From the NCBI GenBank assembly GCA_021372775.1, contig JAJFTU010000051.1:1-41214 (forward strand): a stretch of 41,214 nucleotides of DNA, in the 5' to 3' direction. The notes beneath the pieces are model-generated. The model worked only from the letters and a program-made list of their open reading frames with translations. It made no database searches and had not been told where the DNA came from. Shown here piece by piece: positions 1 through 41,214 of this stretch (position 1 is its first letter; each line of letters begins with the position of its first letter). The position numbers and the translations under genes were made by a program. Source of the stretch: a bacterium (GTDB lineage Bacteria; Acidobacteriota; Polarisedimenticolia; J045).

Positions 1-1945
<1,945 letters not shown>

Positions 1946-1990
1946 GGAAGTCTCCGGCGTCAAAGGTGTCACCCGCCCCCTGTATCGTCA

Positions 1991-2018
1991 ATGTCGCGCC
2001 CCTGTTACATGTCGCGCC
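1991..2018. repeat. 10-bp direct repeats, candidate upstream activator sites
   Basis: ATGTCGCGCC occurs at 1991-2000 and again at 2009-2018, 18 bp apart start to start, each followed closely by CTGT or TGT. A looser relative with TGTCACCCGCC starts at 1967. They lie about 260-280 bp upstream of the sigma-54 promoter, a typical distance for enhancer sites. That the adjacent activator binds here is inference; the repeats are not clean palindromes. Confidence 0.4.
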
Positions 2019-2131
2019 TGTCTTGTCGGAATTTTCGGCGGCGCGCCGCGCCGGGAACGCGGCCTCGCCGCCGTCCCGTCGCGCCCGGGGCGCGGCGCGC
2101 GGCCGCCCGCCCGCGGGACGTCGTTTCACTC

Positions 2132-2142
2132 CAAATTATTGA
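2132..2142. promoter_or_regulatory. Possible IHF-binding site
   Basis: CAAATTATTGA matches the first 11 positions of the reverse-complement IHF consensus YAANNNNTTGATW; the last two positions do not match. It is one of very few AT-rich patches in the region and sits between the candidate activator sites and the sigma-54 promoter, where IHF normally bends DNA. Confidence 0.4.
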
Positions 2143-2273
2143 CGGTCCTACGGTTGGCCCCGCCGGCGGAAGGTGCGCCCGCGCCTTTCGCGCCGCGCGT
2201 CGGCGCTCGCCGGGACGGTCGCGGCGGGAACGCTCGAATGCCGCCGATCCCGCCGCGACCGTCCTCCGCGCGC

Positions 2274-2289
2274 TGGCCCGCGGATTGCA
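2274..2289 (+). promoter_or_regulatory. Sigma-54 (-24/-12) promoter of the ferredoxin/AOR operon
   Basis: The sequence reads TGGCCCG, four bases, then TTGCA. The consensus is TGGCACG-N4-TTGCW, so there is one mismatch. The invariant GG (2275-2276) and GC (2287-2288) have the required spacing. Transcription should start near 2300, about 125 nt before the ferredoxin ATG. The promoter points away from the adjacent sigma-54 activator gene. Confidence 0.8.
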
Positions 2290-2425
2290 TAAGCAGAGAG
2301 CGACTTCGGGGAACAAGGCGCGCCGACCCGCCGCATCGCGCGGACCGGGCCGGCGGCGCGGGCCCCGCGGCCGCTGCGCACGGCGACGGCGCAACGCGCG
2401 CTCAGCAGCGGGTTCGAGGAGAGCC

Positions 2426-2902
2426 ATGGCCAAAGTACTGATGATCCATCCCGACAAATGCACCGGCTGCCACAACTGCGCCCTTGCCTGCGTCTTCGGG
2501 CACGAGGGCCAGTTCCGGCCGAGCGGCACGCGCGTCCACGTCTACTCGTGGGAACGCGAGGGCTTCTCGGTGCCGATGATGTGCCAGCAGTGCGACGACG
2601 CGTCCTGCGCGAAGGTCTGCCCGACCGGCGCGATGCACCGCGCCGCCGGCGCGTCGGTCGTCGAGTACGACCGCTCGAAGTGCATCGGCTGCCGCATGTG
2701 CACGGTCGCCTGCCCCTTCGGCAACGCGGTCTACGACGGCGTCACCGGCGCGATCCTGAAGTGCGACACCTGCAACGGCGATCCGGAGTGCGTGCGCGCC
2801 TGTCCCAGCGCCGCGCTCGAGTACGTGGACGACAACATCTCCACGCGGTCGCGCAAGAAGGCCTTCGCCGCCAAGTTCAAGGCGGCCTTCGTGGAGGGCT
2901 GA
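2426..2902 (+). CDS. Four-cluster [4Fe-4S] ferredoxin, AOR electron-transfer subunit (HycB/CooF type)
   Basis: A 158-residue iron-sulfur protein likely to carry electrons from the aldehyde oxidoreductase encoded 2 bp downstream to the membrane hydrogenase or a soluble acceptor. Sixteen cysteines form four ferredoxin motifs: C12/C15/C18/C22, C53/C56/C61/C65, C86/C89/C92/C96 and C113/C116/C122/C126. This is the pattern of the HycB/DmsB/CooF family. There is no signal peptide, so it is cytoplasmic. The ATG follows a GAGGAGAG ribosome site. It is the first gene after the sigma-54 promoter. Which protein it docks with is inferred from gene order. Confidence 0.93.
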   Translation: MAKVLMIHPDKCTGCHNCALACVFGHEGQFRPSGTRVHVYSWEREGFSVPMMCQQCDDASCAKVCPTGAMHRAAGASVVEYDRSKCIGCRMCTVACPFGNAVYDGVTGAILKCDTCNGDPECVRACPSAALEYVDDNISTRSRKKAFAAKFKAAFVEG

Positions 2903-2904
2903 GC

Positions 2905-4713
2905 ATGTTCGGCTGGAGCGGCACGGTCCTGCGCGTGAACCTGACCACCGGGACCATCAAGAAGGAAGCTCTCGACCGCAAGGACGCCGAACTGTTCCTC
3001 GGCGCGCGCGGCCTCGCCGACAAGATCTTCGTCGACGAAGTCGATCCGAAGGTCGATCCACTTTCCCCCGAGAACAAGATGATCTACGCGCCGGGGCCGT
3101 TCTCCGGCACGTTCGCCCCCTCCGGCGGCCGCTTCCACGTCGTGACGAAGAGCCCGCTGACCGGCGCGATCGCCGGCTCCAACTCCGGCGGCTCGTTCGG
3201 CCCGGAGCTCCACTACGCCGGCTACGACGCGCTGATCATCGAAGGGAAGGCGGCCAAGCCGTCCTACATCTGGATCAAGGACGACCACGTCGAGATCCGC
3301 GACGCCTCGCACGTCTGGGGCAAGTGGGTTCCCGACGCGACCGACATGCTGCGCGCCGAGACCGACGAGGAGGCGAAGGTCTCCTGCATCGGCCCCGCCG
3401 GCGAGAAGCTCGGCCTGATGGCCGTGATCATGAACGAGATGCACCGCGCGGCCGGCCGCTCCGGCGTCGGCGCGGTGATGGGCTCGAAGAACCTCAAGGC
3501 GGTCGTCGTCGTCGGCACCGGCTCGATCAAGGTCGCGCGGCCGGACGCCTTCAAGGCGGCGGTGGTCGAGGGGCGCAAGAAGCTCAAGGCGCACCCGGTC
3601 GGCGGCGCGGGCCTCAAGGCGTACGGCACCGACGTCCTCGTCAACATCCTCAACCAGATCGGCTCCCTGCCGACGCGCAACTTCCAGGACGGCTACTTCC
3701 CCACGGCCGACAAGGTCGGCGGCGAGTCGCTGAGCAAGAACCAGCTGGTGCGGCCGAAGGGCTGCTTCTCCTGCTACATCAGCTGCGGCCGCGTGAGCAA
3801 GGTCAAGAACCCGCTCTACGCCGGCGAAGGCGAGGGGCCGGAGTACGAGGCCGCCTGGTCGATGGGCCCGGACTGCGGCGTGGACGACCTCGACGTCGTG
3901 ACCCGCAGCAACCACCTCTGCAACGAACTCGGCCTCGACCCGATCTCCGTCGGCTCGACGATCGCCTGCGCGATGGAGATGTACGAGAAGGGGATCATCA
4001 CCAAGAAGGACACCGGCGGGCTCGACCTGAGCTTCGGTTCCGTCCCGATGATCCACGAGCTGACGAAGCAGATCGGCCTGCGCGAAGGGTTCGGCGACAA
4101 GCTCTCCTTCGGCTCCTACCGCTTCGCCGACTCCTACGGCCACCCCGAACTCTCGATGACGGTCAAGAAGCAGGAGATGCCGGCCTACGATCCGCGCGGC
4201 GTGCAGGGGATCGGCCTCGAGTACGCCACCTGCAACCGCGGCGGCTGCCACGTCAAGGGGTACACGATCGCCGTCGAGGTCCTCGGCTGCGGCGCGACCC
4301 TCGATCCGCGCGAGACGAAGGACAAGCCGGGCTGGGTGAAGCTGTTCCAGGACCTCACCGCGGCGATCGACGCCTCCGGCGGCTGCATCTTCGGCACCTT
4401 CGGCCTCGGCGGCGACGACTACGCGGCGATGATCACCGCGCTCACCGGCGTGACCTACACCGTGGAGGACTACCTCAAGGCCGGCGAGCGGATCTGGAAC
4501 CTCGAGCGGCTCTTCAACCTCAAGGCCGGCTTCACCGACGCCGACGACGTCCTCCCGACGCGCCTGACGAAGGACCTGCCGGTGCAGACCGGCCCGGCCA
4601 AGGGGCACCTCAGCCACGTGCCGGAGATGCTCCCCGAGTACTACCAGCTTCGCGGTTGGGACAAGCACGGCGTCCCGACCCAGGAACGGCTGCGCGACCT
4701 CGCGCTCGCCTGA
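2905..4713 (+). CDS. aor: Aldehyde:ferredoxin oxidoreductase (tungsten/molybdenum pterin enzyme)
   Basis: Oxidises aldehydes to carboxylic acids and passes two electrons to ferredoxin; the cofactor is a bis-pterin tungsten (or Mo) centre plus one [4Fe-4S] cluster. The protein has 602 residues, the normal family length. The N-terminal pterin-binding segment carries GPFSGTFAPSGGR, followed by SNSGGSFGPELHYAGYDA. Cluster ligands are C287, C290 and C294 (CFSCYISC) with C494 (GGCIFGTF) as the expected fourth. The ATG is 2 bp after the ferredoxin stop, so the two genes are co-transcribed and probably translationally coupled. A strong stem-loop follows. The family is clear; whether the metal is W or Mo, and which aldehyde is used, cannot be read from sequence. 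Confidence 0.95.
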   Translation: MFGWSGTVLRVNLTTGTIKKEALDRKDAELFLGARGLADKIFVDEVDPKVDPLSPENKMIYAPGPFSGTFAPSGGRFHVVTKSPLTGAIAGSNSGGSFGPELHYAGYDALIIEGKAAKPSYIWIKDDHVEIRDASHVWGKWVPDATDMLRAETDEEAKVSCIGPAGEKLGLMAVIMNEMHRAAGRSGVGAVMGSKNLKAVVVVGTGSIKVARPDAFKAAVVEGRKKLKAHPVGGAGLKAYGTDVLVNILNQIGSLPTRNFQDGYFPTADKVGGESLSKNQLVRPKGCFSCYISCGRVSKVKNPLYAGEGEGPEYEAAWSMGPDCGVDDLDVVTRSNHLCNELGLDPISVGSTIACAMEMYEKGIITKKDTGGLDLSFGSVPMIHELTKQIGLREGFGDKLSFGSYRFADSYGHPELSMTVKKQEMPAYDPRGVQGIGLEYATCNRGGCHVKGYTIAVEVLGCGATLDPRETKDKPGWVKLFQDLTAAIDASGGCIFGTFGLGGDDYAAMITALTGVTYTVEDYLKAGERIWNLERLFNLKAGFTDADDVLPTRLTKDLPVQTGPAKGHLSHVPEMLPEYYQLRGWDKHGVPTQERLRDLALA

Positions 4714-4722
4714 TTCGCGGAC

Positions 4723-4756
4723 GCGGCGCCGCCCCGAAGGACCGGGGCGGCGCCGC
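4723..4756 (+). terminator. Stem-loop between AOR and the hydrogenase genes
   Basis: A perfect 13-bp inverted repeat (GCGGCGCCGCCCC, 4723-4735, and its complement 4744-4756) has an 8-nt loop and starts 9 bp after the AOR stop. No real T-run follows (ATTCGTC), so it may be a weak terminator or an mRNA-processing or stabilising hairpin that sets different levels for AOR and the hydrogenase. Confidence 0.55.
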
Positions 4757-4864
4757 ATTCGTCTCCGCCCGCGCGCGGACCGCCGCGCGCCGCTCCACGG
4801 AACCACCGAGCCACAGGCTTCTTGCGGCGCGGCCGGCGCGCCGCCGACGACGACGAGGACTCCG

Positions 4865-4945
4865 ATGACTGGCCCCACGATGCGGCTTCGCCTTCCGGCC
4901 TTGGACGCGCGCGGCGCGGCTCGCCCGCGGCGGGGACGCCGATGA
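4865..4945 (+). CDS. Possible 26-residue leader ORF coupled to the antiporter gene
   Basis: An ATG at 4865, 7 nt after a GAGG, opens a frame of 26 codons, rich in Arg and Pro, whose TGA (4943-4945) overlaps the antiporter ATG (4942) as ATGA. The five junctions inside the downstream hydrogenase operon overlap in a similar way. It may be a translated leader that couples or tunes synthesis of the large membrane subunit, or chance. I recognise no homology. Confidence 0.3.
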   Translation: MTGPTMRLRLPALDARGAARPRRGRR

Positions 4946-7935
4946 CCGGCGGCGCGCTCGTTCTTCTTCCGCTCGGCGCGCTCGGCGTCGGCGTCGTTCT
5001 CGAACTGCTGCTCGCCGGACTGCTTTCGGCGCGCGCCAAGGGTTGGCTGGCCTTCGCCGCCGGCCTCGCCGCCTTCGCCGGCGTCGCCGCGGCCTGGCCG
5101 ACGATCCTCGCCGGCGGCGTCGTGGACGTTTCGCTCGGGAGCTGGGACGGACCTCTCGCCCTCGCCTACCACATCGACGGCCTCGGCTTCCTCTTCGCGA
5201 TGATGGGCGCGGGGATCGGCGCCGCGGTGCTGCTCTACTCGATCGGCTACATGGCGCGCGAGAAGGGGGCGACCCGCTTCTACGCGCTGATGCTCGCCTT
5301 CGTCGCCGGGCTGATCCACCTCGTCTACACCGCCGACCTGTTCATGCTCTACGTCGGCTGGGAGGCGGTCGGCCTCTGCTCTTTCCTGCTCGTCGGCTTC
5401 TGGTACCGCAACCCCGACTCCGCCTTCGGCGCGCGCAAGGTGCTGACGATGACGCACCTCGCCGGGTACGGGCTGCTGGCCGCCGTCGTGCTCCTCTATC
5501 TCCGCACCGGCTCGACGCTCTGGACCGACCCGCGCGCGCAGGGAGCGCTGACCGGAGGGATCTTCCTCCTCGCGCTCGTCGCCGCGGTCGGCAAGTCGGT
5601 GCAGTTCCCGCTGCACACCTGGATCCCCGACGCGATGGCCGCGCCGACGCCGGTGAGCGCGCTGCTTCACGCCGCCTGCTACGTCAAGGCCGGCGTCTAC
5701 CTCGTCGCGCGGCTCCACGGCTTCGGCCCCTGGCCCGCGGAATGGGGAATCGGCGTCTCCTGGCTCGGCGCGCTGACGATCCTCGTCGGCGTCCTCTTCG
5801 CCATGGCGCAGCACGACCTCAAGCGGTTGCTCGCCTTCCACACCGTGAGCCAGATCGGCTACATGATGCTCGGCCTCGGCCTCGGCACGCCGCTCGGCAT
5901 CGCCGCCGGCCTGCTGCACTGCCTCAACCACGGCCTGTTCAAGGGCGGGTTGTTCCTCTGCGCCGGCGCCGTGCAGCACGCCACGGGGACGCGCGACATG
6001 GACCGGATGGGCGGCCTCGGGCGCCGCATGCCGCGCACCGCCGCGCTCTGGCTGATCGTCGCCGGCGGCATCGCCGGCGTGCCGCTGCTCAACGGCTTCG
6101 TCTCCAAGTGGCTGCTCTACAACGCGGCGCTCGAGGCGAACCGCCCGCTGCTCGCGCTGATCCCGTGGGTCGGCAGCATCCTCACCGCCTTCTCCTTCCT
6201 CAAGGCGACGAGCGGCGTCTTCCTCGGGCCGGAAGGGCCCGACTCGGCGAAGGCGCACGAAGCGCCGTGGACGATGACCGCCGGCATCGCCGTCCTCGCC
6301 GCCGGCTGCGTGTTCATCGGCGTCGCGCCGCAGTTCGCCGTGAAGTACCTCGTCAACCCGCTGCTCCCCGCCCTCGGCTGCGCGCCGCTCGAAGGGGTCG
6401 GCTGGTTCGGTCTCGGCGTCGGGCAGGGCTCGTGGTACGCGACCGCCGGCCTCGGTCTCGGCCTCGTGGCCACGGCGATCGCGCTGATCGTCTACCTGAT
6501 CGCGCGTCCCGGCCGCGCCGCCCTCGCCGCCGACGGGGCGCCGACCGTCTTCACCGGCGGCGAGCCGCTCGGTCCGCAGGGCCGCCTCGCCGCGAGCGAC
6601 TTCTCGCTGATCGTCAAGCAGAACCTGGCGCCGTTCTACCGCGCCTTCGACGTGGACAAGCTCTACCTCGCGCTGTGGCGCGCGCTCGGCCGCGGCGCCT
6701 CCCTGCTCGACGTCCTCGCCCGCCGCGTCGAGGCCCACGGCGTCGCCGCGCTGCTCGTCGTCGCCGCCGCGCTCGCCGTCGGCGCGCTCGTCGTGCCCGT
6801 CGCCGTCGCCAACGTCCCCGACGCGCCGGCCCCCGCGGTCTGGCCGCTCGCCGCCGCCGTCGGCGTCGCGCTCGCCGGACTGCTCCTCGCGGCCGGCGCC
6901 TTCCCCGCCACGCGCCGCCTCGCGCCGGCCTTCGCCCTCGCCGGACTTCTCGCCGCCGGCGGCGCGCTGGCGCAGGACGGAATGCTCCGCGCCGTGCTGC
7001 TCGAGGTGGGCGCGGTCGTCGCGCTGCTCGTCGTCTGGCGCCGCGGATCGAACGCCGCGGGGCGCGCCTATCTCGTCGCCGTCGTCCTCTCCGCCGTCGG
7101 CACGCTCGGCGGCGCCTACGCCGCGGAGCAGGGGAACGCCGGCCTCGCCTTGGCGCTGCTCCTGCCGGGCGCGGCGATCAAGCTCGGCCTCGTGCCGCTC
7201 TGGTGCTGGCTGCCGACCGTCGCCGAAACGACCCCCGCGGTCGTCGCCGGCCTCGTGATCGGCGTCGTGGACGTCGCGGTCTTCGCCGAGCTGCTCGCGC
7301 TGCGCGCGACCGCCGGCTGGCTCTTCGTCCCCGCCGGTCCGTGGTTCGCGCTCGGCCTGCTCTCCGCCGCCGTCGGCGCGCTCCTCGCGCTCGCCGCGCG
7401 CGACCTCAAGCGGCTGCTCGCCTTCTCCACCGTCGAGGACATGGGGATGCTCCTCGTCGGCCTGACGCTGGGCGGGAAGTTCGGCCTCGAGGGCGCGATG
7501 CTCGGCGCGGCCGTCCACTCCCTCGCCAAGGCGCTGCTCTTCGCCTGCGTCGCCGCCCCCGAGGCGGCCGGCGCGGCGCCCGGCGCGCGCGGCCTGGCCT
7601 CGCGCCACCCCGTCGCCGCCGCCGGGTTCCTCGTCGGCGCGCTCGCCGTGCTCGGCGTCCCGCCGACCCTCGGCTACGCCGGCCACTGGCGCATCTTCTC
7701 CGCCGCGGCCGCCGAGCCGTGGCTGCTCGCCGCGCTCTGCGGGTGCGCGATGCTCTGCGTCGCGACCTACGCCCGCGCGGTGGCCCTCTTCTGGTGGGGC
7801 GGCGGCGATCCGCCCGAAGGCGAGGCCCCGGTCCGCCTCGGCGCGCCGGTCCTGCTGACGATCGCGATCGCGCTCCTCGCCGTCGCGCTGCTCGGCGCCG
7901 GGTTCTGGCCGGCGCTGGTCGGAGGCGCCGCATGA
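4942..7935 (+). CDS. Hydrogenase antiporter-like membrane subunit, double-module (CooM/HyfB type)
   Basis: Ion-translocating subunit of a group 4 membrane-bound [NiFe] hydrogenase, 997 residues, almost wholly hydrophobic. Residues 1 to about 560 form a complete NuoL/HyfB-type antiporter module with GWEAVGLCSFLLVGFW, the lysine helix GKSVQFPLHTWIPDAM, HDLKRLLAFHTVSQIGYM and HCLNHGLFKGGLF. Residues about 650-997 repeat the theme in shorter form: IKLGLVPLWCWLPTVAETTP, RDLKRLLAFSTVEDMGM and AVHSLAKALLF. The protein thus looks like an L-type and an N-type antiporter fused, as in CooM-like subunits, with two possible ion channels. The chosen ATG gives a hydrophobic N-terminus; the frame is open further upstream but reads as an unlikely charged leader. 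The stop overlaps the next gene by 4 bp. Confidence 0.88.
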   Translation: MTGGALVLLPLGALGVGVVLELLLAGLLSARAKGWLAFAAGLAAFAGVAAAWPTILAGGVVDVSLGSWDGPLALAYHIDGLGFLFAMMGAGIGAAVLLYSIGYMAREKGATRFYALMLAFVAGLIHLVYTADLFMLYVGWEAVGLCSFLLVGFWYRNPDSAFGARKVLTMTHLAGYGLLAAVVLLYLRTGSTLWTDPRAQGALTGGIFLLALVAAVGKSVQFPLHTWIPDAMAAPTPVSALLHAACYVKAGVYLVARLHGFGPWPAEWGIGVSWLGALTILVGVLFAMAQHDLKRLLAFHTVSQIGYMMLGLGLGTPLGIAAGLLHCLNHGLFKGGLFLCAGAVQHATGTRDMDRMGGLGRRMPRTAALWLIVAGGIAGVPLLNGFVSKWLLYNAALEANRPLLALIPWVGSILTAFSFLKATSGVFLGPEGPDSAKAHEAPWTMTAGIAVLAAGCVFIGVAPQFAVKYLVNPLLPALGCAPLEGVGWFGLGVGQGSWYATAGLGLGLVATAIALIVYLIARPGRAALAADGAPTVFTGGEPLGPQGRLAASDFSLIVKQNLAPFYRAFDVDKLYLALWRALGRGASLLDVLARRVEAHGVAALLVVAAALAVGALVVPVAVANVPDAPAPAVWPLAAAVGVALAGLLLAAGAFPATRRLAPAFALAGLLAAGGALAQDGMLRAVLLEVGAVVALLVVWRRGSNAAGRAYLVAVVLSAVGTLGGAYAAEQGNAGLALALLLPGAAIKLGLVPLWCWLPTVAETTPAVVAGLVIGVVDVAVFAELLALRATAGWLFVPAGPWFALGLLSAAVGALLALAARDLKRLLAFSTVEDMGMLLVGLTLGGKFGLEGAMLGAAVHSLAKALLFACVAAPEAAGAAPGARGLASRHPVAAAGFLVGALAVLGVPPTLGYAGHWRIFSAAAAEPWLLAALCGCAMLCVATYARAVALFWWGGGDPPEGEAPVRLGAPVLLTIAIALLAVALLGAGFWPALVGGAA

Positions 7936-8396
7936 GCGCGCTCTTCGGAAGCCTCGCCATGCGGCTCGTGGACCGCGCGCGACGCCGCTCGGCCTGGCTG
8001 TTCCACTTCAACTCCGGCTCGTGCAACGGCTGCGACATCGAGCTCGTCGCCTGCCTCACGCCGCGCTACGACGTGGAGCAGATCGGCGTCAAGCTCGAAG
8101 GGAGCCCGCGGCACGCCGACATCCTCTGCGTCTCCGGACCGGTGACGAAGACCACGGAGCAGGCGCTGCGGACGATCTACTCCCAAATGCCCGAGCCGAA
8201 GGCGGTCGTCGCGATCGGCTCCTGCCCCGCATCGTGCAACGTCTTCGCCGGCAGTCCCGTCGTCGCCGGCCCGCTCGAAAGGATCGTGCCGGTGGACGTC
8301 TACGTGGCCGGCTGCCCGCCGCGCCCGCACGCGATCGTGGACGGCGTCGCCAAGGCGATCGAGATCATGGTCGCGCGCGCCAAGGAGGGGCGATGA
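7932..8396 (+). CDS. Hydrogenase small subunit, NuoB/CooL-like
   Basis: Small subunit of the group 4 [NiFe] hydrogenase. It holds the [4Fe-4S] cluster next to the Ni-Fe site and hands electrons to it. It has 154 residues. The ligand set is C31 and C34 (SCNGCDIE), C98 (GSCPASCNVF) and C128 (AGCPPRP), as in NuoB, HycG, EchC and CooL. There is no Tat signal, which agrees with a complex facing the cytoplasm. The ATG overlaps the antiporter stop as ATGA, and the stop overlaps the NuoH-like start the same way. Taken alone this subunit could belong to complex I; the large subunit decides for hydrogenase. Confidence 0.92.
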   Translation: MSALFGSLAMRLVDRARRRSAWLFHFNSGSCNGCDIELVACLTPRYDVEQIGVKLEGSPRHADILCVSGPVTKTTEQALRTIYSQMPEPKAVVAIGSCPASCNVFAGSPVVAGPLERIVPVDVYVAGCPPRPHAIVDGVAKAIEIMVARAKEGR

Positions 8397-9313
8397 ACTT
8401 CGACCGCGCCCTCCTCGCGCTGCTCGTCTTCCCCGGGCTGCTCTACGCCGCGCCGATGGGCTGGCTGATGCTCGGCGTCGAGCGGCGCCTCGCCGCCCGC
8501 TTCGGCGCCCGGCTCGGCCCGCCGCTGACGCAGCCGTTCTGGGACTTCGTCAAGCTGCTCGCCAAGCGGCCCGCGCCGCGCGCAGCCGCCGACAAGACGC
8601 TGCTCGCGCTGCTGCCGCTCCTCGCCCTCGGCTCGATGCTCGGCGCCCTCGCCCTGCTGCCGGTCTTCGCCGACGGCACCGGCTTCGCCGGGGACCTGAT
8701 CCTGCTCGTCGGCCTGCTCGAGATGCCGCCGCTGCTGCTGGTCCTCGCCGGCTACGCCTCGCGCTCGATCTACGGCGAGGTCGGCGCGACGCGCGAGGCG
8801 GTGCTCTCCCTCGCCGGCGGCGTGCCGTTCCTCGCCGCGCTGATCGCGCTCGCCGCGGCGTCGGGCAGTCTGAGCCTCGCCCAGATCGCCGCCGCGGCGC
8901 CGTGGGCGGTGCGCGTTCCGGCGCTGGTCGCCCTGCTGCTCTGCCTGCCGGTCAAGCTGCGCGTCAATCCGTTCTCCGTCGCCAACGCCGAGCAGGAGAT
9001 CCTCGCCGGCCCGCTCACCGAGTACGACGGCCCGCGCCTCGCGCTCTGGGAGCTGACGCACGGCCTCGAGCGGGTCGCTCTCGCCGGCTTCGCCGCGGTC
9101 CTCGCCGTTCCGCTGCGCGACGCCCACCCGGCGCTCGCCGCGGTCGTCTTCGCCGCGCTCTCGCTCGTCGTCGTCGCGCTCCTCGCGACGGTCGGCGCCG
9201 CGACGGCGCGCTTCAAGCTCCGGCGCGCCGCGCGGTTCCTGTGGCGCTGGGCCTCGCTCGCCGCCGCGGCGGCGCTGGTCGCCGCCGCCGTGCTGCGCCA
9301 CTGGAGGGCCTGA
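8393..9313 (+). CDS. Hydrogenase membrane anchor subunit, NuoH/CooK-like
   Basis: Integral membrane subunit that links the hydrophilic hydrogenase arm to the antiporter subunit. It has 306 residues and about eight hydrophobic segments. Family marks include RLGPPLTQPFWDFVKLL near the N-terminus, the acidic loop SIYGEVGATREAVLSL, and NAEQEILAGPLTEYDGPRLALWEL, which carries the conserved glutamates of the NuoH quinone-loop region that group 4 hydrogenases reuse. Start and stop overlap the neighbours (ATGA upstream, TGATG downstream). In the R. rubrum coo operon the order is M-K-L, whereas here it is M-L-K. Confidence 0.9.
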   Translation: MNFDRALLALLVFPGLLYAAPMGWLMLGVERRLAARFGARLGPPLTQPFWDFVKLLAKRPAPRAAADKTLLALLPLLALGSMLGALALLPVFADGTGFAGDLILLVGLLEMPPLLLVLAGYASRSIYGEVGATREAVLSLAGGVPFLAALIALAAASGSLSLAQIAAAAPWAVRVPALVALLLCLPVKLRVNPFSVANAEQEILAGPLTEYDGPRLALWELTHGLERVALAGFAAVLAVPLRDAHPALAAVVFAALSLVVVALLATVGAATARFKLRRAARFLWRWASLAAAAALVAAAVLRHWRA

Positions 9314-9822
9314 TGTTCGACATCCTGCGCGTGATGGCGCGCAACATCGTCAAGGGACCGGCGACGGTCCGCCTCCCCGAGCACGCGCCCTCCCCGGCGA
9401 GATTCCGCGGCTACGTGCGGATCGACCCCGCGTCCTGCGTCGCCTGCGGCACGTGCGCCTACGTCTGCGTCGGGAACGCGATCGCCGGCGCGGAGGCGGA
9501 GAGCGGCTACGCCTGGTCCTACGACCCGGGGCGCTGCACGTTCTGCGAGCGCTGCGTCGATCACTGCCCCGGCGGCGCGCTGACGATGGACCCCGTTCCC
9601 GTGCCCCCCTACGTCGAGCGCGGCGAGCTCGACGAGATGGTCCTCGTGCCGTTCCCGACCTGCCCGCGCTGCGGCGCGCCGGTGCGTCCCGCCCCCGAAC
9701 CGTGGGTCGAGAAGCACTTCGCCGAAATGGACGAGGCGGGCCGCGCGGCGCTGCGCCTCTGCGTCCGCTGCCGCCGCATCCGGCTGCAGCGCGGCGTCTT
9801 CCCCACGGGAGAGAAGGCATGA
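9313..9822 (+). CDS. Hydrogenase iron-sulfur subunit, NuoI/CooX-like, with extra cysteine tail
   Basis: Two-[4Fe-4S] ferredoxin subunit that passes electrons from the soluble donor to the NuoB-like subunit. It has 169 residues. Clusters: C42/C45/C48/C52 and C75/C78/C81/C85. After the ferredoxin core a further 70 residues contain CPRC (C117, C120) and CVRC (C150, C153). This looks like a separate zinc-ribbon-type metal site and could be the docking face for the AOR-linked ferredoxin (inference). The ATG shares bases with the previous stop (TGATG), and its own stop overlaps the NuoC-like start. Confidence 0.9.
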   Translation: MFDILRVMARNIVKGPATVRLPEHAPSPARFRGYVRIDPASCVACGTCAYVCVGNAIAGAEAESGYAWSYDPGRCTFCERCVDHCPGGALTMDPVPVPPYVERGELDEMVLVPFPTCPRCGAPVRPAPEPWVEKHFAEMDEAGRAALRLCVRCRRIRLQRGVFPTGEKA

Positions 9823-10223
9823 GCGCGGAAGAGATCCGCAAGAACGTCGGCGGCGCGTGGGCCGAGCGGGCCGACGGCTTTTGGCTCGACGTTCCGGCGA
9901 GCCGCGTGCGCGAAGTCGCGGCCGCGATGCGCACCGGCTCGACGCGCTTCGCCGCCCTCGTCGCCCGCCCCGCGGGAGACGGGCTGCGCCTCTCGTGGCA
10001 CTGGGACGACGCGGGAACGCTCCTCTCGATCGTCGCCGATCTCGCCCCCGGCGAGGCGGCGCCGAGCGTCGTGGACATCTGGCCCGGCGCCGACTGGGCG
10101 GAACGCGAGACGCGCGAGTACTACGCCGTCGCCTTCGCCGGACGGGCCGACACGGCGCCGCTGATGCTGCGCGACGGCGACGAGCCGGGCGTGATGCTGC
10201 CGGGCCGCGGGGAGGGCCGATGA
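9819..10223 (+). CDS. Hydrogenase subunit, NuoC/CooU-like
   Basis: Short (134 residues) homologue of the 30-kDa complex I subunit, which packs against the large subunit and helps assembly. The diagnostic C-terminal segment is DIWPGADWAERETREYYAVAF, matching the NuoC signature (F/W-x-x-A-x-W-x-E-R-E-x-x-D/E). The region after it ends in MLRDGDEPGVMLPGRGEGR. It is separate from the large subunit, not fused as in HycE or HyfG. Start and stop both overlap neighbours by 4 bp. Assignment rests on the signature and on position directly before the large subunit. Confidence 0.85.
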   Translation: MSAEEIRKNVGGAWAERADGFWLDVPASRVREVAAAMRTGSTRFAALVARPAGDGLRLSWHWDDAGTLLSIVADLAPGEAAPSVVDIWPGADWAERETREYYAVAFAGRADTAPLMLRDGDEPGVMLPGRGEGR

Positions 10224-11296
10224 GCTACGAGATCCCGATCGGTCCCTACCACGTCGCGCTCGAAGAGCCGTACAAGATCGACGTCCGCTGCGAGGGGGAA
10301 ACCGTCGTCGGCTCGTCGCTGAAGGTCGGCTTCAACTTCCGCGGCATCGAGTGGCTCGGACAGCGGAAGAACATCACCCAAGCCACGGCGCTGATGGAGC
10401 GGGTCTGCGGCATCTGCTCCAACGTCCACTCGATGACCTTCTGCATGGCGCTCGAGCGGATCGGCGGCATCGAGGTTCCGCCCCGCGGCCAGTACGTGCG
10501 GGTGGTGATGGCCGAACTCGAGCGGCTCCACTCCCACCTGCTCTGGGCGGGGGTCGCCGCCGAGCTGATCGGCTTCCAGACCCTCTTCATGCGCTGCTTC
10601 CAGCTCCGCGAAGGGGTGATGGACCTGCTGGAGAAGATCTCCGGCAACCGCGTCAACTACTCGATGAACCGCGTCGGCGGCGTCAACCGCGACGTGACCT
10701 GCGGCGACGAGATCCGCGCCGCGGTCGGCGCGATCCGCGAGGAGACGGTCCGCTCGCTGATCCCGATCTTCACCAAGGACCGCGGCGTCGCCGCGCGCTG
10801 CGCCGGCGTCGGCGTGCTCACGCGCGACGACGCGCTCGCCCTCGGCGCGGTCGGGCCGGTGGCCCGCGCGTCGGGCGTCGACTGCGACCTGCGCCGCGAC
10901 GCCCCCTATCTCGTCTACGACCAGCTCCAGTTCGCCGTGCCGACGCGGAGCGAAGGGGACGTCTTCGCCCGCGTCGTGGTCCGGGCGCTCGAGATCCTCG
11001 AAAGCTGCAGCCTCGTCGAACAGGCGCTCGACCGGATGCCCGAAGGGCCGCTCAACCGCGGCGACATCTACGCCGTCGCGCCGGGCGAGGCGGTGATGCG
11101 GGTCGAGGCGCCGCGGGGCGAGGTCTTCTACTTCGTCGCCAGCGACGGGAGCGACGTCGCCGCGCGCGTAAAGGTGAGGACGCCGACCTTCCCCAACATC
11201 CCGACCGTCCAACCGATGGTCCTCGGGGCCGATCTCGCGGACGTGCCGCTGATCCAAGCCTCGATCGACCCTTGCTACTCCTGCACGGACAGGTAG
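10220..11296 (+). CDS. Group 4 [NiFe] hydrogenase catalytic large subunit, CooH/NuoD-like
   Basis: Catalytic subunit carrying the Ni-Fe centre that reduces protons to H2 (or the reverse). It has 358 residues. The N-terminal ligand motif is RVCGICSNVH with C63, C66 and H70; the C-terminal motif is DPCYSCTDR with C352 and C355. All four Ni-binding cysteines are present, so this is a hydrogenase and not complex I NuoD, which lacks them. The protein ends three residues after C355, so the C-terminal peptide that a maturation protease normally removes is missing, as I recall for CooH. Last gene of the six-gene operon; a hairpin follows. No hyp maturation genes are in the window. Confidence 0.93.
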   Translation: MSYEIPIGPYHVALEEPYKIDVRCEGETVVGSSLKVGFNFRGIEWLGQRKNITQATALMERVCGICSNVHSMTFCMALERIGGIEVPPRGQYVRVVMAELERLHSHLLWAGVAAELIGFQTLFMRCFQLREGVMDLLEKISGNRVNYSMNRVGGVNRDVTCGDEIRAAVGAIREETVRSLIPIFTKDRGVAARCAGVGVLTRDDALALGAVGPVARASGVDCDLRRDAPYLVYDQLQFAVPTRSEGDVFARVVVRALEILESCSLVEQALDRMPEGPLNRGDIYAVAPGEAVMRVEAPRGEVFYFVASDGSDVAARVKVRTPTFPNIPTVQPMVLGADLADVPLIQASIDPCYSCTDR

Positions 11297-11350
11297 GGAC
11301 GCCGCCGACGAGAGCCTGACCGATCCACCGAAAACCGGGCGGAGGGCCGC

Positions 11351-11376
11351 CGCGGGCGTGCCGCGGGACGCCCGCG
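11351..11376 (+). terminator. Hairpin after the hydrogenase operon
   Basis: Inverted repeat CGCGGGCGT (11351-11359) and ACGCCCGCG (11368-11376) with an 8-nt loop, 55 bp after the large-subunit stop. CTCTGTCC follows, without a solid T-run. Probable end of the hydrogenase transcript. Confidence 0.5.
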
Positions 11377-11419
11377 CTCTGTCCGAAAACGAGAAACGAA
11401 CCCGAAGGAGGGACGCACA

Positions 11420-12271
11420 ATGAAACGCGCAACGCTGTTCGCCGTCGTCTTCGCCGCCGTCGCGGCGCTCTCGGCCGGCGCCGCCCACGCCGGCGCGCCG
11501 TTCGTCAACCTCGAAGGAGTCGGAGGCATCGCCTTCAACCCCGTCGCCTACCTCGCCGGCTCGGAGCCGGGCGCGCAGATCGGGCCGCTGGAGATCGGCA
11601 AGCCGCGCGTCGGCGTGTGGTACATCGACCTCAGCGACTCGTCGATCGACTGGACGCCGGTCGGGGTCGCCACGTCGTTCAACAAGCGGCTGGAGGTCTC
11701 CTACGGCTTCGAGTCGATCGCCGTCGAAGGGCTCGCCAACATCCACAAGAAGACCATCGGCGCGAAGCTGCTCGTGGTCAACGAGAACGCCGCGGGGACG
11801 AAGTGGATCCCGGCGATCTCGATCGGCGCGAAGCACAAGAGCACGTCGTTCCCGTTCGCCGAGAACAAGAGCGGCATGGACTACTACGTCGTGGCCACCA
11901 AGCTGATCACCCAGGCCCCGAAGCCGATCCTCGTCTCGATCGGCGCGCAGTCCACGAAGGAGCAGGTCACCGGCGCCATCGGCTTCAACAACGAGCGCAA
12001 GGTGATCGGCTTCGCCAACGTCGACGTCATCCCGACGAGCTGGCTCTGCCTCGGCGTCGAGTTCCGCCAGGGCCCGGACTACGGCCCGGCCGGCGGCAAC
12101 TACAAGGACGCGAACTACTACAACGTCCACGCGGGCTTCTTCGTCGACAAGAACCTGTCGTTCGCGATCGCCTACACCAACGCCGGCGAGAACACCTTCA
12201 ACGGCGGCAAGACCGGCAGCTCGCTGGGCTTCGGCGGCGGGCTCGTCGTCGGCGTCCAGTACGCCTTCTGA
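11420..12271 (+). CDS. DUF3034-like outer-membrane beta-barrel protein
   Basis: An exported protein of 283 residues with a clear signal peptide (MKRATLFAVVFAAVAALSAGAAHA) cut before GAPF. The mature part alternates polar and hydrophobic residues (for example RLEVSYGFESIAV, TIGAKLLVV, WIPAISIGAKHK, SWLCLGVEFRQGP) and ends in QYAF, a C-terminal phenylalanine typical of outer-membrane barrels. The order of these segments resembles DUF3034 proteins. Strong ribosome site AAGGAGGGAC. It lies downstream of the hydrogenase operon behind a hairpin and has its own terminator-like hairpin, so it is probably a separate unit. Barrel nature is likely; cargo is unknown. Confidence 0.75.
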   Translation: MKRATLFAVVFAAVAALSAGAAHAGAPFVNLEGVGGIAFNPVAYLAGSEPGAQIGPLEIGKPRVGVWYIDLSDSSIDWTPVGVATSFNKRLEVSYGFESIAVEGLANIHKKTIGAKLLVVNENAAGTKWIPAISIGAKHKSTSFPFAENKSGMDYYVVATKLITQAPKPILVSIGAQSTKEQVTGAIGFNNERKVIGFANVDVIPTSWLCLGVEFRQGPDYGPAGGNYKDANYYNVHAGFFVDKNLSFAIAYTNAGENTFNGGKTGSSLGFGGGLVVGVQYAF

Positions 12272-12289
12272 TCCGACTCCTCCCCGGGG

Positions 12290-12317
12290 CGGGCCGCGCG
12301 TTTCGGCGCGCGGCCCG
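12290..12317 (+). terminator. Hairpin after the DUF3034-like gene
   Basis: Perfect 11-bp stem CGGGCCGCGCG / CGCGCGGCCCG with loop TTTCGG, followed by CTTCGTCTTCG. It starts 19 bp after the stop. The tail is only moderately U-rich. Confidence 0.6.
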
Positions 12318-12373
12318 CTTCGTCTTCGCGCGGCGTCTCGCCTCCCCCGCCCCGACGAGGCTACGATGGCGCG

Positions 12374-14101
12374 ATGCGCCGACTTCTCCCCCTCGCCGCC
12401 GCCGCGCTCGTCCTCGCCTGTCTTCCGGCCGAGGCGGGGCTCTTCGACTGGCTGAAGGGGAAGCGCCCCCCGATCGCGGCGGTCTACGACGCCGAGTTCC
12501 GCGGCTTCGTCCCGGTGCTGCGGGGCGTCGAGCGTCCCGACCTCGCCGCCGACGAGACGGGGCGGCTGCCGGCGGAACGCCGCGACGCGGAGCGCCGCGC
12601 GCGGCGCCGCCTGCGCAAGGCCGACGCGCCGTTCGCGCCCCCCGCGCCGCCGAAGGCGCCGTCCAAGCGCTGGCTGCGCCGGCGCGCCGTGACGACCGAG
12701 CTCTTGGTCCTCGACCCGTACGGCCGTCCCGTCGCCGGGGCGCGCCTCTACCGCTACGTCGACCCATCGTTCCGCACCGTCAACCAGGACGAGGGCGGGG
12801 CGCGCCTCTTCGGCGCCTGGCGCTACCTGCCGCGCCCCTTCCCCGCCGACGAGGCGCGCGCCTTCGCCGCCGCGCTCGATCCGTTCTGGCGCGCGACGTC
12901 GTTCGCCGGGGCGCGCGAGGAGACGCCGGACATCGACGAGCGGCGCAACCCCTGGCTGCGGACCCGCCCCGCGCCGCCGCTCGAGTACGTCGGCGCGACG
13001 AACGAGAGCGGCCTGGCGCAGGTTTCGTCGGGGCCGTTCAACGTGCGGGACAAGGAGAAGTTCCCGCGCGCCACGGCGCCGGAGGCGCTGCGCCTCGGGT
13101 TCGTCGTCGTCGCCGACGGCTTCCTCCCCGCGACGAGCGAGGCGCGGCTGAAGAAGGACGGCGTCTTCGAGTCGCGGAGCGTGATGCTGGCCTTGGCGCC
13201 CGACCACGACCTCTTCGTCTCCGGCGCCTGGCGCGCCGCCGCCGCGCTCGCCGCCGCACCGCCGCCGGACGGCGACGCGGCGCGGAGCGGCGACGCGGCG
13301 CGGAGCGACGACGCGGCGCGGAACGACGACGCGGCGCGGAGCGACGACGCGGCGCGGAACGACGCCGACGACGCGGACGGCGCGGAGGAGCGGCGCGTCG
13401 CGCGGGCGCTCGCCGCGCTCGACGACACGTTCTATCTCCTCGCCCCGGACGCGCGCGCCGCCGCGCGGCGGGAGGCGGAAGCGCGGCTCTGGGGGATCGT
13501 CGCCGCGCGGTCGCCCGGCGCGACGCGCGTCCGCTTCCTGCGGCGCGCCGCGGACGCGACCCCCGACGACCCGGCGCGCGCCGCCGCGCTCGGCCTCGCC
13601 CTCGCCGGACCGCGCCTCGCCGACGCCGCGCCGGTCGTCCCGCAGCGTCCCGCCCCGCCCGACGCCGCGCTCGACGAGGCGGAGCGGCTGCTGGCGAAGG
13701 CGCTGGTCCGCGAGCCGCGTCTCGTCGTCGTCTGTCCGACGCTCGACGCGCTTCTCGTCCGCCGCGGCGCGGGGGACGACGAGCGGCGGCCCCACGTCGC
13801 GGCGCTGCTGCGCCTCCTGCCGTTCGACGCCTGGGGCGAGGCGCGCGAGGCGGTCTTTCTCCTCCGCGCGGGACGGGACGCGGAGGCGTTCGACCGCCTG
13901 CGCAGCGGCTACCTCGCCGCGCCGGGGCTCGGCGCCGACCGCGAGCTGGCGATCGCGCTCAGCGCCCACTTCTGGCGCGCCGGGCTGCCGGAGAAGGCCG
14001 CGGCCTACTCCTGGCTCCTCGCCGGCCGGGCGCCGGAGGATCCGACGGCGCGCCCGCGCTACGCCGAGGAGCGGGGCGCCGCGTCGCCGGGCGCCCGATA
14101 A
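12374..14101 (+). CDS. Exported protein of unknown function with six-residue repeats and an alpha-helical C-terminal half
   Basis: I do not recognise this 575-residue protein. A signal peptide (MRRLLPLAAAALVLACLPAEA) with a Cys six residues before the predicted cut suggests export, perhaps as a lipoprotein. Residues about 105-290 look like beta-rich carrier or carboxypeptidase-regulatory-like material (TTELLVLDPYGRPVAGARLYRY, YVGATNESGLAQVSSGPF). Residues about 300-329 are five copies of a (G/D)DAAR(S/N) repeat. The C-terminal half is Ala/Leu/Arg-rich helix with a TPR-like look. No ribosome site is visible; a TACGAT box ends 6 nt before the ATG, which suggests a leaderless mRNA. It precedes a kinase-like gene by 7 bp, so the two may be co-expressed. 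Confidence 0.7.
   Translation: MRRLLPLAAAALVLACLPAEAGLFDWLKGKRPPIAAVYDAEFRGFVPVLRGVERPDLAADETGRLPAERRDAERRARRRLRKADAPFAPPAPPKAPSKRWLRRRAVTTELLVLDPYGRPVAGARLYRYVDPSFRTVNQDEGGARLFGAWRYLPRPFPADEARAFAAALDPFWRATSFAGAREETPDIDERRNPWLRTRPAPPLEYVGATNESGLAQVSSGPFNVRDKEKFPRATAPEALRLGFVVVADGFLPATSEARLKKDGVFESRSVMLALAPDHDLFVSGAWRAAAALAAAPPPDGDAARSGDAARSDDAARNDDAARSDDAARNDADDADGAEERRVARALAALDDTFYLLAPDARAAARREAEARLWGIVAARSPGATRVRFLRRAADATPDDPARAAALGLALAGPRLADAAPVVPQRPAPPDAALDEAERLLAKALVREPRLVVVCPTLDALLVRRGAGDDERRPHVAALLRLLPFDAWGEAREAVFLLRAGRDAEAFDRLRSGYLAAPGLGADRELAIALSAHFWRAGLPEKAAAYSWLLAGRAPEDPTARPRYAEERGAASPGAR
13271..13360. repeat. 18-bp minisatellite, five copies, inside a gene
   Basis: Five direct copies of an 18-bp unit (first copy GGCGACGCGGCGCGGAGC) at 13271, 13289, 13307, 13325 and 13343. 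They differ only at the first G/A and at GAGC/GAAC. The unit is a multiple of three, so copy-number change would lengthen the encoded GDAARS/DDAARN linker without a frameshift. Confidence 0.9.
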
Positions 14102-14108
14102 TGCCGCG

Positions 14109-14690
14109 ATGAGCGATTTCGACGCCCCGCGCAACAGCACCAAGGCCGACGTCCGCCGCGAGCGCCGCGGCGAGGTCGAGGTCGTCGTCAAGGACTACGG
14201 CGCGCGGGCGTGGTGGGTGCGGACGTTCTACGGCCGCCCGACGCTGCGCCGCGAGGCGCGCGTCTACGAGCGGCTGAAGGGGGTTCCGGGCATTCCGCGC
14301 TGCTTCGGCTTCGAGCGGCCCGACGCGCTGGCGCTGGAGTTCGCCCCCGGCCGCCAGCTCGGCGCCTTCGCCGCGGGCGAGGCCGCGCCGGACGTCTTCG
14401 ACGCGCTCGACGCGATCCTCGACGCGGTCCACGGCCGCGGCGTGGCGATCGCCGACCTGCACCGCTCGAACGTCCTCGTCGCCGACGACGGCGCCGTCCA
14501 CGTGATCGACTTCGCCGTCGCCCGCCTCGCCCGCGATCCGGCGCGTCCCGGCCCGCTCGTGCGCCTGCTGCAGCGGCTCGACCGGCACGCCGCGGCGCGG
14601 ATGCGCGCCCGCGCGCTCGGCCTGCCGGAGCCGGTCCCGACCGGCGTCTTCGGTTTCCTCTACCGCCTCGTCCGCCGGCTCAAACCGTAG
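14109..14690 (+). CDS. Small RIO/Kdo-type kinase-like protein
   Basis: A compact (193 residues) protein-kinase-fold protein of the RIO/lipopolysaccharide-kinase style. Visible marks are K28 in VEVVVKDY (ATP lysine), E49 in LRREARVYERL (helix C), the catalytic loop IADLHRSNVLV with D116 and N121, and HVIDFAVARL with D134 as metal ligand. The ATG lies 7 bp after the stop of the exported unknown protein, with GATAAT ending 6 nt upstream. The substrate could be a lipid, sugar or protein. The C-terminus is basic (LYRLVRRLKP), perhaps for membrane association. Kinase fold fairly sure; substrate unknown. Confidence 0.75.
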   Translation: MSDFDAPRNSTKADVRRERRGEVEVVVKDYGARAWWVRTFYGRPTLRREARVYERLKGVPGIPRCFGFERPDALALEFAPGRQLGAFAAGEAAPDVFDALDAILDAVHGRGVAIADLHRSNVLVADDGAVHVIDFAVARLARDPARPGPLVRLLQRLDRHAAARMRARALGLPEPVPTGVFGFLYRLVRRLKP

Positions 14691-14735
14691 CGTCCGCGCG
14701 GCGCGACGCGGTCCGCGCGGGCGCCGGACAAAGAA

Positions 14736-14761
14736 CCGCCCGCGTCGCGGGACGCGGGCGG
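14736..14761 (-). terminator. Terminator between kinase and RNase E/G genes
   Basis: Perfect 11-bp stem (CCGCCCGCGTC / GACGCGGGCGG) with a 4-nt loop. On the minus strand the stem is followed by TTCTTTG, so it best serves the RNase E/G gene; it may also stop plus-strand transcription. Confidence 0.8.
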
Positions 14762-14792
14762 CCTTACGAAAAGCGACGCGGCGCGGCGCCGG

Positions 14793-17021
14793 TCAGGGCT
14801 CGCCGATCAGGGCGCGCCACCAGAGGGCGCGCGGACCGTGCCCTTCGCCGTACTCCGGGATCTCCGCCTTGAGCGCGGCGATCGGCGCGGGCGCCTCCGC
14901 CGCCTCGGGCGCCGGAACCGGCGCGGCCTCGACGGGCTCCGCCGCGCGCGCCGGCGCGGGCGCGGGCTTCACGGCCTCCGCCGCGGCGACGCTCGGCGTC
15001 TCCGGTTCTTCGGCCGTCTCCGGCGCCTCGCCGGGCGTCCCTTCGGCGGACGCGCCCTGCGCGGCGGCCGCGCCGCCCTTGCGGCCGCGGCGACGGCGGC
15101 GACGACGCTTCTTGGACGGCGCGGCGACCTCGCCGCCCTCGCCCTCGGGCGCGGCGACGGTCCCTTCGGCCGGCGCGGCGGCCCCTTCCTCGGGTTCCTC
15201 GTCGCCGAAGATGTCGGACATGATCGCCCCTTCGACCGACGAGAAGTCCCCGCCCTCCGCGGCCGGCGCCGCGCCCGCGGCGCCCGCCTCGCCCTGCTCC
15301 TCCGGACGGCGGTGCTTGCGGCCGCCGCGGCGGCGACGGCGCTTCTTCTTGCCCGCGCCCTCGGCCGCCGGCGCGCCTTCGGCCTCCTCCGCGGCGCCGG
15401 CTTCCGGCGCCTCGGCGGCCGCCTTCGCGCGCGCCGCCTCGGCCGCGCGGGCTTCCTCCGCCTCGCGCGCCTCGTCGGCCTCGACCTCGGCGATGATCTC
15501 GGTGTGGCTCGGCGCGACGACGAGCGGCGCGGCCTCGGCGGCCCGTTCGCGCACGACGGTCCGCATCTCGCAGCGGTCGCGGATGTACTCGGGATCGCCC
15601 TTGACGAGGATCCGCGTGTGGTACCGCTCCTCCCAGGAGCCGAGATCCTGCCGCTTGGCGTTGAGCAGGTAGTCGCAGACCTCGGGCGGCACCGTGATCT
15701 CGATGTTCTCGAGGTCGCCGCGGACGACGGTCGTCTGCAGCCGCCGCAGCGCCTGCACCGCCGCCGCCTCGACCGTCTTGATCGAGCCGGTTCCCTCGCA
15801 CTGCGGACAGTCGGTGTAGCGCAGCGAGGACTTCCCCGCGGCCAGCCGCTCGCGGCTGATCTCCATCAGCCCGAGCGAGGAGATCCGCGTCGCGTCCCAG
15901 CGCGCCTTGTCCTTCTTGAGCTCGTCCTTCATCGTGCGCTCGACGTCGCGGATGTTCTTGCGCGAGCGCATGTCGATGAAGTCGATCACCACCAGCCCGC
16001 CGAGGTCGCGCAGCCGCATCTGCCGCGCGATCTCCCGCGCCGCCTCGATGTTCGCCTTGAACGCGGTGTCCTCGACCGTCCCCTCCTGCGTCATCTTGCT
16101 GGAGTTGACGTCCACGGCGGTCAGCGCCTCGGTGACGTCGAAGACGACCGCGCCGCCCGAGGGGAGCGTGACGCGCCGGCGGAAGATGTTCTCGATCTGT
16201 TCTTCGAGGTTGTACTTGTTGAAGATCGGCTTCTCGCCCTGGTGGAGCTTGACCGCGCTCTTCTTCTGCGGCAGGGCGATCTCGAAGAACTCGACGATCT
16301 CCTCGGCCGTCCGCGGGTCGTCGACGAGGATCTCGTCGATCTCCGGCGTCATCAGGTCGCGGATCGTGCGGATGACGAGGCTCCGCTCCTTGTAGATCAG
16401 CTTCGGCCCGCGCACCGTGCGCGAGGCCTCCTCGATCGTCTCCCAGACCCGCAGCAGGTACTTGAGGTCGCGCGCCAGCTCGGTCTTCGTCGACGACGCC
16501 CCCGCCGTGCGCACGATCACGCCGTGCTCCTCGGGGACGTCCAGCGCGTCGAGCGCCTTGCGCAGCCGGTCGCGCTGCTTCTCGTCGAGCTTGCGGGAGA
16601 TGCCGGCGCCGTCGGCGTGCGGCGTCAGCACGAGGTAGCGGCCGGGGAGCGAGAAGTAGGTCGAGAGCGTCGGCGGCTTGTTGGCGTAGGCGTCGCGCAC
16701 GACCTGGACCAAGATCTCCTGGCCCTTGTGGAGGTGGTTTTCGAGCCGCCCCTTCTGCGCCCCTTCCTTGCGCGGGGGGTGGAGCTTGAAGTTGACCTCG
16801 TCGAGCGGCAGGAAGCCGGCCCGCGCGCCGCCGATGTCCACGAAGGCGGCCTGCAGCCCCGGCTGCACCGACTCGACCCGCCCCTTGTAGATGTTCCCCT
16901 TCTGCGCCTTGTGGTCGAAGGTCTCGATCTCAAATCCTTCGAGCACCCCGTCGGCCACGATCGCCACCCGGCTCTCCTCGGCGTGGGTGACGTTGATCAG
17001 CATTTTCTTCTTTTCGGACAC
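14793..17021 (-). CDS. Ribonuclease E/G family endoribonuclease with long basic/acidic tail
   Basis: Single-strand-specific endoribonuclease that starts mRNA decay and processes rRNA. It has 742 residues. The S1 RNA-binding region (QKGNIYKGRVESVQPGLQAAFVDIG) is near residues 40-130. The catalytic DNase I-like part has VVFDVTEALTAVDVNSSKM and LGGLVVIDFIDM with the metal-binding aspartates. The zinc-link CPQCEGTG follows. From about residue 505 the protein is a low-complexity Ala/Glu/Pro tail with two Arg/Lys patches (GKKKRRRRRGGRKHRR and KKRRRRRRRGRKGG), ending in a short ordered-looking PRALWWRALIGEP. The start is GTG at 17021, with GGAG 8 nt upstream; the first in-frame ATG is at codon 7. 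It lies 39 bp after the radical SAM gene in the same direction. Confidence 0.93.
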   Translation of the reverse strand: MSEKKKMLINVTHAEESRVAIVADGVLEGFEIETFDHKAQKGNIYKGRVESVQPGLQAAFVDIGGARAGFLPLDEVNFKLHPPRKEGAQKGRLENHLHKGQEILVQVVRDAYANKPPTLSTYFSLPGRYLVLTPHADGAGISRKLDEKQRDRLRKALDALDVPEEHGVIVRTAGASSTKTELARDLKYLLRVWETIEEASRTVRGPKLIYKERSLVIRTIRDLMTPEIDEILVDDPRTAEEIVEFFEIALPQKKSAVKLHQGEKPIFNKYNLEEQIENIFRRRVTLPSGGAVVFDVTEALTAVDVNSSKMTQEGTVEDTAFKANIEAAREIARQMRLRDLGGLVVIDFIDMRSRKNIRDVERTMKDELKKDKARWDATRISSLGLMEISRERLAAGKSSLRYTDCPQCEGTGSIKTVEAAAVQALRRLQTTVVRGDLENIEITVPPEVCDYLLNAKRQDLGSWEERYHTRILVKGDPEYIRDRCEMRTVVRERAAEAAPLVVAPSHTEIIAEVEADEAREAEEARAAEAARAKAAAEAPEAGAAEEAEGAPAAEGAGKKKRRRRRGGRKHRRPEEQGEAGAAGAAPAAEGGDFSSVEGAIMSDIFGDEEPEEGAAAPAEGTVAAPEGEGGEVAAPSKKRRRRRRRGRKGGAAAAQGASAEGTPGEAPETAEEPETPSVAAAEAVKPAPAPARAAEPVEAAPVPAPEAAEAPAPIAALKAEIPEYGEGHGPRALWWRALIGEP

Positions 17022-17060
17022 CCTGCAGTCTCCTGTCGCGGGGCGCCGTCGGCTTCGTGG

Positions 17061-17978
17061 TCATCGCGGGTCCTCGCCCTGCGCCGCGGGCGGCGTCGCG
17101 AACGTGCGGGAGGGATAGACCTCCACCGGCACGTCCGGCAGCGCCGCGCGGACGCGTTCGGCGATCGCGCGCAGCCGTTCCTCGGAAAGCGCGGCGACGT
17201 CGGGTCGCGGCGGCTTGCGCGCGACCGTCGTCACCTGCACGCCGGCCAAGGCGCCGCCGGCCGCGACGATCGCGGCGAGGCGCCCGGCGTAGGCGTCGAT
17301 CTCGGCCTCGGATGGCTCCGCGGCGCCGAGACGCAGGAACAGGCTTTGAATGACCAGAGGACGCCGACGGGCCTCCTCGCGGATGTTGTCGAGAACGCGG
17401 TCGAAGGACGTTCCGGAGGCGTTGACCAGCCGGTACTGCTCCTCCGAGCCCGCGTCCAACTTGGCCCAAACGACGCCGCCGCGCGCGGCCAGGGCGTCCA
17501 GCCCGGCCCGCACGCGCGGCAAGTGGAACAACGTGGCGTTGGTGATCAGCGTGAGCGGCGTTCCCGGCAGACGCTCCGCCGCAAGTCGGCCGACGGTCTC
17601 CACGACCTCGGCGAAACGCGGATAGGCCGTCGGTTCGCCGTCCCCGGAGAAGGCGACGTCGGCCACCCGACAATGTTCTTCCGGCGCTCCGTCCCGCCTC
17701 GCCCGCTCGGCCAGCTCGCCGCGCGCCCCCGCGTCGAGCAGGGCGGCGAGTTCGGCCTGGAGCAGCGCCTCGTCCACGTCCTGCCTCGCCCCCGGAACCG
17801 TGCGGTCCACCTGGCAGTAGATGCAGCCGAAGTTGCACCGCTTGTGGGGGGAGAGGTTGATGCCGATCGAAATGCCCTTGGCGCGGCGCGAGAGCACCGC
17901 GTAGACGAACTGAAAGCCGTCGAACGCGCGGGGATGGCTGTCCTGACGGAACTGCGCGGGCGCGGACGGACCGTTCAT
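17061..17978 (-). CDS. Radical SAM enzyme, COG0731-like
   Basis: A radical S-adenosylmethionine enzyme of 305 residues. The cluster motif CNFGCIYC (CxxxCxxC) follows SIGINLSPHKR, and FSGDGEPTAYPRF is the SAM-contacting GGE-like segment. The layout matches a widespread bacterial group related to COG0731 wyosine-type enzymes, whose substrate in bacteria is not settled. The start is the ATG at 17978 (MNGPSAPAQF); the frame is open far upstream but with no family-like sequence. It lies upstream of RNase E/G on the same strand, which might hint at RNA modification, but that is weak. Confidence 0.85.
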   Translation of the reverse strand: MNGPSAPAQFRQDSHPRAFDGFQFVYAVLSRRAKGISIGINLSPHKRCNFGCIYCQVDRTVPGARQDVDEALLQAELAALLDAGARGELAERARRDGAPEEHCRVADVAFSGDGEPTAYPRFAEVVETVGRLAAERLPGTPLTLITNATLFHLPRVRAGLDALAARGGVVWAKLDAGSEEQYRLVNASGTSFDRVLDNIREEARRRPLVIQSLFLRLGAAEPSEAEIDAYAGRLAAIVAAGGALAGVQVTTVARKPPRPDVAALSEERLRAIAERVRAALPDVPVEVYPSRTFATPPAAQGEDPR

Positions 17979-18279
17979 GCGCGGTCCCCGCGGGCGATTC
18001 CGAAGAAGCGGAGCGCCGCCCTGAAACGGCGCGGCGACCGCGGAAAGGTCTTCAACGACTGTCCGTCCTTGCCGGGCCGGCCCCGGGTCGCGCCCGAACG
18101 CCGGCGAATTCAACGCTGATTGTATCCCGTACCGCACGGCGCCGCAGCGGGCAAAAGGCTCTCTTGCCGTCGCCCCGCTGCGAGCGTGGCGCACCGCGCG
18201 CCGACGCTCCCGCGCGCAGGTCGACCGAGTCGTTGGCCGCGGGGGCGTTTTACCGTACGTTGCTCCGCGAGGAGGGCCG
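17979..18279. other. Divergent intergenic region, no gene seen
   Basis: 301 bp between the radical SAM gene (minus) and the ErcA-like gene (plus). A TACAAT hexamer on the minus strand (18124-18119) could be a -10 box for the radical SAM/RNase unit, but no good -35 lies 17 bp upstream. On the plus strand TTGGCC (near 18233) with a 17-bp spacer to TACGTT is a weak candidate for ErcA. No RNA element is recognised. Confidence 0.3.
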
Positions 18280-19443
18280 ATGTCGCTCCCCCCGCCGGGC
18301 GAACTGCGCAAGTACTACGTTCCGGAGGTCGTCTTCGGCGAGAGCGCTCTCGACCTGTGCGGGCGGTACGCGTCGAATCTCGGCGCGCGCCGCGTCCTCC
18401 TGGTCAGCGATCCCGGCGTCGAGGCGGCCGGCTGGACCGGCATGGCGGCCGACGCCCTGAGCCGCGAGCGGCTCGACGTTTCGACGTTCCTCGACGTCAC
18501 GCCCAACCCGCGCGAGGCCGAGGTCGAGCGGGGGGTCGATCTCTACCGCCGCGACGGCTGCAACGTCATCGTCGCCGTCGGCGGGGGCAGCCCGATCGAC
18601 TGCGCCAAGGGGATCGCGATCCTCGCCGGCAACGGCGGCGCGATCGGCGCCTACAAGGGGATCGACGAGATTCCCCTGCCGGGCCCGCCCCTCGTCGCGG
18701 TCCCGACGACCTGCGGCAGCAGCGCCGACGTCTCCCAGTTCGCCGTCATGCGCGACGTGGCGCGCGAAACGAAGTACGTCCTCGCCAGCCGCAAGATCGT
18801 CCCCGACGTTTCGCTGACCGATCCGCGCGTCGTCACGACGCTGCCGCCCGACGTCGCCGGCGCCGTGGGGATGGACGTCCTCTCCCACGCGCTCGAGGCC
18901 TGCTGCTCCAACGCCGGATGGGCGCTCACCACGGCCCACGCCCTCTCGGCGATGCGGCGGGTCGCCGCCGCCCTGCCGCGCTTCGTCGCCGACCGCGCCG
19001 ACCGCGCCGCGGCGGCGCAAATGATGATGGCAAGCCTGGAGGCCGGCTTCGCCTTCTCGAACGCCAGCCTCGGCCTCGTCCACGCAATGTCCCATCCGCT
19101 GGGCGGCCGGCTCGACCTCCCCCACGGGCTCTGCAACGCGCGGCTGCTGGCGACGGTCGTCGCCTACAACTTCCCCGCGGCGCGCGACGAGTACGCCCGC
19201 GCCGCGGAGGCGCTCGGCGTCGCGACGCAGGGCGACGAGGAAGTCTGGCGGGCCGAGTTCGTCGAGCGCATCGAGCGGCTGTCGGCCCTCGCCGGCCCGC
19301 GCCGCGCGCTGGCCGACGGCGGCCTCAAGCGCGAGGACGCGCCGTTGCTCGCGGAGCGGGCGCTCGCCGACGTCTGCATCGTGACCAACCCGCGGCGGCC
19401 GACCGCCGCCGAGGTGGCGGCGCTCTATGAACAAGTCTGCTGA
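18280..19443 (+). CDS. ercA: Iron-containing alcohol dehydrogenase-like protein, ErcA type
   Basis: A group III (iron) alcohol dehydrogenase homologue of 387 residues closely resembling ErcA, an ADH-like protein tied to control of ethanol oxidation in Pseudomonas. Marks: NAD-binding GGGSPIDCAKG (101-111), TTCGSSADVSQFAV, and metal ligands D199, H203, H268 and H282 with the same spacing as FucO (D196, H200, H263, H277). H272 of HAMSHPLGG is also present. It therefore looks able to bind metal and NAD, and could be enzyme, sensor or both. Ribosome site GGAGGGCCG before ATG. Its last 17 bp overlap the start of a hybrid histidine kinase, the arrangement expected for ErcA with its signalling partner. 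Confidence 0.85.
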   Translation: MSLPPPGELRKYYVPEVVFGESALDLCGRYASNLGARRVLLVSDPGVEAAGWTGMAADALSRERLDVSTFLDVTPNPREAEVERGVDLYRRDGCNVIVAVGGGSPIDCAKGIAILAGNGGAIGAYKGIDEIPLPGPPLVAVPTTCGSSADVSQFAVMRDVARETKYVLASRKIVPDVSLTDPRVVTTLPPDVAGAVGMDVLSHALEACCSNAGWALTTAHALSAMRRVAAALPRFVADRADRAAAAQMMMASLEAGFAFSNASLGLVHAMSHPLGGRLDLPHGLCNARLLATVVAYNFPAARDEYARAAEALGVATQGDEEVWRAEFVERIERLSALAGPRRALADGGLKREDAPLLAERALADVCIVTNPRRPTAAEVAALYEQVC

Positions 19444-21040
19444 CGCGGCCGAATGGGAGCGGCTCCGGGCGCGGATCCTCGGCCTCGGCGAGGAGTCGAT
19501 CCACAAGAGCCACTACCCGGAGCTGCAGCGCCGGCTGGGGGAGCTGCAGGAGAGCGAGGAGCGATACCGCTCGCTCATCAACAACATCAACGTCGGCATC
19601 CTGCGCACCGTCCCCGACGAGCGGGGCACGATCCTGGAAGCGAACCCGGCGGTGGCGCGGATCCTCGGCTTCGAGAGCCTCGCGCCGTTGATCGAGGCGG
19701 GCGTCCTCGCTTTCTACGCCGACCCGCGGGACCGGGCCTTGTTTCTCGAACGGATCATGCGGGAAGGCGAGGTCCGCGGATACGAGATGCTCCTGCGCCG
19801 GCGCGACGGCGGTCTCGTGTCGACTTCCGTCTCCGGGACCGGCCACTTCGACGCCGACGGCCGCCTCGCCTTCGTCGACTTCGCCTGCGAGGACGTGACC
19901 GAGCGCCGACGCCTCGAAGCCGAGCTCGCCCACGCGCAGAAGGTCGAGGCGTTGGGCCGTCTCGCCGGCGGCGTGGCCCACGACTTCAACAACCTGCTCA
20001 CGGCGATCATCGGCTACCAGCAGATGCTCCTCGACGGCCTTCCCGAGGGCAGTCCCGCGCGCCAACCGGCGGAGGAGATCGGCCGCGCCGCCGACCGCGC
20101 CGCGCGGATGACGAAGGACCTGCTGGCCTTCGCCCGCAAGCAGGTTCTCCGCCCGCGGCTGGTGGACCTCAACCGCATCGTCTCCTCGCTGCAGGGGCTT
20201 CTGCGCCAGGCCTGCGGCGAGCAGGTCGAGCTGCGCCTGGCGCTCGCCGACGACCCGTGGAAGGTCAAGGCCGATCCGACCCAGATCGAGCAGGTGCTGC
20301 TGAACCTCGCGCTCAACGCGCGCGACGCGATGCCCGACGGCGGAACGCTGACGATCGAGACGCGGAACGTGCTCCGCGGCGCCGCGCTCCCCGGCTTGCC
20401 GCCCGCGGCCGCGGAGGGGGCGGCGCTGCTGGTCCACGACACCGGCTTCGGCGTCCCGGCGGAGGTGCAGCGGCGGATCTTCGAGCCGTTCTTCACCACC
20501 AAGCCGGCGGGAAAAGGGACCGGCCTCGGCCTCGCGATGGTGGACGGCATCGTGCAGCAGTCGGGCGGGCGGATCGGCCTCGAGAGCGAGCCGGGCCGCG
20601 GCTCGGTCTTTTCGGTCTATCTTCCGCGCGCCCTTTCGGAAAGCGAGCAGGAGGAGGAACGGCCCTCCGGCCCGACGCCCGGCGGCCGCGAACTGGTCCT
20701 TCTGGCCGAAGACGAAGAGGCGGTCCGCACGTTGATGGCCGGCGTGCTGCGCCGCGCCGGCTACGCGGTCCTGGAGGCGCGGGACGGGCAGGACGCGCTG
20801 GAGCGGCTGACCGCCCTCTCCAAGCCGCCCGACATCGTCGTCGCCGACCTCGGGATGCCGCACCTCGGCGGACTCGCGCTCGCCGAGCGGCTCGCCGTCG
20901 CCGCCCCGAACACTCCGTTCCTGTTCGTGTCCGGCTACGGCGAGGCGGCGGCGGGCAAGATCGGCGGCCGCCCGCTCCTCGAGAAGCCGTTCTCCCCCCA
21001 GACGCTGCTGGCGAAGGTCCGCGAGATCCTCGACCGCTGA
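19427..21040 (+). CDS. PAS histidine kinase with C-terminal receiver domain (ErcS'-like partner)
   Basis: Cytoplasmic hybrid sensor kinase of 537 residues. It has a short N-terminal coil, a PAS domain (about 45-160), a dimerisation helix with phospho-acceptor H185 in [11 protein letters not shown], an ATP-binding domain with the N box [27 protein letters not shown] and GTGLGLAMV, and a receiver domain (about 422-537) with acidic AEDE and phospho-acceptor D474 in VADLGMPHL. No transmembrane segment is seen, so it senses an internal signal. The start lies inside the ErcA-like gene, giving translational coupling. There is no DNA-binding output, so a further response regulator elsewhere is expected. 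In VHDTGFGVP the usual G-x-G is conserved. Confidence 0.9.
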
Positions 21041-21134
21041 GCGCGCCGGCCGGCGTTCGACGGCCGCCGGCGACCGTCCGCGGTCGTTCCGCCGGCGGAG
21101 ACGCCGAAAGGCCGGGAAAATTCTCCGCGGCCCG

Positions 21135-21163
21135 GGAACCATCCCGCGGCGGCGGCGTTGTCT
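21135..21163 (+). promoter_or_regulatory. Possible ECF-type promoter (autoregulation)
   Basis: GGAACC (21135-21140) is followed after 16 bp by GTTGTCT (21157-21163). The GGAAC box with a 16-bp spacer is the classic shape of ECF-dependent promoters, which often drive their own sigma gene. It lies 16-44 bp before the chosen sigma-factor start. The -10 half is not strong. Confidence 0.4.
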
Positions 21164-21178
21164 ATGAGTGGAGGCTGG

Positions 21179-21739
21179 ATGAACGAGCCGAGCGACGCGG
21201 AGCTGATGGCCCTGGTCCAACGCGAGGACCGGGACGCCTTCGCCGCGATCGTGGAACGACACAAACACGCCTTGGTCGGGTACCTCTCGCGGCTCACGGG
21301 GAGCCGCGACCGGGCCGAAGACCTGGCGCAGGACGCCTTCGTGCGGCTCTACGAGTCGCGCGGCAAGTACCGCGAGGAAGGAAAGCTGGCCCCCTACCTC
21401 TTCCGGATCGCCACGAACCTCGCGCGGAGCGAAGCCCGCCGCGCGCGGCGCTGGAGGACGGTCGGGGTCCTGCTCGGAATCGACGGCCGCAAGAGCGCGC
21501 TCGCGCCCGAAGCCCAGCTGCTCCGCAGCGAGGCGCATCGGCGCGTGGCCGAGGCGGTGGCCGAGCTGCCGACGGAGTTCCGCGCCGCCGTGCTGCTCAA
21601 GGACGCGCTCGACTGGAGCTACGAAGACATTGCCCGCGCGCTCGACAAGCCCGAGGGAACGATCAAGTCCCGGGTCGCGCGCGGACGCGAACGATTGCGC
21701 CGGCAGCTCGCCGGCGCCGAAGGAGGCGCCGATGCGTGA
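21179..21739 (+). CDS. ECF-family RNA polymerase sigma factor
   Basis: Group 4 (ECF) sigma factor of 186 residues. Region 2 contains FAAIVERHKHALVGYLSRLTGSRDRAEDLAQDAFVRLYE, and region 4 contains VAELPTEFRAAVLLKDALDWSYEDIARALDKPEGTIKSRVARGRERLRRQL. There is no region 3. The ATG at 21179 has GGAGG 4 nt upstream; an in-frame ATG at 21164 and a TTG at 21158 are alternatives without a ribosome site. Its stop overlaps the next gene, a membrane anti-sigma candidate, by 8 bp. With the PDZ gene it forms a three-gene envelope-stress-like unit ending at a strong terminator. Confidence 0.93.
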   Translation: MNEPSDAELMALVQREDRDAFAAIVERHKHALVGYLSRLTGSRDRAEDLAQDAFVRLYESRGKYREEGKLAPYLFRIATNLARSEARRARRWRTVGVLLGIDGRKSALAPEAQLLRSEAHRRVAEAVAELPTEFRAAVLLKDALDWSYEDIARALDKPEGTIKSRVARGRERLRRQLAGAEGGADA

Positions 21740-22172
21740 GGAAGACCTCAAGCGACTGCTCGCCGAACTGCCGCGGGCGGAGGCGTCCCCCGACTTCACC
21801 GAAAACGTCCTGCGCCGCCTCGACGAGCGCGGCGCGCGCCGCCTCACCGCTCCGCGCCGCTGGGCCTGGGCCGCGATGGGGCTCGCCGCCGCGGCGACGA
21901 TCGCCTCGCTCGCCGCGTGGCGGATCGAGCTGGGGCGGGAGCGCGCCCGCGACCTCGCCCAGATCGAGGCGCTCAAGAGCGAGCACGAGGCGCTTTCCAA
22001 GGAGCTCGCGGGGATGCGCGAGCTCGCCGCCCCCGCCGAGGGCGAAGTCTTCCTCGGCCGGGCGGGCGACGTCGACCTTGTTTGGCGCGCCGACAGCGCC
22101 AAGAAGGGACCGATCCGCGGCGAGATGGTTCGGCCGGCCGTCTTCCGCGCTCCGCTTCAACCCGACATTTGA
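21732..22172 (+). CDS. Membrane-anchored anti-sigma factor candidate
   Basis: A protein of 146 residues. Residues 1-45 are a charged cytoplasmic part (MREEDLKRLLAELPRAEASPDFTENVLRRLDER) of the kind that grips ECF sigma factors. One transmembrane helix follows (WAWAAMGLAAAATIASLAAW), then a coiled coil (RERARDLAQIEALKSEHEALSKELAGM), and then a short periplasmic domain ending in MVRPAVFRAPLQPDI. There is no zinc HxxxCxxC motif. Ribosome site AGGAGGCG. Function rests on the overlap with the sigma gene and the topology; sequence similarity is weak. Confidence 0.7.
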   Translation: MREEDLKRLLAELPRAEASPDFTENVLRRLDERGARRLTAPRRWAWAAMGLAAAATIASLAAWRIELGRERARDLAQIEALKSEHEALSKELAGMRELAAPAEGEVFLGRAGDVDLVWRADSAKKGPIRGEMVRPAVFRAPLQPDI

Positions 22173-22203
22173 ACCGTTCGCCTTCCGCAAAAGGAGCACG
22201 CCG

Positions 22204-22965
22204 ATGAAATCGCTGACCGCCGTCGCCGCCCTCGTCGTGGCCGCGGCTTTCGTTCCGCCGGCCGTCGCCCAGGCGCAGCCGAAACCGGACAAGCCGGTTC
22301 CCCGGACCGTCGTCGTTTCCGCCCCCGGGCGAGGGGACGTCCAGATCGACGTCGACGACGATCCGCCGGACATGCCGGCGCCGCCGATGCCGCCGCGCCC
22401 CGGTCGCATGGCGAAGCGCGGCTACCTCGGCGTGTCGCTGCTCGACCTGACGCCGGAACTCCGCGCCTTCTTCGGCGCGCCGCAGGAGGCGGGCGTGCTC
22501 GTCTCCCACGTCGAGGCCGACAGCCCCGCGGCCAAGGCCGGCATCAAGGTCGGCGACGTCCTGACGATCGCGGACGGACAGAAGATCGGTTCCTCGACCG
22601 ACATTCAGCGGCGGGTCCGGGTGAAGAAGGACAAGGAGACGGCGTCGTTCGAAATCTGGCGCGACCACAAGAGCCGCACGGTCGTCGCCACGCTCGTCGA
22701 ACGCGAGCGGCCCGAGATCGACTTCGGCGACGTCTTCATGTTCCGCCGCGGCGACGAGCGCTTCGCCGTACCGTTCGACCCGAACCAGATCAACGAGCAG
22801 GTCGAGAAGATGCAGAAGCGGCTGCAGAGCCCGGAGTTCCAGGAGCGGATGCGGCGCGCGCAGGAGATGGAAAAGCGGCTTCAGGAAATGGAGAAGCGGC
22901 TCAAGGAGATGGAGCAGAAGCTCAAGGAACGCTCCGCCGCCTGGTCCTCCGAAGAGCCCTCCTGA
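22204..22965 (+). CDS. Exported PDZ-domain protein with C-terminal coiled coil
   Basis: A periplasmic protein of 253 residues. A signal peptide (MKSLTAVAALVVAAAFVPPAVAQA) is followed by a Pro/Asp-rich linker. The PDZ domain (about 75-180) has GYLGVSLLDLTPELRAFFG, GVLVSHVEADSPAAKAGIKVGDVLTIADG and a WRDHKSRTVVATLVER strand, like the second half of HtrA/DegP. No trypsin-like protease domain is present. The last 55 residues are a heptad-rich helix (QEMEKRLQEMEKRLKEMEQKLKERS). It is co-transcribed with the ECF sigma and anti-sigma genes. It may sense misfolded envelope proteins or help a protease cut the anti-sigma factor (inference). Confidence 0.85.
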   Translation: MKSLTAVAALVVAAAFVPPAVAQAQPKPDKPVPRTVVVSAPGRGDVQIDVDDDPPDMPAPPMPPRPGRMAKRGYLGVSLLDLTPELRAFFGAPQEAGVLVSHVEADSPAAKAGIKVGDVLTIADGQKIGSSTDIQRRVRVKKDKETASFEIWRDHKSRTVVATLVERERPEIDFGDVFMFRRGDERFAVPFDPNQINEQVEKMQKRLQSPEFQERMRRAQEMEKRLQEMEKRLKEMEQKLKERSAAWSSEEPS

Positions 22966-23090
22966 AGCAGGGACGAACTCGAACCACCGATGGACGACTC
23001 GCGTTCAAACGACCACGACCACCTACCTCCTCCAAGTTCCACCACCTCGGATTCGCGCAGTACCGAACCACCCTCCTCCCTTTCCTGAAG

Positions 23091-23131
23091 ACGGCCCGCG
23101 TCGCCCCCGAGACGCGGGCCGTCGGCTTTTT
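23091..23131 (+). terminator. Strong rho-independent terminator of the sigma/PDZ unit
   Basis: Perfect 12-bp stem ACGGCCCGCGTC / GACGCGGGCCGT, 8-nt loop, then CGGC and five Ts (23127-23131). It is 125 bp after the PDZ stop and faces the convergent peptidase gene. Confidence 0.9.
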
Positions 23132-23163
23132 CCGGGGCGAGGCGGCGCCCCGCGCGGCGCCGA

Positions 23164-23193
23164 CGCTTCGCGCCGCGGAGTCGCCGCGAAGCG
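23164..23193 (-). terminator. Weak hairpin after the S9 peptidase gene
   Basis: 9-bp inverted repeat CGCTTCGCG / CGCGAAGCG with a 12-nt loop, 8 bp downstream (minus strand) of the peptidase stop. No T-run follows. Confidence 0.3.
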
Positions 23194-23201
23194 GACCGGC
23201 T

Positions 23202-25646
23202 TCAGTCTTCGGGCGGAACGACGTCGACGAAGAGCGGCGGAAAGTCCTTCACGCGCAGTTGGTAGGCGCGCGGCTCCTCGGGCAGTTCGAAGACCGCCGC
23301 GGCGGGGAGCGAAGGCGGACGCCCGTCCTCCCCCTTCCACGCCTCGAGCTGTCCGCCGCCGAAGAAGATCAGCCGTTCGCCGTGGACCTCGAGCGGCACG
23401 CCGACCGGACGGTAGACGTCGCCGCAGGCGTCCACGAGGACCATGTCGGCCTGCGGCCCCGACGGCGCGAGGCGCAGGCACTCGACCGTCTCGTCCTCGC
23501 TCGCCACGAGCACCGAGGCCTCGACGAAGACCCGTCCCTCGCCGGGACGCACGCCGGCGTACTCGCGGCGCGGCTCCGCGCCGAAGAGGACGAGCCGCGC
23601 GCCTTCGCGCCGGACCTCGCGCCCCGGCAGCCGCGGCGCGATCCGCCCGAGCGCGTGGCGGCCGAGCCACTCCAGGCAGCGCTGCGTCTCGTCGAGCCGG
23701 TGCGCGGGCTCCGACAGGCCGTGCCCTTCGCGCGGATAGAGGACGAACTCCGTCTCCCGCCCGAGCGTCCGCAGCGCGCGGAAGAGCGCGCGGCCGTTGG
23801 TCAGGAACGTGTTGTCGTCCTCGACGCCGTGGAGGATCAAGAGCGGCGCGGTGATCGACGCGGCGTGCTTGATCGGCGAACGCTCGAAGTAGAGCTGCGG
23901 CCGCTCCCACGGCGCGCCGCCGAGGTAGTGGAGCTCCCACGAGCCGTACTCCGAGGTCGAGAAGTCCTGCGCGAGGTCGAAGATCCCGGCGATCGAGACG
24001 CCGGCCTTGAAGCGGTCGGTCGTCGCCAGCAGCCAGTTGACGAGGTAGCCGCCGTAGCTCGCGCCGAGGACCGAGGCGCGGGACAGATCGGCGAGCCCCG
24101 ATCGCCCGACCTCGTCGATCCCGGCGAGGACGTCGCGCGCCTCGGCCCCGCCGAGGTCGCCGCGGATCGCGGTCTGGTACGCCTCCGGCCCGCCCGACGA
24201 GCCGCGGTACTGCGGCATGAAGACCGCGAACCCCTCGGCGCAGAACGCCTCCGCCTCGCCCGCGCGCAGCGTGTCCTGCACGCGCCAGTGCGGCCCGCCG
24301 TGCAGCCAGACGACCAGTGGCGGCGGATCGCCGGCGACGCGGTCGGCGGGATCGGGGGTCAGGAGCAGCCCTTCGTGGTCGAAGCCCTCGTTGTGCCAGA
24401 CGATCCGGCGGCGCGCGGCGCGGCGCCAATCGCGCGCTTCGGGATTGAGGTCGGTGAGCGGCGCGAAGACCTTCTTTTCGAGATCGATCGTCCCCGCCTC
24501 CGGCGGCGCGCCCGGCCCTTCGGCGAGGACGGCGACGACCGGCGCGCGGCGCGCGGCGACGAGCTCCGTAAAGTTGAACCCCTCGATCGGCAGGACCTCC
24601 GCCGTTCCGCGCTCCGGGTCGGCGACGACGAGGCGCGATTCCATGCCCCAGGCGACGAGCGCCGCGACGCGGCCGTCGGCCAGCGGCTCGAAGTCCTCGA
24701 CGTCGCGGCCGACCCCCGCGAGCAGCGGGCGCGGCGCGGCGCCCTCGGCGGCGAGGTCGACGGCGAACAGCTCCTGGCGCGAGAAGGCGCAGGCCGGGTC
24801 GTTCCAGCCGTGGAAGAACAGCCGGCGTCCGTCGGCGGAGAAGCGCGGCTGCAGTTCCGCGCCGCCGCGCCCGCCCGAAACGCGCCGTTCCTCCCCCTTC
24901 TCGAGGTCGCGCAGGATGATCTCGGTCTTGTCGTCGTCCTCGGGACGGCCGGTGTGGTTCGTCGCGTAGGCGATCCACTTGCCGTCGGGGGAGACGTCGA
25001 AGTCGTCCACGCCGAGCAGCCCGCCGAAGAGGCGGCGCACGCGTCCGTCGAGCGGCTGGAAGAGGAACTCGAAGCGCGGCAGGTCGGCCTTGACGACGAT
25101 CGCGTCATCCTTGTCGTCGCGGCGGCGGCGGCGCCACGACTTGGCGGCCGGGGGACGCGGCGTCTCGCAGAGGCAGTAGACCCCCGAGCCGTCGGCGGCC
25201 CAGCGGAACAGCTCGACCCCTTCGCCCGCTTCGGTCAGGCGGCGGGCCTCGCCGCCGCCGACCGGCAGCAGGAAGACCTGCTCCTTGTCCTCGCCGTTCT
25301 CCCGCTCGTCGTCCTCCTCGTCCTCGTGCGGCTGCGGGCGGAAGGTGACGAAGGCGATCAGCTTGCCGTCCGGCGAGAAGCTCGGCTGCGAGACGGGCGA
25401 GAGGCCGCGCGTAAGCTGCCGCGTCGGGAGATCCGGCTCCCCCTCGTCCTTCGCCTCGGCGGCGCGCGGCGCGGGGGCCGGATCGGGGGCCACGTGAAGC
25501 TGCACGTCGTGCTCGCCGTGGGCGAAGTCGGGCTCGGAGACCGCGACCGCGACCGACCGGCCGTCGGGAGCGACGTCGAGTTCGGTCGGCAGCTGGAGGC
25601 CGACGAGGTCGTGCGGGGCGACGCGGCGCTTGGGGTTGTCGTTCAT
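23202..25646 (-). CDS. S9-family (prolyl oligopeptidase-like) serine peptidase with C-terminal extension
   Basis: Cytoplasmic serine peptidase of 814 residues. The N-terminal 450 residues are a WD40/TolB-like propeller with repeats such as QPSFSPDGKLIAFVTF, DFDVSPDGKWIAYATN and QPRFSADGRRLFFHG. The alpha/beta-hydrolase domain follows: WLHGGPHW (oxyanion), nucleophile Ser about 530 in LGASYGGYLVNWL, Asp about 609 in HGVEDDNTF, and His about 641 in PREGHGLSE. After the usual end (about 670) comes an extra 145-residue beta-rich domain (VFVEASVLVASEDETVECLRL to VPPED) that I do not recognise. The ATG at 25646 begins the family-like sequence MNDNPKRRVAPHDLVGL. No signal peptide. Probably degrades short peptides; it stands alone. 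Confidence 0.88.
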   Translation of the reverse strand: MNDNPKRRVAPHDLVGLQLPTELDVAPDGRSVAVAVSEPDFAHGEHDVQLHVAPDPAPAPRAAEAKDEGEPDLPTRQLTRGLSPVSQPSFSPDGKLIAFVTFRPQPHEDEEDDERENGEDKEQVFLLPVGGGEARRLTEAGEGVELFRWAADGSGVYCLCETPRPPAAKSWRRRRRDDKDDAIVVKADLPRFEFLFQPLDGRVRRLFGGLLGVDDFDVSPDGKWIAYATNHTGRPEDDDKTEIILRDLEKGEERRVSGGRGGAELQPRFSADGRRLFFHGWNDPACAFSRQELFAVDLAAEGAAPRPLLAGVGRDVEDFEPLADGRVAALVAWGMESRLVVADPERGTAEVLPIEGFNFTELVAARRAPVVAVLAEGPGAPPEAGTIDLEKKVFAPLTDLNPEARDWRRAARRRIVWHNEGFDHEGLLLTPDPADRVAGDPPPLVVWLHGGPHWRVQDTLRAGEAEAFCAEGFAVFMPQYRGSSGGPEAYQTAIRGDLGGAEARDVLAGIDEVGRSGLADLSRASVLGASYGGYLVNWLLATTDRFKAGVSIAGIFDLAQDFSTSEYGSWELHYLGGAPWERPQLYFERSPIKHAASITAPLLILHGVEDDNTFLTNGRALFRALRTLGRETEFVLYPREGHGLSEPAHRLDETQRCLEWLGRHALGRIAPRLPGREVRREGARLVLFGAEPRREYAGVRPGEGRVFVEASVLVASEDETVECLRLAPSGPQADMVLVDACGDVYRPVGVPLEVHGERLIFFGGGQLEAWKGEDGRPPSLPAAAVFELPEEPRAYQLRVKDFPPLFVDVVPPED

Positions 25647-25797
25647 CTTCGACCGGCGGTCGCGGCCCGCAGGGGCGGGGCGCGCGAGGAAAGCGGGATT
25701 GTAGCCCCCGGCGGGGCGGCCCGCCCGACTTCCCTGTTCGTCCCGCTTTCGCCGCAAGAGGCGACGGCGAGAGGTCAAGAGCGGGGAAGCGCGGCCG

Positions 25798-26799
25798 ATG
25801 AGAAGTCCGGAGGACCGCGCCTTGCCCGACGCGACGACGACCGAACTGCACACCTTCTTCCCCGTCGCCTTGGCGATGCTGGAGATGGGCTCGGTCATCC
25901 CGTGCGAAATCTGGCTGCGCCACGAAGAAGGGCGCGATCCGGTCCTCTACCGCGGGCGCGACCTGCCGTTCACCGCGGCCCACCGCCGACGCCTCACCGA
26001 CAGCGGCGTGGAAACGGTCTACGTCCCGTTCAGCGACGCCGAGCGGTGGGCGGTCTACATGGAATCGCGCCTCCACGGCCGGGTGATGGACGAGGCGGCC
26101 CCGGTCGAGGCGCGCGCCGACCTGCTGATCACGACCTCCCGCTCGATCATGAAGGACGTGATGGCGAATCCGTCCCGTCCCGAGACGGTCCAGCGGATCG
26201 GCGCCCTCGCCGACACGATCTGCGACTTCATGCGGACGCCGTCCGCGGTCGCCGCGACCGTGCGGCTGATGGAACACGACTACTACACCTACACGCACTG
26301 CGTTCACGTCGCCGTCTACAGCGTGGCCCTCGCCAGGGCGGCGGGGATCGACGCGCCGGACGTGCTGGCCGGCATCGGCCGCGGCGGCCTGATGCACGAC
26401 TGCGGCAAGTGCAAGCTGCCCGCGGCGCTGATCAACAAGCCGGGGCGCTTCACCCCCGACGAGTTCGAGCTGATGCGGCAGCACCCGTCGTTCGGCCTCC
26501 AGATCCTCAAGGAGACCGCCTGGCCGGAGGGGCTGGTCCACGACGTCGTCCACTGCCACCACGAACGGATCGACGGCTCGGGCTATCCGCGCGGACTCGT
26601 CGGGAGGACAATCCCCGAAGCGGCGCGGATCGCCGCGATCTGCGACGCCTTCGACGCGATGACCACCGACCGCGCCTACCAGCGGGCGCGGCGCGGGCAG
26701 CAGGCGCTGCGGATCATCCACGTCGAGGAGCGCGACCACTACGACCAGCGGCTGGCGGAGAAGTTCATCCGCATGCTGCTGACCCCGAGCGGGAGCTGA
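25798..26799 (+). CDS. HD-GYP domain protein (probable cyclic-di-GMP phosphodiesterase)
   Basis: A protein of 333 residues ending in an intact HD-GYP domain. The metal-binding HD is H200/D201 in GLMHDCGK, with HHERIDGSGYPRGL at 254-267 supplying H254, H255 and the GYP motif (262-264). The later IAAICDAFDAMTTDRAY is the family signature. The N-terminal 130 residues (LHTFFPVALAMLEMGSVIPCEIWL) resemble the small beta domain (DUF3391-like) often found before HD-GYP. The likely reaction is hydrolysis of cyclic-di-GMP to GMP. Only 1 bp separates it from the TPR/cyclic-nucleotide gene, so they form an operon and probably one signalling pathway. Confidence 0.92.
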   Translation: MRSPEDRALPDATTTELHTFFPVALAMLEMGSVIPCEIWLRHEEGRDPVLYRGRDLPFTAAHRRRLTDSGVETVYVPFSDAERWAVYMESRLHGRVMDEAAPVEARADLLITTSRSIMKDVMANPSRPETVQRIGALADTICDFMRTPSAVAATVRLMEHDYYTYTHCVHVAVYSVALARAAGIDAPDVLAGIGRGGLMHDCGKCKLPAALINKPGRFTPDEFELMRQHPSFGLQILKETAWPEGLVHDVVHCHHERIDGSGYPRGLVGRTIPEAARIAAICDAFDAMTTDRAYQRARRGQQALRIIHVEERDHYDQRLAEKFIRMLLTPSGS

Positions 26800-26800
26800 G

Positions 26801-27589
26801 ATGTTCGGGTTCCTTCGCCGACGCGCCGAGCGGGACGATCCCGCCGCGGCGGCCGCCAAGGGGGACCACGTCCTCGCGGCCGCGCTCTACCGCCGCCGTC
26901 TGGCCGACGATCCCGCCAACGCCCTCTTCTGGCGCAAGAAGCTGGCGGAGGCGCTCCTCGCCGCCGGCCGCCCGTTCGACGCGGCCGAGGAGTACCTCGC
27001 CGTCGCCGACGCGCTGGCCAAGCAAGGAAAGATGGCGCAGGTGCTGGCCGTCTACCGCACCGTGCTGCGCTTCGACGCCGACAACCCCGACGTCCGCGCC
27101 CGCCTCGCCGAGATCGCCGGCCCGCCGCCGGCGCCGGCGCGCGACGAGGGGACGGCGGACGCGCCGGCGATGACGATCCGCACCAAGCTGCGCGCCTTCG
27201 TGCCGCTCTTCTCCGAATTCGACCACGACGAGCTGGCCAAGATCGTCGAGGTGATGAACGTCCATCACTTCCGCAAGGGGCAGGACGTCTTCCGCCAGGG
27301 GGACCCCGGCGACTCGCTCTACGTCCTCGCGCAGGGGGAGATCGCGCTGCTGGTCGAGGGGCCGGAGGGGAAGCCGGTCGAGCTGGAGCGGATCGCCGAC
27401 AACGGCTTCTTCGGCGAGTTGTCGGCGCTCCGTCCCGCGCCGCGCAACGTCACCGCGCGCTGCCTCGCCGACTGCGAGATCCTCGAGCTGACGCGCGACT
27501 ACCTCGAGGCGGTGGCGATCGCCCATCCCCGCGTCTGGGAGATCCTCGAGGAGTTCCAGAAGCGCCGGCAGCCGCCGGTCGGGATCTGA
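26801..27589 (+). CDS. TPR and cyclic nucleotide-binding domain protein
   Basis: A protein of 262 residues. The N-terminal 105 residues are two to three TPR-like helix pairs (AAALYRRRLADDPANALFWRKKLAEALLAAGRPFDAAEEYLAVADALAKQG, then a third). After a Pro/Ala linker, residues about 130-250 form a CRP-type cyclic nucleotide-binding fold with GQDVFRQGDPGDSLYVLAQGEIALLV and the phosphate-binding cassette GFFGELSALRPAPRNVTARC. No helix-turn-helix follows, so it is not a CRP transcription factor. It is coupled (1-bp gap) to the HD-GYP gene. It probably senses a cyclic nucleotide and signals by protein contact. Confidence 0.88.
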   Translation: MFGFLRRRAERDDPAAAAAKGDHVLAAALYRRRLADDPANALFWRKKLAEALLAAGRPFDAAEEYLAVADALAKQGKMAQVLAVYRTVLRFDADNPDVRARLAEIAGPPPAPARDEGTADAPAMTIRTKLRAFVPLFSEFDHDELAKIVEVMNVHHFRKGQDVFRQGDPGDSLYVLAQGEIALLVEGPEGKPVELERIADNGFFGELSALRPAPRNVTARCLADCEILELTRDYLEAVAIAHPRVWEILEEFQKRRQPPVGI

Positions 27590-27667
27590 CCCACGCTCGC
27601 CGCGCTCCGCTCGTGGTGGCGCCGCGCACGCGAAGCGCGGCGCGTCCGCCGCGGGGCGCTCCGGCTG

Positions 27668-28030
27668 GTGGACGAGCTGTTCGCTGAACGTCCGGAGCTC
27701 TTGGCGCAGGCGCGCCTCGCGCCGCGCCACCGCGCGCGGCTGATCCTGCTCGACGTCGAAACCGACGAGAGGGGCGCGGTCGCCGCGGTCCTGCTCGGCA
27801 TCGTGCGCCATCCGAAGCCGCACCCGCTCGCGCCGCGCGGCGACGAAGTGCTCGAGGCGCTGGTCTACCGCCCCGCGGAGGGGACGATCGAGGTCGCCGC
27901 GTCGCGGAACCTGACCCGCCGCGGGCCGCCCGCGCCCCCGGAAACGGACGACGGCAACGCGTCCTCGGAGACGGGCCGAGGCGGCGCGTCCTCGGAGACG
28001 GACGACGGCGGCGCGTCCCGGGGCGGATAG
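27668..28030 (+). CDS. Small protein of unknown function
   Basis: A probable gene starting with GTG at 27668 (120 residues); I recognise no family. Codon use is strongly GC3 like its neighbours. The core MDELFAERPELLAQARLAPRHRARLILLDVETDERGAVAAVLLGIVRHPKPHPLAPRGDEVLEALVYRP looks like a folded helix-plus-sheet domain; the tail is low complexity with repeated ASSETD/GGAS. The frame is the same as that of the upstream cyclic-nucleotide gene and stays open from its TGA (27587-27589) to the GTG, with sensible sequence (LRSWWRRAREARRVRR). The start is uncertain: no ribosome site is visible. Confidence 0.5.
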   Translation: MDELFAERPELLAQARLAPRHRARLILLDVETDERGAVAAVLLGIVRHPKPHPLAPRGDEVLEALVYRPAEGTIEVAASRNLTRRGPPAPPETDDGNASSETGRGGASSETDDGGASRGG

Positions 28031-28084
28031 ACGGGGGAAACGCGCGGCGCTATCGTCTTCCGTGGCTCTTCGGAGGCGCGTGGG

Positions 28085-28963
28085 TTGAATCGCCGCGAAT
28101 TCGTGTCGCTGCTGGGCCGGGCCGCCCCCGCCGTCGCGGTCACCGCCGCGCTCGGCGGAGGGTACGCCGTCGGCGTCGAGCCGGAGTGGCTCGAGGTGCG
28201 GCGCGTGCGGATTCCGGTCAAGGGGCTCGATCCGGCGCTCGAAGGTCTGCGCCTCGTCCAGCTTTCGGACATCCATCGTTCGGCGTGGGTGGCGCGGGAG
28301 TTCATCGAGCGCGCGGTCAAGACGGCCGTCGATCTCCGTCCCGAGCTGGTCCTGCTGACCGGCGACTACATCACGAAGGACGCGACCGCGTTCGAGCCGC
28401 TGGGGCGCGAGATCGCCGCGCTCGGCGCCGCCGCGCCGCTGTTCGCGACGATGGGGAACCACGACTACATCCACTACTACGCGTGGGAGAAGCCCGCGCT
28501 GCCGCGCGGCGCCGAGTTCGTCGCGGCGATGGCCGCGGCCGCCGGCGGCGAGCTGCTGCGGAACGAGACGCGCCGCGTCGCGGTCCGCTCCGGCGCCGGC
28601 GCGGTGGACCTCGTCGCGCTCGACGACTTCTGGGCGCCGACGTTCGACGCCAAGCTGCCGTTCGGCGCCGGCCGCACCGCGGGCGTGCCGCGGATCGTCC
28701 TCTCCCACAACCCGGACAGCTTCCGCCAGGTGCGCGGCGCCTCGTTCGATCTGATGCTCGCCGGGCACACGCACGGCGGGCAGGTCCGCGTGCCGCTGAT
28801 CGGGCCGCCGCTCAGCCCGGTGGAGGACCGGCGCTTCATCGCCGGCCTCGTCGCCGCGGACGGACGCTTGGTCTACGTGAACCGCGGCCTCGGCTTCAAC
28901 CGCCGCGTGCGCTTCGGCGTGCGCCCCGAGATCACGCTGCTGGAACTGACGCGCGCGGCGTAA
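28085..28963 (+). CDS. Tat-exported metallophosphoesterase (YkuE-like)
   Basis: Calcineurin-type phosphoesterase of 292 residues. The start is TTG at 28085 with GGAGG 9 nt upstream. The N-terminus NRREFVSLLGRAAPAVAVTAALGGG has a twin-arginine motif, so it is folded before export. The metal-binding motifs are all present: SDIHR (D and H), LTGDY, GNHDY, LSHNPD and AGHTHGGQ. This is the subfamily of YkuE-like enzymes that act on phosphoesters at the membrane, in some cases UDP-diacylglucosamine or phospholipids; the real substrate here is unknown. A hairpin follows before the RNase Z gene. Confidence 0.9.
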   Translation: MNRREFVSLLGRAAPAVAVTAALGGGYAVGVEPEWLEVRRVRIPVKGLDPALEGLRLVQLSDIHRSAWVAREFIERAVKTAVDLRPELVLLTGDYITKDATAFEPLGREIAALGAAAPLFATMGNHDYIHYYAWEKPALPRGAEFVAAMAAAAGGELLRNETRRVAVRSGAGAVDLVALDDFWAPTFDAKLPFGAGRTAGVPRIVLSHNPDSFRQVRGASFDLMLAGHTHGGQVRVPLIGPPLSPVEDRRFIAGLVAADGRLVYVNRGLGFNRRVRFGVRPEITLLELTRAA

Positions 28964-28980
28964 GGCGCGCGCCTTCGCCC

Positions 28981-29008
28981 GCGGTCCCCGCCGCGCGCGG
29001 GGGACCGC
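28981..29008 (+). terminator. Hairpin between phosphoesterase and RNase Z genes
   Basis: Perfect 9-bp stem GCGGTCCCC / GGGGACCGC with a 10-nt loop, ending 19 bp before the RNase Z start. No T-run follows. It may terminate the upstream mRNA or shape the RNase Z leader. Confidence 0.4.
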
Positions 29009-29027
29009 CGAGCCGCCGGACCGCCTC

Positions 29028-30068
29028 GTGAAACGGACCTTCCAACTCGCCTGCCCCAACGGCCCGTTCGGCGATCCGCTGCTCGTCGTCCGGCCGCGCC
29101 TTTCCGCGCGGCTGCTCCTCTTCGACTGCGGCGACGCGACGGCGCTCGGCCCGCGCCAACTGCTCGCGGCGAGCGACGTCTTCCTCTCCCACGGCCACGT
29201 GGACCACGTCTTCGGGCTCGGGCACCTGCTCCGTCTGCGCCTCGGGCGCTGCGACCGCCCGCTGCGGATCCACGGTCCCGCCGGGACCGCGGCGCGCGTC
29301 GCCGCCCATCTCGCGGGGTATTGCTGGAACCTCGTGGACGCCTACCCGCTCGACCTCGAGGTGCGGGAGTGGAACGGCGCGACGCTCGAGCGGCGCCGCT
29401 TCCCCGCGGCGGGCGGCTTCGAGCCCGCGCTGGTCGAACTGCGCCGCGCCGCGTCGCCGGCGACGTTCGTCGAGGACGACGAGATGGTCGTCGAGGCGCT
29501 GGCGCTCGACCACGGCGGGATCGCCTCGCTCGCCTTCCGCGCGCGGGAGAAGGCCGCCTACAACATCGACCCCGCGGCGCTCGCCGCGCGCGGCCTGCCC
29601 ACCGGCCCCTGGCTCGCGCGGGTCAAGGAGGCGCTGCGGCGCGGCGATCCGCCGACGACGCCGATCGCGACGCCGGACGGCGGCGCCGCGCCGTTGGGCG
29701 AACTGCGCGACGCCTTGGTGATCGTCTCGCCGGGCGATTCGCTCGTCTACGCCGCCGACGCGGCGCCGACCGAGGCGACCGCCGAGGGTCTCGCCGCGTT
29801 CGCGCGCGGCGCGCGCCGCCTCGTCGTCGAGGCTCATTTTCTGGAGGAGGACGCCGAGCTGGCGCGCCGCAACGCGCACCTCACGGCGCGCCTCGCCGGC
29901 GAGATCGCGCGTCAGGCCGGCGTCGCCGCCGCCTCGCCGATCCACTTCTCGACCCGCTACGACGACCGCGCCAACGAAGTCCTCGACGAGTTCCGCGCCG
30001 CGGCCGCGCCGGTCCCGGTCGAGGAATTGCCGCGGCTTCCCGCCCCGCTTCCCGAGGACGCCGCGTAG
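29028..30068 (+). CDS. rnz: Ribonuclease Z-like MBL-fold nuclease
   Basis: Metallo-beta-lactamase-fold tRNA 3'-processing enzyme (tRNase Z), 346 residues. Zinc motif HGHVDH in LSHGHVDHVFGL. The RNase Z-specific centre is recognisable: ALDHGGIASLAFRAREK, then NIDPAALAARGLPTGPWLARVKEAL, VSPGDSLVYAADAAPTEA with the bridging Asp, EAHFLEEDAELARRNAHLTARLAGEIA, and the final HFSTRY. The start is GTG at 29028, with only a weak ribosome site. It removes the 3' trailer of tRNA precursors that lack an encoded CCA. The exact substrate is inferred from the family; the protein is somewhat diverged and longer than the usual bacterial enzyme. Confidence 0.82.
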   Translation: MKRTFQLACPNGPFGDPLLVVRPRLSARLLLFDCGDATALGPRQLLAASDVFLSHGHVDHVFGLGHLLRLRLGRCDRPLRIHGPAGTAARVAAHLAGYCWNLVDAYPLDLEVREWNGATLERRRFPAAGGFEPALVELRRAASPATFVEDDEMVVEALALDHGGIASLAFRAREKAAYNIDPAALAARGLPTGPWLARVKEALRRGDPPTTPIATPDGGAAPLGELRDALVIVSPGDSLVYAADAAPTEATAEGLAAFARGARRLVVEAHFLEEDAELARRNAHLTARLAGEIARQAGVAAASPIHFSTRYDDRANEVLDEFRAAAAPVPVEELPRLPAPLPEDAA

Positions 30069-30143
30069 CGCGGGCGCGGGCCGTCGCGATCCGCCGAGGA
30101 CGGCGCTTGGCGCGGGCGCCGGCGGCGTCGAAGCTGTCCGGCT

Positions 30144-30533
30144 CTACCGCGGGCGCAGCGGATCGACGGCGAAGGCGAGTTCCTTGACCGGGCGGCCGCC
30201 GATCAGGTGTTCCTGGATGATCCGCTCCATCGCCTCGACGGTGACGGAGTGGTACCACGTCCCCTCCGGATAGACGACGGCGATCGGCCCGCGCCGGCAG
30301 ATCCGCAGGCAGTCGACCTTGCTCCGCAGCACGCAGGAGGCGCCGCCGCGCGCCGCGGCGCCGCCGTCGAGCCCCAGCTCGCGCAGCCGTCCCTTGAGGT
30401 AGTTCCAGACCTCAGCGCTCTCTTCGTAGGACGCGCAGCGCGGCTTCCGCTGCATCGCGCAGAGGAAGATGTGCCGCCGGGCCGACCCGACGCCGATCCC
30501 GGCGGCCGTCTCCGCGAGCGACTTGCCGTCCAT
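30144..30533 (-). CDS. Thioredoxin-fold [2Fe-2S] ferredoxin
   Basis: A protein of 129 residues of the small [2Fe-2S] ferredoxin family related to NuoE and to clostridial shethna-type ferredoxins. Cysteines C25, C33, C75 and C79 (CLRIC) are the likely cluster ligands; C67 is extra. The ending PIAVVYPEGTWYHSVTVEAMERIIQEHLIGG is the typical family C-terminus. It lies 9 bp after the thioredoxin-TPR gene and closes a three-gene minus-strand unit that starts with the MetF-like reductase. It could carry electrons to or from that reductase (inference from order only). Confidence 0.85.
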   Translation of the reverse strand: MDGKSLAETAAGIGVGSARRHIFLCAMQRKPRCASYEESAEVWNYLKGRLRELGLDGGAAARGGASCVLRSKVDCLRICRRGPIAVVYPEGTWYHSVTVEAMERIIQEHLIGGRPVKELAFAVDPLRPR

Positions 30534-30542
30534 CGCGCGGAG

Positions 30543-31400
30543 CTACGCGAAGAGGATCATGCCGAGCTTGCTGAGCGCCGGGCCGACGGCCGGATGGTCG
30601 TGCCCCAACCGCTCGAAGAGGGCCAAGAGCGCGCGCCGCGCGCCGTCCTCGCGGAACTCGCGGTCGCGCTTGACGATCTCCAGCAGCTCGTCCATCGCCA
30701 TCTCCGCGCGGCCGGAGAGCCACGCCGCGCCGGCCAGCGAGAAGCGCGCTTCGAGATCGTCCGGGCTCTCCGCCAGCCGCGCCTTGGCGGCGTCGAGGCT
30801 GCGCACGCGGCGGCCCGCGGCGAGCAGGTCGAGCAGCTGCTTCTCGCGCTGCGCTTCCTCGCCTTCCGGAGCGGCCTCGGGGATGCGGTCCAAGAGGGCG
30901 AGCGCCTCGTCGCGGCTGCCGTTCGCCGCGACCAGGCGGGCCAGATCGAGCAGGGCCGCCGTGTCTTTCGGCTGCTCGTCGACGAGCTTGCGCAGCAGCT
31001 GCTCCGCCTCCTCGACGCGGTCCTCGCCGAGGGCGCGCTTCGCCGCCTCGCGCAGTTCCTCGAGCGCCGTCGGCGCGAGGCCGGCCAGCCAGGCTTCGAC
31101 GATCGGGGCCGGCTGCGCGCCGCTGAACTCGGAGACGACGCGGCCGTCGCGGAACGCCTTGACGGAGGGGATTCCCTGCACGCCGAACGCGTCGCAGAGC
31201 TCGGCGTTCTCGTCGGCGTTCACCTTGGCGAGGACGACCTTGCCGTTGAGCTTGCCGACGGCGGCCTCGAGCATCGGCCCCAGCGTCTTGCAGGGGCCGC
31301 ACCACGGGGCCCAAAAGTCGACGACCACGGGCATGGTCTTCGACCGTTCGAGAACTTCCTTTTCAAACGACTCGACCGTCACGTCGATGATCAAGGCCAT
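30543..31400 (-). CDS. cnoX: CnoX-like thioredoxin-TPR protein
   Basis: A protein of 285 residues. The N-terminal thioredoxin domain (1-105) has an intact redox motif WCGPC (C34, C37) in FWAPWCGPCKTLGPMLEAAVGKL and the cis-proline loop GIPSVKAF. The C-terminal 170 residues are TPR-like helices (RVEEAEQLLRKLVDEQPKDTAALLDLARLVAANGSRDEALALLDRI). This is the CnoX/YbbN architecture, a chaperedoxin that protects cytoplasmic proteins from over-oxidation and hands them to chaperones. In E. coli YbbN the WCGPC motif is degenerate, so here true disulfide reductase activity is more likely. Its ATG overlaps the end of the MetF-like gene by 10 bp. Confidence 0.9.
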   Translation of the reverse strand: MALIIDVTVESFEKEVLERSKTMPVVVDFWAPWCGPCKTLGPMLEAAVGKLNGKVVLAKVNADENAELCDAFGVQGIPSVKAFRDGRVVSEFSGAQPAPIVEAWLAGLAPTALEELREAAKRALGEDRVEEAEQLLRKLVDEQPKDTAALLDLARLVAANGSRDEALALLDRIPEAAPEGEEAQREKQLLDLLAAGRRVRSLDAAKARLAESPDDLEARFSLAGAAWLSGRAEMAMDELLEIVKRDREFREDGARRALLALFERLGHDHPAVGPALSKLGMILFA

Positions 31401-32326
31401 GGGTTGGAGTCCAAGCCGCCGCCCCCTCGCGGGAAGGGCGGCGCGGTGAAGGGATCGGGAAGGCCGGCCGCCGCGGCGAGCCGCGCGAGGATTCGCGGCG
31501 CGTCGCCGGTCGGTACATTGGAAATGTAGTAACGCTTGAAGCCGAGCTTCGCCAGCGCGAGGAGAGTTTGGACGGCGACCTCCTCCGCGTCGAGTCGCCG
31601 CTCGCCGAAGTCGCGCTTGAGCTCCTCCGCCGGGACCGGAATGAAGTCGGCCAGCTTGGCGAGGGTCGAGGGGCGGCCGCTCCGGTAAAAGAAGACGCCC
31701 GCGAACAACGGCAGATCGACGCCGAGCCGCGCCGCCTCGTCCATGAACTCCGCGACCGGCTCGATCTGGTGGTGCGACAGGACTTGGGTGAGGGCGAAGT
31801 CGGCCCCGGCGCGGTGCTCGGCGAGCAGGCGGGCCTGGCCGCGCGGGTCGCGGTTCGGGTTGGCCCAGCCGCCGAGGAGCAGCGCCGGCTGCTCGCGCCG
31901 CAGCCGCTCGCGCAGTTCGAAGGCGTGCGGCAGGCAGCGCGGCGGACCGCCGCGCTTGTCGCCCCCGAGCACGACGAGCGCGGGGAACCGCTCGCGCCGC
32001 GCGCGCGCCGCGCAGCGCAGGCAGTAGTCGAGCGGATGCTTGAGGGTCAGGAACGGGACGATGCGTTCGCGCACCGCGCGCGGACCGAGGTTCGCGGCGA
32101 GGTGCGCCATCCCCTCCTCCTCCCCGGCGCCGACCGCGCTGTCGGTGAGGAAGATCGCCGTGTCGGCGTTCGAGAGGCGCGCGACGGCGCGGTGAACGTC
32201 CATCCACGCGTCCATCGCCCGCGCCCCTTCGAGATCGCGCCGCGGCGGACGCAGCTCGACGGCGAGGAGCGGCCGCGGGTCGGCGAGACGCGCGGCGAAC
32301 GAAGCGGGCGTGGGCGTGTCGTTCAT
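31391..32326 (-). CDS. metF: Methylenetetrahydrofolate reductase-like protein (MetF family)
   Basis: A TIM-barrel protein of 311 residues of the MetF family, which reduces 5,10-methylene-THF to 5-methyl-THF using FAD or another donor. It starts with AVELRPPRRDLEGARAMDAWMD (barrel strand 1), followed by DTAIFLTDSAVGA, VVLGGDKRGG, FALTQVLSHHQIEPVAEFMDEA and PLFAGVFFYRSGRPSTLAKLADFIPVP, all in family order. It is divergent from metH, 57 bp apart, which fits supply of methyl-THF to MetH. It is followed by redox proteins, so the electron donor may not be NADH. It is somewhat diverged, so a related folate-binding reductase is possible. Confidence 0.8.
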   Translation of the reverse strand: MNDTPTPASFAARLADPRPLLAVELRPPRRDLEGARAMDAWMDVHRAVARLSNADTAIFLTDSAVGAGEEEGMAHLAANLGPRAVRERIVPFLTLKHPLDYCLRCAARARRERFPALVVLGGDKRGGPPRCLPHAFELRERLRREQPALLLGGWANPNRDPRGQARLLAEHRAGADFALTQVLSHHQIEPVAEFMDEAARLGVDLPLFAGVFFYRSGRPSTLAKLADFIPVPAEELKRDFGERRLDAEEVAVQTLLALAKLGFKRYYISNVPTGDAPRILARLAAAAGLPDPFTAPPFPRGGGGLDSNPWP

Positions 32327-32335
32327 GGCGTCGGG

Positions 32336-32364
32336 ACCATGACGCGGGCGGGGCGCGCTGTCAA
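32336..32364 (-). promoter_or_regulatory. Sigma-70-type promoter for the MetF-like operon
   Basis: On the minus strand a perfect TTGACA (32364-32359) is followed after 17 bp by CATGGT (32341-32336), a poor but correctly placed -10. The predicted start falls 1-3 nt before the ATG at 32326, so the mRNA may be nearly leaderless. Confidence 0.5.
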
Positions 32365-32383
32365 TGGCTGTATCTTGTGCGCC

Positions 32384-35300
32384 ATGAGAGCGGACACACT
32401 CCAGGAACTCTTGGCGCGCCGCGTGCTCGTGCTCGACGGCGCCACCGGAACGCGCTTCCAGCGCGAGCGGCTCGGCCCGGCCGACTTCGGCGGCGCGGAA
32501 CGCGAAGGATGCTTCGAGGCGCTGGTCCTGGAACGGCCCGATCTCGTCGCCCTCGTGCACCGCGAGTACCTCGCCGCCGGCGCCGACGTCGTCGAGACCG
32601 ACACCTTCGGCGCGACGCCGCTGGTGCTCGCGGAATACGGCCTCGCGGCGCGCGCGCGGGAGATCAACCGCCGCGCGGCGGAGATCGCGCGGGCCGAGGC
32701 GGACGCCGCGTCGAGCCCCGACAAGCCGCGCTTCGTCGCCGGCTCGATCGGGCCGACGACCCGCTCGCTGCTGCTCACCGGCGGCGCGACCTTCGCCGAG
32801 ATGCGCGACGCGTTCCGCACGCAGGCGCTCGGCCTGATCGAAGGGGGCTGCGACTACCTGCTCGTCGAGACCGCCTCCGATCCGCTCAACGTCAAGGCGG
32901 CGTTCGAGGGGATCGACGACGCCGCGGCGGAGCTCGGGACGTCGCGCCCGGTCGCCGTCTCGGCGACGATCGAATCGTCCGGCGCGACGCTCTGCGGCCA
33001 GTCGATCGAGGCGTTCTACACGTCGATCGAACACCGCGACCTGCTCTACGTCGGGCTGAACTGCGCCGTCGGTCCGGAGTTCATGGCCGATCCGCTGCGC
33101 GCGCTCGCCGCGATCGCCGAGACGCCGGTGGCCTGCGTCCCCAACGCGGGGCTGCCGGACGAGCAAGGGCGGTATTCCGAAACGCCGGAGCGGATGGCCG
33201 GGACGCTGGCGCGGTTCCTCGACGAGGGGCTGCTCAACCTCGTCGGCGGCTGCTGCGGCACGACCGCCGAGCACGTCGCCGCGTTCGCGCGGCTCGCCGC
33301 GGGGCGCGCGCCGCGCGTTCCCGCCGCGTCGCGGTTCGGGCGGGTCGCGGGGATCGACTTCCTCTCGCTCGACGAAGAACGGCGGCCGCTGCTCGTCGGC
33401 GAGCGGACGAACGTCATCGGCTCGCGCAAGTTCAAGCGGCTCGTCGCCGAGGGGGAGTGGGAGCGGGCGGCGGAGATCGGCCAAGGGCAGGTCGCGGGGG
33501 GCGCGCACGTCCTCGACGTCTGCCTCGCCGATCCGGACCGCGACGAGCGGGCCGACATGGAGCGGCTGCTCGCGCGGCTGGCGCGGCGCGTCCGCGCCCC
33601 GCTGATGATCGACTCCACCGACCCGGCGGTCGTCGAGCGGGCGCTCGAGCTCGTGCCGGGGAAGCCGATCGTCAACTCGGTCAACCTCGAGGACGGCGAG
33701 GAGCGGCTGGGCAAGGTCGCGCGGCTCGCCCGCCGGCGCGGCGCGGCGCTGGTCGTCGGCTGCATCGACGACGACCCGCGGCAAGGGATGGCGATCGCCG
33801 CGACGCGCAAGCTGGAGGTCGCGCGGCGCGCCCACGCGATCCTGACGACGACGTACGGCGTGCCGGAGACCGACCTGATCTTCGACCCGCTCGTGTTCCC
33901 TTGCGCTTCGGGGGACGCGCAGTACAAGGGCTCGGCGCGCGAGACGATCGAAGGGGTGCGCGCGCTCAAGGCGGCCTTCCCGCGCTGCAAGACGCTGCTC
34001 GGCGTCTCCAACGTCTCGTTCGGCCTCCCCCCCGCGGCGCGCGAGGTGCTGAACTCCGTCTTCCTGCACGAATGCGGCGAAGCGGGGCTGGACCTCGCGA
34101 TCGTCAACAGCGAGAAGATCGTCCGCTTCGCGCAGATCCCCAAGGAAGAGCGCGAGGCGGCGCTCGACCTGCTCCGCGACCGCGGCGAGGGCGCCGCGGA
34201 ACGGTTCGCGGCTCTCTTCCGCGACGCGCGGCCGCGCGCCGCGGCCGACGAGGGCGGCGCCGCGCCGATCGAGACGCGCCTCGCGCGGCGGATCGTCGAG
34301 GCGCGCCGCGAGGGGCTCGAGTCGGACGTCGAGGAGGCGCTGACCCGCTACGCGCCGCTCGACCTGATCAACGGCCCGCTGCTCGACGGCATGGCCGAGG
34401 TCGGGCGGCTCTTCGGCGCGAACGAACTGATCGTCGCCGAGGTGCTCCAGTCGGCGCAGGTGATGAAGGCCGCGGTCGCGCTGCTCGAGCCGCGGCTGCC
34501 GCAGGGAGCGGCGCCGCGCAAGGGAACGTTCCTCCTCGCCACGGTCAAGGGGGACGTCCACGACATCGGCAAGAACCTCGTCGGGATCCTCCTCGCCAAC
34601 AACGGCTTCAAGCTGGTCGATCTCGGCATCAAGGTCGATCCGACGACGCTGGCCCGGGCGATCGCCGAGCACCGGCCGGCGATCGTCGGCCTCTCCGGCC
34701 TGCTCGTGAAGTCGGCGCGGCAGATGGCGGCGACCGCGGCCGACCTCAAGGCGGCGGGGATCGACGTGCCGCTCCTCTGCGGCGGGGCGGCGCTGAGCCG
34801 CCGCTTCGTCGAGACGCAGATCGCGCCGGCCTACGGCGGGATCGCGCTCTACGCGCCGGACGCGATGCAGGGGCTCGCCCTCGCCGAGCGGCTGGTCGAT
34901 CCCGAAGCCCGCGCCCTGCTCGCGGCCGAGGCGGCGCGCGTCGCCGCCGGCGCCGCGCCCGACGCCGCGGCCGAGACGGAGAGCGAGGCCGCGGAGGTCG
35001 GGCCGACCGTCGCGCCGGCGCCCGACGTCCCGCCGCCGCCCGATTTCGCGCGGCGCACGTACGCCCTGCCGGCGCGCGAGGCCCTCGCCTGGGCCAACGA
35101 GCAGACGTTGATCGGCCGGCACCTCGGCCTGCGCGGGAACGTGCGGAGCGCGGCCGAGGCGCGCGACCCGAAGTACCGCGAGCTGCGGGCGCTCGTCGAA
35201 GAGGTCGTCGACGAGTACGCCGCGAAGGGGATCCTCGCGCCGCGCGCCGTCTTCCAGTTCTTCCGCGCGCGCCGCGACGGCCGGACGATCGTCCTCGCGC

Positions 35301-35821
35301 GGGAGGACGGCGCCGAGGCGGCGCGCCTGACGTTCCCGCGTCAGGCGGACCGCGGACGGCTCTGCGTCGCCGACTGGGTCGAGCCCGCCGAGGGGCGGCC
35401 CGACGCGGTCGCCCTCTTCGTCGCGACCGCCGGGACCGGCGTGCGCGAGGAGGCGGCGCGGCTGACCGCGGCGGGCGAATACCTCAAGGCCCACGCGCTC
35501 GCGGCCTGCGCGCTGGAATTGGCGGAAGGGACGGCGGAGCGGCTGCACGCGCACCTGCGCGCGCTGTGGGGCATTCCGGACCCGCCCGACATGACGCCGC
35601 TGCGGATCTTCCGCGCCGAATACCGCGGGCTGCGCGTGTCGTTCGGCTATCCCGCCTGCCCGGCGCTGGAGAACCAGCGGATCCTCTTCGACCTGCTGCG
35701 CCCGGAGGAGATCGGCGTGCGCCTGACCGACGGCCTGATGATGGACCCCGAGGCGTCGGTCTCGGCGCTCGTCTTCCACCACCCCGCGGCGCGCTACTTC
35801 TCCGCCGGCGCGGCCGACTGA
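32384..35821 (+). CDS. metH: Cobalamin-dependent methionine synthase
   Basis: Full-length MetH, 1145 residues, making methionine from homocysteine and methyl-THF. All modules are present in order. Homocysteine domain: LDGATGTRFQRERL, zinc ligands C227 in GLNCAVGPE and C290/C291 in GGCCGTTAEH. Pterin domain: LLVGERTNVIGSRKFKRL. Cap and B12 domain: H726 in GDVHDIGKNLVGILL, the lower axial cobalt ligand, and GLSGLLVKSARQM. AdoMet reactivation domain: from about 870, ending RVSFGYPACPALENQRILFDLL. An acidic Ala-rich linker precedes the last module. No cobalamin or SAM riboswitch fits in the 57-bp upstream gap; TATCTT ends 7 nt before the ATG, and no ribosome site is seen. Confidence 0.96.
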   Translation: MRADTLQELLARRVLVLDGATGTRFQRERLGPADFGGAEREGCFEALVLERPDLVALVHREYLAAGADVVETDTFGATPLVLAEYGLAARAREINRRAAEIARAEADAASSPDKPRFVAGSIGPTTRSLLLTGGATFAEMRDAFRTQALGLIEGGCDYLLVETASDPLNVKAAFEGIDDAAAELGTSRPVAVSATIESSGATLCGQSIEAFYTSIEHRDLLYVGLNCAVGPEFMADPLRALAAIAETPVACVPNAGLPDEQGRYSETPERMAGTLARFLDEGLLNLVGGCCGTTAEHVAAFARLAAGRAPRVPAASRFGRVAGIDFLSLDEERRPLLVGERTNVIGSRKFKRLVAEGEWERAAEIGQGQVAGGAHVLDVCLADPDRDERADMERLLARLARRVRAPLMIDSTDPAVVERALELVPGKPIVNSVNLEDGEERLGKVARLARRRGAALVVGCIDDDPRQGMAIAATRKLEVARRAHAILTTTYGVPETDLIFDPLVFPCASGDAQYKGSARETIEGVRALKAAFPRCKTLLGVSNVSFGLPPAAREVLNSVFLHECGEAGLDLAIVNSEKIVRFAQIPKEEREAALDLLRDRGEGAAERFAALFRDARPRAAADEGGAAPIETRLARRIVEARREGLESDVEEALTRYAPLDLINGPLLDGMAEVGRLFGANELIVAEVLQSAQVMKAAVALLEPRLPQGAAPRKGTFLLATVKGDVHDIGKNLVGILLANNGFKLVDLGIKVDPTTLARAIAEHRPAIVGLSGLLVKSARQMAATAADLKAAGIDVPLLCGGAALSRRFVETQIAPAYGGIALYAPDAMQGLALAERLVDPEARALLAAEAARVAAGAAPDAAAETESEAAEVGPTVAPAPDVPPPPDFARRTYALPAREALAWANEQTLIGRHLGLRGNVRSAAEARDPKYRELRALVEEVVDEYAAKGILAPRAVFQFFRARRDGRTIVLAREDGAEAARLTFPRQADRGRLCVADWVEPAEGRPDAVALFVATAGTGVREEAARLTAAGEYLKAHALAACALELAEGTAERLHAHLRALWGIPDPPDMTPLRIFRAEYRGLRVSFGYPACPALENQRILFDLLRPEEIGVRLTDGLMMDPEASVSALVFHHPAARYFSAGAAD

Positions 35822-35852
35822 ACGCCGGCGCCGCGCGGCGGCCCGAAAAGAG

Positions 35853-35879
35853 AACGGGCGCCCTCGAGGGGCGCCCGTT
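35853..35879 (-). terminator. Terminator between metH and the zinc-ribbon gene
   Basis: Perfect 11-bp stem AACGGGCGCCC / GGGCGCCCGTT, 5-nt loop. On the minus strand it is followed by CTCTTTTCG, so it is a good terminator for the zinc-ribbon gene. It lies between two convergent genes and may act both ways. Confidence 0.8.
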
Positions 35880-35902
35880 CCGGCGATTGCTTGAGCGGTC
35901 GG

Positions 35903-36190
35903 TCAGCGGCGACCGGCCGAGAAGCAGTCACGGCAGAGGACCGGACGGCCGGCCGTCGGCTTGAACGGCACGGTGTCTTCCTTGCCGCACTGCTGGCAGA
36001 CGATCGGGTGACGAACGCGGTCGCCGCCGCGGGGCGCGCCGGCGCCGCCGCCCTGAGCCTTGCGGGCGGCGCGGCACTCGCGGCACCGCTTCGGAGTGGA
36101 CATCCCGCGCTCGGCGAAGAACGCCTGATCGCGCTCGCTGAAGGTGAAGTCGCTACCGCAGTCCACGCAGGTGATGGTCATGTCGGGCAT
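35903..36190 (-). CDS. Small double zinc-ribbon protein
   Basis: A protein of 95 residues with two treble-clef/ribbon units. The first has CVDC and CREC (ITCVDCGSDFTFSERDQAFFAERGMSTPKRCREC), which matches the bacterial zf-trcl-type zinc-ribbon family. The second has CQQC and CRDC (IVCQQCGKEDTVPFKPTAGRPVLCRDCF), a pattern found in small CxxC proteins and as tails on DEAD-box helicases. A Gly/Arg-rich linker joins them. The start ATG at 36190 has GAGGGAA upstream; ATG at 36181 is an alternative. It may bind nucleic acid; function is not established. It ends at a terminator. Confidence 0.85.
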   Translation of the reverse strand: MPDMTITCVDCGSDFTFSERDQAFFAERGMSTPKRCRECRAARKAQGGGAGAPRGGDRVRHPIVCQQCGKEDTVPFKPTAGRPVLCRDCFSAGRR

Positions 36191-36532
36191 AAAGCGTTCC
36201 CTCGGACGATTGGGCCGTGCGCGCGCGGACGCGCAAAGCGACGGACGTGATGGCGCGGCGGGACGAATCCTCCGGGACTGCAAGTGCGCAAACCCCGTTC
36301 GGACCTTTCCGCGCAGGCCCGAACGCGGCGCCTTAAAGCGCGACAACGGGAGTATTGAATCCCACAAAAGAGGGCGGCGTCAATGGGGACGGCGCAGAAA
36401 TCGCGCCGTGGCGACAGATCCGCCGCCGTTCGGGCGGCGGGTCCGTCCGTCGATCGGGAAGAGCCTTGCCCTGGATCGACAGCCGGCCGCGGGGCGGCGC
36501 AAAATCGATATTCCCCTCGAAGGAGAGTCCCC
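36191..36532. other. Divergent intergenic region, no gene seen
   Basis: 342 bp between the zinc-ribbon gene (minus) and the hydrolase gene (plus). It contains a small hairpin CCGCCGCC/GGCGGCGG (36420-36440) and two AT-richer patches (near 36330-36365 and 36500-36512). On the minus strand TTCAAT, 16 bp, TTTAAG is a weak possible promoter for the zinc-ribbon gene. A frame open on the plus strand across this region looks non-coding. Confidence 0.3.
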
Positions 36533-38119
36533 ATGCGTCAGGCGGTGGCCGTTCTGGCCGTTTTCGCCGCGCTTCTCGCCACTGTCTCGGTCGCCCTCGC
36601 CGCCGGTCCGGCCTACGCGGGCTGGGGCGGGCTGCGCCCGGGGCCGTACGCCGTCGGCTTCCAGCCGATTCTGGCGCGGGACCAGTCGCGCACGTTCGAT
36701 TCGCCGCGCGACGCCGACGGCGCGCCGAACCAGCGCGAGGTCGCGCGGCCGGTCCAGATCCTCGTCTGGTACCCGGCGTCGCCGGCCGCGGAGGCGGCCC
36801 ACGTTCCGTTCGCCGACTACGTCGCCCTGTCCGCGCGCGAGATCGACTTCGGGCCGCTCGACGACGCCGCGCGCGCCGCGAAGCTCGAGGCGTTCGTCGC
36901 CCTCCCCGCGGCGCAAGGGATTCCGGCCGACACGGTGCGCGCCCTCCTCGCCGCGCCGACCGCGGCGATCGCCGCGGCGCCGCGCGCCGAGGGGACCTTC
37001 CCGCTCGTCCTCTACGCCGCCGGCCTGAGCGGCTCGGCCTTCGAGAACTCGATCCTCTGCGAGTACCTGGCCAGCCACGGCTACGTCGTCGCCGCTGTGC
37101 CGTCGATCGGGGCCGAGGGCCGGGCGATGACCCCGGACATGATCGGGGCGGAGGCGCAGACGCGCGACATGGCGTTCGCCCTCGCCACGCTGCGCGACTA
37201 TCCCTACGCCGACGCGCGCGACGTCGCCGTCGTCGGCTACAGCTTCGGCGGCCTGGCCGACGTGATGCTCGCGACGCGCGACACGCGGGTCGCCGCGCTC
37301 GTCTCGCTCGACGGATCGATCCTCCATCTCGACGCCGCGGAGCGCGCCGACGCGCGCCTCGACCCGAACCGGCTGCGCGTCCCGTCGCTGTTCTTCGTCG
37401 GCGCGGGGAGCGAGCGCCCCGACTTCGACCCGGCGTTCTTCCGCGCCCTCAAGTACTCCGACGCGCGCCTGCTGCGCCTGCCGCGGATGGAGCACCGCGA
37501 CTTCACCTCGCAGCACGTGGTGCTCTTCGAGCTGCTTCCCGCCGACCAGCGCGGGACCCGGGGCGGCGATCCGCGCCTCGGCTTCGAAACCGCCGCGCAG
37601 TACGCGCGCCGCTTCCTCGACGCGACGCTCAAGGGAAACGCCGAGGCGCGCGCGTTCATCGACGGATCGCCGGACGGCCTCGGGCTTCCCGCGGGGTTCG
37701 CGCGGCTCGAGAGCCGGCGCGCCGTTCCCGCCCCGCCGACCGAAGGGCAGTTCCTCGACCTTCTGGAGCGCGGCGGCGTCCAGCGGGCTCGGGAAGCGCT
37801 GCGCAAGGTCAAGATCGTCGATCCGCAGTGGCAGGTCTTCCGCGAGGCGACGATGGAGGCGCTCGGGCGGGCGCTGCTCGCCGAGAACCGCGTCGCCGAA
37901 GCGGCGGAGGCCTTCCGCCTCAACGTCGAGGCGTATCCCGATTCGGCCGACGCCGCGGCGAGCCTCGGCGAGGCGCTGGCCCGCGCGGGAAAGGCGAAGG
38001 AGGCGGAGGAGGCGTACCGCAGCGCGTTGGTGCTGCTCCGCCGCGACGAGCGGACGCCGGCGGCCTACAAGGAGCAGTTCCGGCGGCGGCTGCTCGACGC
38101 GATCGCCAAGCTGAAGTGA
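36533..38119 (+). CDS. Exported alpha/beta hydrolase with C-terminal TPR segment
   Basis: A protein of 528 residues with a signal peptide (MRQAVAVLAVFAALLATVSVALAAGPAYA) and a strong ribosome site (GAAGGAGAG). The hydrolase part (about 40-380) resembles the dienelactone-hydrolase/PAF-acetylhydrolase group: ILVWYPA, FPLVLYAAGLSGSAFENSILCEYLASHGYVVAA, and the nucleophile elbow VGYSFGGLAD with S237. The likely acid is in the ALVSLDGS or LFFVGAGSERPDFD region and the base in MEHRDF. The final 120 residues are TPR-like (LGRALLAENRVAEAAEAFRLNVEAYPDSADAAASLGEALARAGKAKEAEEAYRSALVLL). Probably a periplasmic esterase or lipase; substrate unknown. It stands alone between a divergent gene and a hairpin. 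Confidence 0.82.
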   Translation: MRQAVAVLAVFAALLATVSVALAAGPAYAGWGGLRPGPYAVGFQPILARDQSRTFDSPRDADGAPNQREVARPVQILVWYPASPAAEAAHVPFADYVALSAREIDFGPLDDAARAAKLEAFVALPAAQGIPADTVRALLAAPTAAIAAAPRAEGTFPLVLYAAGLSGSAFENSILCEYLASHGYVVAAVPSIGAEGRAMTPDMIGAEAQTRDMAFALATLRDYPYADARDVAVVGYSFGGLADVMLATRDTRVAALVSLDGSILHLDAAERADARLDPNRLRVPSLFFVGAGSERPDFDPAFFRALKYSDARLLRLPRMEHRDFTSQHVVLFELLPADQRGTRGGDPRLGFETAAQYARRFLDATLKGNAEARAFIDGSPDGLGLPAGFARLESRRAVPAPPTEGQFLDLLERGGVQRAREALRKVKIVDPQWQVFREATMEALGRALLAENRVAEAAEAFRLNVEAYPDSADAAASLGEALARAGKAKEAEEAYRSALVLLRRDERTPAAYKEQFRRRLLDAIAKLK

Positions 38120-38127
38120 CGCGGCCG

Positions 38128-38154
38128 GGGGGCGTTCCGCTTCGGGACGCCCCC
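38128..38154 (+). terminator. Hairpin after the hydrolase gene
   Basis: 12-bp stem (GGGGGCGTTCCG / CGGGACGCCCCC, one T-G wobble) with a 3-nt loop, 8 bp after the stop. There is no T-run. Confidence 0.5.
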
Positions 38155-38214
38155 GCGGCATCCGCGGCCGGGGCCCGGCCCGTACGCGTCCCGGTTCCCG
38201 TCTCCGCGCGCGTT

Positions 38215-38298
38215 CCCGTCACTGTTCCCATCCCCGTTCGCGTTCCCCGTTCCGCTCCCGTCACTGTTCCCATCTCCGTTCGCGTTCCCCTTTCCGCT
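38215..38298. repeat. 42-bp tandem duplication within a GTTCCC-rich tract
   Basis: Two 42-bp copies (38215-38256 and 38257-38298) differ at two positions; a degenerate third copy runs to about 38330. Each unit is built from short GTTCCC/CCCGTC-type words, and the surrounding 38190-38330 is made of the same words. It lies between the hydrolase terminator and the carboxypeptidase start. There is no spacer structure, so it is not CRISPR. Confidence 0.85.
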
Positions 38299-38348
38299 CC
38301 CGTCCCTGTTCCTGTGCCCGTGCCCGTTCAGAGCTAAGCTGTCGAACC

Positions 38349-40751
38349 ATGAACAGGGCTCTCCGCGCCGCCTTCCTCCCGTTCGCCGCGTTCGTCGCTT
38401 GCGCCGCGCTTCCCGCGCGCGCCGCCGTTCCCGTCGCCGCTCCGGCCGAATGCCGCGTCGTCGATCTCGGCGCGCTCGACGACGCCGCCTTCGCGCGGCT
38501 CGTCCGGCTGCGGTTCGACGTCGAGCGGAACGGCCGGCGCGAGGCGATCGCCTACGTGACCCCGGCGCAGGAGGACAAGCTCGAGGCGCTCGGCTTCGCG
38601 TGGACCGAGACCGGCCTCTGCGCCGGCGCCGCGCCGGCGGCGACGACGGAGGCCGCCGCAGCGACCTACCACACCTACGACACGCTGACCTCCGACCTGC
38701 AGGCGCTCGCCGCGGCGCACCCGGACATCGTGCGTCTCTCGTCGGCCGGCGCGACGACGCAGGGGCGGCGGATGTGGTGGGTGCGGATCGGCCTGCCGGC
38801 CGATTCCCGCGGCGACCACCCCGTCGTCCGCTACCTCTCCTCGATCCACGGCGACGAGCTGGTCGGGATGGAGCTGCTGATCCGGCTCGCCCACTGGCTG
38901 GCCGAGGGATACGCGGGCGACGCGCGCGCGCGGAACATCGTCGAGAACGTCGAGACGTGGATCATGCCGCTCGTCAATCCCGACGGCGCGGCGCTCGGCC
39001 AGCGCTGGAACGCCGCCGGCGTCGACCTCAACCGCACCTTCCCCGATGAGTACGACGACCCGCGCGACGTCGCGACCGACCGGCCGGCCGAGACGGCCAA
39101 CCTGATGAACTGGCAGGCCGGCCGCGCGGGAACGCTCTCCGCGAATCTCCACGGCGGCTCGCTGGTCTACAACTACCCCTACGACAACAACGCCGCCGGC
39201 GCGTCGGTCTACAGCGCCGCCCCCGACGACGACACGTTCATCACGCTAGCCTACGACTACGCCGTGCACAACGGGCCGATGTTCTCGAGCCCGGAGTTCC
39301 ACCAGGGGATGACGAACGGCGCCGCATGGTACGCGGTCTCCGGCGGGATGCAGGACTGGCTCTACCACTACCGCGGCGAGATGGCGGCGACGATCGAGCT
39401 CTCGAACACCAAGATGCCGGCGGCCTCGACGCTCGACCAGTACTGGAGCGACAACCGCGAGTCGTTGCTCGCGCACCTCGAGCGCGCGCTGACCGGCGTG
39501 CGCGGCCTCGCGACCGACGCCGTCACGGGAGCGCCGGTGGCGGCGACTATCCGGGTGCGCGGCCGCGCCGAGCCGTTCCGCTCCGACGCCGCGGTCGGCG
39601 ACTTCCATCGTCCGCTCGTCGCCGGCGCGGCGTTCAATCTCGACCTCTCGGCGCCCGGCTACGCCGCCGCGTCGGCGCCGTTCAGCGTCGCCGACGCGCG
39701 CGGCCCGGCGACGCGGGTGAATGTCGCGCTGACGCCGCTGCCGCCGAACGTCGCCGCCGTCGGCGCGCGCGCCGCCGACGACGACGGCGTCCTCGCCGCG
39801 GGCGAAGCGACGACGCTCGCCGTGACGGTGCGCGAGGACGGCGGGCCGCTCGCCGGCCTGTCGGGCACGCTCGAGTCGCTCGACCCGTGGCTCGCCGCGG
39901 AGAGCGCCGGCGGAACGTGGCCCGCGCTGCGCCCCGGCGCGGCGACCGAATCGAACGCGCCCCATTTCGCCGTTTCCGTGCCGGCGGGCGCGCCGTCCGG
40001 GCACAAGGTCGCCGCGCGCGTGGCGTGGACGGCGCCGGACGGAACGCGCGGCGCGACGGCGCCGTTCTTCGTGCCGCTCGGCGCCGCGGGATCGCTGACC
40101 GCCGCGGCCTCGGGCCTGCCGGCCGCGATTCCCGACGTCGGATCGGTGCAGCGCTCGGTCGTCGTCGCCGCCGACGAAGAGATCGCGTCGGTCGCCGTCG
40201 CCGTGACGATCACGCACCCCTATCCCTCCGACCTCCGCCTCACCCTCGTCGCGCCGGGTGGGCAGTCGTACGTCCTCGCGGAACGGCCGTGGTGGGGTTC
40301 GGGCGTGGACGCCGTCTTCGGCGTCGATCGCGCGCCGCTCGACTCGCTCGCGCCCCTCGTCGGCACGTCGTGCGAGGGAACGTGGACGCTGCGCGTCGAG
40401 GATCTCGAGTACGGCAACACCGGCTCGCTGACGAAGTTCGAGCTGCGCTTGACGACGCGTCCGTTCGAGAGCCCGATCGCCGCCGTGCCGCATCTCGACG
40501 TCGCGAAGAACGGCGCGGGGGCGGCGGCGTTCTCGTGGTGGCCGGTCGGCGGCGCGACGCGCTACGTCGTCCGCCGCGCCGCCTCGCCCGCCTCCGCCGC
40601 CGACTTCGCCGACATCACCGCGTCCGACGCCGACCCGACCGACACGTCGTTCGTCGACGCGGCGAACCCGGCCGCGGGGAGCGCGTTCTTCTACGTCGTG
40701 AACGCCGTCGGTCATTCCGGCGAAGGAACGTGGGGCCACTTCCTCCGCTGA
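38349..40751 (+). CDS. Secreted M14 zinc carboxypeptidase with regulatory-like and P-domains
   Basis: A secreted metallocarboxypeptidase of 800 residues with a signal peptide (about 1-26). Peptidase domain (about 105-380): zinc ligands H167 and E170 in SSIHGDELVGME and H268 in SANLHGGS; substrate-binding LVNPDG and VDLNRTFP; catalytic E350 in MAATIELSNTKMP. Next is a carboxypeptidase regulatory-like beta domain (GLATDAVTGAPVAATIRVRG), then an Ig-like segment. Then comes a proprotein-convertase P-domain (about 580-705: VAVAVTITHPYPSDLRLTLVAPGGQSYVLAERPWWG, GTWTLRVEDLEYGNTGSLTKFELRL), and a final fibronectin-like domain. TAAGCT ends 8 nt before the ATG and no ribosome site is seen. It probably digests external protein. 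Confidence 0.92.
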   Translation: MNRALRAAFLPFAAFVACAALPARAAVPVAAPAECRVVDLGALDDAAFARLVRLRFDVERNGRREAIAYVTPAQEDKLEALGFAWTETGLCAGAAPAATTEAAAATYHTYDTLTSDLQALAAAHPDIVRLSSAGATTQGRRMWWVRIGLPADSRGDHPVVRYLSSIHGDELVGMELLIRLAHWLAEGYAGDARARNIVENVETWIMPLVNPDGAALGQRWNAAGVDLNRTFPDEYDDPRDVATDRPAETANLMNWQAGRAGTLSANLHGGSLVYNYPYDNNAAGASVYSAAPDDDTFITLAYDYAVHNGPMFSSPEFHQGMTNGAAWYAVSGGMQDWLYHYRGEMAATIELSNTKMPAASTLDQYWSDNRESLLAHLERALTGVRGLATDAVTGAPVAATIRVRGRAEPFRSDAAVGDFHRPLVAGAAFNLDLSAPGYAAASAPFSVADARGPATRVNVALTPLPPNVAAVGARAADDDGVLAAGEATTLAVTVREDGGPLAGLSGTLESLDPWLAAESAGGTWPALRPGAATESNAPHFAVSVPAGAPSGHKVAARVAWTAPDGTRGATAPFFVPLGAAGSLTAAASGLPAAIPDVGSVQRSVVVAADEEIASVAVAVTITHPYPSDLRLTLVAPGGQSYVLAERPWWGSGVDAVFGVDRAPLDSLAPLVGTSCEGTWTLRVEDLEYGNTGSLTKFELRLTTRPFESPIAAVPHLDVAKNGAGAAAFSWWPVGGATRYVVRRAASPASAADFADITASDADPTDTSFVDAANPAAGSAFFYVVNAVGHSGEGTWGHFLR

Positions 40752-40809
40752 CGCGGCGCGGGATCCGCGGCGCGTCGCCGTTCGGAAGCGCGGCCGCCGC
40801 ACGCGGAAC

Positions 40810-40842
40810 AAAAAACGAGGCGGTCCCGCGGGGCCGCCTCGT
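40810..40842 (-). terminator. Rho-independent terminator of the outer-membrane protein gene
   Basis: Perfect 9-bp stem (ACGAGGCGG / CCGCCTCGT, 40815-40823 and 40834-40842) with a 10-nt loop; on the minus strand it runs straight into TTTTTTGTTCC. It also lies downstream of the convergent carboxypeptidase gene. Confidence 0.9.
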
Positions 40843-40865
40843 CGCGCAAGGAACTTCGGGGCCGG

Positions 40866-41214
40866 TCAGAACCGCCACGCCACGCCGGCCGAGACCTGCG
40901 GTCCGGAAAGGTCGATCTTCCCCATCCCGTCGAAGTCGTCGCCCATCTCGGCCCGCACCTTGTGGTAGCGGACCTCGGCGAAGACCGACCAGTTCTTCTG
41001 CACCGGGATGTCGAGCCCGGCGACGCCGAAGAAGCCGGCCTGCACGCCGTCGGCGCGGTACTCGCCGGTGAAGATCGGCAGCGCCTCGTCGTTGAAGTTG
41101 ATGAAGTCGCCGTTCTCGGTGTAGCGCCACCAGTAGAGCCCGCCCCCGAAGCCGAGGTACGGAATCACCGGCGCCTTCTTCCCCGCGGGATAGAAGACGA
41201 GGCCGACCGTGAAC
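40866..41214 (-). CDS. Outer-membrane beta-barrel protein, C-terminal part
   Basis: The last 115 or so residues of a protein whose start lies beyond the window. Alternating strands with aromatic belts are visible: FTVGLVFYP, PVIPYLGFGGGLYWWRY, VQAGFFGVAGLDIPV, WSVFAEVRYHKVRAEM and PQVSAGVAWRF. It ends in phenylalanine, the signal for the Bam machinery. The style is that of OmpW/OmpA-like eight-stranded barrels (opacity or porin-family small barrels). A strong terminator follows. The family name cannot be fixed from this fragment. Confidence 0.8.
   Translation of the reverse strand, partial: FTVGLVFYPAGKKAPVIPYLGFGGGLYWWRYTENGDFINFNDEALPIFTGEYRADGVQAGFFGVAGLDIPVQKNWSVFAEVRYHKVRAEMGDDFDGMGKIDLSGPQVSAGVAWRF

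Follow-up and report, generated by a model that had tools for sequence, protein, structure and literature searches.

A conserved gene cluster joining a tungsten-type aldehyde oxidoreductase to a group 4 [NiFe] hydrogenase: a probable aldehyde hydrogenlyase

In the window studied here, a 41,214-nt stretch of acidobacterial DNA, genes for a ferredoxin and an aldehyde:ferredoxin oxidoreductase (AOR) precede the genes of a complete [NiFe] hydrogenase, which raises the question of whether aldehyde oxidation and H2 formation are carried out by one enzyme complex. A preliminary description had proposed a Coo-type hydrogenase in which AOR and a CooF-like ferredoxin took the place of CooS and CooF, giving an aldehyde analogue of formate hydrogenlyase (FHL). 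The features of the locus are as follows.

2..1945, - strand: sigma-54-dependent activator (GAF + AAA+; Pfam Sigma54_activat, 223 bits, and GAF), divergent, with the C-terminus lost at the contig end
2274..2289, + strand: putative sigma-54 (-24/-12) promoter, TGGCCCGCGGATTGCA, 152 bp upstream of aorA
2426..2902, + strand: AorA/WorS-type ferredoxin, 158 aa, with four [4Fe-4S] motifs and 16 Cys
2905..4713, + strand: tungsten-type aldehyde:ferredoxin oxidoreductase large subunit (AOR), 602 aa, Pfam AFOR_N/AFOR_C over the whole length
4723..4756, + strand: 14-bp G+C hairpin in the AOR-M gap (RNA fold of 4710-4790, -59.1 kcal/mol, z -4.47), without a U tract
4942..7935, + strand: antiporter-like membrane subunit M, about 997 aa, start codon uncertain; two Proton_antipo_M stretches (Pfam), predicted ion-translocation modules
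7932..8396, + strand: NuoB/HycG-like small subunit L (Oxidored_q6, 104 bits)
8393..9313, + strand: NuoH/HycD-like membrane anchor K (NADHdh, 153 bits)
9313..9822, + strand: NuoI/HycF-like subunit X, with two [4Fe-4S] motifs and a C-terminal extension
9661..9771, + strand: Cys quartet of X, C117-x2-C120-x29-C150-x2-C153, a HycF-type metal site and docking extension
9819..10223, + strand: NuoC-like subunit U (Complex1_30kDa, 46 bits)
10220..11296, + strand: [NiFe] hydrogenase large subunit H (NuoD-like), 358 aa (Complex1_49kDa + NiFeSe_Hases)
11420..12271, + strand: DUF3034 protein (PF11231), a recurrent neighbour of the cluster, possibly located in the outer membrane

All eight genes between positions 2426 and 11296 of the forward strand, namely those of AorA, AOR, and the six-gene group 4 hydrogenase, were intact and stood in the order given by the preliminary description; M, L, K, X, U, and H, which encode the hydrogenase, overlapped one another by 1-4 bp.

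Comparison of AOR with true aldehyde oxidoreductases gave 792 (9mqx_D), 712 (Pyrococcus furiosus AOR, 1aor), 657, and 616 bits (AorB of Aromatoleum aromaticum), versus 219 bits to BamB. The catalytic pair was kept as Glu315 and His449, equivalent to Glu313 and His448 of the P. furiosus enzyme, and so were the [4Fe-4S] ligands (CxxCxxxC...C); an alignment showed the same ligands and pair in eight further AORs from related clusters. With both AFOR domains, the FeS ligands, and the catalytic Glu and His present, the protein is by its sequence a predicted AOR sensu stricto. The best solved matches of the ferredoxin were 9mqx_E (162 bits) and 8c0z_C, which is A. aromaticum AorA (142 bits), followed by HycB (7z0s_B, 83 bits). 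Small subunits from other AORs were thus its best matches, ahead of HycB, and the earlier label of a CooF-like ferredoxin was replaced by AorA. AorA is a dedicated small subunit that accompanies AOR in all clusters found. A gene for AorC, the FAD/NAD subunit, was absent from the cluster in the window and in the relatives examined, so the cluster does not fall into the AorABC class.

Hydrogenase subunit H carried all four Ni cysteines, as had been claimed (C63 and C66 in CGIC, C352 and C355 in CYSC), and matched P. furiosus MBH (6cfw_L) over its full length with 288 bits. When C-termini were compared, H was seen to terminate at DPCYSCTDR, which leaves no C-terminal extension to cleave. Both CxxC Ni motifs, together with complex-I-like small, membrane, and antiporter subunits, place the enzyme in group 4; judged from sequence alone, the antiporter-like and NuoH-like subunits encoded are those of an energy-converting hydrogenase. 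The genes predicted in the cluster and its flanks, in the window and in its relatives, included no CooS, i.e. no CO dehydrogenase. The Coo-type label, with the replacement of CooS/CooF that it implied, is backed by the subunit count and was not established.

Subunit X deserves attention. In Escherichia coli, HycF has a cysteine quartet (C117, C120, C155, and C158) in a C-terminal extension that touches HycB (PMC9474812), and HycB is the FHL counterpart of AorA. A CxxC-x(23-29)-CxxC quartet was found at the matching place of X in 17 of 17 AOR-linked clusters but was missing in L135 and L159, two clusters of the same hydrogenase clade with no adjacent AOR. Nor did it occur in one Ech-like cluster or in six Mbh/Mrp-like clusters plus a near-duplicate of theirs. 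A Hyf cluster (L146) possessed an X-type quartet; among clusters with a formate-dehydrogenase-like neighbour, L101 had four tail cysteines with a longer spacer, and L102 was the exception, with one Cys pair present and the other missing. The quartet could have any HycB-like partner as its binder. An AlphaFold model of X was modest in confidence, with a mean pLDDT of 65.7 (71-83 in the C-terminal blocks), and its top match across the whole PDB was E. coli HycF (7z0s_F, E 1.1e-08, 164 columns), the second being NuoI of complex I (E 1.4e-04, 117 columns). On the evidence of the quartet and the modelled fold, X is the predicted equivalent of HycF, and the occurrence of this putative docking extension with AOR is new mechanistic evidence.

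The distribution of the cluster was studied with H as the query against 84,980 species genomes, followed by further whole-genome and plasmid-record searches. Counting the window, 17 clusters showed the gene order AorA-AOR-(MoaD)-M-L-K-X-U-H; their 16 genomes were those of eight Acidobacteriota, four Actinomycetota (including Streptomyces cavernae), and four Pseudomonadota (Azospirillum plasmids). The window's own genome was counted with the Acidobacteriota since the sample of its phylum and that of the Holophagaceae shared genomes, at identical contig coordinates. The preliminary description had made conserved adjacency of AOR, ferredoxin, and hydrogenase one test of its proposal, and in this respect the 16 other clusters from three phyla bear it out. 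In the species-genome scan, all six H homologues at 65-78% identity showed the order AorA-AOR-M-L-K-X-U-H, and none of the 38 loci with H at ≤36% identity had an AOR match. The further genome searches added G599 and G601, single-contig genomes of 5.0 and 5.2 Mb with H at 75-76%, and three genomes (G1255, G1276, and G1336) with H at 60-61%. Plasmids of four Azospirillum species or strains contributed five clusters with H at 55-56%, two of them from A. lipoferum 4B; in these, M was present as two separate genes. Linkage to AOR was seen in 12 of 12 clusters with H ≥60% (window counted) and in 5 of 5 at 55-56%. Among plasmid records, the five with AOR ≥60% were exactly the five with this hydrogenase, and of the next plasmid AORs (≤54%), the two inspected, at 52-54%, had no hydrogenase beside them. 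The Mbh/Mrp-like relatives, with H at 43-49%, had no AOR.

Several trivial explanations of the linkage were discarded. Chance adjacency is ruled out by 17 clusters in three phyla, and an assembly artefact by the presence of the same gene set in the single-contig genomes G599 and G601 and on complete plasmids. A vertical trait of the window's family is ruled out as well, with a close H homologue in none of the 11 sampled members. The spread was patchy also elsewhere: such a homologue was present in 3 of 247 relatives of Propionicimonas and, for the Streptomyces, in 1 of 248 relatives. Several of the hosts (Streptomyces, Azospirillum, and Edaphobacter) are mainly aerobic.

In the AOR tree, the 14 linked AORs formed one clade (support 100/99) against 17 unlinked AORs. 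When members were compared in pairs, AOR identity and H identity were correlated at 0.87; among the hydrogenase subunits tested, the correlations were 0.95-0.98. The tree of H was built with other relatives, with no named CooH sequence among the references, and united all linked members and the AOR-less L135 and L159 (58-59%) in one clade (100/100). Since L135 and L159 were nested inside, with weak support (81/65), the AOR-linked clusters are not resolved as a clade of their own in that tree. From these comparisons, the AOR and hydrogenase genes appear to have travelled together.

Upstream of aorA, TGGCCCGCGGATTGCA was the sole site with ≤1 mismatch to TGGCACGNNNNTTGCW in the 41-kb window (expected number, 0.17), and a 1-mismatch sigma-54 site was also found upstream of aorA in Edaphobacter (L053). 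Sigma-54 activators adjoin the cluster in L138, L139, and L135 as well, that of L135 being 36% identical to the window's over 566 alignable aa. The DUF3034 gene likewise adjoins the cluster in L138, L053, and L135, and a 70% identical homologue lies at the edge of L139; both kinds of gene are thus recurring neighbours in Acidobacteriota. Between AOR and M, the window had 228 bp with the hairpin inside, and spacing alone therefore does not justify assuming co-transcription there. The hairpin is a possible attenuator, processing, or termination element. The gap with its hairpin, the divergent activator, and the sigma-54 site had all been missing from the preliminary description.

A MoaD-family gene was built into 16 of the 17 clusters, the window being the one without it. 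In thirteen relatives this gene followed AOR, and in three a ThiF/MoeB-like and MoaD pair followed H. A MoaD remnant was sought in the AOR-M gap of the window and was not found; the window's genome has three ThiS-family loci away from the cluster, and the missing gene may be due to an assembly artefact. As for maturation, HypA was encoded downstream of the hydrogenase, joined in L052 by HypB, HypF, HypC, HypD, and HypE; HypD was present in all seven genomes checked, including the window's; and the actinobacterial clusters were flanked by MoeA- and MoeB-like genes. Many of the clusters thus had genes for cofactor supply or maturation within them or close by, which favours a functional unit. In the AOR-less L135, a Desulfovibrio gigas-type Mo aldehyde oxidoreductase was found three genes away (1205 bits to 1sij; NCBIfam equivalog score 1531, cut-off 1100), and the genes for this enzyme, the sigma-54 activator, and the DUF3034 protein all lay divergently upstream of the hydrogenase. 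A recurring link to aldehydes is hinted at here, though by a single genome.

The gene-based evidence suggests that the eight genes probably specify one functional unit, an aldehyde hydrogenlyase that would make H2 and export ions. We infer the complex, its aldehyde substrate, the tungsten, the direction toward H2, the ion pumping, and the type of ion. The association of the quartet with AOR, the HycF fold match, and the AorA matches make AOR-AorA-X-L-[NiFe] the simplest route for electrons. In the proposed mechanism, a W-bis-pterin AOR would oxidize the aldehyde to the acid, and electrons would pass from the W-cofactor and the AOR cluster to the four clusters of AorA. AorA would dock on the C-terminal Cys-quartet extension of X, and electrons would move on through the two X clusters and the L cluster until they reach H, whose [NiFe] site would reduce protons to H2. 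The two antiporter modules of M would export ions at the expense of this exergonic step, with the NuoH-like K as the coupling part. The acetate/acetaldehyde couple lies at approximately -0.58 V versus -0.41 V for H+/H2 (textbook potentials), corresponding to approximately -32 kJ per mol aldehyde; oxidation of CO to H2, which drives the Coo enzyme, provides approximately 20 kJ per mol, below the approximately 32 for aldehyde.

On balance, we favour the fuller reading of a membrane-bound, energy-conserving aldehyde hydrogenlyase that has spread horizontally over three phyla, with AorA docked on the HycF-like subunit and maybe with an AorAB nanowire. Several AorAB units may stack as such a nanowire on one hydrogenase, given that the C-terminal AorA tail aligns with the filament-helix region of A. 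aromaticum AorA; taken by itself, this part is far less probable than the rest. The genes reported in the preliminary description were confirmed, its family label was corrected, and its interpretation was supported in part, namely in the core. AOR and its ferredoxin as the input module of the hydrogenase gain from their neighbourhood across three phyla and from the AOR clade, with H2 formation and ion pumping staying predictions. The comparison with FHL proved the better half of the proposal through the HycF-type quartet and fold of X, H2 again being a predicted product.

AOR might instead reduce a soluble ferredoxin pool that the adjacent energy-converting hydrogenase re-oxidises, the genes being linked for shared regulation and maturation only. 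Such loose coupling of AOR and MBH via soluble ferredoxin is the usual arrangement in Thermococcales, and it would fit both the 228-bp gap with hairpin that parts the two modules in the window and the AOR-less Mbh/Mrp-like relatives (43-49%), related hydrogenases that work without AOR. We consider it unlikely, however, in view of the dedicated AorA conserved with AOR in all clusters, the choice of HycF as the best fold match of the X model, and the FHL docking extension of X, which occurs only with HycB/AorA-type input and not in the AOR-less relatives of the same clade.

Even less probable is operation in reverse, with H2 and the ion gradient serving to reduce carboxylic acids to aldehydes and then alcohols, for acid detoxification or alcohol formation. 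This would be uphill under standard conditions, although A. aromaticum AOR does use H2 as a donor in reducing acids (PMC9295118, PMC12096430) and FHL-type enzymes are reversible (PMC9474812). Further downstream in the window, at a distance of 7 kb, is a gene of the Fe-alcohol-dehydrogenase family, but its closest relatives are the regulatory ErcA family, and none was seen near the other clusters. The substrate of the W enzyme could also be something other than an aldehyde, benzoyl-CoA in BamB being an example, and the complex would then be another kind of hydrogenlyase. Most AOR/WOR clades are without a known substrate, and BamB exemplifies changed chemistry on the same fold (PMC13328260); the score of 219 bits to BamB as against 616-792 to true AORs, and the retained Glu/His pair, nevertheless disfavour a BamB-like function and make such a substrate very improbable.

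If the reading as an aldehyde hydrogenlyase is correct, aldehydes would, like formate and CO, be served by a dedicated single complex that yields H2 and an ion gradient, and the complex-I superfamily would gain another interchangeable input module. An explanation would also be at hand for soil bacteria that are considered aerobes and yet release H2 and remove aldehydes. The occurrence of the cluster in the culturable A. lipoferum 4B (two copies), A. oryzae, A. thermophilum, Edaphobacter aggregans, and S. cavernae makes the proposal directly testable. The W-oxidoreductases would gain an energy-conserving class that is missing from the classification of 2026, in which none of the five classes is hydrogenase-linked (PMC13328260). 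No description of this cluster was found in the open-access literature.

Among known systems, an aldehyde-to-H2 chain has been reconstituted in vitro from four soluble proteins of D. gigas (PMC10223205). This Mop chain shares with the window the tie of aldehyde oxidation to H2, and a Mop-type gene lies near the AOR-less sister L135, but the chain employs another aldehyde oxidoreductase family and has neither an ion-pumping hydrogenase nor a single gene cluster. In P. furiosus, electrons from AOR likewise reach H2 with ion pumping, as predicted for the window; in that organism soluble ferredoxin links two separate enzymes, AOR and MBH, whereas in the window a ferredoxin subunit and a docking extension belong to the one conserved cluster itself. 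CooMKLXUH-CooFS (group 4c) represents the six-subunit minimum, with one large antiporter-like protein and a dedicated low-potential input via a ferredoxin subunit. The window shares the six subunits, the large antiporter-like protein, and the dedicated input enzyme with its ferredoxin subunit; it differs in having no CooS, an AorA-type ferredoxin, a HycF-like X with Cys quartet, and the gene order M-L-K-X-U-H instead of M-K-L-X-U-H.

The chain of E. coli FHL-1 (FdhF-HycBCDEFG, group 4a) runs, like that proposed here, from a pterin metalloenzyme through a four-cluster ferredoxin to HycF with its C-terminal Cys quartet, and then, by way of HycG, to HycE, which holds the [NiFe] site and sits on a membrane arm resembling that of complex I; Cys117 and Cys120 even have identical residue numbers in HycF and X. 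The window has the HycB-type four-cluster ferredoxin and HycF-type quartet of group 4a. The input, however, is a tungsten-type AOR instead of the formate dehydrogenase FdhF, and M has two antiporter modules, unlike FHL-1. The NuoC and NuoD parts, fused in HycE with a C-terminal extension that is cleaved, are here the separate U and H with no extension, and, unlike FHL-1, no HycI-like peptidase gene was seen with the window's cluster. By the sequence tests made (no FdhF, an unfused large subunit, and no extension), the cluster falls outside group 4a. With the W-AOR nanowire AorABC of A. aromaticum (class III WOR), the window shares AorA (142 bits), including an alignable C-terminal region, and AorB (616 bits), and the FAD/NAD subunit AorC is replaced by a membrane-bound hydrogenase that is predicted to pump ions.

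The gap between the AOR and M genes (window 4714-4941) contains no MoaD gene, whereas MoaD was found in all 16 of the other AOR-hydrogenase clusters; a strong G+C hairpin occupies this gap. Elsewhere in the genome (G000), three ThiS-family loci were detected. The genome also carries a second, distant AOR-family gene (contig C405, 3478-4953; 32% identity), and a ThiS-family match lies approximately 600 bp downstream of it.

The C-terminal Cys quartet of X, the NuoI/HycF-like hydrogenase subunit, was absent from L135 (1797-8099) and L159, two loci of the same hydrogenase clade lacking an adjacent AOR. Upstream of its hydrogenase genes, and divergent from them, L135 encodes a sigma-54 activator and a DUF3034 protein together with a Mo aldehyde oxidoreductase of the D. 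gigas type; this arrangement suggests that one aldehyde oxidase has been swapped for another in this locus. Two further acidobacterial group 4 hydrogenases, L101 (genome G051) and L102 (genome G090), adjoin formate-dehydrogenase-like and diaphorase-like genes; in L101 the HycF-like subunit carries the Cys quartet, whose spacer is longer, and in L102 this subunit has a single Cys pair only.

Two complete copies of the cluster (L143 and L144) were found in Azospirillum lipoferum 4B, on plasmids AZO_p2 and AZO_p4, making this strain handy for genetics.

Other genes of the window were as follows.
12374-14101: 575-aa protein containing a stretch of SGDAARSDDAARND-like repeats
14793-17021 (-): 742-aa member of the RNase E/G family that has the thioredoxin-like domain
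18280-21040: iron-dependent alcohol-dehydrogenase-like gene and, after it, a gene for a PAS hybrid histidine kinase

The 575-aa protein had no match in Pfam. The closest family to the alcohol-dehydrogenase-like gene was regulatory ErcA, at 486 bits against a cut-off of 550, and together with the kinase gene it resembles an ErcA/ErcS-type alcohol-sensing pair.

AorA, the four-cluster ferredoxin (window 2426-2902, + strand), has a conserved C-terminal tail, residues 138-158, in which R141, R143, K144, K150, K152 and F155 were invariant in all six aligned sequences. This tail aligns with the region of A. aromaticum AorA that forms the filament helix.
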